A stretch of DNA of 64,000 bases from Macrocystis pyrifera (Eukaryota > Sar > Phaeophyceae > Laminariales > Laminariaceae): NCBI GenBank assembly GCA_031763025.1, contig JASSKH010000010.1, positions 5,327,901 to 5,391,900 on the forward strand, written 5' to 3'. The notes under the pieces are model-generated. The model was given only the letters and a program-made list of their open reading frames with translations. It made no database searches and was not told where the DNA came from. A program made the translations under genes and the position numbers. Positions 1 to 64,000 of the stretch are shown piece by piece; the first letter of the stretch is position 1, and the number at the start of each line of letters is the position of its first letter.

Positions 1-29
1 TGTCCTATTTACTATAGTCCCCCGTAATA
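1..29. mobile_element. Family A short inverted-repeat element, right end only
   Basis: The terminal repeat of family A (reads out as ...ACTATAGTCCCCCGTAATA) is cut by the window edge. A second isolated terminus follows at about 33-51. Confidence 0.75.
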
Positions 30-71
30 ATAGCTACTATGGTCTCCCGTACTACTACTGTAATACTATAA

Positions 72-188
72 TATTACGGGGGACCATATTAATAGTAAAT
101 AGGACCAGCTGTTGTCAGTAAAAATAGGGAAACATATACCTGGTAGGTTTTTGAGTGTAGCGTAGGTCCTATTTACTATGGTCCCGTG
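72..188. mobile_element. Family A short inverted-repeat element (MITE)
   Basis: The ends TATTACGGGGGACC and GGTCCTATTTACTATGGTCC form inverted repeats of about 28 bp around a ~55-bp core. The core contains AGTAAAAATAGG and TAGGTTTTTG, shared with other copies in this window. A TACCTGGTA motif lies in the core. No coding capacity. Confidence 0.85.
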
Positions 189-191
189 ATA

Positions 192-473
192 GTGTTTTTG
201 GAGAATACCTCGTGTAGCTAAAGTTAACATTTTGACGACTGCATCCACCCTAAGGGAAAAACAAAATGCTTGGAAGTTATGCAGCGCCGAGAAGGAGTTA
301 CGATCATTATCATTTCCCGTTTTAAGTGCAATAACCCATGTGCCGCGTACAAACCAATTCAAATGATACCTATCAATAGCTACAATTGGCCATTGCTCCA
401 GGTTTAACCAACAGATCGCCTTCACACCTCGGATAGATCATACAGATCGTATAGATCATACAGATCATACATT
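192..473 (-). other. Unrecognised open stretch and short AGATCATAC repeats
   Basis: The minus strand is open from about 425 to 192 with protein-like composition (e.g. LNLEQWPIVAIDRYHLNWF) and then runs into the family A element. There is no ATG at its start and I do not recognise the product. It may be an exon fragment or chance. Positions 430-473 hold a short array of ATAGATCATACAGATC-type units. Confidence 0.2.
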
Positions 474-686
474 CCCACTTAATGACCTAGATATTTCACG
501 ATAAGAATACTCCTGATCCGTATTGGTCTACTTCATGTAGCTCATGTTACCGAGTGGAATCTGAATAGTCTGCATGATCTATATAATAATAGCCTGGGTT
601 GGATCTGTGCTACGCATATCCTGCACAACCTCTAGTGTAACGGCAGGCTAGGATTTGTATAATTTAGATGATGGCAAGATCATGAC

Positions 687-920
687 CTACAGCTTAACGT
701 GATCTGTTCGAATTGAGACAGCAAAGTTATCGGCCAGGGCTCTCACCTTGGTCCTGCCGCTGACCCACACAGTGCGGCGGTCGCAAGGGCAGAAGTAACT
801 GCACGGGATACCCCCAACGATCGCCACAATCCACGTCGTCAGGCCGCAATAGCGGTCTTCCACCCACATTCCCATCGTGGGGGCTCCTGGCGGCGCCACA
901 ATCGGCTGCGTAAACGTCAT
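687..920 (-). CDS. Small cysteine-rich hydrophobic protein with CPCDRR motif
   Basis: An ATG at 920-918 opens a 77-codon frame ending in TAG at 687. Residues 1-20 are Pro/Ala-rich. Then comes YCGLTTWIVAIVGG, a short hydrophobic segment, followed by IPCSYFCPCDRRTVW. The order Cys-Gly, hydrophobic stretch, Cys-rich CPCDxR and VW is a pattern I associate with small eukaryotic membrane-associated proteins of unknown function; I cannot name the family. A good splice donor (AAG|GTGAGA) sits at 746-745, after codon 58. The frame could therefore be a first exon of 174 bp (920-747) rather than a complete 77-residue protein. It stands alone between repeats. Moderate confidence that it is coding, low on function. 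Confidence 0.55.
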   Translation of the reverse strand: MTFTQPIVAPPGAPTMGMWVEDRYCGLTTWIVAIVGGIPCSYFCPCDRRTVWVSGRTKVRALADNFAVSIRTDHVKL

Positions 921-1260
921 GTTATACCAGGCGTAGGCACATTATGTACCAGTAGAAAACGTCAATACCCGCGCAAAGGAGGGTGTACGGAAAGGAGAGG
1001 AGGGGAGGGGGGGGAGTTAGTTGGCCTGAGCAATACGATGCTAGAAATAGTCGAGTCGAGGCACGCGATGCTACAGAGTAGTAAATAGTCGCTCTGAGGC
1101 ACCCACGCTATTCACGAACAAATAGTCGACTTGAGGCACGCGGTGTGAGCAAGGGAGGGAGGAGGGAGGGAGGGAGGGGTATGAGGGTGGAGGAGAAGGA
1201 ACGAGGGAGGTTGGAGGTTAGGCGACGGGTCCGTGCGCGATCGGACGGCCGTAAGGGAGA
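921..1260. repeat. Degenerate AAATAGTCGA repeat and polypurine tract
   Basis: Three copies of a motif close to AAATAGTCGAcTTGAGGCACGC lie at 1047-1142. They are followed by a GGGA-rich purine tract at 1145-1215. No gene seen here. Confidence 0.5.
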
Positions 1261-1875
1261 AAGCCAAAGGTGCCACTCGTATCAGTGTTTCGTAAAAACA
1301 AATTGAGCAATAGGGGACCCATTTCCGTGATACAGATTTGCCTACGAGTTCCCTATTCTATAACGAAAAAAAACCCATCCTCTTGGGAAGTATTACGAAG
1401 TTTTCGAACCAAGAAACGGTAACATTTCCTACGTGTAGGCCACGTCGTTAACGTTTCTCTGCTGATGGTTACCAAGACAACAGGGAGCTTCGCGCCAAAG
1501 CTACAGTTGCGCGGTTCTGAAGCGCTATCCATGTGTAGTGCTGACGTGTTCTGCGCTGTACCAGGTAGCTATAGAGTTGTTGTTATCACATGAACTCTCT
1601 GATCAAGGAGTCAGTGGTCACACAAAGGCACAAAGGTGCTGGAGCCATAGGAATACCCGAAAAACCAACAAAAGAAAGGCTGGGAAGCAAGACGCTTCCC
1701 ACCTAAAAATGCACGAGATATAGCAGGCGCACACATGAAATGAAACCAATGTGCGAATTGAATTAACATGACCGCGAGTATCCACTCAACTACAGCATAG
1801 AGTTCCCCCCGTTTCCACTCCCTTCCAGTCGCCTCCCCTTCTCCCCCGTCCCAAAAAACAAAAGGCTCCTCGCAC

Positions 1876-2091
1876 TTGCGGTTCTGGTCTGAAAAACGAA
1901 AAAAGTTTCTGCGCAGGGTGAGTTCAATCCGTCTAACACCCGCTCGTCGACGCTCTGTCTCCCTCCTCCTTCGTCGTCGAATCCAGCTCCTGCCCGCTCA
2001 CTTAGACTGCTGTGCCGTAGTTTGGCCGGTGGAGACGCTTGCTTCCGCGCAAGGACATCCCAATTGAGCATTGCTGCTCTGCCGCTGCTAC
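1876..2091 (-). CDS. Candidate coding exon, product unknown
   Basis: On the minus strand a strong acceptor (pyrimidine tract TCTTTTTCAG, AG at 2093-2092) opens a frame containing MLNWDVLARKQASPPAK, then SSLSERAGAGFDDEGG and QSVDERVLDGLN. The ATG of MLNW is at 2071-2069. The frame is rich in charged residues, unlike the neighbouring shadow frames. A possible donor (GCAA|GTGCGA) ends it near 1876. It could be an internal exon, or a first exon if the internal ATG is used. No domain is recognised. Splice borders are inferred from sequence only. Confidence 0.4.
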
Positions 2092-2726
2092 CTGAAAAAG
2101 ACGCGCGAATCGAATCGTACTAATAGGTCTCCGTGCCGGACGCACCGCGTGCAACCCAACTCTACTGCCACGCCTAAGCCTCGCGGCCACACGCAGCAGC
2201 AAGAAGGTATCACTCCTTGAGGGTGAGTCCGGCCTTACACCTGCCAGAAAGACCTACCCCACTCCCTATAAGCCCGACAGGGCATGCCTCGCAGCATGCC
2301 TTACCGAGGTATCGAGGGGAACGGCGGTAACACCGTATGCTGCTTGAGACACAGAAGGCAAGAGCGGTGAACGCGACAGCCTCCCAGCACAGCGCGCACC
2401 CGAAGAGCTGTGCGGCAGACGGTACCGGCACTCACCAGCATATGAGGGGCAGTAGTGCGCCCATTTAAGCCCATTGGACTCAAGGCCAATGTAAGAGATA
2501 ATACCCGAGGTAACTCGGCTTGTGTCACTAGAAAAAAAAATACTTGGAATTTGTAGCACGGGATTATTTTTCAGCAGCATAAAATATGGCACCAAAACGA
2601 AGATGACACCATGCCAATTGCCTTAAGGTTCGTGGGGTGGTCTTAAAGTGGGGACACCGTTGCACCAGGTACACAGCACAACACGCACGATTCCCACGAC
2701 TGCAGGTTCTCCCGTCATAGACGTAC
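2092..2726. other. No supported gene
   Basis: Several open frames overlap here on the minus strand (one possible donor CTG|GTGAGT near 2440), but none shows a domain or a consistent exon pair. A short GGTCTTAAAGTGGG-like motif at 2638-2650 recurs at 14765, 34270 and 50232. Confidence 0.4.
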
Positions 2727-2836
2727 TATTACGGGGGACCATAGTTAACAGGACTTACGGCACACACAAAAACCTACATATTTACCTATTTTTTACTAAC
2801 AATGTTCGGTCCTGCTTACTGTGGATCCCCGTACTA
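2727..2836. mobile_element. Family A MITE
   Basis: TATTACGGGGGACCATAGT start, core CACACAAAAACCTACATATTT and a degenerate right terminus ending near CCCCGTACTA. About 110 bp. Confidence 0.85.
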
Positions 2837-2869
2837 GTTCATAGCCGAGGCGTGCTACTGCGGAGCTGC

Positions 2870-2979
2870 CACGGGGGGAAATAGTAGTCAGGACCAAATA
2901 TGCTAACTAAAAATCCTGGACTATATAGGTTTTTGTGTATATGATGGGTCCTGATTACTACTGTGGTCCACCGTAATAT
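2870..2979. mobile_element. Family A MITE, opposite orientation
   Basis: Degenerate left end (ACGGGGGGAAATAGTAG), core TATATAGGTTTTTGTGT and right end GGTCCACCGTAATA. Lies 33 bp from the previous copy. Confidence 0.75.
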
Positions 2980-3088
2980 TACCTACTGTTTCGGAGGCTC
3001 CTCATTTGATTATGGTACAGGAGCTCCATACCTCATCCAAAACTTAAGCTTCGAAGGGGAAAAAATGCTAAACTCGATGAACCCCCCC

Positions 3089-3198
3089 TATTACGGGGTA
3101 TCACAGTAATCAGGACCAAATAAGCTCGGCAATAATCCTGGAACGTATTCTCGTAGATTTCTGTCTGTATGATGGGTCCCGATGACTATGTTCTACGG
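3089..3198. mobile_element. Family A MITE, old degenerate copy
   Basis: Starts TATTACGGGGTATCACAGT. The core and right end (GGTCCCGATGACTATG) are recognisable but diverged. This is the third copy within 0.5 kb. Confidence 0.6.
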
Positions 3199-3840
3199 CA
3201 ACAGGTGTATCATAAAACACAAATAAATGGGATACACATACACATACCGGGTTGTTTCTTAGCTTAGGATCTTCGTAGATCGTAAAAATATTCGGCCCAA
3301 AACGTGTTCCTCTATCCTCCCATTATTATTGTAGCACGGGTCTATTGGGCATGCTCTTCGGGGACTCGGTACCGTTCGTACTCCGCTGGAAGGTGCGTAC
3401 TGCCAACCAATTAGCTTGTAGGCTTTCCACAAACGCACACAAGTTGACGACAGTTACATATATCCACCACAGGACGAGTTCCTGGCGAGAGCTACGTACT
3501 ACAGCAGTGGGCTACTAAGGCCAAAAATTATGCCATTATTTATCGAATAACTTTCCCCCTGATTTTTTCTCTTTTTCTTGGGGAAAAAAAAGGAAGAGGA
3601 AGACAGGAATCATTCCCTGAACCAGGAAAATTAACAGAGGCAAAAAAATCAGGGGCGCTCGTTACATGCCCTCATGGTAAGGAGATCAAGTCAGGAAAAT
3701 CAGGAAGTTTAAGGTAGGACAATACACTCTTCGATAATTTCGGCCTTAGTATAGACAATCCTAGAAAACCAAAATACCCGACATAGCTTGTAAACGAAGC
3801 AGTAGATCTAAGAGCAGGAAACACAGTGAGACTACAACGC
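3199..3840. other. No feature seen
   Basis: No repeat, exon or RNA gene could be supported here. Short poly-A and poly-T runs only. Confidence 0.5.
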
Positions 3841-3859
3841 GAGTTTGGTGTAACGTACT

Positions 3860-4000
3860 AAGTGTTGTTATCGCTACTGTATTGTTATTGTCTATTGTTT
3901 TGTTATTATTGTTATTGGTATGGTTATTGCTAGTGTTATTGTTAATGTTATTGATGACGTCATTGCTGTCGTTGTTTATGACGTTGTTGCTGCTTAAACC
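3860..4000. repeat. TTGTTA-rich microsatellite-like tract
   Basis: Imperfect repeats of TTATTG/TTGTTA make spurious Leu-rich and Asn-rich frames on the two strands. Not coding. Confidence 0.7.
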
Positions 4001-4253
4001 ATCGTTGGACGACACGAGCACTTTGCATAACTTCTATCGGGAGTCCGGCCTCTACTTGAGTTTCTACTGCACGCACAAAGAACAGGACAACTGCGTCCCC
4101 TCTCGGAGGGTAAGAGCGAGACTAGGCCAGGGATTCGGCTCGCCGCCACAACAGTCCACAATACCAGCAGTCGGTGCTGGTGCTGCCATCGATAGAGCTG
4201 TTGTTGCTTATCTTGACCGTGGACAACATCATCGACGTTTTCGACGCCTCCGC

Positions 4254-4368
4254 TATCACGGGGGAGCATATTAATAGTAAATAGAACCAAGAGTTGTTAG
4301 TAAAAATAGGCAAATATAAAAGTTTTTGTGGGTACCGTACGTCCTGTTTACTATGGTCCCCCGTAATA
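4254..4368. mobile_element. Family A MITE
   Basis: Left end TATCACGGGGGAGCATATTAA, core GTTAGTAAAAATAGG and a well conserved right end CTATGGTCCCCCGTAATA. Confidence 0.85.
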
Positions 4369-4749
4369 GAACCGACAGCTAAAAACAAAACTACTGTAGA
4401 TGGCTGCTGCATTCTGGCGAGGCGGCTGGCGCGAATTTACATCAAGCCTACGCAGGAAAAGATGTTGGTGCTTGGCTTCCCATTGCACCAGGCGCACCAA
4501 GTACCCCACCCCTGGCTGCACGTCTACACGTCGAGCTGTGCCAGCTCGCCTGGTACCATCCTACAAACAGCAAAGCCGTCCTGTCGTTTTGAAGCACCGT
4601 GCCCGGCACGAGTGTACGAATACGTGGAGGTAAAATATATCAAGGCATCAAAACATGGGACATCTAAACATCCCGTGCTCCCCCTCACCGTGGGTTCAGC
4701 GGCATGTGGCTGTCCAACTACTGCCGTGTTGATCTGATAGAGCGGACAA

Positions 4750-4862
4750 GCAAAGGGGCAAACAAGCAAACAAGCAAACAAGCAAACAAGCAAACAAGCG
4801 AACAGGAAAGGACAAATGAGCAACAAGCAAACAAGCAGACAAGCAAACGAGCAAACAAGCAG
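4750..4862. repeat. (AAACAAGC)n tandem repeat
   Basis: About 13 imperfect copies of an 8-bp unit built from AAAC and AAGC. The Lys/Gln-rich frames through it are spurious. Confidence 0.85.
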
Positions 4863-4999
4863 CCACGGACGGTGATATACACCGCAGTGGGAAATATGCC
4901 AGAAGATAACCCTCAACGTTCCTTGTACACGAACAGAGTGCCCGCAAAAGCTACGTACGTACCTGCTATTACATCAACCCTGCTGATTTGCTGTTGCTA

Positions 5000-5105
5000 C
5001 TGGCACAGCAGCCTCTGAAAAGTGTGAAGGGTGTTACCTACTGAGCTACACTATAGGACTAAAAGATCGATCGATTACCCAGCCCAGGGTAATCCTTAGA
5101 ACACC
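5000..5105 (-). repeat. tRNA-related repeat, copy 1
   Basis: On the minus strand a 9-bp hairpin-like leader (GGATTACCC...GGGTAATCG) is followed by TCCTATAGTGTAGCTCAGTAGG, an A-box-like tRNA sequence. The tRNA body is not completed. The leader and A box are shared with the copy at 5250-5368, so this looks like a tRNA-derived SINE-type repeat rather than a functional tRNA. Confidence 0.5.
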
Positions 5106-5249
5106 CTCCCCTCTCTGAACGGCGGGATCTTTGGGGCGTCGGTACCGTACACGGTCGTACGCTGACCTACCCGCTTCGCTTCAGTACCTGGGGAACCAGG
5201 GAGATGTATCGCGAGGGACCGCACGCGCAAGCGTTTCTGTCAAAGAAAT

Positions 5250-5368
5250 GTTCGAAGTGAGGTTCGAACCCGTGTCCTCGACGACGTCAAAGGTGAAGAT
5301 ATTGCCTACTGAGCTATAGGGCAAAAGAACGATGGATTACCCAACCCGGGGTAATCCTTGGAACAAAA
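5250..5368 (-). repeat. tRNA-related repeat, copy 2
   Basis: Minus strand: the leader GGATTACCCCGGGTTGGGTA precedes GCCCTATAGCTCAGTAGGCA (A box) and ACACGGGTTCGAACC (B box). The spacing suits a tRNA, but the 3' acceptor strand does not pair with GCCCTAT, so it is not an intact tRNA. A pol III-transcribed SINE-like repeat fits best. Confidence 0.6.
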
Positions 5369-5559
5369 GTCGGCCTTAGTCATCTTTAGGCATGTAGGCA
5401 CGATTCCGCTTGTCAGATTGTTGTGACCGAGGTCGAGAATGTCGGGCTTCAGCCACTTCGAGGCTGTCGCACGGCCTAATATATGTCAAGAGCGAAGCAG
5501 GGGGTGGAAAATCTAAAAATGATTCGTAACAAGGTGCGTAAAATATCAAGGTCGTGCTC

Positions 5560-5720
5560 TGTATGGTTTGTGGACTCCAGGTAAGGGTATAGGAGTCTTA
5601 CAGAACTTACAGAAGTTCTGGGTAGATCTGGAAGTCTTACAGAACTCACAGAAGCACAGGGTATTGTATGGAAGTCGTACATAAGTCACAGCAGTTCCGG
5701 GCGGGTATGAGAATGTTGTA
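5560..5720. repeat. Imperfect ~45-bp tandem repeat
   Basis: Units resemble GGAAGTCTTACAGAACTCAC with GGGTAT joints. A further unit lies at about 6820-6875. Confidence 0.55.
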
Positions 5721-5784
5721 CCCGTACCCGTACCCGTTTCCGCACCCTGTTTTTTACCAGGGGTTTTCGCGGGTAATGTCAATT

Positions 5785-6150
5785 CTCACGGGTCGGGTCG
5801 GATCGAGTAAGCTGACCCGACCCGACCCGACCCGAGATAATTTTGAGGTGTGTTGACTTGACCCGACCCGACCCGTGAGATTTTGAAAGCCCCTTGACCC
5901 GACCCGACCCGACCCGCGAGATTTAAGAAATTGTTGACCCGACCCGACCCGACCCGCGATATTTCAGAATCTCCAGACCCTACCCGACCCGACCCGCGAG
6001 ATTTCAAAACGTCCTGACCCGACCCGACCCGACGCGTCACCTTCGAATTGACCCGTGAGACACGGGTTTCATGCTGCTCGGGTCACCTTGACCCGCGAGA
6101 CCATATATCTTGACCCGCAGGTTCGACCCGCGGATCCGGCCTGTGGGTCG
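5785..6150. repeat. (CCCGA)n array, first block
   Basis: Runs of 2-5 GACCC units alternate with a spacer like CGCGAGATTTCAAAA about every 55-60 bp, giving a higher-order repeat. Spurious Arg/Gly/Ser/Val frames result. Confidence 0.9.
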
Positions 6151-6342
6151 ACACTTCAAAAACAACGTAATATTCATTTTTGTGCCCCGCAGCGATATGT
6201 GGCCTGGCTGTAGTGGGTATGGATGAATGCGGGCATGCGTACATGGATTTGGCGGTGTTTTAATGTTTTAATAGATACCAAACGAGTATTATTGAGTATT
6301 TGTACGAGAGAAGCCTTCGGGTAAGAGAGCGGGAAGTTTCAA

Positions 6343-6715
6343 GTGTCGGATCCGCGAACCGGATGCGCGGGTCCGACCCGCGGGTCAACAGAAAACAACT
6401 CGCGGGTCATGCTGGCCCGACCCGCGAATGACCCGTTTCTCACGGGTCATGACCTGATCCGACCCGTGAGCTTTTCATCACCTCTTGACCCGACCCGACC
6501 CGTGAGATTTGAAACATTCTTGACCCGAGCCGACCCGGCCCGACCCGACCAGTGAGAATTGAAAGCCTCTTGACCCGACCCGCGAGATTTGAAACTTCTC
6601 GACCCGACCCGACCCGTGAGATTTTGAACACTTCCAGACCCGACCCGACCCGACCCGTGACATTTTGAACACCCCGTGACCCGACCCGCGGGTCGGGTCA
6701 TGACCCGCGTAAAAC
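6343..6715. repeat. (CCCGA)n array, second block
   Basis: Same pentamer and the same TGAGATTTGAAA-like spacer as 5785-6150, in the same orientation. The two blocks are about 190 bp apart. Confidence 0.9.
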
Positions 6716-7660
6716 CCTGGTTTTCACCCTATTTTCCGGGTATATACACTGCACAAGGGCTGGGTACGGGTATGGGATGGTGTGTCCGTACCCCGACTAT
6801 GGTGGCAAGGGGGTAGATACCTCACAGAAGTTCCGAGTACGTGTATGAATGTCGTACATAACGTACAGATTATGTTTGTACCGTAGGGTAATACCCGTGG
6901 GTAGAGATGCCCCGGGTATGGTTTGGTACGTAACCTCTATAAAAACACAACCTTGTAAAATTTCAAACCAATAGAAAAAAAGCCTCTTTTTTGCTACCCC
7001 ACACCGAAATCAGCTTACTGTAGTGCGCGCCACGTCGGGAATGTGTCGTGCAGCGACGGCAGTGGTGTCTTCTCTATCTAAATCGACCCAGCAGAGGCAT
7101 TCCGTAATCGGTGTCTTAAGCCCATTTTAGGAGCTAGAACCGTTTTCCATTTCGTGTGCCCGAAGACGGAAAATAAATAATTCTCTCTATTTCCAGTACG
7201 AAATAATTAAATTGAAATTGGGGTCAATTTATTTAATTGTTTTGGTCAGATAGCATTTCCGAATCGAAAAATAAATAATTACCGAAAGGTTCCTCGAAGA
7301 TTTTATATATATATATATATACAAGGTTCCCCTCCGGGAGTTCTCCCCGAATCCGGAAAATAAATAATTATATTAGTCTATACTACCACTTTGGTCTTCT
7401 TGAATCGGAATTTAATCAGTCGAACTCATAGCTGACGTATTTCAAAATTTATATTATACATCATGTTAAAAGACGAAAACTACACGCACTACAGGTACGG
7501 AAACGTGCAGTCAAAGTCAGAAAGCGTCCAGCGTCGCCGGTTCACCAGGCATTATTACCGCAGTATGGCGAGGTCACTAGATATAGCCGCTGTAAGTACG
7601 TAACGCCCCCCGTCCCCTACGAAGTCACACAGCAGTCCCCGTATTTCCATACAGAACCCC
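6716..7660. other. AT-rich stretch, no gene
   Basis: Contains three to four copies of GAAAATAAATAATT (near 7165, 7265 and 7358) and a (TA)n tract at 7306-7320. No supported exon. Confidence 0.5.
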
Positions 7661-8357
7661 TGCATGCATTTGCTCCCGCAGGCAGCGGGCAGCTACGCTG
7701 GCTGCCATATTGCCGCAAATAGTAAGACTTTCATAGGGCTGCGAGTACCTTTGGCAGTATCAATCAGAAAATATGATACCGAGTTCGTCAGCAATCAGCG
7801 TGGTACTGGTACTGGGTTGCAGCAGTATTCTGGTCGAGCACATCCCCTCGGCGAAACGGATCTGAGTTTTTCTCTCTGACTACCGGAACGTCATGGCAAA
7901 AAATCGTACAAGTACGAGTATGTGTGCCCAGGTTCGGGACGATAAGCTCGAAATACTTGGAATTATTAACGATACTCTTTGAAGCGGGACCAGACGACAG
8001 CATGAATAATTCGAAATAAACTTTTCGACGGCGTTTGAGCGGAAACGCGAGGTACGCGACTTTGCGAACACCATGCCAAAACACCCACACGAGGAGACTC
8101 AAAATATCAGCTGCGTTCCACCATTTTAGCCAGCAGAGGGAGCCAGAGAGGAGATATGTGCCGCAGGCACATCTCACGGGTCGAAGTACAGGAGTACGAG
8201 GCACACAGGGCCGGGCACACAGCACCAGCAGTATCTGTACGAGTAGCAGGAGTATCGATGACTTCCAACCTTCAAATACCTGACCTGGCAGCTGGTCGGA
8301 CTGGGTAGGGAGGATAATTGAGGAGGAAAACGATGCCAATCTGGATAGGCATCTTAC

Positions 8358-8517
8358 CGGAGCTGTGTCATCGATCCTGGCGTATGCGGTGGCCATGGGT
8401 TCCAGTAGTCGGTACTAGTCGGGGCAGCAGTAGAAGCAGTGGTGTTGGAGTTGGGTGGCAGGGTGGAGCAAGTGGTACTAGTGCGGAAATGGTCGGAGAT
8501 TGCCGCGTTCCTTGTTC
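8358..8517 (-). CDS. Weak candidate exon, Pro/Thr/Ser-rich
   Basis: A possible acceptor (TTCCAAG|GAAC) and a consensus donor (CCG|GTAAGA at 8357-8356) bracket a frame encoding SNTTASTAAPTSTDYWNPWP. A 202-codon minus-strand frame (8396-7788) overlaps it in another phase. The choice of frame is uncertain and no family is recognised. Confidence 0.22.
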
Positions 8518-8644
8518 CTTGGAACGTTATTTTTCGTTTATGGTCCTTTCGGGGAACGCAAGCGGACAAACCTGCTTGCGTGTGTTGCCAAAAGGGTAGA
8601 CAAGAGTGCCTACCTATTGGTGCGTGGCTGCATTTTGGGCCTTG

Positions 8645-8860
8645 CGCTGCTGCTGCTGCTGTGGTGTTGCTGTATACGAAGTATCGTGTAGTTTGGGAAG
8701 CAACCGCGTGCCCATGCGTTCGCCGAGTGCTATCTTGCTGCCTGGTTATGTTTTGGCTACTCGTACAATCTACCGAATCTACCCCACGCACTGCTGTAAC
8801 AGGTGTTACTACTCAGTACTTTTACTACAACAGCAGCAGCAGCAGCAGCAGCAGTAGGTA
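8645..8860. repeat. CTG and CAG trinucleotide tracts
   Basis: (CTG)n at 8648-8662 and (CAG)9 at 8828-8855. Further short CAG runs lie at 9005 and 9143. They generate Ala, Ser and Gln runs in unsupported frames. Confidence 0.8.
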
Positions 8861-9945
8861 CCTGCGGGCAAGCGATCTTTTTTCGAACCTCGAATCTCGA
8901 ACGTCTCTGGTGCACGGTATACGAGGTACACAGCAACACGGCTACATACTGCTACTGCTACTGGTGTAACAACACGCACGCATCATCTAATGCAACAACA
9001 ACAACAGCAGTAGTAGTAGTACCAGTATTTACCCCAAGAAGCAACATAGTTCTACGGCTAAAATGGCCATCATTGTATACGTACGAGTTCGTAAAGCAGT
9101 TGACTTGCCTTTTGCCCGTGTTTCATGAACAACAGCACCGGCAGCAGCAGCAGCAGGTAGATAGCCGGAGATAATACCTACGATCTCGTACATATACTGC
9201 TGTAGTCGGTACGACATTTTCCGCACATAATTTTCTCGTTTGTTCGACCCATGACAGCATGATGACCGAACGTTTACAACTTGTACGAAGGGATTGCGGC
9301 CTACTACTACTGCTAGCAGCTGCTTGCTGCTACACAAGATATAATACCATTCATTGCAAGGGCGGAGGAAGTGAGTACTCTATCTATCTGTAAGTACACC
9401 GTGTTGTTATTAGTACCTTGTTTCCATATTCTACTGGCAGAATGAGAGCACGTGCGCTTGCGAAAGCACTCGTTGCATTTATCGGTGCCTGATTTTCATT
9501 GTTTTACCAAGTGTGTACCAGGTCCTGCGTACTTGTAACTTGTAGTCGATGTCGAGGAAGACAGCCAAAAATCGGACGTTTCATATGATCTTGAAACGGT
9601 TGGGTTGGATATGTGCGGGGGGTATGTGTCCACGATCTAGACATGCAGGACCCAACGTGAAGGCGCGTTCTTGCGAACAAAGCCAGCCTGCAGCAACAGA
9701 AGAAGAGTCGTCGCCTCTTCGTGCGCTCGCCCGCCCAGCCGGTGGTCGATCGCCCTTTGCAACAGCAGGGAAGATCTCGGAGCAAGACACGAGAAGCAAC
9801 CTCGAAGAAACAGGCGATCTTCACTTTTACACTGCAAAGGTGTACGTACGGGGGAGCCTGCATTTCTATGGCCGAGCTACACAGGGGAGGAGGAGGAGGA
9901 GGAGGAGGAGGAGGAGGGAAACACGCTGTTCGTGACACCCGCAAG

Positions 9946-10260
9946 ATGCCGAGCCGCGCTACTACTCTGACGTCGGCGGCCTGCTTGGCAGTTACCTGCT
10001 GCCTCGACACGGGAACCGCGTTTGTGCTCGTTCCGAAGACCGGCAACACCAACAACGCCAGCTTGAGGAACCATGGGCACCCCTCAAGCGCCAACACCCC
10101 CCCCCTCGACGGCGCTGGATTCGGGGAAGGCCAGCTTCTTCCGCGCAACAGCGGATTTGCGGGGCGCCTCCCCCGCGTGCCGTCAGCGATGGACCATGAG
10201 GAAACCTCGCGAGCCGGGTGGAGCCCCCTCCGTCTGCACGACGTGTTCGGCATGGAGGAG
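9946..10260 (+). CDS. First exon, signal-peptide and ASAF-like presequence (left copy)
   Basis: The ATG at 9946 follows a (GAG)n tract (9886-9917). The N-terminus MPSRATTLTSAACLAVTCC is a plausible signal peptide, followed by LDTGTAFVLVP. The TAF resembles the ASAF cleavage motif of plastid presequences in secondary red-lineage algae. The remainder, about 75 residues, is polar and ends LRLHDVFGMEE. The exon is 105 codons, phase 0, closed by the donor GAG|GTGGGT. It joins in phase to the exon at 11569. A run of nine C at 10096-10104 keeps the frame here, whereas the right-arm copy has 13 C and shifts. The function of the mature protein is unknown. Plastid targeting is inference. Confidence 0.5.
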
Positions 10261-11568
10261 GTGGGTCTCTGGTGTGTACCTCCTTTCTTGTTCAGACAAA
10301 TCTACAGACGGTACGAGACGTGGTCCATCGTGATACGTACACACAGATACTGCCGTTGTTTTTTTTTACCAGGCACCAGGAATGAAGCAAGCAAGCGATG
10401 TTGATTGCTTATCAGTTATTACGAAACAAGCATAATAACGGCAGCCGTCGACGTAAAGTCAACTACAGTATTAAATATTACCAAGTATGCATGGCCCTGT
10501 GGTGTGATGATACTGCAGAACATTGCTGTTGGGTTCACATTTTTCATTAGAAGTGGAATTTGGTATAACCATGACCGAAAATGTAAGGTATTTTTAAATG
10601 TAAATATGATGATATTAACGTTACTTATATTTACGGACAGAGTGCTACATGACAATGTGGCCACTGCTGCTGGTCGGTGCTGTTATAGGACATGACAGCG
10701 GGCAGGGTACAACATAGGCGGCCTAGGCCTGGGTCGAGGTTGCAGTTCATTTCCGTATACGAGAGAGGGTGCATTTCAGCATTGTATATATGGTATCTGG
10801 GGCAGGGTAGGGATCTACCATCTATCGTGCGCGCTCACGACGAATCGAAACCCACCATATAATCGTATAATCGTATACGGCGGTGTATGGTGCATCAAAA
10901 ACGTCAATCAACCATGGTGATAGCTGGTAACAAGCAAACCTTAGTCTAATTGTTTACATTTTCAAGAAACGGGTGGCGCGGCCGAAAAAAAACGGGCACC
11001 CCAGAAGGATACATCGTGGTTGAGCACTGCTGTTAGGTGACAACGGTAGTGATGGTAATCATAGCCAAATATCGTTCACAGACATAGGAGAATATCCGGG
11101 TTTTGGATTTATTGCGGGTGCTGATTACCATGCCCCGCCTCAATAGCTGCAACTGCAGTCTACAGTACGGGGATGCCTTGGCTCTCTTCTCTCCCGTGCC
11201 TCCTTGACTCGAAAGCTGCTTTGAATAGCTTGCTCTGTCTCCAATCTGCCCTTCCTACCTTCACAAGCATCCCGCGTCGGAGCTACTGCTGTTCACCCTC
11301 TCGGCCAGCACACCCCCCCGCGGCGTGTGTATGTTACCCGAGCTGTGCACAGCACTCGCCGTGAATGCCAATATAAATAGATGCTTACTTCAGTACTACA
11401 GCATATGTTGATTTCGCCTTATCGTCTCCTCCTCATCATGTTCCCGGCGACCCTCTCTGCCTCGTCTCCTTTTTTCCGAATGGATGCTCCCCTGCTGTGC
11501 TCTGCTGTGGTTCGCTGTGCCCCGGTGATCCTTTTTTTGCATTCTGCACCTTGGTGGGTGTTCATTAG

Positions 11569-12157
11569 ACCGTGGCAGAGTGGGAAGAGGTGAGCCTACC
11601 CCCAGCCGAAGCTAAGAGGTACGACGGTACTGGACAGGAGGTGCCGCCCGAAGACGCCGCCGAGGTGACCCCCCCCCCGACCACACCTAAGCTTAAGAGG
11701 TACTACAGTACTGGAGAGGAGGTGTCCGCCGAGGACCTCGCCCTCGTCGAAAGAGTGGAGAAGCATTTCTTCGGGGCTGTCGTAGGGGGGGAGGGGTGGG
11801 AGTGGAGGGGAGAGGGGGGGGGAGGAGGGGGGAGGGGTGAAGGTGGAATGGGACGACGAGGTGGTGTGGGAGATGGAGAAGGTGGAGGAGAAGCAGGGTC
11901 TGCTGTCTTGGATCAAGGGACTGGTTCGTGGAACGGAGGCAGCGGTGAAGGAAGAGGAGGAGAGGGCGTCGACGACGGATTGGCTAGGGAGGCCTCCCCT
12001 CCCGCCTCTAACTGGCCCTGTTGACGATGAGGTTGCCGCCTCCAAGTTCGTCTGGAAGGCGCCCGAGGTTGTCGAAATGGAGAAGCGCCGCTTTCTGACC
12101 TTGACGCACTTCGACGGTAAGAGCCCCGCAGACTTCGCGTTGCATGCCGTTCCGCGT
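11569..12157 (+). CDS. Second exon, KRYxxTGxEV repeat and acidic domain (left copy)
   Basis: An acceptor (GTTCATTAG|ACC) in phase 0 fits the preceding exon. It encodes TVAEWEEVSLPPAEAKRYDG. Two short repeats follow, KRYDGTGQEVPPEDAAEV and KRYYSTGEEVSAEDLALV, about 25 residues apart. After a purine tract at about 11787-11837 the coding signal continues one frame over as VKVEWDDEVVWEMEKVEEKQ, GLLSWIKGLVRGTEAAV and LTHFDGKSPADFALHAVPR, then the donor CGT|GTAGTC. The frame change falls exactly on the G-rich tract, so this copy is either damaged, misassembled there, or spliced across it. No known family recognised. The right arm carries the same exon. Confidence 0.5.
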
Positions 12158-12882
12158 GTAGTCTACTTATTTGGTGTTGGGGCCGTTACCAACGATTTTA
12201 GTGAATTTCGTATCAAGATACACAGGTGTTCATTCACAATATGTGAGTTTCAACATAGGGAAAAATATCTTCTTCTTTTTTTAATCCTCCGGCGGATTGG
12301 TAAAAGTAACGCTTAAGCTCACCAACCACACTTCCACGTTCCAATTTCGTGTCGTGTGTCAATTTAGCCCATAGTCTCCGATGTAACATCAGAACAGGTT
12401 GTTGTATCTGGAACGGTTTTAGCATTCACATACCTGGTATTTTGGAATATATATATATACATCAGGAAAACCTGGGAGAGAAACTAATGGCGCGAAATCA
12501 ACATCTGGAAAATCTGAAAATGTAGGACAAAGGCCTCTTCGGCAATAACGGCCCTTAATGGAACAGTATCAATGGTAGACTGTTTCCTCCTGTAGTATCA
12601 ATATCAACGATAGTGTAGATGTGTAGATCGACCTCTTTTTTAGGTGGGTATGAGAGGGGCACGACGGATGGTGTTATGATACGTACCAACATCGAAAACT
12701 TGGAAACATTGAAATAGAAAACTGGCACCCATACGTAACACGGCAAGGATTCTTGGTTTGAGGAGGCCGCCAGGTATTCTGCAGACGAGTGAATGCTTAG
12801 GCATGTGTAATGTGACTTACCAGGTAACTGTGATACTGCAGTCTACAGTCTACAGTACCCTACCCTGCTAATTGGGGGAAAC

Positions 12883-12988
12883 TTACCACGGGGAACCATA
12901 GTAAATAGGACCTGTGGTACACACAAAAACCTATATATTTCCCTATTTTTACTTACAGTACTTGGTCCTATCGATAGGCCCATCGTAC
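12883..12988. mobile_element. Family A MITE (left arm)
   Basis: Left end TACCACGGGGAACCATAGTA and the core are intact. The right end is replaced by GGTCCTATCGATAGGCCCAT. The mirrored copy at 36633-36737 has the same change, so both insertion and change predate the arm duplication. Confidence 0.8.
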
Positions 12989-13098
12989 GTGCTGATTCTT
13001 ATTACATTGGCCCACCCGTAGCTATCAATAGTAATTTTTAGCTGTAATTACTCTGCGCGGAAATAAAAGGGCCGAGTGGTCTTCATATTAATGTGTAA

Positions 13099-13473
13099 AT
13101 GTTGCCTAAATTTCCGTCCAAAGTGGTAGGGGGATGCCTGATTTTAGGACCCATCGTGCAACCGGTACTACGAAGGCCAATACGACCGTTTGATTTCAGC
13201 GAGGCATGGGGCGGCGATGACGAACTGCTGCTGCTGCTACTGCTGCTGTTGGTGGTTGGTCATGCCTTTGGCGAAAGAGTCGTTCTTGCCTCATGGTCGA
13301 CACTGGCTGCATTTGCTCCAGACGAGCTGACGACTTATGCGATAGAACGGTTGGCACACACTGTGTACGAGACAAAGGGGCTATTCATAATACTAGACAA
13401 TGGTTGGTTGATTGGATCTGACTGGCCTAGAGTTAGGCTCAGGGCTCGTTCTTGTTCGTCCAGTACACGATGA
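13099..13473 (+). CDS. Conserved 124-codon frame with Leu run, strand uncertain
   Basis: The open frame MLPKFPSKVVGGCLILGP...RARSCSSSTR contains a (CTG)n-coded Leu9. The mirrored frame at 36147-36521 has the same length and only a few changed residues. The opposite strand (13613-13335) is also open for 92 codons and conserved in both arms, with a more protein-like stretch (KMVDVHRVLDEQERALSL). With arms only about 2% apart, conservation of length is weak evidence. No family recognised. Confidence 0.25.
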   Translation: MLPKFPSKVVGGCLILGPIVQPVLRRPIRPFDFSEAWGGDDELLLLLLLLLVVGHAFGERVVLASWSTLAAFAPDELTTYAIERLAHTVYETKGLFIILDNGWLIGSDWPRVRLRARSCSSSTR

Positions 13474-13570
13474 ACGTCAACCATTTTATCGAAATAAGTG
13501 GTAAGCTCCCCTCCGCATGTTTGCGCACCATTTTTGCAACCTGCCAGTTGCACAAAATAGTTTGTATTCC

Positions 13571-13905
13571 CTAGCTGAAACAGGCGAGAGACACCCCCAA
13601 ACCCTAACCCCAACCCCCACCCTATACATCACCTTACCCCCTCCCTCTCTCTGCTTCGAACCCCGAGTCATGCCTTCGGATAGCTGCTACATGGCGTAAT
13701 ACTCCTTAGATTTAATGCAACACGTCAGCCGCGAGTTCGATCGATTGAGTTGTTGGTGCTCAACTTTGGAATCTGCTGACATGCTCGATGCAGCTATCCG
13801 AGGGCGTGATTCGGCGTAGGGCCAGGGGTAGAGAGATTGGGGGTGATGTGGAGGGTGAGGGTTGGGGTTGTGGTTAGGGCGTGCCTGTCGATTTTTTCAG
13901 CTAGT
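13571..13905. mobile_element. Inverted-repeat element with ~125-bp arms (left arm)
   Basis: Arm 13571-13695 (AGCTGAAACAGGCGAGAG ... GCCTTCGGATAGCTGC) is the imperfect reverse complement of 13773-13905 (GCAGCTATCCGAGGGCGTG ... TTTTTTCAGCTAG). Both contain CCCTAACCCCAACCC-like stretches. The copy at about 35735-36060 is the same insertion in the right arm. A non-autonomous DNA transposon of unknown family is likely. Confidence 0.65.
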
Positions 13906-14145
13906 AGTAGGGGTCACGGGAGATTTTGCGTACCCCGCGGGTTGCGAATGGGCGATCCCCGCACTGCTGTCACCAACAGAGGGGATGCGTGTACCGCTGC
14001 AATGTGACATGTGCAGCATCGTTGGGACATCGTATCGGAACTTCCGATAAGTCGGATTCCGATAAGTCGGATATCGTATCGGATATCAAATCGGCAAAAT
14101 AAAGTGTCCCGGCATGCGATAAAACAAAACGCCTTGATTCTAGCC

Positions 14146-14156
14146 GGGGGGGGGGG
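14146..14156 (+). other. Empty target site for family F (G11)
   Basis: Eleven G between TTCTAGCC and TTGCTTTACCC. The mirrored place in the right arm holds a 516-bp family F element between C10 and C15. Confidence 0.8.
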
Positions 14157-15723
14157 TTGCTTTACCCTCCCCTCTGTTGAGAGTTGGGAGTTGAGAGTTG
14201 AGAGTTGAGAGGGGGGTCAGAGGTCAAAGGTGAATAATTCGCCGTCATGTGTCCATGGGGCAGTAAGTAGTACCTCCACCTTCACAAACATTTTCGTCGA
14301 ATTGGCATCAAAGGTTTTAGCGATCCGATCCAAATCGATACATCTTTCGGGCTGTTTATCGAGGTTTTAGGCCATTTTCGGATCGGAATCGATTTTGGCT
14401 CCGACATCGAGCATTTAATCATGACGTTCGAGGGTGCGCTTGCACTCGGTCGGAGGCATATCACCGCGAAACATACAAAGAAAAACGAATTTGATTTTTC
14501 AGAAGACTGCAGCGATCTCTTCTATTTTTTTGCTCGAAGGGACCGCTTAAAGCATGGAAGGTGCTATCAATCAATCAGACCCATGAAAAAAACAAAAAAA
14601 ACTATACAATCAGATCCGGTGCGTCATGGTTGTGCATGCCAGGTAGCATACGCCACTATTAACACCTGATACTGGTATTGCTGCAGTTTATGGTTTACTA
14701 TTTTTGACTCTTTATGCAGAGCTGAGCATTGCTGCAGCCATCTTTCTGGGGACCAACTACTACATTGGGGTACCCACTTTAAGACCATCCTGTGACGATA
14801 CAAGACAACAAACGCGGTCTTATATCCATATTGCCTCATCGTTTACTGCTGACCGTACTAACTCCAAGTATTTTTTTTTTTCTCGTCGTGATTAATCCGA
14901 TTCACCTGGTCTTGAAGCGGACGTTTCCCACTGTGTACTTGTAATTCGTTCTTGTCTTTTGCAGCAGAAAAAGGACTCAGCGGCACTGACCGGACGCTGC
15001 TGCCGACTCCTGACGCACGCCCAGCCGCTTATAAGAAGCGTTACAGCCTTGTTACTAGTCATATCCAAGAGTCTACACAGTCTATACCTGGTAGGACGCT
15101 CCGTGTGAATGGCTCTGATATACCTCCTGGTGTGGTCAGGGTCGCCATGCTGCACGCCAGTGACGGCATCATGACAGTAGAAACAAACACAAACAGCACG
15201 ATGAGGGGGGAGGGGGCGGGACCGAGCTACGTACGTACGCACTCGTGCTTACACCGAGAAGCAAAAAAAAGAAAAAGTGAAGATTTTCTTCCGTGGGTCC
15301 TTCGCCTTCAAGCCAGCCGTATAAGTGCGACCAAACTCCGATAAAATTTAAACCAAAACTTGTTTTTATCCTTTTGGTTTTAAGTCGTCAAGCCCCATTT
15401 CACTAAACTTGAAATGAAAAAAAAAAATGGTTGCTTGCAACTTTCTCGTCCCCGACTATTGGCGGAAAGAACTTCGGGATTTAAATGATGATATTAAACC
15501 AAATAAAAAAGTGAATCACAGGACTCGCAGAATTTTTTTTTTTGTGTCCTCTTCCGTCGCGGACAGCGCCACAAAAGCGCGAGCGCGGCAAAAGGAAGGA
15601 AGGCCTCTGGCCCACCCCGGTTCGAGCGAGTGCATCGTCCCTCTTCTCGTCGCTGCTGTCCTCGTGGGAAGGGTCGATAACGGAAGAAGTGTTGCCCGCG
15701 AGGAGTTGGGTGGCCCCTCTTAC

Positions 15724-15831
15724 CCCCGCCGTCGGTTGATGGACATTGTAGAGGATTGTAGGGCATTTGCTTTCCCGATAGCCGCAACAGCAGCAGCTTT
15801 TCCGTCAGCTAGTGCAGTAGCTCTTCCTTAA
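15724..15831 (-). CDS. Weak candidate exon (left arm)
   Basis: The minus strand reads ADGKAAAVAAIGKANALQSS up to a consensus donor (GGGG|GTAAGAGG). A second coding-like stretch, SDEKRDDALARTGVGQRP, starts after CAG at about 15652. The plus strand is also open over the same bases (GRSVAREELGGPSYPRRRLM). The mirrored copy is at 33245-33355. Strand and reality are uncertain and no family is recognised. Confidence 0.28.
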
Positions 15832-16684
15832 GCCCTTTCCTTGCCGAGTCTCGAAACGGGCGCTTGGTCCGTGGTCGAAGGACTCAAGGCGAGCCACAAA
15901 TGAGTACGCCTCCCCCCCTCGAGGGCAGAAACGTCAGGAATAGGGAGAGACGCAGCCGATCGATCCGAGGTGAACCAGACCAGCAACATCAACCGTCAAT
16001 ACCACTTCCCTGGTACCACTCAACAACTGTGCTGGTTGTGAGACATTGCTGCATCTGTATTCCTCTGTAACCCACGCCTCTGTAAGATAGGGTATATCCT
16101 CGCGTTAGCAATGGTGACAGTCTCATATTGCTCATAAAAAACGTTGCTTTTATTATGTAGGTCATGAAAATTTCTACCGAGAGGTACAGTCTTTATGCTG
16201 GTTGTTGTATAGTCAACGCCGGAGCAAGGGAGGGGGGCCGCGGCGGCCTAGTTCCCCCTCCCGTCAGGCGTTGTGTGTTGTCCCGAAAATTTTTCGTATG
16301 ATAGCGCTCGCCAAGCAGCGCCCCCCTTTTGAGTCCTCCCTTTAGGCAAGGCTTACCGTTTTTTTCGGAGGTTCCTCGTTCGAGGGAAGCTCTATACTAT
16401 TACCAAGTCATTAGAAAGTCACCCAAAAAACCGATCTTGAGAAAAAAAAAAAAAAAAAAAAGTGCATCCCATGGCCTAGGTGTATGATACAAAAAAAAAC
16501 AGACATCCGGACGATTTTGGGGATAAGGAACCCCGTCATTCAGAAAATATTTTTGCTCGAGAACGCTACCCCTCTTGTTGCACGCGTCTTCTGCACCAAA
16601 CGTCGGAACAATGTGCTGTCCCCCCCTCCCTCCTAGGAGATGGTCGGGGGTTTTATCCCTTCCCGTGATGTCAGGAGTAGTTTT

Positions 16685-16790
16685 GTTTGACGCGCTTCCA
16701 AATTGTTAGTGACAGTTTTAATCGACGCACGTCCAACGGTTGAATGAATAGGATAGCTTTGATTGACGCACGTCCAACGGTTGTTTGGAG
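16685..16790. repeat. Short direct repeats GACGCACGTCCAACGGTTG
   Basis: Two exact copies and one diverged copy about 45 bp apart, mirrored in the right arm at 32280-32390. Confidence 0.7.
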
Positions 16791-17424
16791 TTTTATATGC
16801 ACTGCTTACTAAAAACACACTTTCACGTTCCAGCCCGAGCTCGCAGCATAGTTTTATTTTCGCTCGGAGGCACACTTTGAACAAAAACCGGGGTCACCGG
16901 TGACAACCCTTCTCCCCACCGAATGTAATTTTGATATTTCCCGTGGACACTGGGTATCGCGCAGAGGTTTTTTTCGTTTTCCGTGGACGCTCTCGTCGAA
17001 TGTTCGTTTTTTAATCGCGCTCTTCCGAACGCTTTCCGCGACGTCAAAACGACTTCTGAAAAAAAAAAGCGTTCTAAGATTAGTTTTTCGGCTTTCTCCG
17101 GGATTCGAACCACGAATCTGCCGACAGAAATGGCGACGCTATTGATACTTGACTTTCCTCTTTTTTTCGGAGAATGGTAGTGTTTATGAGAGTGATCAAG
17201 GTTGAAGCTCATCATGCTAAACATTCTTTCAGCACGGAGAAACACCGAACAACAATAGCGTACACACCTGTCTAGTGGACCAGTAGCTGGGTGTTGGCGA
17301 AGTCGTCGCCTTGGACCGAAATCGGCCGTTGGAAGATGCGGCAGTCCCTAGATGAACAAAATGGCCGCCAGCGTTCGGCGCCTCTGGTCATGTGGACGCT
17401 CGCGGGGGCAGCCCCGCGGCTTAT

Positions 17425-17560
17425 AAACAAAAACAGGCTGTCTGAAAAAAAAGGGGGAAACAAAAAAAAGAGAGAAAAAAAACGGAGCCACCCGAAAAAA
17501 AAGAGAGAAAAAAACGGAGCCACCCGAAAAAAAAAAAGAGAATAAACGGAGCCACACTCA
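17425..17560. repeat. ~40-bp tandem repeat CGGAGCCACCCGAAAAAAAA
   Basis: Three units with purine-rich spacers, mirrored at 31520-31640. The Lys-rich frames through it are not supported as genes. Confidence 0.75.
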
Positions 17561-18599
17561 CCACGATGTCGGAGTTGAAAACAAACTACTGTATTTTAAT
17601 AGAGGGCTGGAGTTTTTGGCAGAAAATGAATAACTCACGTTTTCTATCAGATTTTCTTTCCTTTTTTACCCTTGATTTTAGTATGCTCCCGCCTCCCTGC
17701 CTGGGACTCCGAAAAAAAAAAGTGAGGTACGATACGTACGTATCGTTTTTTTATCCTTTTAGTTCGTGTACCCTTCCTTGTCCAGTCTAGCAATAACTTC
17801 CCGCACGTTGCAGATCGCAAGGCCCTTATTCCGTACACCCTGCCCCCCCCCCTCCCTTCCCCCCTCTGCTTTTGCTCTTGTTCCCTGTCCACTGCTGTCC
17901 GGTGAATACACGGACATCGTATGATCATCAACATCTCATCACGGCCATGGCTCTGGATCGGTGAAAACAAGACCCAAACCAGGTGTACACCCTCTCGACC
18001 ACCAGGACCCGGCGCTTGGTGTTTCACACGGGAGGGTGGGGGGGATGGTACTACCCGCTGACGTAAATCCCCTTTAGAGAAGCTTCGCTTTCCCGCAGCG
18101 CGGCAAGTTTTTTTTTTTTGTTTCACCAAGCCAATTTTTTTTTTTTTTTTCTGGCGTTTTATTTTGCAGACGGGAACGGTGTGGGGGGGTAGTTGTTTTT
18201 TTTTTTTTTTTTCCGGGCTGTGCTAGACTACTTACAGAAAAGTGACTTGTGGCTTGAAAGCTAAAGGAGGACGACATATCAATACAAGTTTCGTGTTCGC
18301 CCTTTTTTTTTCGCAGTACAGTCAGTATTGTACGGGGTGGGGCTTGCAAAATTACTGTATACAGCGACATTCCTTTTTCGTTTTCGTTTTCGTGCGGTTG
18401 AGACGTGCGGCATGAAAAGCGGAAGAAGGGTGGAGATTCAGTTTTACTGTAGGTTTAGTTTGGTGGTATACGTGAGACATCCTTCATCACAGACGTTCGT
18501 TTTCACAAACATGCCTCTCTATGGTTTGCGGCATGCAAGCTAAGTGGCCTAGTTTATTTTAACGTTTCCGTCATGGGGTGACATGCATGCGACCTCGTT

Positions 18600-19790
18600 C
18601 GTCTGTTCGGTCAGACGGTCGTTCTTTCTTTCTTTCTTTCGGAAACCTTCGTGGAAAGGCCCTCATCGCCCTCAGGATGGGCAGCATGCGCTGGTTGCTC
18701 TGGTCGTTTGTTTCTCTTTTCTCTTTCTCTCTTCTCTCTCTCTTTCTCTCTTTCTTTCTTTCCTTCTTTCTTTCTTTCCTACGGAAACCTTCGTGGAAGG
18801 GCCCCATCGTCCTCAAGATGGGCAGCTTGTGCTGGTTACTCCGGCTATTTTCTTTCTTTTTTTTTTCCTCTCTCTTTCTTTCTTTTCTCTTTTTTTTTTT
18901 TCTTTCTTCTTTTTTTTTTTTTTTTTTTTTTTTTTTCTTTTTTTCTTCGCTTGTTTGTTTGTTTGCTTCTTTCTTTCACTATTTCGTCCATGCTTTCTTT
19001 TGTGTTTTTGTACTTTCTTTCTTTTTTTTTCTCTCTTTTTTTTTCTTTCTTTCTTTCTTTCTTTGGTTCTTGCTTTTTTTCTTTTGTTCTTTTCTCTTTC
19101 TTTCTCTTTTTTTGCTTGTTTTCTTTTGTTTCGTTTCGTTTCGCTTCCTTTCCTTTGTTTGTTTGTTTGTTGACTTGTTGATCTGTTTGTTAGTTTGTTT
19201 GCTTGATTCTTTCTTTTCTCTCTCTTTCTTTCTTTCTTTCTTTCGTCCATGCTTTCTTTCTTTCTTTTATGATTTCTTCTGATTTTGTGCTTTCTTCCTT
19301 TTTTTTTTTTTTTTTTTCTTCCTATTTTCTTTCTTTCTTTCTTCCTTTTTTTTTTCTTTCTTTTTTTTCTTTCTGCCTTCCTTTCGTTCATGCTTTCTAT
19401 CTATCTATATTTTCCTTTTTTTTCTTTCTTTCTTTCTTTCTTTCTTTTTTTTTCTTATTTTTTTCGTTTCGTTTCGTTTCTCTGTCTTTCTTTTTTTTAT
19501 TTTCGTTTCGTTTCGTTTCGTTTCGTTTTTTTTTCTTTCTTTCTTTTTTTGTTGTTGGTGCTTTTTTCTTTCGTTTCGTTTCGTTCATGCTTCTTTTTCT
19601 TTTTTCCTTTCTTGGTTTGCATGTTCATGTCTCGTTTTTGTTTTTGTTTTTTCCTTTCTTGGTTTGCATATTCATGTTTCGTTTCTTTCTCCATTGTTAT
19701 ATCTCCTTTCTTGCTTGCGTTAGTTATTTACTTCTTCTTTCTTGTGGGTTTTCATTCGTTTTCGTCTGTTTTTTGTCTCCAACTCGAGTA
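18600..19790. repeat. Long (TTTC)n / T-rich pyrimidine tract
   Basis: About 1.2 kb of imperfect TTTC, TTTG and T-run sequence. Two copies of a ~65-bp unique unit (GGAAACCTTCGTGGAA...GATGGGCAGC) lie inside, at 18640 and 18782. All Phe/Ser/Leu-rich frames here are spurious. The mirrored GAAA tract lies at 29390-30470. Confidence 0.92.
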
Positions 19791-19814
19791 AACTGCTAGT
19801 GCTAGTAGTAGAGT

Positions 19815-20870
19815 TTTTACCCTAAGCGCCGGGCGGGCTGGCTCCCGTGCTGGTGTGAGTATTATGACTCGCTCTCCGGCGTGGTGGTGCTCGTTTAGAC
19901 GCCTGTCTGTCTTTTTGGGGGGGGCTAGCAGTGTTGGAGACTCCTACTCGGATTCGTGTTATTATGTAGGGCTTTCACCGTATGCACCAGGCCGACTGGC
20001 TGTGGTAGCTGGTGTTGGTACTCTGGCCAAAACTACGTACGAAACGAAAAAACGGGCGGGGCTCGTTTTCCAGCGTGCTGCAGTAATGATGATGGGCGTG
20101 CAGACGTCTTTCTGTGATTGGGCCTCGCAGTGAGGGGGGCCCCTAGTCGGAGTCGGATTATTTTGTAGGTAGGACTTTTGCACCGTGTGCGCCGGGCCAG
20201 CTTGCTGTGTGGCTGCTGGTGTAATTATCCTGCCAAAACATACGAAAGGAAATGGCCGCCTACGCGCTACCGTGTTGCGCTAGTCATTCAGACGGCTGTG
20301 TTCGGGCCTTGCAGCGTAGGCGACCCCTACTCGGCTTCGTTTTTTGTTTCTGGGGTTTTACAATATGCGCCGGGCCAGCTTGCTGTGTGGCTGCTGGTGA
20401 AATCCTGTCAAAAAGTACGAAGCTGAACGGCTGGCCTCCCGGTACCGTGTTGCTCTAGTCATTCAGACGCCTGCGTTCGCCTGGGCCTTGCAGTGTAGGC
20501 GAACCGTACTCGGATTCGTATCATGTTTTAGGGTTTTTACCGTGTGCGCCGGGCCAGCTTGCTGTGTAGCTGCTGGCGTAATTGCCCTGTCAGACAAACG
20601 AAGCTGAACGGCCGGCCTCCCGGTACCGTGTTGTGCTGGTCATTCAGACGTTTGTATTTGTTCGGGTCTTGCAGTGTAGGCGACCCCTACTCGGATTCGT
20701 ATCGTGTTTGAGGAATAATTACCGTATGCGCCGGGCCAGCTTGCTGTGTGGCTGCTGGTGTAATTGTCCTGCCAAAACATACGATCGGAAACGTCCGGCT
20801 CCCCGGTACCGTGATGTGCTAGTCATTCAGACGTCTGAATTCGTTTGAGCCTAGCAGTGTGGGAGACCCC
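19815..20870. repeat. ~180-bp satellite, six units (left arm)
   Basis: The core GCCGGGCCAGCTTGCTGTGT recurs at 20191, 20369, 20548 and 20730 (spacing 178-182), with diverged cores at 19828 and 19984. The right arm keeps about three units (28840-29270). Confidence 0.88.
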
Positions 20871-21048
20871 TTCGATGGAGGCAAGAGCAACAACGAAAAC
20901 ACTCGCAAGTCACCGTTGTCGGATCGATTCGTTTTAGCTCTTCAGTGCTTCGCCTTCACGGGACACGGATGGATATATATTCGAGGTTTTCGATGCGCAA
21001 GTCGAGCGGAGGGGACGGGGATATACCACGTATACTTATATTTTGAGT

Positions 21049-21160
21049 GAGTTTGATATTTGGGTTGGGATTGAACAAGGCGATCGTCGTCAAGGTTGTT
21101 CTGTTGATTGAGTTTGATATTTGGGTTGGGATTGAACAAGGCGATCGTCGTTAAGGTTGG
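21049..21160. repeat. 61-bp direct duplication
   Basis: GAGTTTGATATTTGGGTTGG recurs at 21049 and 21110 with its downstream sequence. Also duplicated in the right arm, so older than the arms. Confidence 0.85.
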
Positions 21161-21397
21161 TATGTTTCCTTGTTTTTCTTGGAGGTGGAAGAAGAGGGGG
21201 AATTGAGTTACATATGGGGGGGGAGGAGAGAGGTGCTCGTTGCTTTCCCCGCCTGAAAAACAAGAAAACGCGGTTCGTTCATTTGGAAGATGGTGTTGGT
21301 GTTGGTCTTTTGCCTTTTTTGCGGGTGTAAGAGGTACTGTGTGATGTGTATTTTGGCCTAGGCGGCAACCACAGCATGTGTCATGTTTCTCTGAGAT

Positions 21398-21829
21398 GTG
21401 GTGGCGTGTTGAGGTGCTAGGTGTTATTCAGGGCCGGCGATGAACCGCCATCACCCTTTCTCTGTCTTTTGTCTGACGGACGTGACGGGCGTGAGGGGGT
21501 GAGTGCGAACAGATACAGTTTCCGTCTCCTGTGTCTTTCTATTGCCATTTGTTGTCTGACAGCAAGCGCGTCTAGACACCGCAGAAACTAGTGGGGCTTC
21601 AATGTAGCTCGGTGTGGTGGCGTGTTGTGGTGCTAGGTGTTATTCAGGGCCGGCGATGAACCGCCATCACCCTTTCTCTGTCTTTTGTCTGACGGACGTG
21701 ACGGACGTGAGGGGGTGAGTGCGAACAGATACAGTTTCCGTCTCCTGTGTCTTTCTATTGCCATTTGTTGTCTGACACCAAGCGCGTCTAGACACCGCAG
21801 AAACTAGTGGGGCTTCAATGTAGCTCGGA
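21398..21829. repeat. 216-bp tandem duplication, left arm only
   Basis: Two near-identical 216-bp units start at 21398 and 21614 (GTGGTGGCGTGTTG). The right arm has one unit at about 28000-28210, so it arose in the left arm or one unit was lost from the right. Confidence 0.88.
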
Positions 21830-22169
21830 GGGGGGAGGGCGGGGGAAGACAACTATTAGATGGACAAAGAGATGTTTGGGGTGTGGAGCGTTTGTTGATT
21901 TAGTCAAGAGTGAAGTTTATTTTCTTATGAGATAGTCGTTGCTAAGGTTGGTGGCGTTTTGTTCCGAATTGTGTTGATCACAGCGGCAGGTTTTAGGGCC
22001 TGGCGCCTGGTTGCTGCGCAGCTGGAACGTCTGTGGTGGCATTTAGGCCTCAGCTGATGACGGCAGTAGGTGGTCTTATATTCGTCATGCTGTCTTGTTT
22101 TATTGTTATGTACGATTGAGGAAGATCAGAGAAAGTTTACAGGGAAAGATACGCATAGGGAAAGAGAAG

Positions 22170-22235
22170 GACAGAGACAAAAGAGGGGGGCGAGGGAAAG
22201 AGAAAGAGAAAGAGAGAGAGGCGTGGGGGGGGGGG

Positions 22236-22312
<77 letters not shown>

Positions 22313-22500
22313 CGAAATAGAGAGGGAAGGAGGGAGGGAGGGAGGGAGGGGGAGGGAGGGAGGGAGGGAGGGAGGGAGGGAGATTTGGGGAGGGAGGGCG
22401 GAAGAGAGAGGGAGGGAGATGGGGGAAAGGAGGGTGGGAGAGAGAGGGAGGAGGGTCGGAGGGAGAGAGAGAGGGGGGGGGTGAAGGGAAGAGTCATAGT
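22170..22500. repeat. (GA)n / (GGGA)n purine tract
   Basis: Near-pure GA from about 22230 to 22310, then GGGA and GGA units. The mirrored Glu/Arg- and Ser/Leu-rich frames are spurious. Confidence 0.95.
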
Positions 22501-22600
22501 TTCATATCTAGCCAGGGAGACGGAACGACAGAGAGATCGCGAGAGAAAATTCGAGAGAGAGTTAGACAACAAACGGGAGGATGTAAGAGGGTCTACTCCC

Positions 22601-23005
22601 TTACGCTGTTGCTCGCGCTACTTGTTCGTGTGCTTCGTGTAAGTGGTCGCTGGTTCTTAGGCTGGTGCTCGACTGGGTTTGTTTGAGATGGCGGAGGGTA
22701 AGGACAGATATTAAGCGACCGCTCTTCTCGCTGTCGTCGCTGTCGTTACCGTCCCGAGGCCAGGGCTTATTTCTTGACGGGTTCTGTAGGGGGCGAGCAG
22801 ACAATAAGCTGAAGGGGGAGGGTTGTTTCGAAAGCGTTGACCCCTTGCTTTTTGACTTGGACGGCGGGATTATGATTGGCGAGCGGGCCCGCTGGCAACG
22901 TTGTGAGGGCGATGAGGCCTTGGTTGCTGTCTGGATGGTCACCTTGCTTGCTTGCGGGCGCTGGCGCTGACGGCTTTTTGTCGCGGTGTGCTGTCGCTGT
23001 TGCAT
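22601..23005 (-). CDS. Weak candidate exon, Ser/Lys-rich
   Basis: A 134-codon minus-strand frame with composition typical of a disordered protein (RDGNDSDDSEKSGRLISVL). No ATG with context, no domain, and the plus strand is also open (CFESVDPLLFDLDGGIMIG). Chance cannot be excluded. Confidence 0.2.
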   Translation of the reverse strand: MQQRQHTATKSRQRQRPQASKVTIQTATKASSPSQRCQRARSPIIIPPSKSKSKGSTLSKQPSPFSLLSARPLQNPSRNKPWPRDGNDSDDSEKSGRLISVLTLRHLKQTQSSTSLRTSDHLHEAHEQVARATA

Positions 23006-23329
23006 TATTGCATATTTTATATTGCTTGTTTTGTAGTGGTTGTTTGTACTTACTCTGGTGACGAATGACGGGGAGCGGAAAAAAGGCGAGAGTGGGAGAA
23101 GGGGGCCCTACCGTTGTGTCTGCGGTACAGTAGTCCTGTTCTATCCCGTCCTGCCATGCCCCCCCTTACTAGTACCCGTTTTTGGATGTCTGCCAACCAT
23201 GGACTATTCCTACCTCCTGGTCGTGATGCCAGCCAACTCTCTGCTGTTGTTGACGATGGACGGTTGATGGTGCTGATGGCGCTGATGAGGTTGGATATTG
23301 ACGCTGTCGGGTGTTGCTGGTGTTGATGC

Positions 23330-23597
23330 TACTGTCGTCATTCTTAATCATGTGAATTGGGTAGTAGGTGTTTTTCCTCCTAAAACACAACGCCGATTCG
23401 TGTGGCGACGGACATGTTCTCTCAAGGGTTTCCTCGAGCAGTTCGCGGTAGGCGTCGGAGGGCTGGGGGGGGGAAAGCTTGAAAGGAGGGACGACGTATG
23501 ATACATCCGGGGCTGGAGGGATTTCGTGTGATGAGAGGGTATGGTAAATACGATGAGTTCCTCGTCCGGCCATCCGGCCTCGTACAAATATCAGCAT
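23330..23597 (-). CDS. Weak candidate exon
   Basis: The minus strand reads PPAPDVSYVVPPFKLSPPQ, a C10 run, then SDAYRELLEETLERTCPSP. A second plausible phase upstream reads GWPDEELIVFTIPSHH. A frame change at the C run is possible. No family recognised. Confidence 0.28.
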
Positions 23598-24577
23598 ATA
23601 TACTTACTAATATGAGTACACCGCGGAAAAACTCGCCAGTACCGTAAATTGGCGCAGCACTACAATTGCCACTTGGAATCAAAGCCCGCTTGGTGTCGCA
23701 AATTCTGCGTAAAAGCCAAGAACCAAAACCACGTACCCGGTATGCTTTTTCATCGCACGACTGCTGCAACTACTGTACGTCAAAACCCGCGGAAAAAGAA
23801 CCACAACGAAACACGAGAATACTGACCCGCAGGAGGGGAGCGGTTAGAACGCCTCCTTAATCAAGCGAGAGCTTTGCATACGTACAGCGGGGGAGCAACA
23901 TTCAGGAAATACTTTATTAGACGTATCACACTACAAACGAACGTAATTACGTGAAGGCTCGTTCTGACGACGGAGTGAAACGTAAAAACAACACACACCG
24001 GTTGGTTTCGGGCTCCACAATAACTGCTGTATCTACAGTACGTAAAACGCGCCATAAATGGAATACCACTCTGTCTGCTCGTGAAAATTACAACCACTTG
24101 GTCTGCATATTAATGTGAAAGCGGCCCTTACATTTGCAACCAGAGTTGTATAAGCTATTGAAATTAGTGTTGGATATCGGATATCGACTATTTGAATCGA
24201 GTTCGAAACGATGCCGATGAACTACAAAAACTATCGTAACTCGATACGATTTCGATATTTGATACGTCGAACCTTTCCTTCAGTATATGCAATAAAAAAA
24301 AACGGGGATGCCAGGAGATGGAAGGTGAAGCACGTTCGATGCGATAGATCGAAAGTTCGATATTTGGAAATATATATATAGAAAGTTTCGAAGTTGTTGT
24401 ATCCATCACTAACGTAAGCACCAATGTGGCCGATATTCGGACCAATACAGATCGGTCGCGAGATTTCGACGCCGCTATATAATGTGAAGACACAAAAACG
24501 AACTTGTAGGGGTGTATAGAGATTTACATATCAGTGCGATCGTTATGATGCAAAGTTCACAAACCGCGGGGCGATGG

Positions 24578-25073
24578 ACTCAGTATCATGCATGGCCGTA
24601 GTCGTATGACCATAGATACACCCGCCGATCCCTACAAAGCCGGGACGGAGCACGTCGGATTTTCACAGACCAGGTAGACACTGCTTGCACCAGGCGTGAA
24701 GCGCCGTGAGGTGTTGGGCAAGTCGCATGGAGTGTGAGCTGCATCCTACTCAGAACCGCTTTTGAGGCGGATAGTCTTGCATAAGGACGACAGCGTCAAT
24801 GAATTGATTTATTTTCTGGTGTGGCCACTTCCAGAGACAGCAATGGGTGTACTATGCAACTGCCTCGTGGGTGCCTTACCATATACACACTACGTGATAC
24901 GATCATCCCCCTTGTGCGGAGGAAAGGTTCTCCCCACACAAAAATGATCTAACTCGACCGCCAGCCGTGGTGACCGCCAAAAAAAAACAGAAAAAAAACG
25001 GCACCCTGGCCGTCTAGCTCACGCATTGAGAGGCGTGTTTACGCCGTCGTCGCCAACCGACGCCAACCCAACC
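24578..25073 (-). mobile_element. Family F element, near full length
   Basis: About 496 bp, from CAGTATCATGCATGGCCGTA to GACGCCAACCCAACC. It contains GCCGGGACGGAGCACGTCGG, TGGCCACTTCCAGAGACAGC and an A-rich segment (24979-24995). The G run that adjoins other copies is missing at this one. Minus orientation is assigned because truncations remove the CCAACC end. Confidence 0.75.
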
Positions 25074-27721
25074 TATAAATACCAGAATATAATACAGCAG
25101 GGGGAGGGCGGGGGGGGGGGGAGATCAACCAGGCCCTGTTGTAATGAATACGCCAAAAAGCTAAGACACGAACGCTACGACCAAACAGGTCCAAATTGGG
25201 AACCATGCACGTCGCACGTCGGGGGATGCGCCCATAAATAGGTAAAAGAAACTATACGGTAACCCCCCCCTTCGCCTGTTTTCTGACAGTGGTCGATGCT
25301 ACAAGTGCGTATAGGATGACCCTTGGAGGTTGGCGTTCAGCCATTTGAAAGCCGATGCTGGTACTACGTTTTCAGCCGAAAACGAACTAACTTGACGTGA
25401 GGTCGACCTCTCGGTGGGCTGTTTTTCTGGGCGTGCCTCACCTTGCTCTACTGGAGACGACGCCTAACACGGCGGTAGTCGGTATCATCTACTCGCTGCT
25501 TGATGACACAGGGTCACCCGATACACGTAGCTCGTACTGCACCATCAGTGCGTAGCCAGTAGAGATTTAGTCGTACTTTAGTGCTGATCTGTCCTAGTGT
25601 AGTCGCGTTTTCATGCGAAACAACGCCAGCACGTACCAGCAGGTCTTACACTCGAGTGCAAACCTCTGGTATCATGGCAAAGCTACAGTACTCCGTGGTA
25701 TATATCGTAGATAGACAGCAACATAGCACAGCATAGACTACAAGCTTGTACTTATCGTAGCCTGAGCTCTTAAGCTATCTCCTTGTATATGATAGTAGTA
25801 TCCGTCGAAGTGTAAGAGAGTGGGGTAGCATCGGGGCAAAAAACGAAACGGAACACCGCAGCGTCCATATGACCGACCTCGAGGGGAACTCAGGATATGA
25901 GGAGTAAGGAAAATCGGACCGAAGAGGAACGACAAAAAAAGAGCAAAATTTACATCACGGCCAACAGCCAGATTCTGAGCGAAGTTGAATACTCTGCACC
26001 TTGCCTGTTCGTTCTGGCAGCACGTTGTTTGCGGGGGGGCAAAAGGGGGGGTACAAAATTATGGACTCGTCTTGAACAGCGAGCCAGTCTCAAGGGAACA
26101 CGGGAGCGGGGTGCGGGGAAAAAAGACAGGAGTAACAACGCTATTCTGCGATCGGCTTTTTATCGTTCGAATGCACGGGAAGGCTCGCAAAGGAGGAGCA
26201 GACAAAGCAAAGTTTTGCCGCTCACAGCGACAGTCCTGTTACTAGACTGCTATTGGCTATTGGTACAGTAGTACACAGCATCGCGGAAATAATCAGAAAT
26301 ACCGGCAACATGGTACCGATAGAGCCAAACGGGTTTAGTATCACATAAAATGGTTATTTATAGTGGGCACGTATGTAGAAGCCCAGAAACCTGCTCAACA
26401 GCGCCGATCCGAGCCAATTCCAGTACCAACGCCGCGGTCATAGCCGAAACGCGTTTCGAGCTCGTGACACTAGAGATACAGAAAGATATACCACCATCCA
26501 CAAAGTCAGGAGATGTAATACCTGGCGAAAGGGCGTTCCATTCGCCACCCCGACCTCAACGCGCTACTTCTGTAGCTTAGTGAATACGGCCGTGTTGTCG
26601 CCATGGTCGGGGCGGTTATCCCGGAAGCGCAGTAACAACAAGGGTTAGATGTTTCTGATCCGGTAGTACCGGCGGCAAGCTTCCGAGTCACCTAGTCTGG
26701 CCGAAAACGTGATCTTAGGCTTGGGCGCTGATGGGCGATAGAAGGGTGTTAACCTTAAAGGTCGAGCGCGATAGCTTTGGTAAGGCGTTTTCGGAGCGGG
26801 GGCTCCCAACCGCGGGCCCCAGTTGGTGTACAGCGCTACAATACCAACGTGGCATTTACCGTCGCACAATGCACTGTACACACCCGGCGTATTTTCGGTA
26901 TTCGCCAGTTAGTGGTTAGGCTGCGGCGGCTTTGTCCAGCGGAGCACTAAAAGGCAGCGAGTGACGTAACGGTAACGTCGCGTTCAACGTGAAGGAAATC
27001 GACAACGGCCTCCCGCCCACGTAAGTATTCATGCGTGCGCGGTGGCCGAAAAAAGACCAATGTGAGCGAGCGCGAGAAGCGCAGAGTGTTGAGAACAAAC
27101 GCCATATCGTCTCCTCAAACCAACAAGGACACATTGACGAAATAACACTAACTCAATTATTTCACTAATTAGCTTGGCCAACCTACGTAACTATACGAGC
27201 TGGGCCAGCCAAAAAGTGGATATACCATCGGCACGTCGTATCTCGTGAACCGCTACGAATCAGGGCTTGAAATTTGGAGGCACTAACCCTGACACAAAAA
27301 CTAATGTATATAAAAAACGTGAGACATGTTTATATTTGGACTCGATCTCGACGAGATATTGGCGAAAACTCAAAACACCAACCTATCAGTACAAAATTCG
27401 CAACAAAACATCAGTTCCCGATCAAGGCGAAAATTGGTGGAGACGTAGCTGAAGACCCTACGTGAAGACCTATATTAGTTTCAGTGCCCGATTCGCTACC
27501 CATCAAGAGATATCGCCAAAACACGATTTCCATACATAGCACAATTAGCTACGATCATTTTTTGTTCTTCTGCGATGCCGCGTTCAAATTTGCGAGTTGC
27601 GACCTGAAAAATTAACCTCGTATTTGCACGACGTATGAAAACAAACGGAAAGCGAGCCCTCTATATTTTTGTTCAGACAAGTTACGGTCGTTTTTGCATT
27701 TTCCGGATCTTTGTATCGGTC

Positions 27722-27757
<36 letters not shown>
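27722..27757. repeat. (TC)n microsatellite
   Basis: Pure CT dinucleotide repeat of about 18 units. Confidence 0.95.
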
Positions 27758-28839
27758 AAAGGGCTTGCTTCCTACTTGTGGGTTGGTGCATGATCAACAC
27801 TATGTAAAAAAAATCGCATCCAAATACGTAGAATTGAGCGTGGCGTGGGCAATCAAACGAGTTGGCAGCACCAACCTTAGCAACGACTCTCTCAAAAGAA
27901 AATAAGCTTCACTCTTGACTAAATCGAACAAACGCTCCACACTCCAAACGTCTCTTCGTTCATCTAATAGTTCTCTTCCCCCCCGCCCTCCCCCCCTCCG
28001 GGCTACATTAAAGCCCCACTAGTTTCTGCGGTGTCTAGACGCGCTTGCTGTCAGACAACAAATGACAATGGAAAGACACAGGAGACGGAAACTGTATCTG
28101 CTCGCACTCACCCCCTCACGTCCGTCACGTCCGTCAGACAAAAGACAGAGAAAGGCTGATGGCGGTTCATCGCCGGCCCTGAATAACACCTAGCACCACA
28201 ACACGCCACCACATCTCAGAGAAACATGACACATGCTGTGGTTGCCGCCTAGGCCAAAATACACATCACACAGTACCTCTTACACCCGCAAAAAAAGCAA
28301 AAGACCAACACCAACACCATCTTCCAAATGAACAAACCGCGTTTTTTTTTTTTTTTTTTTTTTCCCGCGGGGAAAGCAACGAGCACCTCTCTCCCCCCCC
28401 CCCCATATGTAACTCAATTCCCCCTCTTCTTCCACCTCCAAGAAAAACAAGGATAAAAATACCAACCTTAACGACGATCGCCTTGTTCAATCCCAACCCA
28501 AATATCAAACTCAATCAACAGAACAACCTTGACGACGATCGCCTTGTTCAATCCCAACCCAAATATCAAACTCAATCAAAATATAAGTATACCTGGTATA
28601 TCCCCGTCCCCTCCGCTCGACTTGCGCATCGAAAACCTCGAATATATATCCATCCGTGTCCCGTGAAGGCGAAGCACTAAAGAACTAAAACGAATCGATC
28701 CGACAACGGTGACTTGCGAGTGTTTTCGTTGTTGCTCTTGCCTCCATCGAAGGGGACTCTCACACTGCTAGGCTCAAACGAATTCAGACGTCTGAATGAC
28801 TAGCACATCACAACACCGGGGAGCCGGACGTTTCCGATC

Positions 28840-29270
28840 GTATGTTTTGGCAGGACAATTACACCAGCAGCCACACAGCAAGCTGGCCCGGCGCATACGG
28901 TGCAAAAATCCTACCTACAAAATAATCCGACTCCGACTAGGGGCCCCGCTCACTGCGAGGCCCAATCACAGAAAGACGTCTGCACGCCCATCATCATTAC
29001 TGCAGCACGCTGGAAAACGAGCCCCGCCCGTTTTTTCGTTTCGTACGTAGTTTTGGCCAGAGTACCAACACCAGCTACCACAGCCAGTCGGCCTGGTGCA
29101 TACGGTGAAAGCCCTACATAATAACACGAATCCGAGTAGGAGTCTCCAACACTGCTAGGCCCCCCCAAAAAGACAGGCAGGCGTCTAAACGAGCACCACC
29201 CACGCCGGAGAGCGAGTCATAATACTCACACCAGCAGCGGGAGCCAGCCCGCCCGGCGCTTAGGGTAAAA
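28840..29270. repeat. ~180-bp satellite, about three units (right arm)
   Basis: Cores matching the left-arm satellite at about 28880, 29085 and 29240. One unit joins sequences that are four units apart in the left arm, as expected from unequal recombination. Confidence 0.8.
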
Positions 29271-29389
29271 ACTCTACTACTAGCACTAGCAGTTTACTCG
29301 AGTTGGAGACAAAAAACAGACGAAAACGAATGAATACCTATTAATAGTTGGCACAAGAAAGAAGAAGTAAATAACTAACGCAAGCAAGA

Positions 29390-29836
29390 AAGGAGATAGA
29401 ACAATGGAGAAAGAAACGAAACATGAATATGCCAACCAAGAAAGGAAAAAAACAAAAACAAAAACGAGACATGAACATGCAAACCAAGAAAGGAAAAAAG
29501 AAAAAGAAGCATGAACGAAACGAAACGAAAGAAAAAAGCACCAACAACAAAAAAAGAAAGAAAGAAAAAAACGAAACGAAACGAAAATAAAAAAGAAAGA
29601 CAAAGAGAAACGAAACGAAACAAAAATAAGAAAAAAAAGAAAGAAAGACAGAAAGAAAGAAAAGGAAAATATAGATAGATAGAAAGCATGAACGAAAGGA
29701 AGGAAGAAAGAAAAAAAAAAAGAAGAAAGAAAAAAAGGAAGGAAGAAAGAAAGAAAATAGGAAGAAAAGAAAGAAAAAAAAGGAAGAAAGCACAAAATCA
29801 AAAGAAATCATAAAAGAAAGAAAGAAAGCATGACGA

Positions 29837-29872
<36 letters not shown>

Positions 29873-30470
29873 ATCAAGCAAACAAACTAACAAACAGATC
29901 AACAAGTCAACAAACAAACAAACAAAGGAAAGGAAGCGAAACGAAACGAAACAAAAGAAAACAAGCAAAAAAAGAGAAAGAAAGAGAAAAGAAAAAAAGA
30001 AAAAAGCAAGAACCAAAGAAAGAAAGAAAGAAAGAAAAAAAAAAAAGAGAGAAAAAAGAAAGAAAGTACAAAAACACAAAAGAAAGCATGGACGAAATAG
30101 TGAAAGAAAGAAGCAAACAAAAAAAACAAGCGAAGAAAAAAAGAAAAAAAGAAAAAAAGAAGAAAGAAAAAAAAAAAAGAGAAAAGAAAGAAAGAGAGAG
30201 GAAAAAAGAAAGAAAGAAAATAGCCGGAGTAACCAGCACAAGCTGCCCATCTTGAGGACGATGGGGCCCTTCCACGAAGGTTTCCGTAGGAAAGAAAGAA
30301 AGAAGGAAAGAAAGAAAGAGAGAAAGAGAGAAAGAGAGAAAGAGAAACAAACGACCAGAGCAACCAGCGCATGCTGCCCATCCTGAGGGCGATGAGGGCC
30401 TTTCCACGAAGGTTTCCGAAAGAAAGAAAGAAAGAACGACCGTCTGACCGAACAGACGAACGAGGTCGCA
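29390..30470. repeat. (GAAA)n purine tract (right arm)
   Basis: Mirror of 18600-19790, with different run lengths. No gene. Confidence 0.92.
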
Positions 30471-33244
30471 TGCATGTCACCCCATGACGGAAACGTTAAA
30501 ATAAACTAGGCCACTTAGCTTGCATGCCGCAAACCATAGAGAGGCATGTTTGTGAAAACGAACGTCTGTGATGAAGGATGTCTCACGTATACCACCAAAC
30601 TAAACCTACAGTAAAACTGAATCTCCACCCTTCTTCCGCTTTTCATGCCGCACGTCTCAACCGCACGAAAACGAAAACGAAAACGAAAAAGGAATGTCGC
30701 TGTATACAGTAATTTTGCAAGCCCCACCCCGTACAATACTGACTGTACTGCGAAAAAAAAGGGCGAACACGAAACATGTATTGATATGTCGTCCTCCTTT
30801 AGCTTTCAAGCCACAAGTCACTTTTCTGTAAGTAGTCTAGCACAGCCCGGAAAAAAAAAAAAAACAACTACCCCCCCACACCGTTCCCGTCTGCAAAATA
30901 AAACGCCAAAAAAAAAAAAAAAATTGGCTTGGTGAAAACAAAATTTGGCTTGGTGAAACAAAAAAAAAACTTGCCGCGCTGAGGGAAAGCGAAAGCTTCT
31001 CTAAAGGGGATCTACGTCAGCGGGTAGTACCATCCCCCCCACCCTCCCGTGTGAAACACCAAGCGCCGGGTCCTGGCGGTCGAGAGGGTGTACACCTGGT
31101 TTGGGTCTTGTTTTCACCGATCCAGAGCCATGGCCGTGATGTGATGTTGATGATCATACGATGTCCGTGTATTCACCGGACAGCAGTGGACAGGGAACAA
31201 GAGCAAAAGCAGAGGGGGGAAGGGAGGGGGGGGGCAGGGTGTACATAAGGGCCTTGCGATCTGCAACGTGCAGGAAGTTATTGCTAGACTGGACAAGGAA
31301 GGGTACACGAATTAAAAGGATAAAAAAACGATACGTACGTATCGTACCTCACTTTTTTTTTCGGAGTCCCAGGCAGGGAGGCGGGAGCATACTAAAATCA
31401 AGGGTAAAAAAGGAAAGAAAATCTGATAGAAAACGTGAGTTATTCATTTTCTGCCAAAAACTCCCAACCCTCTATTAAAATACAGTAGTTTGTTTTCAAC
31501 TCCGACATCGTGGTGAGTGTGGCTCCGTTTTTTCTCTTTTTTTTTTTCGGGTGGCTCCGTTTTTTTCGCATTTTTTTTCGGGTGGCTCCTTTTTTTTCTC
31601 TCTTTTTTTTCCCCCCTTTTTTTTTCAGACATCCTGTTTTTGTTTTTAAGCCGCGGGGCTGCCCCCGCGAGCGTCCACATGACCAGAGGCGCCGAACGCT
31701 GGCGGCCATTTTGTTCATCTAGGGACTGCCGCATCTTCCAACCGCCGATTTCGGTCCAAGGCGACGACTTCGCCAACACCCAGCTACCGGTCCACTATAC
31801 AGGTGTGTACGCTATTGTTGTTCGGTGTTTCTCCGCGCTGAAAGAATGTTTAGCATGATGAGCTTCAACCTTGATCACTCTCATAAACACTACCATTCTC
31901 CGAAAAAAAGAGGAAAGTCAAGTATCAATAGCGTCGCCACTTCTTTTGGCAGATTCGTGGTTCGAATCCTGGAGAAAGCCGAAAACTAATCTTAGAACGC
32001 TTTTTTTTTTCGGAAGTCGTTTTGACGTCGCGGAAAGCGTTCGGAAGAGCGCGATTAAAAAACGAACATTCGACGAGAGCGTCCACGGAAAACGAAAAAA
32101 CCTCTGCGCGATACGCAGTGTCCACGGGAAATATCAAAATTACATTCGGTGGGGAGAAGGGTTGTCACCGGTGACCCCGGCCTTTGTTCAAAGTGTGCCT
32201 CCGAGCGAAAATAAAACTATGCTGCGAGCTCGGGCTGGAACGTGAAAGTGTGTTTTTAGTAAGCAGTGCATATAAAACTCCAAACAACCGTTGGACGTGC
32301 GTCAATCAAAGCTATCCTATTCATTCAACCGTTGGACGTGCGTCGAACAAAACTGTCACTAACAAGTTGGAAGCGCGTCAAACAAAACTACTCCTGACAT
32401 CACGGGAAGTGATAAAACCCTCGACCATCTCCTAGGAGGGGGCATAGAGGGAGGGGGGGACAGCATATTGTTCCGGCGTTTGGTGCAGAAGACGCGTGCA
32501 ACAAGAGGGGTAGCGTTCTCGAGCAAAAATATTTTCTGAATGACGGGGTTCCTTATCCCCAAAATCGTCCGGATGTCTGTTTTTTTTTGTATCATACACC
32601 TAGGCCATGGGATGCACTTTCATTTTTTTTTTTTTTCTCAAGATCGGTTTTTGGGTGATTTTTCTAATGACTTGGCACTAGTATAGAGCTTCCCTCGAAC
32701 GAAGAACCTCAGAAAAAAACGATAAGCCTTGCCTAAAGGGAGGACTCAAAAGGGGGGCGCTGCTTGGCGAGCGCTATCATACGAATTTTTTTCGGGACAA
32801 CACACAACGCCTGACGGGAGGGGGAACTAGGCCGCCGCGGCCCTCCTCCGTTGCCCCGGCGTTGACTATACAACAACCAACATAAAGACTGTACCTCTCG
32901 GTAGAAATTTTCATGACCTACATAATAAAAGCAAGGTTTTTTATGAGCAATATGAGACTGTCACCATTGCTAACGCGAGAATATACCCTATCTTACAGAG
33001 GCGTGGGTTACAGAGGAATGCAGATGCAAGCAATGTCTCACAACCAGCACAGTTGTTGAGCGGTGCCAGGGAAGTGATGTTGACGGTTGATGTTGCTGGT
33101 CTGGTTCACCTCGGATCCATCGGCTGCGTCTCTCCCTATTCCTGACGTTTCTGCCCTCGAGGGGGGGAGGCGTACTCATTTGTGGCTCGCCTTGAGTCCT
33201 TCGACCACGGACCAAGCGCCCGTTTCGAGACTCGGCAAGGAAAG

Positions 33245-33355
33245 GGCTTAAGGAAGAGCTACTGCACTAGCTGACGGAAAAGCTGCTGCTGTTGCGGCTA
33301 TCGGGAAAGCAAATGCCCTACAATCCTCCACAATGTCCATCAACCGACGGCGGGG
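33245..33355 (+). CDS. Weak candidate exon (right-arm copy)
   Basis: Mirror of 15724-15831. The donor GTAAGAGG is conserved. Same doubts about strand and reality. Confidence 0.25.
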
Positions 33356-34932
33356 GTAAGAGGGGCCACCCAACTCCTCGCGGGCAACACTTCTTCCGTT
33401 ATCGACCCTTCCCCCGAGGACAGCAGCGACGAGAAGAGGGACGATGCACTCGCTCGAACCGGGGTGGGCCAGAGGCCTTCCTTCTTTTTGCCGCGCTCGC
33501 GCTTTTGTGGCGCTGTCCGCGACGGAAGAGGACACAAAAAAAACTTCTGCGAGTCCTGTGATTCACTTTTTTATTTGGTTTAATATCATCATTTGAATAC
33601 CGAAGTTCTTTCCGCCAAGAGTCGGGGACGAGAAAGTTGCAAGCAACTTTTTTTTTTTTCATTTCAAGTTTAGTGAAATGGGGCTTGACGACTTAAAACC
33701 AAAAGGATAAAAACAAGTTTTGGTTTAAATTTTATCGGAGTTTGGTCGCACGCATGCGGCTAGCTTGAAGGCGAAGGACCCACGGAAGAAAATCTTCACT
33801 TTTTTTTTTTTTTTTGTTTCTCGGTGTAAGCACGAGTGCGTACGTACGTAGCTCGGTCCCGCCCCCTCCCCCTCATCGTGCTGTTTGTGTTTGTTTCTAC
33901 TGTCATGATGCCGTGACTGGCGAGCAGCATGGTGACCCTGACCACACCAGGGGGTATATCAGAGCCATTCACACGTAGCGTCCTACCAGGTATAGACTGT
34001 GTAGACTCTTGGATATGACTAGTAACACGGCTGTAACGCTTCTTATAAGCGGCTGGGCGTGCGTCAGGAATCAGCAGCGCTGAGCCCTTTTTCTGCTGCA
34101 AAAGACGAGAACGAATTCCAGGTACACAGTGGGAAACGTCCGCTTCAAGACCAGGTGAATCGGATTAATCACGACGAAAAAAAAAATACTTGGAGTTAGT
34201 ACGGTCAGCAGTAAACGATGAGGCAATATGGATATAAGACCGCGTTTGTTGTCTTGTATCGTCACAGGATGGTCTTAAAGTGGGTACCCCAATGTAGTAG
34301 TTGGTCCCCAGAAAGATGGCTGCAGCAATGCTCAGCTCTGCATAAAGAGTCAAAAATAGTAAACCATAAACTACAGCAATACCAGTATCAGGTGTTAATA
34401 GTGGCGTATGCTACCTGGCATGCACAACCATGACGCACCGGATCTGATTGGATAGTTTTTTTTTTTTGTTTTTTTCATGGGTCTGATTGATTGATAGCAC
34501 CTTCCATGCTTTAAGGGGTCCCTTCGAGCAAAAAAATAGAAGAGAGCGCTGCAGTCTTCTGAAAAATCGAATTCGTTTTTCTTTTTATGTTTCGGGGTTA
34601 TATGCCCCCGACCGAGTGCAAGCGCACCCTCGAACGTCATGATTAAATGTTCGATGTCGGAACCAAAATCGATTCCGATCCGAAAATGGCCTAAAACCTC
34701 GATAAACAGCCCGAAAGATGTATCGATTTGGATCGGATCGCTAAAACCTTTGATGCCAATTCGACGAACTTTTTTGTGAAGGTGGAGGTACTACTTACTG
34801 CCCCATGGACCATTCATTTTTTTTCCCGGGACACATGACGGCGAATTATTCACCTTTGACCTCTGACCCCCCTCTCAACTCTCAAATCTCAACTCTCAAC
34901 TCTCAACTCTCAACAGAGGGGAGGGTAAAGCA

Positions 34933-35473
34933 CCCCCCCCCCGGTTGGGTTGGCGTCGGTTGGCACCGACACTGTAAAACATGCCGCTCACTCGTGAGCT
35001 AGTCATCCAGGGTACCGTTTTTTTTTTTTTTTTTTTTTTTTTTTTGGCGGTCGCCCACAGCTGGTTGTCGAGTGAGATCATTGCGCGAAGTAAAGAACCT
35101 TTACTCTGCACAAAGGAATTGATCGTATCACGTAGTGTTCAAGGTAAGGCACCCAAGAGGCAGTTACGTAGTACTCCCATTGCTGTCTCTGGAAGTGGCC
35201 ACACCGGAAATTAAACTAACTCATTGAGGCTGTCATCCATATGCAAGTCCGCCTCACAAGCGGTTCTTAGTAGGATGCAGCTCACCCTTCATGCGACTCG
35301 CCGGACACCTCACGGCGCTTCGCGCTTGGTGCAAGCAATGTCTGCCTGGTCGGTGAAAACCCGACATGCTCCGTTCCGGCATTGTAGGGATGCGAGGGTC
35401 TATGGTCATACGACTACGGCCATGCATGAGATCGAGTACATCTCTCTTATCGAGTACACCCCCCCCCCCCCCC
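34933..35473 (+). mobile_element. Family F element, right-arm-only insertion between C runs
   Basis: The 516-bp element proper (34943-35458) runs from GGTTGGGTTGGCGTCGG to ATCGAGTACA. C10 (34933-34942) and C15 (35459-35473) flank it. The left arm has only G11 at the same place (14146-14156), so this is a filled site and the insertion is younger than the duplication. A run of ~28 T lies at 35018-35045. No ORF with a recognisable enzyme: non-autonomous. Confidence 0.85.
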
Positions 35474-35734
35474 GGCTAGAATCATGGCGTTTTGTTTTAT
35501 CGCATGCCGGGACACTTTTATTTTTCCGATTTGATATCCGATACGATATCCGACTTATCGGAATCTAACTTATCGAAAGTTCCGATACGATATCCCAACA
35601 GTGCTGCACATGTCACATTGCAGCGGTACACGCATCCCCTCTGTTGGTGACAGCAGTGCGGGGATCGCCCATTCGCAACCCGCGGGGTACGCAAAATATC
35701 TCGTGACTCCTACTACTAGCTGAAAAAATCGAGA

Positions 35735-36060
35735 GGCACGCCCTACCCATAACCCCAACCCTCACCATCTACATCACCCCCAACCTCTCTACCCCTGGCC
35801 CTACGCCGAATCACGCCCTCAGATAGCTGCATCGAGCATGTCAGCAGATTCCAAAGTTGAGCACGAACAACGCAATCGATCGAACTCGCGGCTGGCGTGT
35901 TGCATTAAATCTAAGGAGTATTACGCCATGTAGCAGCTATCCGAAGGCATGACTTGAGGTTCGAAGCAGAGAGAGGGAGGGGGTAAGGTGATGTATAGGG
36001 TGAGGGTTGGGGTTAGGATTTGGGGGTGTCTCTCGCCTGTTTCAGCTAGGGAATACAAAC
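35735..36060. mobile_element. Inverted-repeat element with ~125-bp arms (right arm)
   Basis: Same insertion as 13571-13905, mirrored. Confidence 0.6.
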
Positions 36061-36146
36061 TATTTTGTGCAACTGGCAGGTTGCAAAAATGGTGCGCAAA
36101 CGTGCGGAGGGGAGCTTACCACTTATTTCGATAAAATGGTTGACGT

Positions 36147-36521
36147 TCATCGCGTACTGGACGAACAAGAACGAACCCTGAGCCTAACTCTAGGCCAGTC
36201 AGATCCAATCAACCAACCATTGTCTAGTATTATGAATAGCCCCTTTGTCTCGTACACAGTGTGTGCCAACCGTTCTATCGCATAAGTCGTCAGCTCGTCT
36301 GGAGCAAATGCAGCCAGTGTCGACCATGAGGCAATAACGACTCTTTCGCCAAAGGCATGACCAACCACCAACAGCAGCAGTAGCAGCAGCAGCAGTTCGT
36401 CATCGCCGCCCCATGCCTCGCTGAAATCAAACGGTCGTATTGGCCTTCGTAGTACCGGTTGCACGATAGGTCCTAAAATCAGGCATCCCCCTACCACTTT
36501 GGACGGAAATCTAGGCAACAT
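36147..36521 (-). CDS. Conserved 124-codon frame, right-arm copy
   Basis: Mirror of 13099-13473 with the same length and a handful of substitutions (e.g. MLPK to MLPR). The plus strand of the same bases (36007-36285) is open too. Coding status uncertain. Confidence 0.25.
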   Translation of the reverse strand: MLPRFPSKVVGGCLILGPIVQPVLRRPIRPFDFSEAWGGDDELLLLLLLLLVVGHAFGERVVIASWSTLAAFAPDELTTYAIERLAHTVYETKGLFIILDNGWLIGSDWPRVRLRVRSCSSSTR

Positions 36522-36632
36522 TTACACATTAATATGAAGACCACTCGGCCCTTTTATTTCCGCGCAGAGTAATTACAGCTAAAAATTATTATTGATAGCT
36601 ACGGGTGGGCCAATGTAATAAGAATCAGCACG

Positions 36633-36737
36633 TACGATGGGCCTATCGATAGGACCAAGTACTGTAAGTAAAAATAGGGAAATATATAGGTTTTTGTGTG
36701 TACCACAGGTCCTATTTACTATGGTTCCCCGTAGTAA
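36633..36737. mobile_element. Family A MITE (right arm)
   Basis: Mirror of 12883-12988, including its altered end. Confidence 0.8.
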
Positions 36738-37500
36738 GTTTCCCCCAATTAGCAGGGTAGGGTACTGTAGACTGTAGACTGCAGTCTCACAGTTACCTGG
36801 TAAGTCACATTACACATGCCTAAGCATTCACTCGTCTGCAGAATTCCTGGCGGCCTCCTCAAACCAAGAATCCTTGCCGTGTTACCTATGCGTGCCAGTT
36901 TTTTATTTCAATGTTTCCAAGCTTTCGATGTTGGTACGTATCACAACACCATCCGTCGTCCCCCTCTCATACCCACCTAAAAAAGAGGTCGATCTACACA
37001 TCTACACTATCGTTGATATTGATACTACAGGAGGAAACAGTCTACCATTGATACTGTTCCATTAAGGGCCGTTATTGCCGGAGAGGCCTTTGTCCTACAT
37101 TTGTAGATTTTCCAGATATTGATTTCGCACCATTAGTTTCTCTCCCAGGTTTTCCTGATATATAAATACAACTACAATTACGATTTTTGGGGTCGTTCTC
37201 ACTTGCTAGCTCTTGGCAGACAGACCGACTGATAGACAGCTCTTCGCAAACAGCCCTTCCTCTTTGAAACAGCCGAACAGCCAAACAACCTATCTTCTTT
37301 CTTCTTCGCCAAACAGCCAAACAACCTTTCTTCTTTCTTCTTCCGCAAACTGCCAACCAATAGACAGCTCTTCGCACGGCGCCTAAAAGAGGCGTCTCGC
37401 CTTCGACGAACGACATAGATAGGTGCAGCTGTCGGCGGCCAAGCTGCCGGTGTCGGTGGCGAACCTGCTGGTCCGCCTCTCCCTTCTCCACGCCCCCTAG

Positions 37501-37784
37501 GCTCACCTCCCCCTCGTAGAGAGGCGCGTGGTCCTCGCCCTCTGGCAAGAGAGCGGCAACGACAAAGACCGACCGCTGGTGCCGGCTGTTGTTTGCGACC
37601 AGTGCACAGACCAGCACTTGGTCAAGAACTCCGCGCCTGGTGGCAAAAACGTGGCCTTCGCCACCTGCAAGGATCTCATGTGCGTGGTGGCGGGATCATT
37701 CTGACAGGGCAACCGACTGCGAGTTCTGTGCTCGCCCGATCAAGGAAGGGACTGTCTCGTACTCCCTCGAGACTGCTGACAGTG
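37501..37784 (+). pseudogene. Zinc-finger-like exon 1, one frame slip
   Basis: The acceptor is excellent (TCTCCCTTCTCC...CCCCTAG|GCT). Frame 1 encodes RRVVLALWQESGNDKDRP, VVCDQCTDQHLVKN and ATCKDLMCVVAGSF, then stops. Frame 2 takes over near 37690 with TDCEFCARPIKEGTVSYSLE up to the donor AGTG|GTGAGT. CxxCxxPIxxG is the opening of a PARP-type zinc finger; its H-x2-C half would be in another exon. The frame change suggests a decayed copy or a sequence error. Domain assignment is a motif-level inference. Confidence 0.42.
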
Positions 37785-39322
37785 GTGAGTGTCTTATGGC
37801 TATTGTGCATGCTGTATGTTGCCAGTAAGTTTTCTTGGGGTTTTCAATTGCCTTTTTGCATACAAACCTACGTCAAAGCGTTTATTTTTTTTTTTACTCA
37901 TCCATGCTCGTTCTTTCCCCTTCGTGGGTTGCGTCGGCTCCTCTTACACACAGTGCACGCGAACGCGCACATGCACAACTGTTTGCGGGACGTGAACGAA
38001 GGAACGGAAGATTCAGCTGTCGCCATCACCGCAGCACCGAACGACGTGAGTGCTGCTGCTACTGTGGTGCATTTTCGGTGCATGCACACGATTTCTGTGT
38101 GTACATGTTTTGGTGACCCCACGTACTCATTTTGCTCGTGTTCGGCTGCCGCTGCCGCTGCTGCTGCTGCTGCTGCTGCTGCCAACGCTGCGGCGATTCG
38201 TTGCAGCTTCTGCTGCTGCTAATGCTGTAGCTGCTTCTGCTGCTGCTGCTGCTAATGATGCCGCGATGCCGCAATATCCACTGAATGTTCGTATGTACTC
38301 GGATTACTGTTTTTCTTGGTCGTTTTTGTACCCAAATGGTTCCTTTTGATACGTGAAAAAATATTTTTGTCGTTTTGCTCCTGCATTTTGCGTACGTACT
38401 GCAATTTCTCGTTTTTGGCTTGGTTAGTTTCATATATATCGTTGCTATGCTGCTGCTGTGGTGCTGCAGCGTTGTTGCCGTACATCATGCTGCACTTGCG
38501 TGTGTAAAAATATTTCGGTATCGTCAATGAAATTCCGTAGGTTTTGCGATTGCGGCATACCAGGGTATATACTTTTTTTCTACCTTATTTTCATAGCGTT
38601 GCTATGCTGCTGCCATCGCGGATTATTGTTTTCACTGGCCATTTTTGGACCGAAATGGTTTTTTTGATACGTAAAAAAAATATTTTGGGTCGTTTTGCTC
38701 CTGCATTTTGCGTACGTACTACTTTTTCTCGTATTTCGTATTGTTGCTATGCTGCAGCTGCGTTGTTGCCGTACAGCATGCGGAGGTGGGTCTATATTGA
38801 GGTACCAAAAATACTTTTCGGACGGCCTCGGGGTACATACTTTTTTTTCTCCCTTCTTTTCATATCGTTGCTATGCTGCTGCTGCCAACGCTGTGGCGAT
38901 CCGTTGCTGCTTTGCTGCTGCTGCTGCTGCTGCTGCTGCTCTGCTTTTAGTGCTGCCGAAGTATTCACTGAATGTTTGTATGTACTCGGATAATTGTGTT
39001 TCCTGGTCGTTTTGTGGCGCTGCTGCGTTGTTGCCGTACATCATGCTGGACATGATTTGTGTGTCTGTTACGCTTAAACTTGTGCGTGTGTACATATTTC
39101 TGTATCGTCAATGATTTTTTTTGTGGTGCTGCTGCGTTGTTGCCGTACGTCATGCTGGACGTGATTTGTGTGTGTACTGTACTCCACTTGTGTGTGTACA
39201 TATTTCTGTATCGTCAATGAAATTACGTACTTGCTGCTTCTGCTGCTGCTGCTGCTGCCGTCGTATAGCAAGCGATTACGTACTGCTGTTGTGCCGCTGT
39301 AGAATAGTACAAATAATGAACT

Positions 39323-39363
<41 letters not shown>

Positions 39364-39431
39364 TACCCCTCCCCCGCCATTCCCTGCACGCCACTCCCGC
39401 CCCGCGCACCCTATATGTTTACTTCGACCAG
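37785..39431. repeat. CTG-rich composite tandem repeat (intron-like)
   Basis: Five to six imperfect units of about 100-270 bp contain TTGCTATGCTGCTGCTG, GCGTTGTTGCCGTACATCAT and TTTCTGTATCGTCAATGAAA, e.g. at 38440, 38590, 38740, 39020 and 39125. (CTG)n tracts lie at 38155, 38235 and 38910, and C38 at 39326-39363. It separates the two zinc-finger-like exons. Confidence 0.75.
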
Positions 39432-39590
39432 GTCCGTGGCAAGTGCTACAACTGCCGCCTGACGGACTCCACCATCAAAGACGGAGACATCATCATCAAG
39501 CGCAAAAGGACTCCCTTCCATTTCGCCTGCTCCAGAGCTTCGCGGAATTCCGAAGGAGTACGCCAAGCAGATTGTCGCCATCCAGGACGA
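39432..39590 (+). pseudogene. Zinc-finger-like exon 2, one frame slip
   Basis: After the acceptor CGACCAG| the frame reads VRGKCYNCRLTDSTIKDGD, then RTPFHFACSRA. This gives C-x2-C ... H-x2-C, the ligand pattern of PARP-type zinc fingers, with about 21 residues between the pairs. A coding-like continuation one frame over (LRGIPKEYAKQIVAIQDER) begins after ACSR, so the frame appears slipped once. The exon lies 1.65 kb downstream of 37501-37784 on the same strand, probably of the same broken gene. No catalytic domain seen nearby. Confidence 0.45.
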
Positions 39591-40242
39591 ACGAAAAGAA
39601 ACAATTGTTTCCCATATTTCCCAAAATCACGATTATTTCTTCCTACACATATCCAACGGGTTCAACAGCGAACAGATTCACATTCTGGGCCTCCCGCCTC
39701 GCCTCGTTACTACAGCATCCTGGAAGACTATTTACATATCATGTCTCATCCAAACTCCTATGCTGGCTACATCGACATCGCGCCCGCCCAGCAACTATAC
39801 AACATTTCCATAACCGTTGTCGTTGCCGGCACTGCTGCTTTCTCTCCTGTCCCAAACCTTCCTTTAAACAACAGCCTGTATGTTGTATATCATCCACATG
39901 CCAAGCACTACTCCACTCTCTCCCCACACTGATGAAATATGTTATTCCTATTTTTAGACGAATGTCATTCTCACTCTTGCGTCACCCGATCTTACGTTTC
40001 ACATTACATTCATAAATAAACACGATTATTACATCCTTCACCGTTTCTTACGCAAATACATTTAGTTTGGTTGGCTTTGGGCTATGTCGCCAATTAATTG
40101 CAGTTATATGTACACAAAACGACGGAATATTCATACCCACTCCGAAGGAAAGCCTTGTATATATATATATATATTCCTAAATACCAGGTATGTGAATGCT
40201 AAAACCGTTCCAGATACAACAACCTGTTCTGATGTTACATCG

Positions 40243-40607
40243 GGGGCTATTGTGGAGGACAGGTTTTGGAAAAGGTTCGTAGATTGGTCGTCGCACATGT
40301 ACCCATGGAAGATACACCAGAAGTGTTATCACATCTGAGAATCTTTCCGAGAACCGGGCCTCCTTGAAGTCGAGACAGGCCTTGTTTGCCCGTCCGAACT
40401 TCTCTCTCGATCTCTCTCTTCTCCACGCTGCTAACCCAACGTGGAGGGCTCTCTCCTTGCCCTAAATATAATAAAATAAAAGTGCAGCCCTCGGTAGCGG
40501 GTCGAAGCTACCACATCACTTGGGACCTTTGTGGCTCTACGAAAGTAGGGGCTCCATATTGGCGTCGACGATGAGATTCGAACTCACGCGGGCAAAGCCC
40601 AACGGCT
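40243..40607. mobile_element. 365-bp right-arm-only block ending in tRNA-Ser sequence
   Basis: Absent from the left arm, where GATGTTACATCGG runs directly into the flanking GGCTAAATTGAC (allowing for a few changed bases). The block ends in a tRNA-Ser 3' half with a CCA end. TGG at the tRNA start, read on the plus strand, sits where a retroelement primer-binding site would. It may be a reverse-transcribed fragment (terminal-repeat sequence copied on into its tRNA primer). No internal coding region is present. Confidence 0.55.
40564..40607 (-). pseudogene. tRNA-Ser 3' half, CCA-tailed
   Basis: Minus strand: CGTTGGGCTTTGCCCGCG (long variable arm), GTGAGTTCGAATCTCAT (T arm), CGTCGAC acceptor strand, discriminator G and CCA. 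The long variable arm and G73 point to serine. The 5' half is missing. Eukaryotic nuclear tRNA genes do not encode CCA, so this copy probably came from a mature tRNA through reverse transcription. Confidence 0.7.
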
Positions 40608-40813
40608 AAATTGACACACGACACGAAATTGGAACGTGGAAGTGTGGTTGGTGAGCTTAAGCTTTGCTTTTACCAATCCGCCGGAGGATAATTTAAAAAA
40701 AACATACGTTTCCCTCTGTTGAAACTCACAAATTGTGAATGAACACCTGTGTATCTTGATACGAAATTCACAAAAATCGTTGGCAACGGCCCCAGCACCA
40801 ATTAATTTACTAC

Positions 40814-41401
40814 ACGCGGAACGGCATGCAACGCGAAGTCTGCGGGGCTCTTACCGTCGAAGTGGGTCAAGGTCAGAAAGCGGCGCTTCTCCATTTCGAC
40901 AACCTCGGGCGCCTTCCAGACGAACTTGGACGCGGCAACCTCATCGTCAACAGGGCCAGTTAGAGGCGGGAGGGGAGGCCTCCCTAGCCAATCCGTCGTC
41001 GACGCCCTCTCCTCCTCTTCCTTCACTGCTGCCTCCGTTCCACAAACCAGTCCCCTGATCCAAGACAGCAGACCCTGCTTCTCCTCCACCTTCTCCATCT
41101 CCCACACCACCTCGTCGTCCCATTCCACCTTCACCCCTCCCCCCCCTCCCCCCCCTCTCCCCTCCACTCCCACCCCTCCCCCCCTACGACAGCCCCGAAG
41201 AGATGCTTCTCCACTCTTTCGACGAGGGCGAGGTCCTCGGCGGACACCTCCTCTCCAGTACTGTAGTACCTCTTAAGCTTAGGTGTGGTCGGGGGGGGGG
41301 GTCACCTCGGCAGCGTCTTCGGGCGGCACCTCCTGTCCAGTACCGTCGTACCTCTTAGCTTCGGCCGGGGGTAGGCTCACCTCTTCCCACTCTGCCACGG
41401 T
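40814..41401 (-). CDS. Second exon, KRYxxTGxEV repeat and acidic domain (right copy)
   Basis: Mirror of 11569-12157 with acceptor CTCATTAG|ACC and donor CGT|GTAGTA. The first part EWEEVSLPPAEAKRYDGTGQ is followed by a C11 run (left arm: C10), which shifts the frame. A second shift falls in the purine tract at about 41136-41160, as in the left arm but with a different tract length. The acidic domain (VKVEWDDEVVWEMEKVEEKQ, GLLSWIRGLV, THFDGKSPADFAL) is otherwise preserved. As read, this copy is more disrupted than the left one. Confidence 0.42.
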
Positions 41402-42705
41402 CTAATGAGCACCCACCAAGGTGCAGAATGCAAAAAAAGGATAACCGGGGCACAGCGAACCACAGCAGAGCACAGCAGGGGAGCATCCATTCGGAAAAAA
41501 GGAGACGAGGCAGAGAGGGTCGCCGGGAACATGATGAGGAGGAGACGATAAGGCGAAATCAACATATGCTGTAGTACTGAAGTAAGCATCTATTTATATT
41601 GGCATTCACGGCGAGTGCTGTGCACAGCTCGGGTAGCATACACACGCCGCGGGGTGGTGTGCTGGGCGAGAGGGTGAACAGCAGTAGCTCCGACGCGGGA
41701 TGCTTGTGAAGGTAGGAAGGGCAGATTGGAGACAGAGCAAGCTATTCAAAGCAGCTTTCGAGTCAAGGAGGCACGAGAGAGAAGAGAGCCAAGGCATCCC
41801 CGTACTGTAGACTGCAGTTGCAGCTAATGAGGCGGGGCATGGTAATCAGCACCCGCAATAAATCCAAAACCCGGATATTCCCCTATGTCTGTGAACGATA
41901 TTTGGCTATGATTACCATCAATACCGTTCCCACCTAACAGCAGTGCTCAACCACGATGTATCCTTCTGGGGGGCCCGTTTTATTTTTGGCCGCGCCACCC
42001 GTTTCTTGAAAATCTAAACAATTATACTAAGGTTTGCTTGTTACCAGCTATCACCATGGTTGATTGACGTTTTTGATGCACCATACACCGCCGTATACGA
42101 TTATACGATTAGATGGTGGGTTTCGATTCGTCGTGAGCGCGCGCGATAGATGGTAGATCCCTACCCTGCCCCAAGTACCATATATACAATGCTGTAATGC
42201 GCCCTCTCTCGTATACGGAAATGGACTGCAACCTCGACCCAGGCCTAGGCTTCCTATGTTGTACCCTGCCCGCTGTCATGTCCTGTAACAGCACCGACCA
42301 GCAGCAGTGGCCACATTGTCATGTAGCACTCTGTCCGTAAATATAAATAACGTTAATATCATCATATTTACATTTAAAAATACCTTACGTTTTCGGTCAT
42401 GGTTATACCAAATACCACTATGAAAAATGTGAACCCAACAGCAATGTTCTGCAGTATCATCACACCACAGGGCCAAGCATACTTGGTAATATTTAATCTG
42501 TAGTTGACTTTAGGTCGACGGCTGCCGTTATTATGCTTGTTTCGTAATAACTGATAAGCAATGAACGTCGCTTGCTCGCTTCATTCCTGGTGCCTAGTAA
42601 AAAAAAACAACGGCAGTATCTGTGTGTACGTATCACGATGGACCACATCTCGTACCGTCTGTAGATTTGTCTGAACAAGAAAGGAGGTACACACCAGAGA
42701 CCCAC

Positions 42706-43024
42706 CTCCTCCATGCCGAACACGTCGTACAGACGGAGGGGGCTCCACCCGGCTCGCGAGGTTTCCTCATGGTCCATCGCTGACGGCACGCGGGGGAGGC
42801 GCCCCGCAAATCCGCTGTTGCGCGGAAGAAACTGGCCTTCCCCGAATCCAGCGCCGTCGAGGGGGGGGGGGGGTGTTGGCGCTTGAGGGGTGCCCATGGT
42901 TCCTCAAGCTGGCGTTGTTGGTGTTGCCGGTCTTCGGAACGAGCACAAACGCGGTTCCCGTGTCGAGGCAGCAGGTAGCTGCCAAGCAGGCCGCCGACGT
43001 CAGAGTAGTAGCGCGGCTCGGCAT
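42706..43024 (-). CDS. First exon, signal-peptide and ASAF-like presequence (right copy)
   Basis: Mirror of 9946-10260. The ATG at 43024-43022 encodes MPSRATTLTSAACLAATCC and LDTGTAFVLVP as in the left arm. The C run holds 13 bases instead of nine, so the downstream part (NSGFAGRLPRVPSAMDHEET) is out of frame with the start. The donor GAG|GTGGGT is conserved. A longer (GAG)n tract containing one GTG triplet precedes the ATG. Confidence 0.4.
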
Positions 43025-43686
43025 CTTGCGGGTGTCACGAACAGCGTGTTTCCCTCCTCCTCCTCCTCCTCCTCCACCTCCTCCTCCTCCTCCTCCCCTG
43101 TGTAGCTCGGCCATAGAAATGCAGGCTCCCCCGTACGTACACCTTTGCAGTGTAAAAGTGAAGATCGCCTGTTTCTTCGAGGTTGCTTCTCGTGTCTTGC
43201 TCCGAGATCTTCCCTGCTGTTGCAAAGGGCGATCGACCACCGGCTGGGCGGGCGAGCGCACGAAGAACGAAGAGGCGACGACTCTTCTTCTGCTGCTGCA
43301 GGTTGGCTTTGTACGCAAGAACGCGCCTTCACGTTGGGTCCTGCATGTCTAGATCGTGGACACATACCCCCCGCACATATCCAACCCAACCGTTTCACAG
43401 TACTTGATGATCTGGACAGTTCAGGGCATGTATATCATATACAGAGTCCTGATCTAGCTCGTGCTGCGGGGTGGGTGCCGTATAGTCTGCAGGAATGAAT
43501 CTATAGGGCAGGTTTCCTACAGTGGGTCGGATGTTTTCTCGTACGGAACCCGCACAACACCTCCTCTTCCTAACGGCAGAGGCTATGTAGAGGGTCTAGA
43601 TTATCTCACTATTAATAACTAGAGGAGGAGATCGTCACCTGTCCGACGGGTAGAGTGTGTGGCGAGAGCAAGCGGTCTACAGTACG

Positions 43687-43800
43687 ATTACGGGGGGGCA
43701 TACTGTAGTAAATAGGACCAAATGCTGTTAGTAAAAAATAGGTAAATATATAGGTTTTTGTGTGTACCGTGGGTCCTATTTACTATGGTCCGCCGTAATA
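43687..43800. mobile_element. Family A MITE
   Basis: GATTACGGGGGGGCATACTG to GGTCCGCCGTAATA, inverse core orientation, 287 bp outside the right arm's outer end. Confidence 0.88.
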
Positions 43801-44330
43801 ATAGTGCGAGGAGTGTCGTGCCGTGCCATGCTGCGAGCGCACTACTGCAAATTGCACAGCTCCTTGCAGATATATCGTGCTATCCGCCGCCCCCACAGCG
43901 CCGGGCCGCTATCCATATACCGGTCGCTCCGGTGGTCCACACTACTATTGTTATTAATAGCGGTAGTTAACCCTCGAATGTTAAAAGCGGGAGTCCTGGA
44001 GTTCGAATCCGACCGTGGTACGAGTAAGTTTGTGAAGTGATATATTTGCATATAACTGATAATAGTTTTTACAAAAAAATCAAACGCCAAGAGCGCCTAT
44101 TAATAGCGTGAGTAGTAGCAATGTCGACGCGAGTCGACGAGAGAAAAAAGAGCTATAATAACGTCTTCTCGCGATAAAAAAAACAAGGCACTAGCAGTAT
44201 GCGAAGCAGGGAGGGGGGAGGAGAGTCCTTCATGAGGCCGCGGATCCGAGTTACAACTACGAGGGCGAGCGAGAAAATGGGGGCAGGGAAATGAAGGGGA
44301 TGGGCAAATATGAACAATGCAGTCAGTCAT

Positions 44331-44415
44331 GGTCTCTGTCGGTACAGCAGTGCCGGTATGTATGCGCCAACCAGCAATACCGGCACTATTATAGCGGCAA
44401 CCGGCACTAACTACT
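44331..44415 (-). repeat. AGTGCCGGT-rich dispersed repeat, copy 1
   Basis: The minus strand carries TTAGTGCCGGTTGCCGCTAT and TGCCGGTATTGCTGG...GCGCATAC. The same order occurs on the plus strand at 58935-59015. Confidence 0.6.
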
Positions 44416-44910
44416 CCCTCCGCACACAGCCTGAACACTGCTGCCCTGGCTAATCCCATCTGCACCAAGCGATTTGACAGGCACCTCGATAGCGGGAAGC
44501 CGGCATCACTCAACCGACACAAGAAAGAAAGTATGTACGAGTACGTGTGGCGGACGCTCAATAGTCATTGATTTCGTTCTCCCTGCCTGTTTTCGCCCCT
44601 CAAGCCTGTCCCGAAGGGGTTTGTCGCATGTTCCATCGACCAGTCATCGACACTCCATGGCTTCTTTGCACCAGCACCAACAACAGGTAAGGCCCTGGCC
44701 CTCGTAAAGGTTTCCCTCTCTCTTTCCTATCCCGCTCTGCCGCGCTATCCATACTATACAGAACCACATAGGGTGGAGCTGAACCCAAAGCCTGTGCTCT
44801 CGTCGCCCCCCTTTCCTCCCCTTCTCGTCTTCTCCCAAGCCAATCGCGATCAGGTAAAACACTGAACGATATTGTCTGGTGTACAGCAATGAAACATGGC
44901 GCCTAAATCG

Positions 44911-44976
44911 CCCCCCCCCCCCCCTCACAATGGCCATACGACTACGGCCATGCATGAGAATGAGTACACCCCCCCT
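44911..44976 (+). mobile_element. Family F fragment between C runs
   Basis: C14 (44911-44924), then ~44 bp of the family F 3' end (TACGACTACGGCCATGCATG...GAGTACA), then C6. Strong 5' truncation. Confidence 0.75.
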
Positions 44977-45003
44977 CCTTCCCCCCCTCAACAACGCGCC
45001 TAA

Positions 45004-45152
45004 CCCCCCCCCCCCCCCCCCCCCCCCCTTCGTGCAAGCCATGTCTGCCTGGTGGGTGAAGACCTGACGTGCTCCGTCCCGGCATTGTAGGGGTGCGAGC
45101 GTCCATGGCCGTAGTCGTACGGCCATGCATAACATGATGATTACACCCCCCC
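45004..45152 (+). mobile_element. Family F fragment between C runs
   Basis: C25 (45004-45028) meets TTCGTGCAAGCCATGTCTGC. The element ends GATTACA followed by C7. About 115 bp retained. Confidence 0.78.
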
Positions 45153-45859
45153 GCGCGCGCGCCTCCTCCCTCCCCCGTTGGATGGCAACGGCTTCCATTC
45201 GCGGTCGTCATCTTCGGACCATGCGTGCTCTTCGTACGGACAGCAGCAACAACAACCACTACTACACCACCTACCCTGGCACCGACTGCAGCAGCAGTGC
45301 GTGCGCTTTTCATTTCCCCCGTCAACGACAATACACGGGACAGACGCAAGCAGTGCCAGCAATCACCCCTTCCGCAACTGCCTCTTTTGTATACGTACGT
45401 ACGTCAATGCGTCCCCGTATAGGGATACGCTACGTAAACGCCCTACCAAGCAAAACTCATGATGATTGCATGCATCGCGTGTGTCGCCGTTGCTACCGTG
45501 GTGTACATGGGTGTACCGGTTTTTGAGTGTTTGCCATATACATGCATGTGTGGTGCGAAAGGCCATTCAAATTCGGCAGAGCTATATACGAAACCTCGGT
45601 CCCATGTCGTGTACCGGGTATATGTGGCACGTATTATGGTAAGACCCATCAAATTCTGCAGCTACACGATCCCCCTCTCTCACGTTACGCCCACAAATCG
45701 CCCAGCACATGTATATCTAGCACTCACACGGCAACATCAAAGAATACATATATAGGCACATCATATATACGTGCGGCATGTATCATATGAAAGCACACAG
45801 CACCCTTTTCCCTCCGCTTAAATTCGAGTGACAACCCAACATCATCCCCAAATCACCCA

Positions 45860-45890
45860 CCACAACCACCACCACCACCACCACCACCCT
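45860..45890. repeat. (CCA)n microsatellite
   Basis: Short CCA/ACC trinucleotide tract. The surrounding 45160-46560 shows no supported gene. Confidence 0.7.
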
Positions 45891-46581
45891 AAAAAACGCC
45901 AAACACACGGCGAAACCCTACTCCGTAGTAGGCGCGTGATTTCCTTCACCCTTCAGCAGGCGTAGTATACTGTCAACATGTTACCCTCAATACCGTACTG
46001 CAAACTACCGTATGAGTTTCTGGAGTGCTATTGTACTGCTGACGGGTGATTTTATGCAGCGCTGCCAAGCTCGCAAATATCTGGGATTGAACTAATGTCC
46101 GTACCGCACGAAAGGGGACGGCATCGGTTACACCCCGGCGCCATACCGGTCCTTCGATTAGCACCCGATACTGCAAACACACAATCTGCTGCAGCACTGG
46201 CAGCTACTGCTGTACTCGAGGCGCGGAAGGAAGAAAAGAGCACGATCAGCAGCAGCGGCAGCAGCAGCAGCCACCCCACCCCACCCCACCCCCCCACCCC
46301 ACCCCACCCCGCACCGTGCGTCGCGATCTCCTATCCATCCATTCATCCCGACCTAAAAAAAAAAAGAGAAAGATGTCGAAGTGCCTCCACAACCCAACTG
46401 AAACCCTAAAGGCAAACACTGCTACGTGCCCCTTAAGACTGCTTGTGGTGTGGTGAGTGGCGAGTGGGAAACGACCGACGCAAGCGAACCGCAACAAACG
46501 GAGAGCACCAACCTAGCCGTTACAGATACGTACTCGTAGTGACACCGGTTAAGCAAACACGGTGTACACAGATGTTTTTCT

Positions 46582-46722
46582 CCCCCCTCCCCCCCCCGCC
46601 AATGTCTGCCTGGTCGGTGAAAACCCAACGTGCTCAGTCCCGGCATTGTAGGGATGCGAGGGTCTATGGTCATATGACTACGGCCATGCACGATAATGAG
46701 TACACCCCCCCCCCCCCCCCCG
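46582..46722 (+). mobile_element. Family F fragment between C runs
   Basis: C-rich start (TCCCCCCTCCCCCCCCCGCC), then AATGTCTGCCTGGTCGGTGA to AATGAGTACA, then C17. About 105 bp retained. Confidence 0.78.
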
Positions 46723-46929
46723 CCCCCCCCACGCCTCCGCGCTAGGTTACGCGTTGGAACACCCAGCGGAAATCGGACAGAGCTTTCGAAACAAAAGAAA
46801 TATAGAACAAAAAGTGAACGAACGAATGGATTCATGAAATGACGCAACAGCGGTATAATCAAATACAGCGAACCGCTGTCAGCAAAACAACATGCAAACA
46901 CTAACAGAACAATGTACGCAACGGCTGTC

Positions 46930-47000
46930 CAGCCGGGGGGGGAAGGGGGGGGGGGGGGGGGCTGCTGAGCCCCCCCCCCCCCTCCCTCCCCCCGTCCCCC
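46930..47000. repeat. G-run / C-run pair
   Basis: G9-AA-G18 followed by CTGCTGAG and C14. A potential hairpin and a likely assembly-sensitive spot. No family F sequence here. Confidence 0.8.
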
Positions 47001-47224
47001 CTTACCTACAGGGGACTACGCACTCATATCTCCGCAAAACTCCTGCAACTCCTATATTCACATGAGACACGGATGGCGTCATGCGGCGGATCACACCGTC
47101 CGAGGTGGACTTTACTACCTGGGCAGAATGTATAACCATCGTTTAGATTCTGATACAAATATCAAGTGGTACATTGCTCCACGTACACTGGGGTGGCAAT
47201 ACTCCCGCCGGCATGATACCCGGG

Positions 47225-47365
47225 TGCTACCAACCTCACAGTACATATACCTGGGTACCCTCAGAGTACATATACCCGGGTACCCTGTGAGCACATATAC
47301 CCGGGTACTTCCAGAGTAACATAACCGGGAAACCCCAAAATATATTACTCCCAGGGTACATCGTA
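47225..47365. repeat. ~30-bp tandem repeat with ATACCCGGGTAC
   Basis: Four imperfect units of CAGAGTACATATACCCGGGT. The related motif GGGTAYNTACYCGGGTA recurs at 56275-56345. Confidence 0.75.
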
Positions 47366-47663
47366 CCAGGTATGTTTTACACATTTTTTTCATGCCATCT
47401 ACTATCTTTCGCCCGTATTTCCTCTCTCCTTCCTATTGATATTGATAGTCGCAACTCAGAGTCACACAGCAGGCTCTTCTCCCTCCGCCCCACTGCTACG
47501 GTTCTTGCCTTGGAAGGCGTTTATATCCCAAGACTTCATGAAGGCCCTTTTTGCCCTCGTCGACAATTATTAGCACCGAACACATGAGACCCCACCGAAT
47601 CACCCTTGATGCTGGCATATTTTTTGTACCCTCGGAGAGTTGCTTTCTTTCCTGCTTTCCCTC

Positions 47664-47797
47664 AGCTCGGTTTCGTCCGAAAAGCGTTAGAGGCGGCGGA
47701 GAATCCTATACCCGTCATACTCCAGCCCCTTGCTTTCTGTATCTTCCTTCCCTCGAACGCGGCTACGCTGTCTTGTGTGTTTTCGCTGCAACGATAG
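47664..47797 (+). CDS. Weak candidate terminal exon
   Basis: A strong acceptor (TTTCCTGCTTTCCCTCAG|CTC) opens LGFVRKALEAAENPIPVILQ, then PLAFCIFLPSNAATLSCVF and a stop at 47795-47797. Coding-like but short, no partner exon found, family unknown. Confidence 0.28.
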
Positions 47798-47946
47798 CTA
47801 GCGGTAGGCTTGCGCGGAAAGCAGCGGAACGCGGGCGTCCGCGAGTCTATCGCGGTGGGTCATCTGTATAGAGGCCTCATCCGATACCAAGTAGTCGCCG
47901 TTCAAGGTGGTCCCCAAAGTGGCCTGGCGGAAACAAAAAGGACGCC

Positions 47947-48427
47947 GGGGGGGGGGTGTACTCATTATCATGTATGGCCGTAGTCGTATGACCATAGACC
48001 CTCGCATCCCTAAAATGCCGTGACCGAGCACGTCGGGTTTTCACCGACAAAGCAGACACATGCTTGCACCAAGCGCGAAGCGCCGTGAGGTGTTGGACGA
48101 GTCGCATGAAGGGTGATCTGCATCCTACTAAAAACCGCCGTTGAGCGTCAATGATTTGATTTATTTTCCGGTGTGACCACTTCCAGAGACAGCAATGGGT
48201 TTACTATGTAACTGCCTCGTGGGTGCCTCACCACATTCACACAACGTGATACGACCATCCCCCTTGTGCGGAGTTAAGGTTCTCCCCGCACAAAAATGAT
48301 CTAATTCGATCACCAGCCGCGGTGACCGCCAAAAACAATACAAACAAAAAACGATACTCTGGTTATCTAGCTGACGCAGCGAGAGGCATGTTCAACAGCA
48401 TCGTCGCCAACCGACGCCAACCCAACC
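47947..48427 (-). mobile_element. Family F element, full length
   Basis: G10 (47947-47956), TGTACTCATTATCATG ... GACGCCAACCCAACC, about 470 bp. It shows the same internal order as 24578-25073, including the CCGCCAAAAACAA segment. Confidence 0.85.
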
Positions 48428-48496
48428 TCTCTCTCTATACAAGTACCAGGTATGTCATATAGGGGCCGAACAAACCTCGTACGCGCGATCGAAGCG

Positions 48497-48508
48497 TCAC
48501 ACGCATCT
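48497..48508 (-). CDS. LysM/UBA-like gene, probable last coding exon
   Basis: The acceptor TTTGATTGCAG|AGA gives, in phase 0 from the exon at 48696-48812, Arg-Cys-Val and then TGA at 48499-48497. Short and therefore weakly supported. If the preceding intron is not removed, the frame runs on 42 residues to a later stop. Confidence 0.4.
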   Translation of the reverse strand, partial: RCV

Positions 48509-48695
48509 CTGCAATCAAATATGAGTTTCGACGCAATCCTCGATCCCACCAGACCCACTACCCCCGTTTCTACTTTTTTGCATACACGTGCAACATGCGT
48601 CGTGTCACTTTACGCAACAATAGTGGGAGTATCCAGCCATGACCGCGAACGCGTGAGTGTCCCTCCCTTTGTTTTCGGGGCGGAGCACAACGCAC

Positions 48696-48812
48696 CTGGA
48701 AACGTCCGCGCGGAGCCGCCTCGGCTTGACGCGAGCCCACTGACTTCCGGCTTCGCTGCCGCGGCCAACTGCGTTTCGTCGGCACCGACGTCGATGGTGT
48801 TTCCTGCGCCTG
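48696..48812 (-). CDS. LysM/UBA-like gene, basic C-terminal exon
   Basis: The acceptor TATTTGTTGCAG| and donor TTCCAG|GTGCGT enclose 39 codons in phase 0 at both ends, matching the phase-0 donor at 49644. It encodes QAQETPSTSVPTKRSWPRQR then SRKSVGSRQAEAAPRGRFQ, a basic Ser/Arg-rich tail that may be disordered. The other reading of the same bases starts at ATG 48864 (MKVLIAACIVWLPLFVAAGA) and looks like a signal peptide. I prefer the exon reading because acceptor, phase and neighbours agree. (TTGGG)n repeats lie directly upstream. Confidence 0.5.
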
Positions 48813-48865
48813 CTGCAACAAATAGCGGTAACCACACGATGCATGCGGCAATGAGAACCTTCATT

Positions 48866-49033
48866 CGAACCCAACCCACACCAACCCAACCCACCTCAAC
48901 CCCAACCCTAGCACAAGCCAATCCAATCCAGCCCAGCCCAACCCTAACACAAGCCAATCCAACCCAACCCAGCCCAACCCAGCCCAACCCAACCCAACCC
49001 AACCCAACCCAACCCAACCTAACCCAACCCGAG
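48866..49033. repeat. (CCCAA)n array
   Basis: Imperfect CCCAA pentamers, with related blocks at 49318-49350 and 49440-49560. They lie inside an intron of the LysM/UBA-like gene. Telomere-like in look but pentameric. Confidence 0.9.
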
Positions 49034-49113
49034 ACGTTGGTTGTTCACAGATGTGTCACGAGACTGTAGAATTAGACGCGGTCAATGACACCTTTTCAGG
49101 AGCTCACACTACA

Positions 49114-49223
49114 ATTACTATGGGGGACCATAGTAAACAGGACCAAGTATTGTTAGTAAAAATAGGTAAATATATAGGTCTTGTGTGTACCGTAGGTCCT
49201 ATTTACTATAGACCCCCGTAATA
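49114..49223. mobile_element. Family A MITE
   Basis: TTACTATGGGGGACCATAGT to ATAGACCCCCGTAATAG, in the same intron as the (CCCAA)n arrays. Confidence 0.88.
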
Positions 49224-49643
49224 GCACATTAGTACGTTGAGTCTGGACTCTGGACCGCGGTCCGTCACAGGTATAAATGTCCGCTTCCTGGGCTGCAAAA
49301 ACCTCCCGCCTAACGACAACAAACCCAACCCAACCCAACCCAACCCAACCCACCGCAATCCTAATTCCACCCCATCCTACCCTCTATCCCACCCTACCCC
49401 CAACTCAGCCCATTCCAACTCCCCCTAACCCCACCCCACTTCACCCCTACCCAACCCAACCCAACCCAGCCTAGCCAAGGCCAACCTAGCCCGACCAACG
49501 CAACCCAACCCAACCTATCTCAACCCAGCCTACCATACCCCCCAACCCAACCCGGTCCGACCGATCCCAACCGAACCAAAGCAGTCTCGGCTCGCAAAAG
49601 AAGAGTCTATCGACTCTCAACAACAGCAGCAACAACAACAAAC

Positions 49644-49820
49644 CTGCTCAGACTCCCAGGCCTTTTCATCGCGCCACTCCTTGAGCGCCTTGGCCAGGTC
49701 CCAATTGTTCCCCTCGAGGTAGTACTTGGCCTCCGATGTGCCCAGTCGAGAGGAGACGCTGAAGCTCTGGAGCAGCTCGGGCTCGGTGAGCGGCTGCTGC
49801 CCAATGGTGTCTTGTTTAGG
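49644..49820 (-). CDS. LysM/UBA-like gene, UBA-like domain exon
   Basis: The acceptor CCCTTGTTCAG| and donor GAGCAG|GTTTGT bound 59 codons in phase 0. The exon starts PKQDTIGQQPLTEPELLQ, then SFSVSSRLGTSEAKYYLEG and NNWDLAKALKEWRDEKAWE. A hydrophobic three-helix pattern with the L-E-x-N-x-W-D-L-x-x-A-L signature is typical of UBA-like domains (TAP-C, p47/UBX N-terminal and DCN1 types). These bind ubiquitin or FG-type partners in other proteins; the ligand here is unknown. The exon follows the LysM exon at 51724-51825 in matching phase. This is one of the best-supported coding segments in the window. Confidence 0.8.
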
Positions 49821-49876
49821 CTGAACAAGGGTGGTGGGAGGACGTAGGGTTGGGTGGAGGGGTGGTGAGGGTCGGC

Positions 49877-50014
49877 GGGGGGGGGGGGGGGGGGGGGGGG
49901 GGGCTACAATGCCGGGACGGAGCACGTCGGGTTTTCACCGACCAGGCAGACATTGCTTGCACCAAGCGCGAAGCGCCGTGTGGTGTTCGGCGAGTCGGGG
50001 GGGGTGGGGGGGGG
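49877..50014 (-). mobile_element. Family F fragment between G runs
   Basis: G27 (49877-49903), then CTACAATGCCGGGACGGAGC to TTCGGCGAGTC, then G8-T-G9. The usual TGTACTCAT end is also missing, so both ends are truncated. Just upstream of the UBA-like exon's acceptor. Confidence 0.78.
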
Positions 50015-50340
50015 TTGTTTTCGCAATACAGCTGGCCCATTTTCAGCGCAACCGGTTCAAGGCCATAGCAGACACAAGACCAGGTGATCGGCTCGTCACG
50101 AGGAAAAAAAAACACTGCTTGGGAATAGTATGGGATAGTTGTTTCAGTAAAAAAAGACAACACAACAAGCGGAGATTCAAGACCATATAAATTGCCTTCA
50201 TGTCGTAAATTGTCTTCAAGGTCAGGGAGTGGTCATTAAGTGGGTACAACCACTGTAACTCGCCTCCAAAATATAAGAACCGCTTTGTATTCATGTTCAT
50301 GCATAAACGGTCTTTATATTTCCGGCCAGGGTCCATAGTG

Positions 50341-50760
50341 TGGGTTCCGATTACGTACAACATACTACTCCGTCCCCGAACAGAGTTCCGTCTGTCCCCG
50401 AATCTAGTTCCGATTACAAGATACCACTCTGCCCCCGACTACAGTTCCGATTAAAACATGACACCACTCTGTCCTCGAATCTAGTTCCGATTACAGCATA
50501 CCACTCTGTCTCCGAACAATAGTTCCGATTACATGACACCACTCTGTCCTCGAATCTAGTTCCGATTACAACATACCACTGTCCCCGCATATAGTTCCGA
50601 TTACAACATGACACCACTCTGTCCTCGAATCTAGTTCCGATTACAACATACCACTCTGTCTCCGAACATATTAATAGTTCCCATTACAACGTACCACACC
50701 ACTCTGTCCCCGAATCTAGTTCCGATTACAACATGACACCACTTTTCTGTCCCCGAAAGC
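50341..50760. repeat. ~40-bp tandem array
   Basis: About ten units of CACTCTGTCCCCGAATCTAG TTCCGATTACAACAT in the large intron between the LysM and UBA-like exons. Confidence 0.88.
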
Positions 50761-50996
50761 AAGGGCATGTTTAATACTATATAATAGTATTATTATTTAT
50801 TTGTTCGCTTTCGTGTAGTGAGAGAGCGGTATGCCCCTCGTAACAGAAAAAAAATAGGACTCCAAAAGCGCCCTGGAGATGAAAGATACACACACTACTT
50901 AAGGCGAAGGGGGTACACCCCAGACAAAAAAACAAAAAAGTGAAATGAGCGCACTCGATACATGTGTTGTACGACTTGTAAGTAGGCGGTGGAGGT

Positions 50997-51027
<31 letters not shown>

Positions 51028-51101
51028 ACTCATTGTCATGCATGGTCGTAGTCGTATGACCATAGACCCTCGCATCCCTACAATGCCGGGACGGAGCACG
51101 T

Positions 51102-51158
<57 letters not shown>
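50997..51158 (-). mobile_element. Family F fragment between G runs, G57
   Basis: G30 (50997-51026), then TACTCATTGTCATGCATGGT ... GGGACGGAGCACGT, then G57 (51102-51158). About 75 bp retained. Confidence 0.8.
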
Positions 51159-51159
<1 letters not shown>

Positions 51160-51723
51160 GATGGGAGGGGGGGGCAGAGGAGCAGGGGTGGAGTGGGGGG
51201 TTGAGATACCGCCTCTGATTGGAGTCTAATCCTACAGTAGTTCGGAACATAACGGAAATGCCTCCTGCTAAAATACAATATAAGGTAAACGCTAAGCCAC
51301 ACGCTAGGCCGCACACAATGTCACACCAACACTAAGGCCACGCAAACAACGCAAAAGCCCAAACCGCGCGGTCAGCACCTACCGCCCATGCAACTGAAAT
51401 CCAATACAACTCATACCGCTCATGCAGCTCATACAGCCCAGGTAGATAATACAGCTCCCACAACTCATACAGAAAATATACTATTATTCCATAAAAGGCA
51501 ACTCGTGCAAAACCCGCGCAGCTCATACAGCTCACACTACGTTAAAAAAGTGAAGAAAAAAAAACCTCAGCTGTGAGATCGAGAATACTGTCGAAACTCA
51601 TCGTACAGATGATACAACTCCTACAGCAGCGCATACGACACATGCAAGTCGAGGAAAAGGCAGGCGCGCCGTCTACTCGAAACCCAAGTGAATCACCCAC
51701 ACGCTGTCTGACTGCTCGCTCAC

Positions 51724-51825
51724 CTCTTGTCCGGCAGCGAATCTGTTGGGGACGATCAGGGAGTCGCACATCCGGAAGTGGTTTCCCACGAAGCCGTTCA
51801 GGCGCCGCACCTCGCGATCCTTAAC
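51724..51825 (-). CDS. LysM/UBA-like gene, second half of LysM domain
   Basis: The acceptor TACTGTCGTCAG| and donor CAAGAG|GTGAGC enclose 34 codons in phase 0. It encodes VKDREVRRLNGFVGNHFR then MCDSLIVPNRFAAGQE, the second helix and final strand of a LysM fold (V-x-x-x-x-x-x-x-L-N ... L-x-V-P). It joins in phase to 54107-54195 and to 49644-49820. LysM domains bind N-acetylglucosamine polymers or, in intracellular eukaryotic proteins, unknown ligands. No signal peptide or membrane segment is seen in the exons found. Confidence 0.82.
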
Positions 51826-52030
51826 CTGACGACAGTAATTCAAAAATGTCGATTTAATGGTTTCTTACTCATGTTTTTTTTAAGCGTGTTCTTCTGCGCT
51901 GTTCATTGTGACTGTTATCGTGATGGATATCGCCAATGTTTTGAGTCTATTATTGCTGTTACCGTGTGTGTTTTGTGACTGCCATCGCGACTTTCATCGT
52001 GACTTGCCGTCGTGATGGCCGTTGTGAAAG

Positions 52031-52068
52031 GAGACCGTTCAGACGCCGCACGTCGTGATCCTTCGCGG
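52031..52068 (-). pseudogene. Extra LysM half-exon, copy 3
   Basis: The minus strand reads AKDHDVRRLNGLLS, close to VKDREVRRLNGFVG of the real exon, then diverges. It has no strong acceptor. It lies 206 bp upstream of the real exon. Confidence 0.55.
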
Positions 52069-52090
52069 GGCAAGCTGATGTTGGTTGCGC

Positions 52091-52199
52091 TATTCCGGGG
52101 GGGCATAGTAAATAGGACCTAGGGTACACACAAAAGCCTATATACTTCAATATTTTTACCAATAATATTTGGTCCTATTTACTATGGTCCCCCGTAATA
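52091..52199. mobile_element. Family A MITE
   Basis: TATTCCGGGGGGGCATAGTA to CTATGGTCCCCCGTAATA. In the LysM intron. Confidence 0.9.
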
Positions 52200-52367
52200 T
52201 TAATAGTTGTTGCCGTTACTCCCGCCGCTGTTATTGATCTGTGGCTCTTTGTTTCCACTATTGCTGTGTGTACTGTTTTTTTTCTTTTCTTTTTTTTATA
52301 TCCTCCTTGGAGATCTGGGTAAAAAAAAGCTTTCGCCCAATACACTTTCTTATTCGTGTATCGGTTC

Positions 52368-52476
52368 TATTTCGGGGGACCATAGCAAATAGGACCTACG
52401 GTACACACAAAAAACTATATATTTCCCTATTTTTACTAACAATGTTTGGTCCTATTTACTATGGACCCCCGTAATA
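52368..52476. mobile_element. Family A MITE
   Basis: TATTTCGGGGGACCATAGCA to CTATGGACCCCCGTAATA. Core close to the family consensus. Confidence 0.9.
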
Positions 52477-52772
52477 GTCCATCTGTAAAACAAACACAGA
52501 TTCAGCATGACACCCCACCGATGTTACATGTCATGGACTTGTCGGCCCTCGTTATTGATAGTCGACCCCTTCTAGGCTCGGCCAAGAGGTTGTGTACTGC
52601 TGAGACTGCCGTTGCTCCTACGATAGTCATCGTTTCGTCACTCTGTCCTGTCCTTGTGACTATTGTCATGACGACTACTGTTGTTATTCATACTGGTGTT
52701 TTACGCTCTCCGTCGTTGTTTTAAGCGATTATGGTCGCGACTATTGTTGTCATTCCATTAATACTATTGCAC

Positions 52773-52889
52773 TATTACGCGGGGCCATAGTAAATAGGAC
52801 CCACGATATTCACAAAAACCAATACATTCCCCTATTTTTACTAACAATATGTGGTCCTAATTACTACAGCAGTATGGTCCCCCGGAATA
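52773..52889. mobile_element. Family A MITE
   Basis: TATTACGCGGGGCCATAGTA to TATGGTCCCCCGGAATA. The right part carries a short ACAGCAG-containing duplication. Confidence 0.88.
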
Positions 52890-52943
52890 CTTTACTGCTG
52901 CTGCTGTTATCGTCGCTGCCGTTGTCACTCTTTTCGTTATTGC

Positions 52944-52981
52944 ACCAGACCGTTCAGCCGCCGGGCCTCGCGGCCCTTGAC
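52944..52981 (-). pseudogene. Extra LysM half-exon, copy 2
   Basis: After TTTCCAAG| the minus strand reads VKGREARRLNGLVQ and then a stop. Differences from the real exon are partly synonymous (GTT/GTC, CGC/CGG, GGC/GGT), so this copy may once have been translated. A GTGCAA donor-like site follows LNGL. Confidence 0.6.
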
Positions 52982-53102
52982 CTTGGAAATTCAGCGCCGG
53001 TTGTATTCTACTCCGGATTTTGTTTATTTAGTGACTGTTACCTGCTGGTGTGACCGTTATATTTACTGCCAATCCGGCTGTCATCTCTATCGATAGATAC
53101 AG

Positions 53103-53104
53103 CT

Positions 53105-53184
<80 letters not shown>
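53103..53184. repeat. (GA)n microsatellite
   Basis: About 40 near-perfect GA units. Confidence 0.95.
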
Positions 53185-53187
<3 letters not shown>

Positions 53188-53337
53188 CTATTGCCGCGAT
53201 AGCCGTTACCTCGATGGCGACGAAATAACTTATCGCTGAATGTTGGCTCTATTTTCTTCGCTTTTTTTCCTCCTATTCTCTTCAAAATATTATTTTTTCG
53301 CTCTTTTTTTTTCTCTCTCCCTCCCTCCCTCCCTCCC

Positions 53338-53457
53338 TATTACGGGCGACCACAGTACGTAGGATCAATTATTGTTACTATAGTAAAAATACGAAAATAT
53401 AGGGGTTCTTGTGTGTACCTTAAGTTCTACTTACTATTATTATGGTCCCCCGTATTA
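53338..53457. mobile_element. Family A MITE, diverged
   Basis: TATTACGGGCGACCACAGTA to TATGGTCCCCCGTATTA. Fourth copy in the LysM intron within 1.4 kb. Confidence 0.82.
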
Positions 53458-53917
53458 GTCGTAAGATCTGGCGTTCAGCATGGTAGCCTCCCCCCGCCCC
53501 TCCACTACGTTACGCGCCTTGCAATTTCATCACGAGAATGGTTCGGCACTTACTTCTTCCCCCGTCGACTCGCATCGCATCAACCCCAACCACATGCTCG
53601 CTCTATCCAATAAATATCACCCAGGTGTCCCCTATTCCCAATGATTAAGGACAATTTCGAACACGTAATTTTCCCCCGAAAACGTGGATGCAATTCTTAA
53701 GGGATGAAAGAAAAAAAAAAATCCCACAAACTCCCAAGTGCTCTTTTTTCTCCAGAAATCGTGGGAAAAAAAACTCACGCGCAGGAAAAATAACCCACAC
53801 AAATTCTCACGTCACCGTCCCCAAAACACGTGTAAAAGGTGCAGTGCGCGCGAAAGGGAACGGAAAAAATCAGGGCTGTTCACGGGTTGGCATCATCTTC
53901 AGAAATTCACAGTTCGA

Positions 53918-54015
53918 ATCGGGTCGGGTCGGGTCGGGTCAGGAGGTATTCGATTTCTCACGGGTTGGGTCGGGTCGGGTCGAGTCGGGTCGGGTCGGAT
54001 CGGGCCGGGTTAGGT
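53918..54015. repeat. (GGGTC)n array
   Basis: Same pentamer as the arrays at 5785 and 6343, reverse orientation, with the TGAGAAATCGAA-type spacer. Confidence 0.9.
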
Positions 54016-54106
54016 GACCCCATCCGACCCCATCCAACACTAGTTCCAAGTAGTTTATCCCGCAAAAAACGCTGGGTTAAAAAAACCCACAGAAATCCTG
54101 GCGTAC

Positions 54107-54195
54107 CTTGTATCGCATGCAGATGCCGGTCAGAGTGTCCTCGGGCATGACTATGTGCTCCAGGAACTCCGGAACGTGGATTTTCTTCGGGGCGT
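54107..54195 (-). CDS. LysM/UBA-like gene, first half of LysM domain
   Basis: The acceptor GCGCTCTATAG| and donor TACAAG|GTACGC. The first two bases complete an Asp codon with the preceding exon (phase 1), then 29 codons in phase 0 at the end. It encodes APKKIHVPEFLEHIVMPE, then EHIVMPEDTLTGICMRYK. The H-x-V-x-x-x-D-T-L-x-x-I-x-x-R-Y pattern is the textbook first half of LysM. The second half is on 51724-51825. Confidence 0.82.
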
Positions 54196-54322
54196 CTATA
54201 GAGCGCCGGCAGATGGGAACAAGAAAAAAACGTGGAAACGTTAGGCGTAGAAGCATGAGCGCGTCGAGAGTTCAAACATCCGTTGTGACGATTGATGAAG
54301 TGCGTCGAGAGGAGGAAGTAGA

Positions 54323-54440
54323 GGGGGGGGGGGTGTACTCGATGTCACGCATGACCTCAGCGGTAAGACCATAGACCCTCGCATCCCTACAATGCCGGGA
54401 CGGAGCACGTCGGGTTTTCACCGACCAGACAGGGGGGCGG
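54323..54440 (-). mobile_element. Family F fragment between G runs
   Basis: G11 (54323-54333), TGTACTCGATGTCACGCATG ... TTTTCACCGACCAGACA, then GGGGGGCGGGAG. About 100 bp retained. Confidence 0.78.
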
Positions 54441-54760
54441 GAGTACGAAAACTTACCATTTATTCGAGATGTGGTCTGATTGGCTTAGGGCCAGGGTTGA
54501 TTCGGTCTGATTGGCTCATAGGTCTAGGGTTAGGATAGTTATGTTCGGCTCGTACACAAGTGGCTCCAAACCATTGTCTCGAAAACGTGCTGACCAAAAC
54601 TCTCGGGGCGGCGGGTGATTGGTTAGTGTAATCAACGAGAGGTGATTGGCCGGAACTTTGATTCTCTTCGAGGCTCCTAACGCCGAGAGGCGAAACAAAA
54701 AACTACAATGTGGTAGCTAAGTCGAGAGTTCGAACACCGTTACGTATATTATGCATGAAC

Positions 54761-54786
54761 GGGGGGGGGGGGGGGGGGGGGGGGGG
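54761..54786. repeat. G26 run
   Basis: Follows ATTATGCATGAAC. No clear family F body beside it. Confidence 0.9.
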
Positions 54787-54936
54787 AGGTTATTTGGTCG
54801 GAGGCATAGGGGTGAGCGTGGCTTCTCGCCGTCGCAGAAAAAGACAAGATCAACAACAGCCGATTTGCGCGGTTCCACACTTTTGGTCGTTTTATGTCGG
54901 CTTTGGCTCGGCCGCGTGCGCACGCGCGCGGCGAGT

Positions 54937-55205
54937 GGGGGGGGGGGGGGGGGGGGGGGGGGTACTGATGTCATGCATGCGCGTATTTGTACGACCATAG
55001 ACCCTCGCTCCTTACAATGCCGAGACGGAGCACGTCGGGTATTCGCCGACCAGAGAGACATGGCTTGCACCAAGCGCGAAGCGCCGTTATTGGGTGAGTC
55101 GCATGAAGGGTGAGCTGCATCCTATTCATGACCGCTTGTGAGGCGGATTTTCTTGCTCAAGGATGACAGCATCGAACGAATTGCGCGGCGGGGGGGGGGG
55201 GGGGG
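54937..55205 (-). mobile_element. Family F fragment between G runs
   Basis: G26 (54937-54962), TACTGATGTCATGCATG ... GAATTGCGCGGC, then G16. About 225 bp retained. Confidence 0.8.
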
Positions 55206-55313
55206 CGGGGGCTGTACTCGACCTATTCATGGCCGTAGTCGTATGACCATACCTGTAGACCCTCGCAATGTACCCCTACAATGCCGGGACGGAGGACGTC
55301 GGCTTGGGGGGGG
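55206..55313 (-). mobile_element. Family F fragment between G runs
   Basis: CGGGGGC, then TGTACTCGACCTATTCATGG ... GGAGGACGTCGGCTT, then G8. Shares the G run of its neighbour, so the two insertions are back to back. Confidence 0.75.
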
Positions 55314-55611
55314 TGTCAGGAACAAGTTGTGTTTTCGATTCCGACCCGCCAAAGTCGTGTTAGGTTTTCATCGGTGGGCGCAGCATCCACAGCAAACAAC
55401 AAGACGCCGACACGGGTTTATCCGCGAGCTTGGTCGAATGGCAAGCGACAAGCGCCACGGCCAGTAAGGACTCAAGAGCAGCAGAGGTCGAGCACAGATA
55501 ATGGCCACACCTTTACCTTGGAGCCGGCTCTAATTCCCCATGCATTTACACCCGAGTTTTTTTTTGGGACAATGCTTGGAATAAGCTTCAGAGATGGTTT
55601 GTAGTAGTAAA

Positions 55612-55850
55612 GCCCTCAGCCTTGACCTCAACTGCAACCTTCAACTTCACCCTTGGCCATAACCACAGCCTTAGCCTCGACCATGAGCATAACATTAAAC
55701 GTAACCTTAGAAATAACTGTAGCCTTAGCCTTAGCTTCAACTGTGTATTTAACAACCATAGCCTCACCCGTAACCTAAGCCTTCACCATGACCTAAGCTT
55801 CGGCCTTAACCAAAACCTTACACCTTACCCCTTACATTCCTCACAACCTA
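55612..55850. repeat. Degenerate hexamer array, RCCTTA
   Basis: Nearly every sixth base starts a unit such as GCCTTA, ACCTTA, ACCATA or GCCTCA for about 240 bp. No gene. Confidence 0.7.
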
Positions 55851-55860
55851 AACCCCAGTC

Positions 55861-55957
55861 TTGCCCCTTTCAGAACCGTAGTCCCGTTTTGCGGACAAAA
55901 TACTTAGAATTTGACTGGTTTGTCCCCGAAAGGAGACTGCGGTCCTAAAAGAGTTAA
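55861..55957. mobile_element. Family B short element ending in TTAA (piggyBac-like MITE)
   Basis: Inverted ends CCCTTTCAGAACCGTAGTCC and GGACTGCGGTTCT-like, right flank TTAA. Shared with 61350-61443. Its right end lies 14 bp from the donor of the exon at 55972. Confidence 0.65.
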
Positions 55958-55971
55958 CCTCCGACCCTCAC

Positions 55972-56130
55972 CTGGGTCTGTCGCTTGTTCGTCCTCCTCT
56001 ATCACCGCCTCATCTTGCTCGACTAGGGATGCCTTCCTCACGGTTCTCAGCTCCCACGCCCCGTCAGGTAACCGCCGCCACTCCAGCCCGTGAGGTGGTG
56101 GCTTCAAAGGCTTGGCCAGCTCCTTGTAGT
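55972..56130 (-). CDS. LysM/UBA-like gene, most upstream exon found
   Basis: The acceptor TGACGAACAG| and donor GACCCAG|GTGAGG. It starts with two bases of a split codon, runs 52 codons and leaves one base, which completes Asp with the next exon. It encodes YKELAKPLKPPPHGLEWRRL, PDGAWELRTVRKASLVEQDE and AVIEEDEQATDP. The PxGLEWxRLxDGxWEL stretch is a short Trp-containing motif of a kind often ahead of domains in such proteins; the acidic linker leads to LysM. The initiator exon lies upstream of 56130 and was not identified. Confidence 0.72.
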
Positions 56131-56269
56131 CTGTTCGTCACGGTAAGCCACGTTGCGTGCAGATACCAGAACGGACGGGGGGGTGGGGGGTGACGAACAC
56201 GCCTCCACACTATATGCGTCTTGAAAAAAAAGGTGTGAATTACGCAATGGGTGTGTAGTGGGAATGTGC

Positions 56270-56350
56270 TCGGGGTACCCTGGTAAATACGCGGGTATGT
56301 ACTCGGGTACTACCAACACAATCAGGGTATGTATCCGGGTATTACCAACA
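56270..56350. repeat. Short GGGTAYNTACYCGGGTA repeats
   Basis: Three to four imperfect units, related to 47225-47365. Confidence 0.55.
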
Positions 56351-57133
56351 TAATACAATACATATATGCAAGGTTCCCCTTCGGGATTGTGGTTGACTTG
56401 AAAGCCCGGAAGTGTCGCAGGCCGAAAAGGGATAAAAAAAGGGACAACGCAACAACACAGCAGGCGTCCGTTCCTCGTACAGTCCTTATGATATCAGCTA
56501 CCTACTCATATGAGAACGAGAAACCTAAGAAAAAAAAAAAAAAGAAAGGCAAAAAAAAAAGCCTTGAAAGCTACCAGGTGGAGAAGATAAAACATCAATT
56601 GAACTCTTGCAAGCTGAGTAAAGAATAGCCAGACAAGTGACACCGATCAGCCCAAGCGAGTTTATAGCTACTGTTATAGTTGCATACCTGGTACAGCAAG
56701 TAGCAGATACAGACATGCTGGTATATTCTATTTTCAAGTGAATTTTACTGTTGTTGGTCATGTATGTGCCGACATGTGTGTACTAAAATCTACCACTAAA
56801 ACAAAGCGAGGTCATCAGCGAGACCTACCGCCTTATCTGTAAGGTTTTATCAACGGTTATGAAGAGCATGTCCGTTCAACGCTTATCGTAACTCCACCCA
56901 AGGCAGCACGCGCTCGAATGGAGTTCGTAATTTCTACTGGGTACTGGGTATCAGACGTACGCAGTGCTGTGTGTGTGGCTGGCGCATTCCAAGTGAATGC
57001 GCTGCGTAGTCCCCACATTGCACGGACAGTCATTAATAAAACACATTGACTTGACTCAAGCTTCTTCCACGGTATTTACACATAGCATACTACTGTAACA
57101 GCAAGGCATTCCGATGCACAGCAGTAGGCAGTA

Positions 57134-58228
57134 GGGGAGCGCCTGTAATCACAACTCCATGGATTGGTTGTAAAAGAGAACCAACACCCAAACATTCGTG
57201 CAGCGTATTTAAACCCCGGGATTTCACCCCTAACCGTCCCCGCCCACCCAGAACACAAAGACATACGAACCGCAAGACAAACCGAGAGAGAAAGAGACGA
57301 AACTCGAAGTACTGCTGTACCTATCTCGTGATACGGCTTTTGCTGTATAAGGGACAACAGGAGACGATGGAATATGAATGCATCAGCAGCTGTAGAAGCA
57401 AGCAAGCAAGGCACCCAGCCGATCGCACGCGCACACACAACCAATACTACTGCTACTGCTGCTGCTGTACTACTGTAAATAGGCTCGTGGTGCTCCTCGC
57501 TCGCTTAACGCTTATCGTTTATCGCCTATCGTAGCCTTCCCACACAGCAGCATGCACGCAATGGTTCTGTTGTTGCTGCTTCTCGTTTCTTGTTGACACA
57601 ACACTCCGGCCCAACAACAACAACAACACACACAGCAGAAGAAGAAGAAACAGCAGCATCATCCCTATATAATGTACGTACACACCAGTATCATAGCTCT
57701 CTCTACGCCATATACACCACGCTCGGTCCACATCTGGTGGTGGTGGTGGTGGTAAGGCGGTCAGGTGCTGCTGCGGATGGGAAGAGCTTGCACCTACCTC
57801 TGCTGCCGCTGCTGCTGCTGCTGCTGTGCTGCTGCAGCAACTACCATCTGTTGTTGTCGCTTTGACTCTCTCTACACAACAAAGACCAACAAGTAGTAGG
57901 CAAGCCTCAGCAAGTGAATGTGAAAGCGGACGATAACGACAGACAGCAGCAGGTAGGAGTGAATGTGTGTGTGTTGTATCACATCCCATGTGTATTTTTC
58001 GTCTCCTGTTTCGCCATATACAGCAGCACGGCAGTATATCAGCATGAGGAGATAGGTTCAACAGACTAGTAATTCCAAATTTGTCTTTTTCTCGGTTTCT
58101 CTTGCCGTTTGTGGTGGGCGGGGACGGTTAGGGGTGAAATCCCGGGGTTTATATATATACACTACTCGGATGTTTGGGAGTTGGTTCTCTTTTACAACCA
58201 ATCCATGGTTGTGATTAGGCGCTCCCCA
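57134..58228. mobile_element. 1.1-kb element with ~125-bp terminal inverted repeats
   Basis: The left end GGGGAGCGCCTGTAATCACA is the inverse of TGTGATTAGGCGCTCCCC. The arms also share CAATCCATGG, AAGAGAACCAAC and GATTTCACCCCTAACCG. GCAGTA flanks both sides (57128-57133, 58229-58234), a likely 6-bp target duplication. The interior is CTG-rich and shows no transposase, so the element is non-autonomous. Confidence 0.75.
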
Positions 58229-58454
58229 GCAGTAGTTATCCGAAGGTGGTATTCATGTATTGCTGCTGTACCACGGTAAAAAAGTATCATCCATGGGAAT
58301 AATAGACTAGAAAACGGTAAAAAAGTACCATGGGTTTAATATATGTTGGGGCAATTTCAGAACTTCGTAAATTTGGGAAATTCTCCAGTTGGAGCATCTA
58401 CATACCACATTTGATTACTCGTACGTCACAAGTACAAATGAATGTATGTACAAT

Positions 58455-58492
58455 GTGCTGGATGTCGACGGGTAGAAAGAACGGCTTAATCT
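58455..58492 (-). repeat. Family C terminal repeat, partial
   Basis: GCTGGATGTCGACGGGTAGA AAGAACGG, outer part of the family C terminus. Confidence 0.7.
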
Positions 58493-58929
58493 GTAATGTG
58501 AAGAAAACAACAACAATAACAACAACAATAATTGCACGTGGGTGCACAAAAAATGGTTCAGCGTGCCCCACACTTCCATACCTGCAACGCTGAACTAGAC
58601 TATTAATATACACCCAGTATACTCGTACACAGATAATGAAAAGAAAATTACAAAAAAAAAAGTCAGCTGCGAAATCGAAGGCTTCGTCGAAAGGGATGGT
58701 TTGGCAAGCTAGCTGTGCCTAATACTTCCTTCATCGACGGGAAAAAAAAAAATCTGAAGCTTTCCCAAGGCTGTCCAGCTCAAGAATTGAGCGTGTGTGA
58801 ATTTATAGGGGGAGAGGGGTTGCTGTGGATAAATCTGTAATTACGGCCGTGGTCCCTCTCCATCTATAGTGCCGGCTGCTCTGTATAGTGCCTGTGAAAT
58901 CGGTTGTCACAGCTGAAACTATTATCAGT

Positions 58930-59045
58930 GTGGCAGTGCGCGGAGGGATTAGTGCCGGTTGGTTACCGCGATAGTAATGCCGGTGTTGTTGGCTAGCGCA
59001 TACCAGGTGTACTGTATACAGGCACTCTAAACGCAACTGGCACTG
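58930..59045 (+). repeat. AGTGCCGGT-rich dispersed repeat, copy 2
   Basis: TTAGTGCCGGTTGGTTACCG ... GGCTAGCGCATACC, matching 44331-44415 on the other strand. Confidence 0.6.
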
Positions 59046-59440
59046 CTACTTACTGCCGTCCAATCAATCAAGTGCCTCGTCGATCGCGCGACGATCTCAA
59101 TACGGCCTTGGTGAACAGAACAAAGAGGGTTAACATATCCTCGGACACTAACTATTACTAACTGTCACACGATGTCATAGAAGGTGCACGCCGCGCTGAA
59201 GCGACGCGAACGCACGTGAAACCTATAAAAAAACGCCTGTAAAAAAAAAGTCAGCACCCTGGCCGGAGGAATCGTAAGCTACCTGGTACTTGTTACCGTA
59301 TACCCCTTTGTCCGGAAATACAAGTGACGTTTGGAAAAAATATCAATACAACCACGATTCATCCTCAGATTTTGGGACATCTCGGTGTGACAGGACAAAC
59401 CACCCCCGGGGGGACAGCTAAATCCTCAATCGCGTTTTGC

Positions 59441-59538
59441 TTCTTTTTTTTCTAATCACCCGCGGTGGTTTTTCTGTGGCGAGGCGTTATGCTTCTTTTT
59501 TATCTAATCACCCGCGGTGGTTTTTCTGTGGCGAGGTG
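59441..59538. repeat. ~50-bp direct duplication
   Basis: TCTAATCACCCGCGGTGGTT with TTTCTGTGGCGAGG occurs twice. A CGTACCCCGGTGAT motif recurs at 59549 and 60292. Confidence 0.8.
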
Positions 59539-59611
59539 GAATGTAACGTACCCCGGTGATATTGGGCACGTTTTAGTCGATATTTCCTACATTCAGCACC
59601 GAGGGGCGATT

Positions 59612-59872
59612 TTAAGTGGGGCTTAGTAACGTCGGGGGGTGGTCGGAGTACAATGGATAGTATTTGGCATACGTGGCAAAATCGAGCCCGGCCGAAGGGG
59701 GGTTACAATGAGGGCGGGGGGCTGGCGCTGCTGCTGCAGCCGGAGGACTTGGTGCTGTTGCTGCTGCTGCAGCCGGGGGACTTGGTGCTGTTGCTGCTGC
59801 TGCTGCTGCTGCTGGGGGGGGGGGGGGGGGGGGGGGCGCTGCTGCTGATGCCGGGGCTTGAGGGGCGACGAG
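59612..59872 (-). CDS. Doubtful Ala/Pro-rich terminal exon
   Basis: The acceptor TGTTTCCGGCACAG| opens LVAPQAPASAAAP, poly-Pro from a C23 run, poly-Ala from GCA repeats, then CNPPSAGLDFATYAKYYPLY and a stop at 59612. The final 25 residues look coding. The frame depends on the length of the C run (59814-59836). Confidence 0.3.
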   Translation of the reverse strand, partial: LVAPQAPASAAAPPPPPPPPAAAAAAATAPSPPAAAAATAPSPPAAAAAPAPRPHCNPPSAGLDFATYAKYYPLYSDHPPTLLSPT

Positions 59873-59960
59873 CTGTGCCGGAAACACAGACCGCTACTGG
59901 CTGGCGTGGCACGTGTTGCCGTGGCTGGCTTGCCTATTATAATCGCGATGCTGTCGGAAC

Positions 59961-60136
59961 TTGTGGGGTAGGTGCAGCAGCGGTGGTTTGCGGACGAACG
60001 AAGAACGAAGCGATCGTGGTCCCGCTCGAGGCCAGAGACGCGCCAGAGCACCGTGTCGGGGCAGCTGGTTTCTCCGGGGCCACAGGCGCGTTCTGCCCAC
60101 GGAAATAGGCCCCACCCGCACGGAAGAGCTCCTCGC
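59961..60136 (-). CDS. Doubtful exon upstream of the Ala/Pro-rich exon
   Basis: After ATTGAACAG| the frame reads GEELFRAGGAYFRGQNAPVA, PEKPAAPTRCSGASLASSG and ends PTPQ|GTTCCG. An 88-bp intron would join it in phase 0 to 59612-59872. No domain recognised. Confidence 0.27.
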
Positions 60137-60239
60137 CTGTTCAATGTTGTCGTTTTCCATAGTGTGCGCTGCCAAAAAATATCGATACTATAGTAGTACG
60201 TACAGTATTTTTGTGTGCCCCCCCCTGGAGGGTGGTATT

Positions 60240-61100
60240 TTTGTATGTTGATTGAAAGGCGTATCGGCCCGGGAGGGGGGTGACATCTAACGTACCCCGG
60301 TGATAAAATTGCCTTTTGTAATGTAGTTTCTCCCTTTCATCACCGGGGTCGATTTCCTGTGCTTGGGTGGAACGACCTATCTAACAGTCAAGGAGAAGGT
60401 TGGTATCGTACGTCATGGCTGGTACATGGTAGCTCCATCTCAGAATTAAAGGGTAGCTTATATTGTGGGCCAGAGTTCTAGCTCGGAAGGGCGACCCTTC
60501 CGTCAAACCCCAACTCACTTGCTGATTGGATAAGCCAGTCACGTCATTTGCCGAAGGCATGTAGAGTATGCGACATCACTCACTTTTCAACACACACATG
60601 ACTGACGTAAGGCCAGGCTCGACTTACTACGAAACGACAGGGCAATGTGTGTCCTACTCGAATTTCAGTATCGTTCAAAAATACAGCCCGGAATTATCAA
60701 TCCCCAAAAATCTCAATACCTGCGAGTATCGCTTACTACTACAAGTATTATATAGTAGTAACTACTGCTGCTGTGTATTATGTATTAGTCGGGATATTTC
60801 AGAAAAAAAAACGTGCGAAAAAACGGGGAGGCTACACCCCGGACACGTAGACGCGACCCACCTCGTCCTCCACATGCTTCGGTACAATGGAGGCAGATAC
60901 TGTAACTCGCCCTACGGGTAGTCACGCCCTACGGGTAGTCAGAGACCTTCAACTGTCGTGCTCTCCCCTTTTCGGTACAATAGGAGATAGGGGATAGGAG
61001 ATAGGAGTACGAGTAGGAGATAGGGTTAGAAACCAAGCTCGCCGAAGGGGCAGCCAACCACTTTCACTGCGGTGCACCGTCTCTAGGACTGCACAGCAGC
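60240..61100. other. No supported gene
   Basis: A minus-strand stretch SASIVPKHVEDEVGRVYVSG near 60835-60895 looks coding but has no convincing splice pair. Short GGAGATAGG repeats lie at 60985-61022. Confidence 0.4.
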
Positions 61101-61209
61101 TATTACGGGGGACCATATTACATAGGACCTAAGGTACACACAAAAACCTATATACTTCGCTATTGTTACTAACAAGATTTGGTCCTGTTTACTATAGTCT
61201 CTCGTAGTA
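61101..61209. mobile_element. Family A MITE
   Basis: TATTACGGGGGACCATATTA to ACTATAGTCTCTCGTAGTA. Confidence 0.88.
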
Positions 61210-61349
61210 GGAAGGAAGGTGTTTGGCTGCACCTTAGGCGAGATGTCCATGCTACCGACCGAAATATGTCGCCGACGATGCACTGCTGCTGTGTTGGTCG
61301 CGTCTAATTGCCCGGGGTACTCGTACGATACGTACCGGTGCGTGTGTTC

Positions 61350-61443
61350 TTAACCCTTTTAGAACTGCAGTCCCGTTTGGGGGACAAAGCACTCTAATTT
61401 CAAGTAATTTGTCCTCAAAACGGAACTGCGCTACTAAACCATT
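61350..61443. mobile_element. Family B short element starting at TTAA (piggyBac-like MITE)
   Basis: TTAACCCTTTTAGAACTGCA at the left, inverse end CGGAACTGCGCTACTAAA at the right, GGGACAAA/TTTGTCC inside. Second copy of 55861-55957. Confidence 0.65.
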
Positions 61444-62505
61444 TTTTGTACGCGTCGACATTCAGCACAACCAGTGTCCGTGCCGATTCTTCAATCCTAC
61501 AACAGAGAGTTACCAAGCTATGTGGTCATCAAACTACGCCACTACGCCACACAGATAATACATTGCTATGCTGTAAGCAGAGTAGACAATAATGACAATG
61601 TCACATCCTTGATACGACACACACGACATACATATTCTATGAAAGAAATAATGAAAAAAAAAATCCAGACAACGCGATGCCCCCGTCGTTTCGCACGATT
61701 TACTGCTGTGGAATATCCGACTGACGATACACAGCACACCATTGATGCTTGAACCAGCTTGAACGAAGATTTTTTCACTGCTGTGATAGTACCGCAGCAG
61801 TCTTCTTGGAGTCGGAGTCAGAGTTGGAGTCGGAGCCGGGCCCGTACCTACCTACCGGGTATGAAGGCTGTTTGTACATACGTGCAGGTAGTGCTTGAAC
61901 AGCAGTGCCTTCATTCAGGCCACGAAAGGTTAGCTTACCTGTTACCCGCTACACCTGTCAGTAGCAGAACATACCGGCACGCCGCGCGATCAACCCAAGC
62001 GGACTATTAATAGTAGGGAGAACCTGGCTATGCTATTAATGCGACTCGTACCACAAACTGCTGCGGCTACCTGGAGGGCGCTTTGTGCTTCGGTTTGCCT
62101 GCTATTTTCCCTTGGTTCTTTCTTACTCTCACTCTGTTTATAAGTAGAGTTTGTGCTTTTTTTTTTTTTTTTTTTTCTGTTTTTCCTTTTCTCTTTCGAT
62201 TTTTTTCTTCTTTTTTTCTTGTTATTGTTTTTCTTTGTTTTCTTTCGTTTTCTCTCGTTCATAGAACATGTGTGTATGCCGTGCTTGTCATATCCAGTAT
62301 GATGACCTGGCATTACATTGTCTACTACGGCTGTGCTTACTGCATACCTGGTATGCAACAATCTACAACAGTAGTATCTCTGGCTGTGGCGTAGTTTTGT
62401 GACCACAGAACTTGTATCTCTCAATATTAAAAATAGAATTGAAGAATCGGCACGGACACTGGTTGTGCTGGATGTCGACGGGTAGAAAAAACGGTTTAGT
62501 GTCAA
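61436..62505. mobile_element. Possible 1.07-kb family C element
   Basis: The left terminus 61436-61500 (TAAACCATTTTTTGTACGCG ... TTCTTCAATCCTA) and right terminus 62430-62505 (ATTGAAGAATCGGCACGG ... GGTAGAAAAAACGGTTTA) are inverse to each other. TA stands at both ends. The interior has no recognisable transposase. Pairing of these two ends is inferred. Confidence 0.5.
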
Positions 62506-63050
62506 GAATACACACCACCGTGGCGGTGGCGGGGGTGGGCCGTCGCGTGCGTGATGCTTTCGGACATATGGTGCTTCGAACCTGCTTTGAACGGCACCCG
62601 CTCACCATGAGAAAATGGTCGGCAGAGACTGCTGCCTGACGAAACCAATCGTTGATCGGGTGCGATTGACTTAGGTTGAGGGTTGGAAATAGTTATGATT
62701 AGGAGCGAGAGCGCGAAGCGCGAGCCTTTTCAGCTTGGTTTCCCAAATAAGAAAAAAAACTTTGTTCATATACGGATCATACGAGAGTAGGGTGACTTGT
62801 TTCTGTATTAATAGTTTCTTCGCAAGTATGTGAGTGATTCAACATTCTTTCCTGCCACGTTTGTCCACCGCGCTCAACGCACACGGCACCAATGCCAGCC
62901 CCGGCGGGCCCTGTGCACGCACACACACAAACGAAATCGTGTTGGCGCGGTGGTAAGTCGTTCACAGCAGTTGGTCGAGCTAGGTGCGGCAACGTGCGAA
63001 GGCACATGGCTGGACCATGGTTTGAAAAAAAACAGAACCGAAACATATCA

Positions 63051-63159
63051 TATTACGGGGGACCATAGTAAATAGGACCTACGGTACACACAAAAACCTA
63101 TATATTTACCGATTATTGCTAACAACGTTTGGTCATATTTACTATGGTTCCCCGTAATA
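63051..63159. mobile_element. Family A MITE, near consensus
   Basis: TATTACGGGGGACCATAGTA to CTATGGTTCCCCGTAATA, a well preserved copy. Confidence 0.92.
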
Positions 63160-63545
63160 ATGACGTTTTTTTTTATTTTTTGAGTTATACATACCGAACG
63201 AAACTCAATTTTACGAGTACTCGTAGGCAGAAAGTGTCAGTCCATCGCAACGCTCAGGCCGTGTCCCTAAGACATGCTGCTATTAACAGTGGATTGTCAG
63301 GCCCACCCTCCTACTGATGACGCGGCGGAGAAACAGGAGAAACTCTGTTGTAGATGTCGTACAGCAATAGTAGTGGTGGCACCTGCTACGAGAAGCTCCT
63401 CCTGCTATTGGTCAGGTAGGTGCAGATTATTCGAATTTCGAGTTGGGAACCAGGAAACACGCAACAAATCAAGTAAGTGTACAAAGTGTTCAAGGGTCAG
63501 ACCGACAGCCGAGTGTACAGCGACGCTGACCCTGCCCTCGCGTGA

Positions 63546-63765
63546 AACCGTTCTTTCTACTGCTGTACCCGTCGACATCCAGCACAACCAGTGCCCGTGC
63601 CGATTCTTCAATCCTAGAAGAGGTATGAGGATATCACTATTGGTAGTTGCTGTGTAACAGTTGGGTACAGACCGGTCGCACAGAACTTGTACGTATCTCT
63701 TCTAGGATTGAAGAATCGGCACGGACACTGGTTGTGCTGGATGTCGACGGGTAGAAAGAACGGTA
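63546..63765. mobile_element. Family C short element, 220 bp
   Basis: Arms of ~75 bp (63546-63620 and 63694-63765) are almost perfect inverse copies: ACCGTTCTTTCTAC ... GTCGACATCCAGCACAACCA ... TCTTCAATCCTAGAAGA. Spacer about 73 bp. A MITE-like hairpin element. Confidence 0.8.
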
Positions 63766-63831
63766 TAACGTAAAGAACACACACAACCAGCCTCGAGATC
63801 AAATGTTGTCACCACAGACCACAGAGCTTGT

Positions 63832-63905
63832 ATCTATGTCTAGAGGATGAAGAATCGGCACGGAAACTGGGTGTGATGGATGTCAAAGCCTAGAAAGGAC
63901 GGTTT
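63832..63905 (-). repeat. Family C terminal repeat, diverged solo copy
   Basis: GATGAAGAATCGGCACGG ... GGACGGTTT with several changes. Its partner may lie beyond the window. Confidence 0.65.
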
Positions 63906-64000
63906 GCCATGGATCATGGATCCTCGACCCGTCGCTCTACCGAGCGAGGCCCTAACCCTACAGACGCTATCCTGGAAGAAACATTCCTGGAAAATTCTTT

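Follow-up and report, generated by a model that had tools for sequence, protein, structure and literature searches.

What places fragments of a dispersed element between runs of a single base, and did the runs or the element come first? The 64-kb window—the whole 64,000-nucleotide stretch of Macrocystis pyrifera DNA analyzed here—contains 11 copies of a non-coding element of ~500 bp, termed F, many of them short pieces bordered by C on the sense strand. We consider it probable that F is a non-autonomous retroposon dependent on a LINE, and that target-primed reverse transcription, starting on the G strand of (dG)n/(dC)n tracts, inserts it.

Element F and its flanking runs

F measures ~500–545 bp. 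Its 3′ end is near-constant (GAGTACA), whereas its 5′ ends are variable, with scattered truncation points. F encodes no protein; the longest open frame in three near full-length copies is 81 codons. The copies and their surroundings are as follows (coordinates, strand, feature).

14146–14156, minus: empty site in arm 1 of an inverted duplication, a single run of 11, counterpart of 34933–35473
24568–25073, minus: near full-length F copy; AT-rich leader onward to ~25099, then a C-rich tract at 25100–25121 (sense strand)
34933–34942, plus: C10 run, 5′ flank of the filled site
34943–35458, plus: near full-length F copy (516 bp) starting GGTTGGG, in arm 2 of the inverted duplication and absent from arm 1
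35459–35473, plus: C15 run on the 3′ side of the filled site
44911–44987, plus: C14, 44-nt F copy (44925–44968; first 6 nt match F unclearly), then C7 TCCTT C7
45004–45152, plus: C25, 117-nt F copy (45029–45145), C7
46582–46730, plus: C6TC9, 107-nt F copy (46598–46704), C17GC8
47947–48427, minus: near full-length F copy with C10 (sense) at its 3′ end; no run adjoins its 5′ end (AT-rich leader, then CCCC)
49877–50014, minus: 93-nt internal F fragment (49904–49996) between runs of 27 and 8+9; the sole window copy without the GAGTACA end
50997–51158, minus: 75-nt F copy (51027–51101) between runs of 30 and 57
54323–54440, minus: 99-nt F copy (54334–54432) between runs of 11 and 6
54937–55205, minus: 227-nt F copy (54963–55189) between runs of 26 and 16
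55190–55313, minus: 100-nt F copy (55206–55305); the run of 16 is common to the preceding copy, and a run of 8 lies at the far side

Ten of the 11 window copies end in GAGTACA or something close to it (GATTACA at 45004, GAGTA at 50997, CAGTA at 54937). The sequence-only reading had named nine places with the same homopolymer on both sides, most of them keeping this end. Both observations hold: Paired runs of the same base occur at 44911 (14/7), 45004 (25/7), 46582 (6+9/17), 49877 (27/8+9), 50997 (30/57), 54323 (11/6), 54937 (26/16), 55206 (16+5/8), and 34933 (10/15), and eight of the nine retain the end, close variants included, 49877 being the exception.

Sense-strand C-runs of at least 6 lie within 8 bp of 9/11 5′ ends and 10/11 3′ ends, and opposite-strand (G) runs adjoin 0/22; all 19 run-adjacent ends thus share one strand. 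Random placement gave a mean of 0.30 run-adjacent ends and reached at least 19 in 0 of 20,000 sets. Stricter thresholds left eight 5′ and ten 3′ ends (runs of at least 7) or eight and eight (at least 8), again with 0 of 20,000 random sets in each case. For these counts the copy edges were drawn manually, in most cases where run and copy meet; the edges given by BLAST and nhmmer, which are blind to runs, agree to about ten bases for the truncated copies. Every truncated window copy has a run at its broken 5′ end (8/8). The copies at 24568 and 47957 fit less well: Both lack a C-run of at least 6 within 8 bp of the 5′ end, and the 3′ end of the former is adjoined by CCCC only. A test for a leader common to these two upstream of GGTTGGG gave no significant result (356 of 2,000 shuffles were equally good). 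An AT-rich leader between C tract and GGTTGG was also seen by eye in three copies outside the window (L013, L014, and L022).

F copies are clustered, with 9 of 11 starts inside 10.3 kb (2 of 20,000 uniform draws), and the tandem copies at 54963 and 55206 have one run in common. G/C runs that do not adjoin F are no denser in the cluster (1.14 per kb inside vs. 1.29 outside). The motif GAGTAC with an optional A and at least 6 C occurs eight times in 305 kb, twice beyond the window, whereas 179 permuted motifs treated alike had a mean of 0.07 and a maximum of 1; most matches are known F copies, so this count is not independent evidence.

An empty site and copies elsewhere in the assembly

The inverted duplication bears on the order of events. 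Its arms are 96.4% identical over aligned bases, and where arm 2 holds 10 C, the 516-bp F copy, and 15 C, arm 1 holds a run of 11. Because the empty arm already contains a run, the run probably preceded the insertion. Deletion of the element by slippage between two runs could also produce the empty arm, and a homopolymer (11 against 10 + 15) cannot show the exact ends of a target duplication. Comparing the flanks of 18 F copy sites with 305 kb returned this one pair alone. The pair also limits the earlier suggestion that copies end in poly-C instead of poly-A, which explains at most part of the pattern: A run is present even at the empty site, and inserted copies have runs on both flanks.

Eight more F copies were found in 241 kb of the same assembly, and their agreement with the run pattern is weaker. 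At least 11 C occupy the 20-nt 3′ flank in 6/8 (random 1.1%); a 3′-flank C-run of at least 6 is present in 3/8 and missing in 5/8 (random 0.6%); and a 5′ C-run of at least 6 within 45 nt is present in five and missing in three (random 1.3%). G-runs adjoin none of the eight. On another contig, L016 (1430–1511) reads C10, 11 nt resembling the F 3′ end, C22, and a longer F copy. In a further stretch, L021, a non-F tandem repeat has C-runs of 32 and 36 just 21 nt apart.

The empty/filled pair, the strict orientation, and, partly and more weakly, the eight outside copies thus support the targeting of poly-G/C tracts proposed in the sequence-only reading. Its other component, 5′-truncated retrotransposition, fits a 3′ end that hardly varies and 5′ ends that are scattered, but the scanned ORFs gave no reverse transcriptase (RT) with the F 3′ end, and we therefore only infer this mechanism.

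Proposed insertion route and competing explanations

Under the retroposon reading, an endonuclease would open the G strand inside a (dG)n/(dC)n tract, and the 3′ end of the G tract would prime reverse transcription of F RNA from its 3′ terminus (GAGTACA, perhaps with C residues behind it). Copying would frequently stop early, and the cDNA would join what is left of the C tract, using microhomology little or not at all. As a result the tract would be doubled or extended, and the run now present on either side could again serve as a target. Counting against this route are the negative search for a partner RT described below, the single empty/filled pair, the loss of the 3′ end at 49877, the two of 11 window copies without a 5′ run, the outside copies that lack one or both runs, the absence of support for a conserved RNA fold at the 3′ end, and the frequency of same-base run pairs with no F between them (21 of 30 neighboring pairs 25–600 bp apart in the window, and the L021 repeat).

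The longer RT-encoding relative with the same 3′ end, for which the sequence-only reading suggested a search, did not appear among the ORFs scanned. No RT was found in the window among 30 scanned of 269 filtered ORFs (at least 75 aa). Stretches outside it (20 scanned of 61 ORFs of at least 170 aa) yielded RTs on L011, L012, and L024, all three devoid of F copies; the first two have Gypsy-type domain sets, and the third has no solved-structure match. The copies recovered from 305 kb likewise included no autonomous LINE sharing the F 3′ end.

F combines a trait of non-LTR retroposons (constant 3′ end with variable 5′ truncation) with one of site-specific LINEs, namely insertion into one kind of sequence in one orientation (C-run at 19/22 window ends, G-run at 0/22; weaker in outside copies). 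It is not itself a site-specific LINE with a restriction-like endonuclease, as it encodes neither RT nor endonuclease (at most 81 codons); a partner of that kind is possible. A SINE in the strict sense was likewise rejected: Three near full-length copies have no Pol III B box within 2 mismatches and have longest internal T-runs of 9, 28, and 6, although A-box-like words with 1 mismatch are present. The window contains no tRNA genes and no Rfam match at gathering score, hammerheads included, so the hammerhead typical of Penelope-like terminal repeats was not detected there; under a lax threshold the 34943 copy had three matches, all of them weak and unrelated (E 1 to 2.9). None of 11 predicted pairs in the F 3′ domain changed on both sides (no covariation), and the 3′-end fold of one copy was no better than shuffles. 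F patterns had 0 exact matches in viral and prokaryotic contig collections.

Endonuclease-independent capture is an unlikely competitor. Long G tracts would break, for example through G-quadruplex stalling, and pieces of F RNA or cDNA would be copied or patched in, as in endonuclease-independent LINE or Penelope-like insertion. Such patching would accommodate the 49877 fragment, truncated at its 5′ end and lacking its 3′ end; the greater length of runs near F (median 10 over 22 runs, with only 4 of 81 other runs reaching at least 17); and 5′ joins with 0–1 nt of microhomology, as judged by eye rather than by a scripted count. Simple patching would not put all 19 run-adjacent window ends on a single strand, nor would it leave 10 of 11 copies with the 3′ end, close variants counted.

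A DNA transposon or MITE that inserted at G/C targets and then decayed into fragments seems to us a very improbable origin for the F copies. F is dispersed and non-coding, the arms differ by one clean insertion, and two ORFs matching DDE_Tnp_4/Plant_tran (profile parts 1–85 and 98–158) flank the L016 copy at 3875–3952. These ORFs lie ~120 and 860 bp away, however, and this is the one F copy seen near a transposase. Ends of three F copies match at only 7–9 of 25 ungapped positions, which argues against terminal inverted repeats, and erosion would not be expected to leave a run at every broken 5′ end. L016 also has a weak copia-gag match, and on L023 a Pol_BBD match lies ~430 bp from the F copy.

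We give little credence to runs that arose after insertion, with a short C-rich tail and neighboring C growing by slippage and deletions between C tracts trimming F. Another repeat does have a run of variable length at one position (24, 15, and 14 in L003, L005, and L006), but the empty site already has its run, and trimming by deletion between runs would require a C tract in F at the truncation points, most of which have none. Least credible of all is an assembly or sequencing artifact from poly-G read errors beside collapsed repeats: Homopolymer lengths are error-prone in any technology and the run lengths here come from the assembly only, but the 3′ junction recurs, the runs are interrupted, unique flanks continue on both sides, other contigs repeat the pattern, and the paralogous arm holds an empty site.

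Possible consequences and comparison with known systems

To our knowledge, the targets of known site-specific retroelements are multicopy genes, telomeric repeats, or simple repeats of greater length; a mononucleotide G/C run, if it is indeed the target, would be a very simple one. More tentatively, we propose that the homopolymer (dG)n/(dC)n is the specific target of the F system and that each insertion leaves flanking runs that seed new targets. If so, clusters would propagate themselves as nested copies, often very short (54937–55313; 44911–45152; L016 1430–1511), and the process might drive G/C tract expansion in the genome. G tracts are fragile and can form G-quadruplexes; a mononucleotide target would tie retrotransposition directly to their origin and growth. 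It would also suggest that an RT, paired with an endonuclease, primes from poly-dG, and such a pair would help in studying primer choice in target-primed reverse transcription.

LINEs in general show a defined orientation and 5′ truncation. Penelope-like elements insert at telomeric or simple repeats and show strong 5′ truncation; F resembles them in its truncation and differs in that no hammerhead match at Rfam gathering score was found in the window and no RT was found with F. A comparable LINE-dependent, non-autonomous element is RTEX-N1_Ec32 of the brown alga Ectocarpus, an element of ~600 bp with thousands of copies, thought to be LINE-dependent, whose 5′ region is reported to be of undetermined origin (PMC12477816). 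F is likewise short, non-autonomous, and presumed LINE-dependent, a general resemblance only. Passages on RTEX-N1_Ec32 mention no homopolymer target, and the main text has 0 occurrences of “homopolymer” and “poly-C” (PMC12477816).

Microsatellite-targeting LINEs are known, and literature searches listed no retroelement with a homopolymer-G/C target; the earlier statement that no element like F has been described is to that extent uncontradicted. Passages of PMC4640811 nevertheless describe repeat-targeting LINEs with a restriction-like endonuclease: Togen in (TG)n, some HERO elements, and members of the CRE, R2, R4, and NeSL clades. F shares with these insertion into simple or repeated sequence; it differs in encoding no protein, in having a mononucleotide G/C run as target, and in having no RT or endonuclease linked to it here. 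Because retroelements that target other simple repeats have been described, the behavior of F is best viewed as a variant of a known one.

F copies and their junctions in the window

We read the region, listed G/C runs of at least 7 and compared three near full-length copies of F, a dispersed non-coding element, with the window. In total, the window holds 11 copies (named here by start coordinate), comprising eight truncated copies (44 to 227 nt) and three near full-length ones:

24568-25073, near full-length F
34943-35458, near full-length F
47957-48427, near full-length F

The sequence-only reading had placed F pieces between G or C runs at nine sites; the run listing and copy comparison bear this out, with 9/9 coordinates correct. 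In sense orientation (5' GGTTGGGTTGGCG ... GAGTACA 3'), a sense-strand C-run of at least 6 lies within 8 bp of 9/11 5' ends and 10/11 3' ends, and sense-strand G-runs occur at none of the 22 ends. The copies failing the run criterion are 24568, at both ends, and 47957, at its 5' end. With edges set by hand, mostly at a run border—which favours this junction test, although BLAST and nhmmer edges lie close by—11 intervals placed randomly on random strands gave a mean of 0.30 run-adjacent ends, and 19 was reached in 0/20,000 trials. The count for the nine clustered copies was likewise never reached when these were randomised within their own 10.4 kb only, and thresholds of 7 and 8 left the result unchanged.

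A separate, MITE-like family of about 90–150 bp, starting near GGGGACCATAGTAAATAGGACC and with a matching inverted end, occurs at 13 places in the window:

65-185
2723-2842
4254-4375
12884-12971
36649-36737
43679-43803
49106-49228
52085-52218
52361-52482
52762-52909
53328-53459
61099-61219
63051-63161

Copies elsewhere in the assembly and anatomy of F

The outside sample covered 25 loci (241 kb) of the same assembly; 11/25 came from one contig and 2/25 were picked because neighbouring stretches contained F. A profile search returned eight more copies, in the stretches L013, L014, L016, L022 and L023. Their 3' flank is C-rich (at least 11 of 20) in 6/8, vs. 1.1% of random places, and contains a C-run of at least 6 in 3/8 (0.6% of random places); 5/8 copies have such a run no more than 45 nt from the 5' end (1.3%). 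G-runs (at least 6 in the 3' flank, at least 5 in the 5' flank) accompany none of the eight. Identity to window copies is only 67–76% for the L014 piece and both L013 copies, which would fit run decay with age. Individual outside features include:

L022 9472-9969, F copy with C16 (20 bp off, past the leader) and C14
L023, truncated F copy with C18 and C25 tracts on either side
L016, 11 nt resembling the F 3' end, between C10 and C22, a longer F copy directly after
L016 3106-3783 and 4809-5756, minus strand, a pair of ORFs that match consecutive segments of a DDE transposase profile and flank F copy 3875-3952; perhaps one transposon interrupted by insertions

By eye, an AT-rich leader of about 7–35 bp separates the C tract from GGTTGG in near full-length copies (24568, 47957, two in L013, and those in L014 and L022), so complete F is perhaps 510–545 bp long. 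A direct test for a shared leader between two leader-bearing copies was not significant, and copy 34943 begins at GGTTGGG without one. The longest open frame in near full-length copies is 81 codons; these copies contain neither a Pol III B box nor inverted terminal repeats, and the longest internal T-runs in three of them are 9, 28 and 6. Copies diverge from the consensus by 2% to 20%, and a subfamily with a doubled ATCGAGTACA end comprises 34943, the L022 copy and probably L013 9335. A predicted terminal hairpin, without covariation support, could form in most copies.

Several further observations concern these sequences. At window 45101-45128, the hairpin near the F 3' end appears inverted relative to other copies. 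The decamer ATACCTGGTA (at most one mismatch) occurs at 27 places in the window vs. 3.5 expected and 9 in the largest shuffle, and its exact or close form also lies within the leaders of 47957 and the L014 copy. Window 48879-49550 is a CCCAA/GGGTT-type repeat tract, to which the F 5' end (GGTTGGGTTGG) is similar.

An empty site, a filled site and runs without F

The two arms of the window's inverted duplication (9592-20304 vs. 43397-28779) are 96.4% identical over aligned bases and differ at one F site:

14146-14156, empty site in arm 1, a single run of 11

The corresponding place in arm 2 holds 10 C, a 516-bp F element and 15 C; flanks agree on both sides except for one run-adjacent base and scattered differences. 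The simplest reading is F insertion into a pre-existing run that was duplicated or lengthened; slippage between two runs may instead have deleted F from arm 1. Comparison of 18 F copy sites with 305 kb yielded no other empty/filled pair. Arm 2 has two further inserts: one of 3,001 bp at a TA repeat (about 37168-40165), and one of 352 bp (about 40253-40604) whose start, by eye, resembles the 3' half of a tRNA.

Among 30 neighbouring same-base run pairs 25–600 bp apart in the window, nine contain F and 21 do not. A non-F tandem repeat (L021 702-1120) has units with C-runs of very unlike length (32, 36, 11 and 17), with 21 nt between the 32 and the 36. In a different repeat, a G/C run sits at one fixed internal place and measures 24 (L003 977), 15 (L005 1376) or 14 (L006 8871). 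Given these repeats and the F-free pairs, runs do not depend on F for their existence, which a target model requires; because F-free pairs are common, run pairs by themselves are not diagnostic. L006 6503-6705 is an almost pure C tract of ~200 bases (runs of 17, 82, 49, 27 and 20).

Proposed mechanism and known elements

The fixed strand relation of F to C-runs is the strongest mechanistic clue. Entry either way into a G/C tract is disfavoured, since half of the copies would then have sense-strand G. Target-primed reverse transcription is an established route for LINEs and extends the primer strand directly into cDNA. For F, the G strand of the tract would serve as primer, and copying would start at the RNA 3' end and stop early, yielding truncated copies. 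The 5' joins show, by eye, 0–1 nt of possible microhomology. Target-primed copying does not account for copy 49877, which lacks the 3' end and may reflect internal priming or later loss. No partner enzyme was identified among the part of the ORFs scanned.

The starts of 9/11 window copies fall inside 10.3 kb (2 of 20,000 uniform draws), where runs not adjoining F number 1.14 per kb vs. 1.29 elsewhere, and copies 54963 and 55206 have one run in common. Clustering without denser F-free runs, together with this shared run, suggests that each insertion may supply targets for the next.

No G/C-homopolymer-specific retroelement stood among the listings from an open-access library, whose coverage leaves out most subscription journals and Repbase. 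Specificity for simple repeats, (TG)n among them, has been described for LINEs (PMC4640811). For Ectocarpus, PMC12477816 reports CRE, RTE and RTE-X among the LINEs, and LINE-dependent elements of ~600 bp in thousands of copies, to which F is likened by description.
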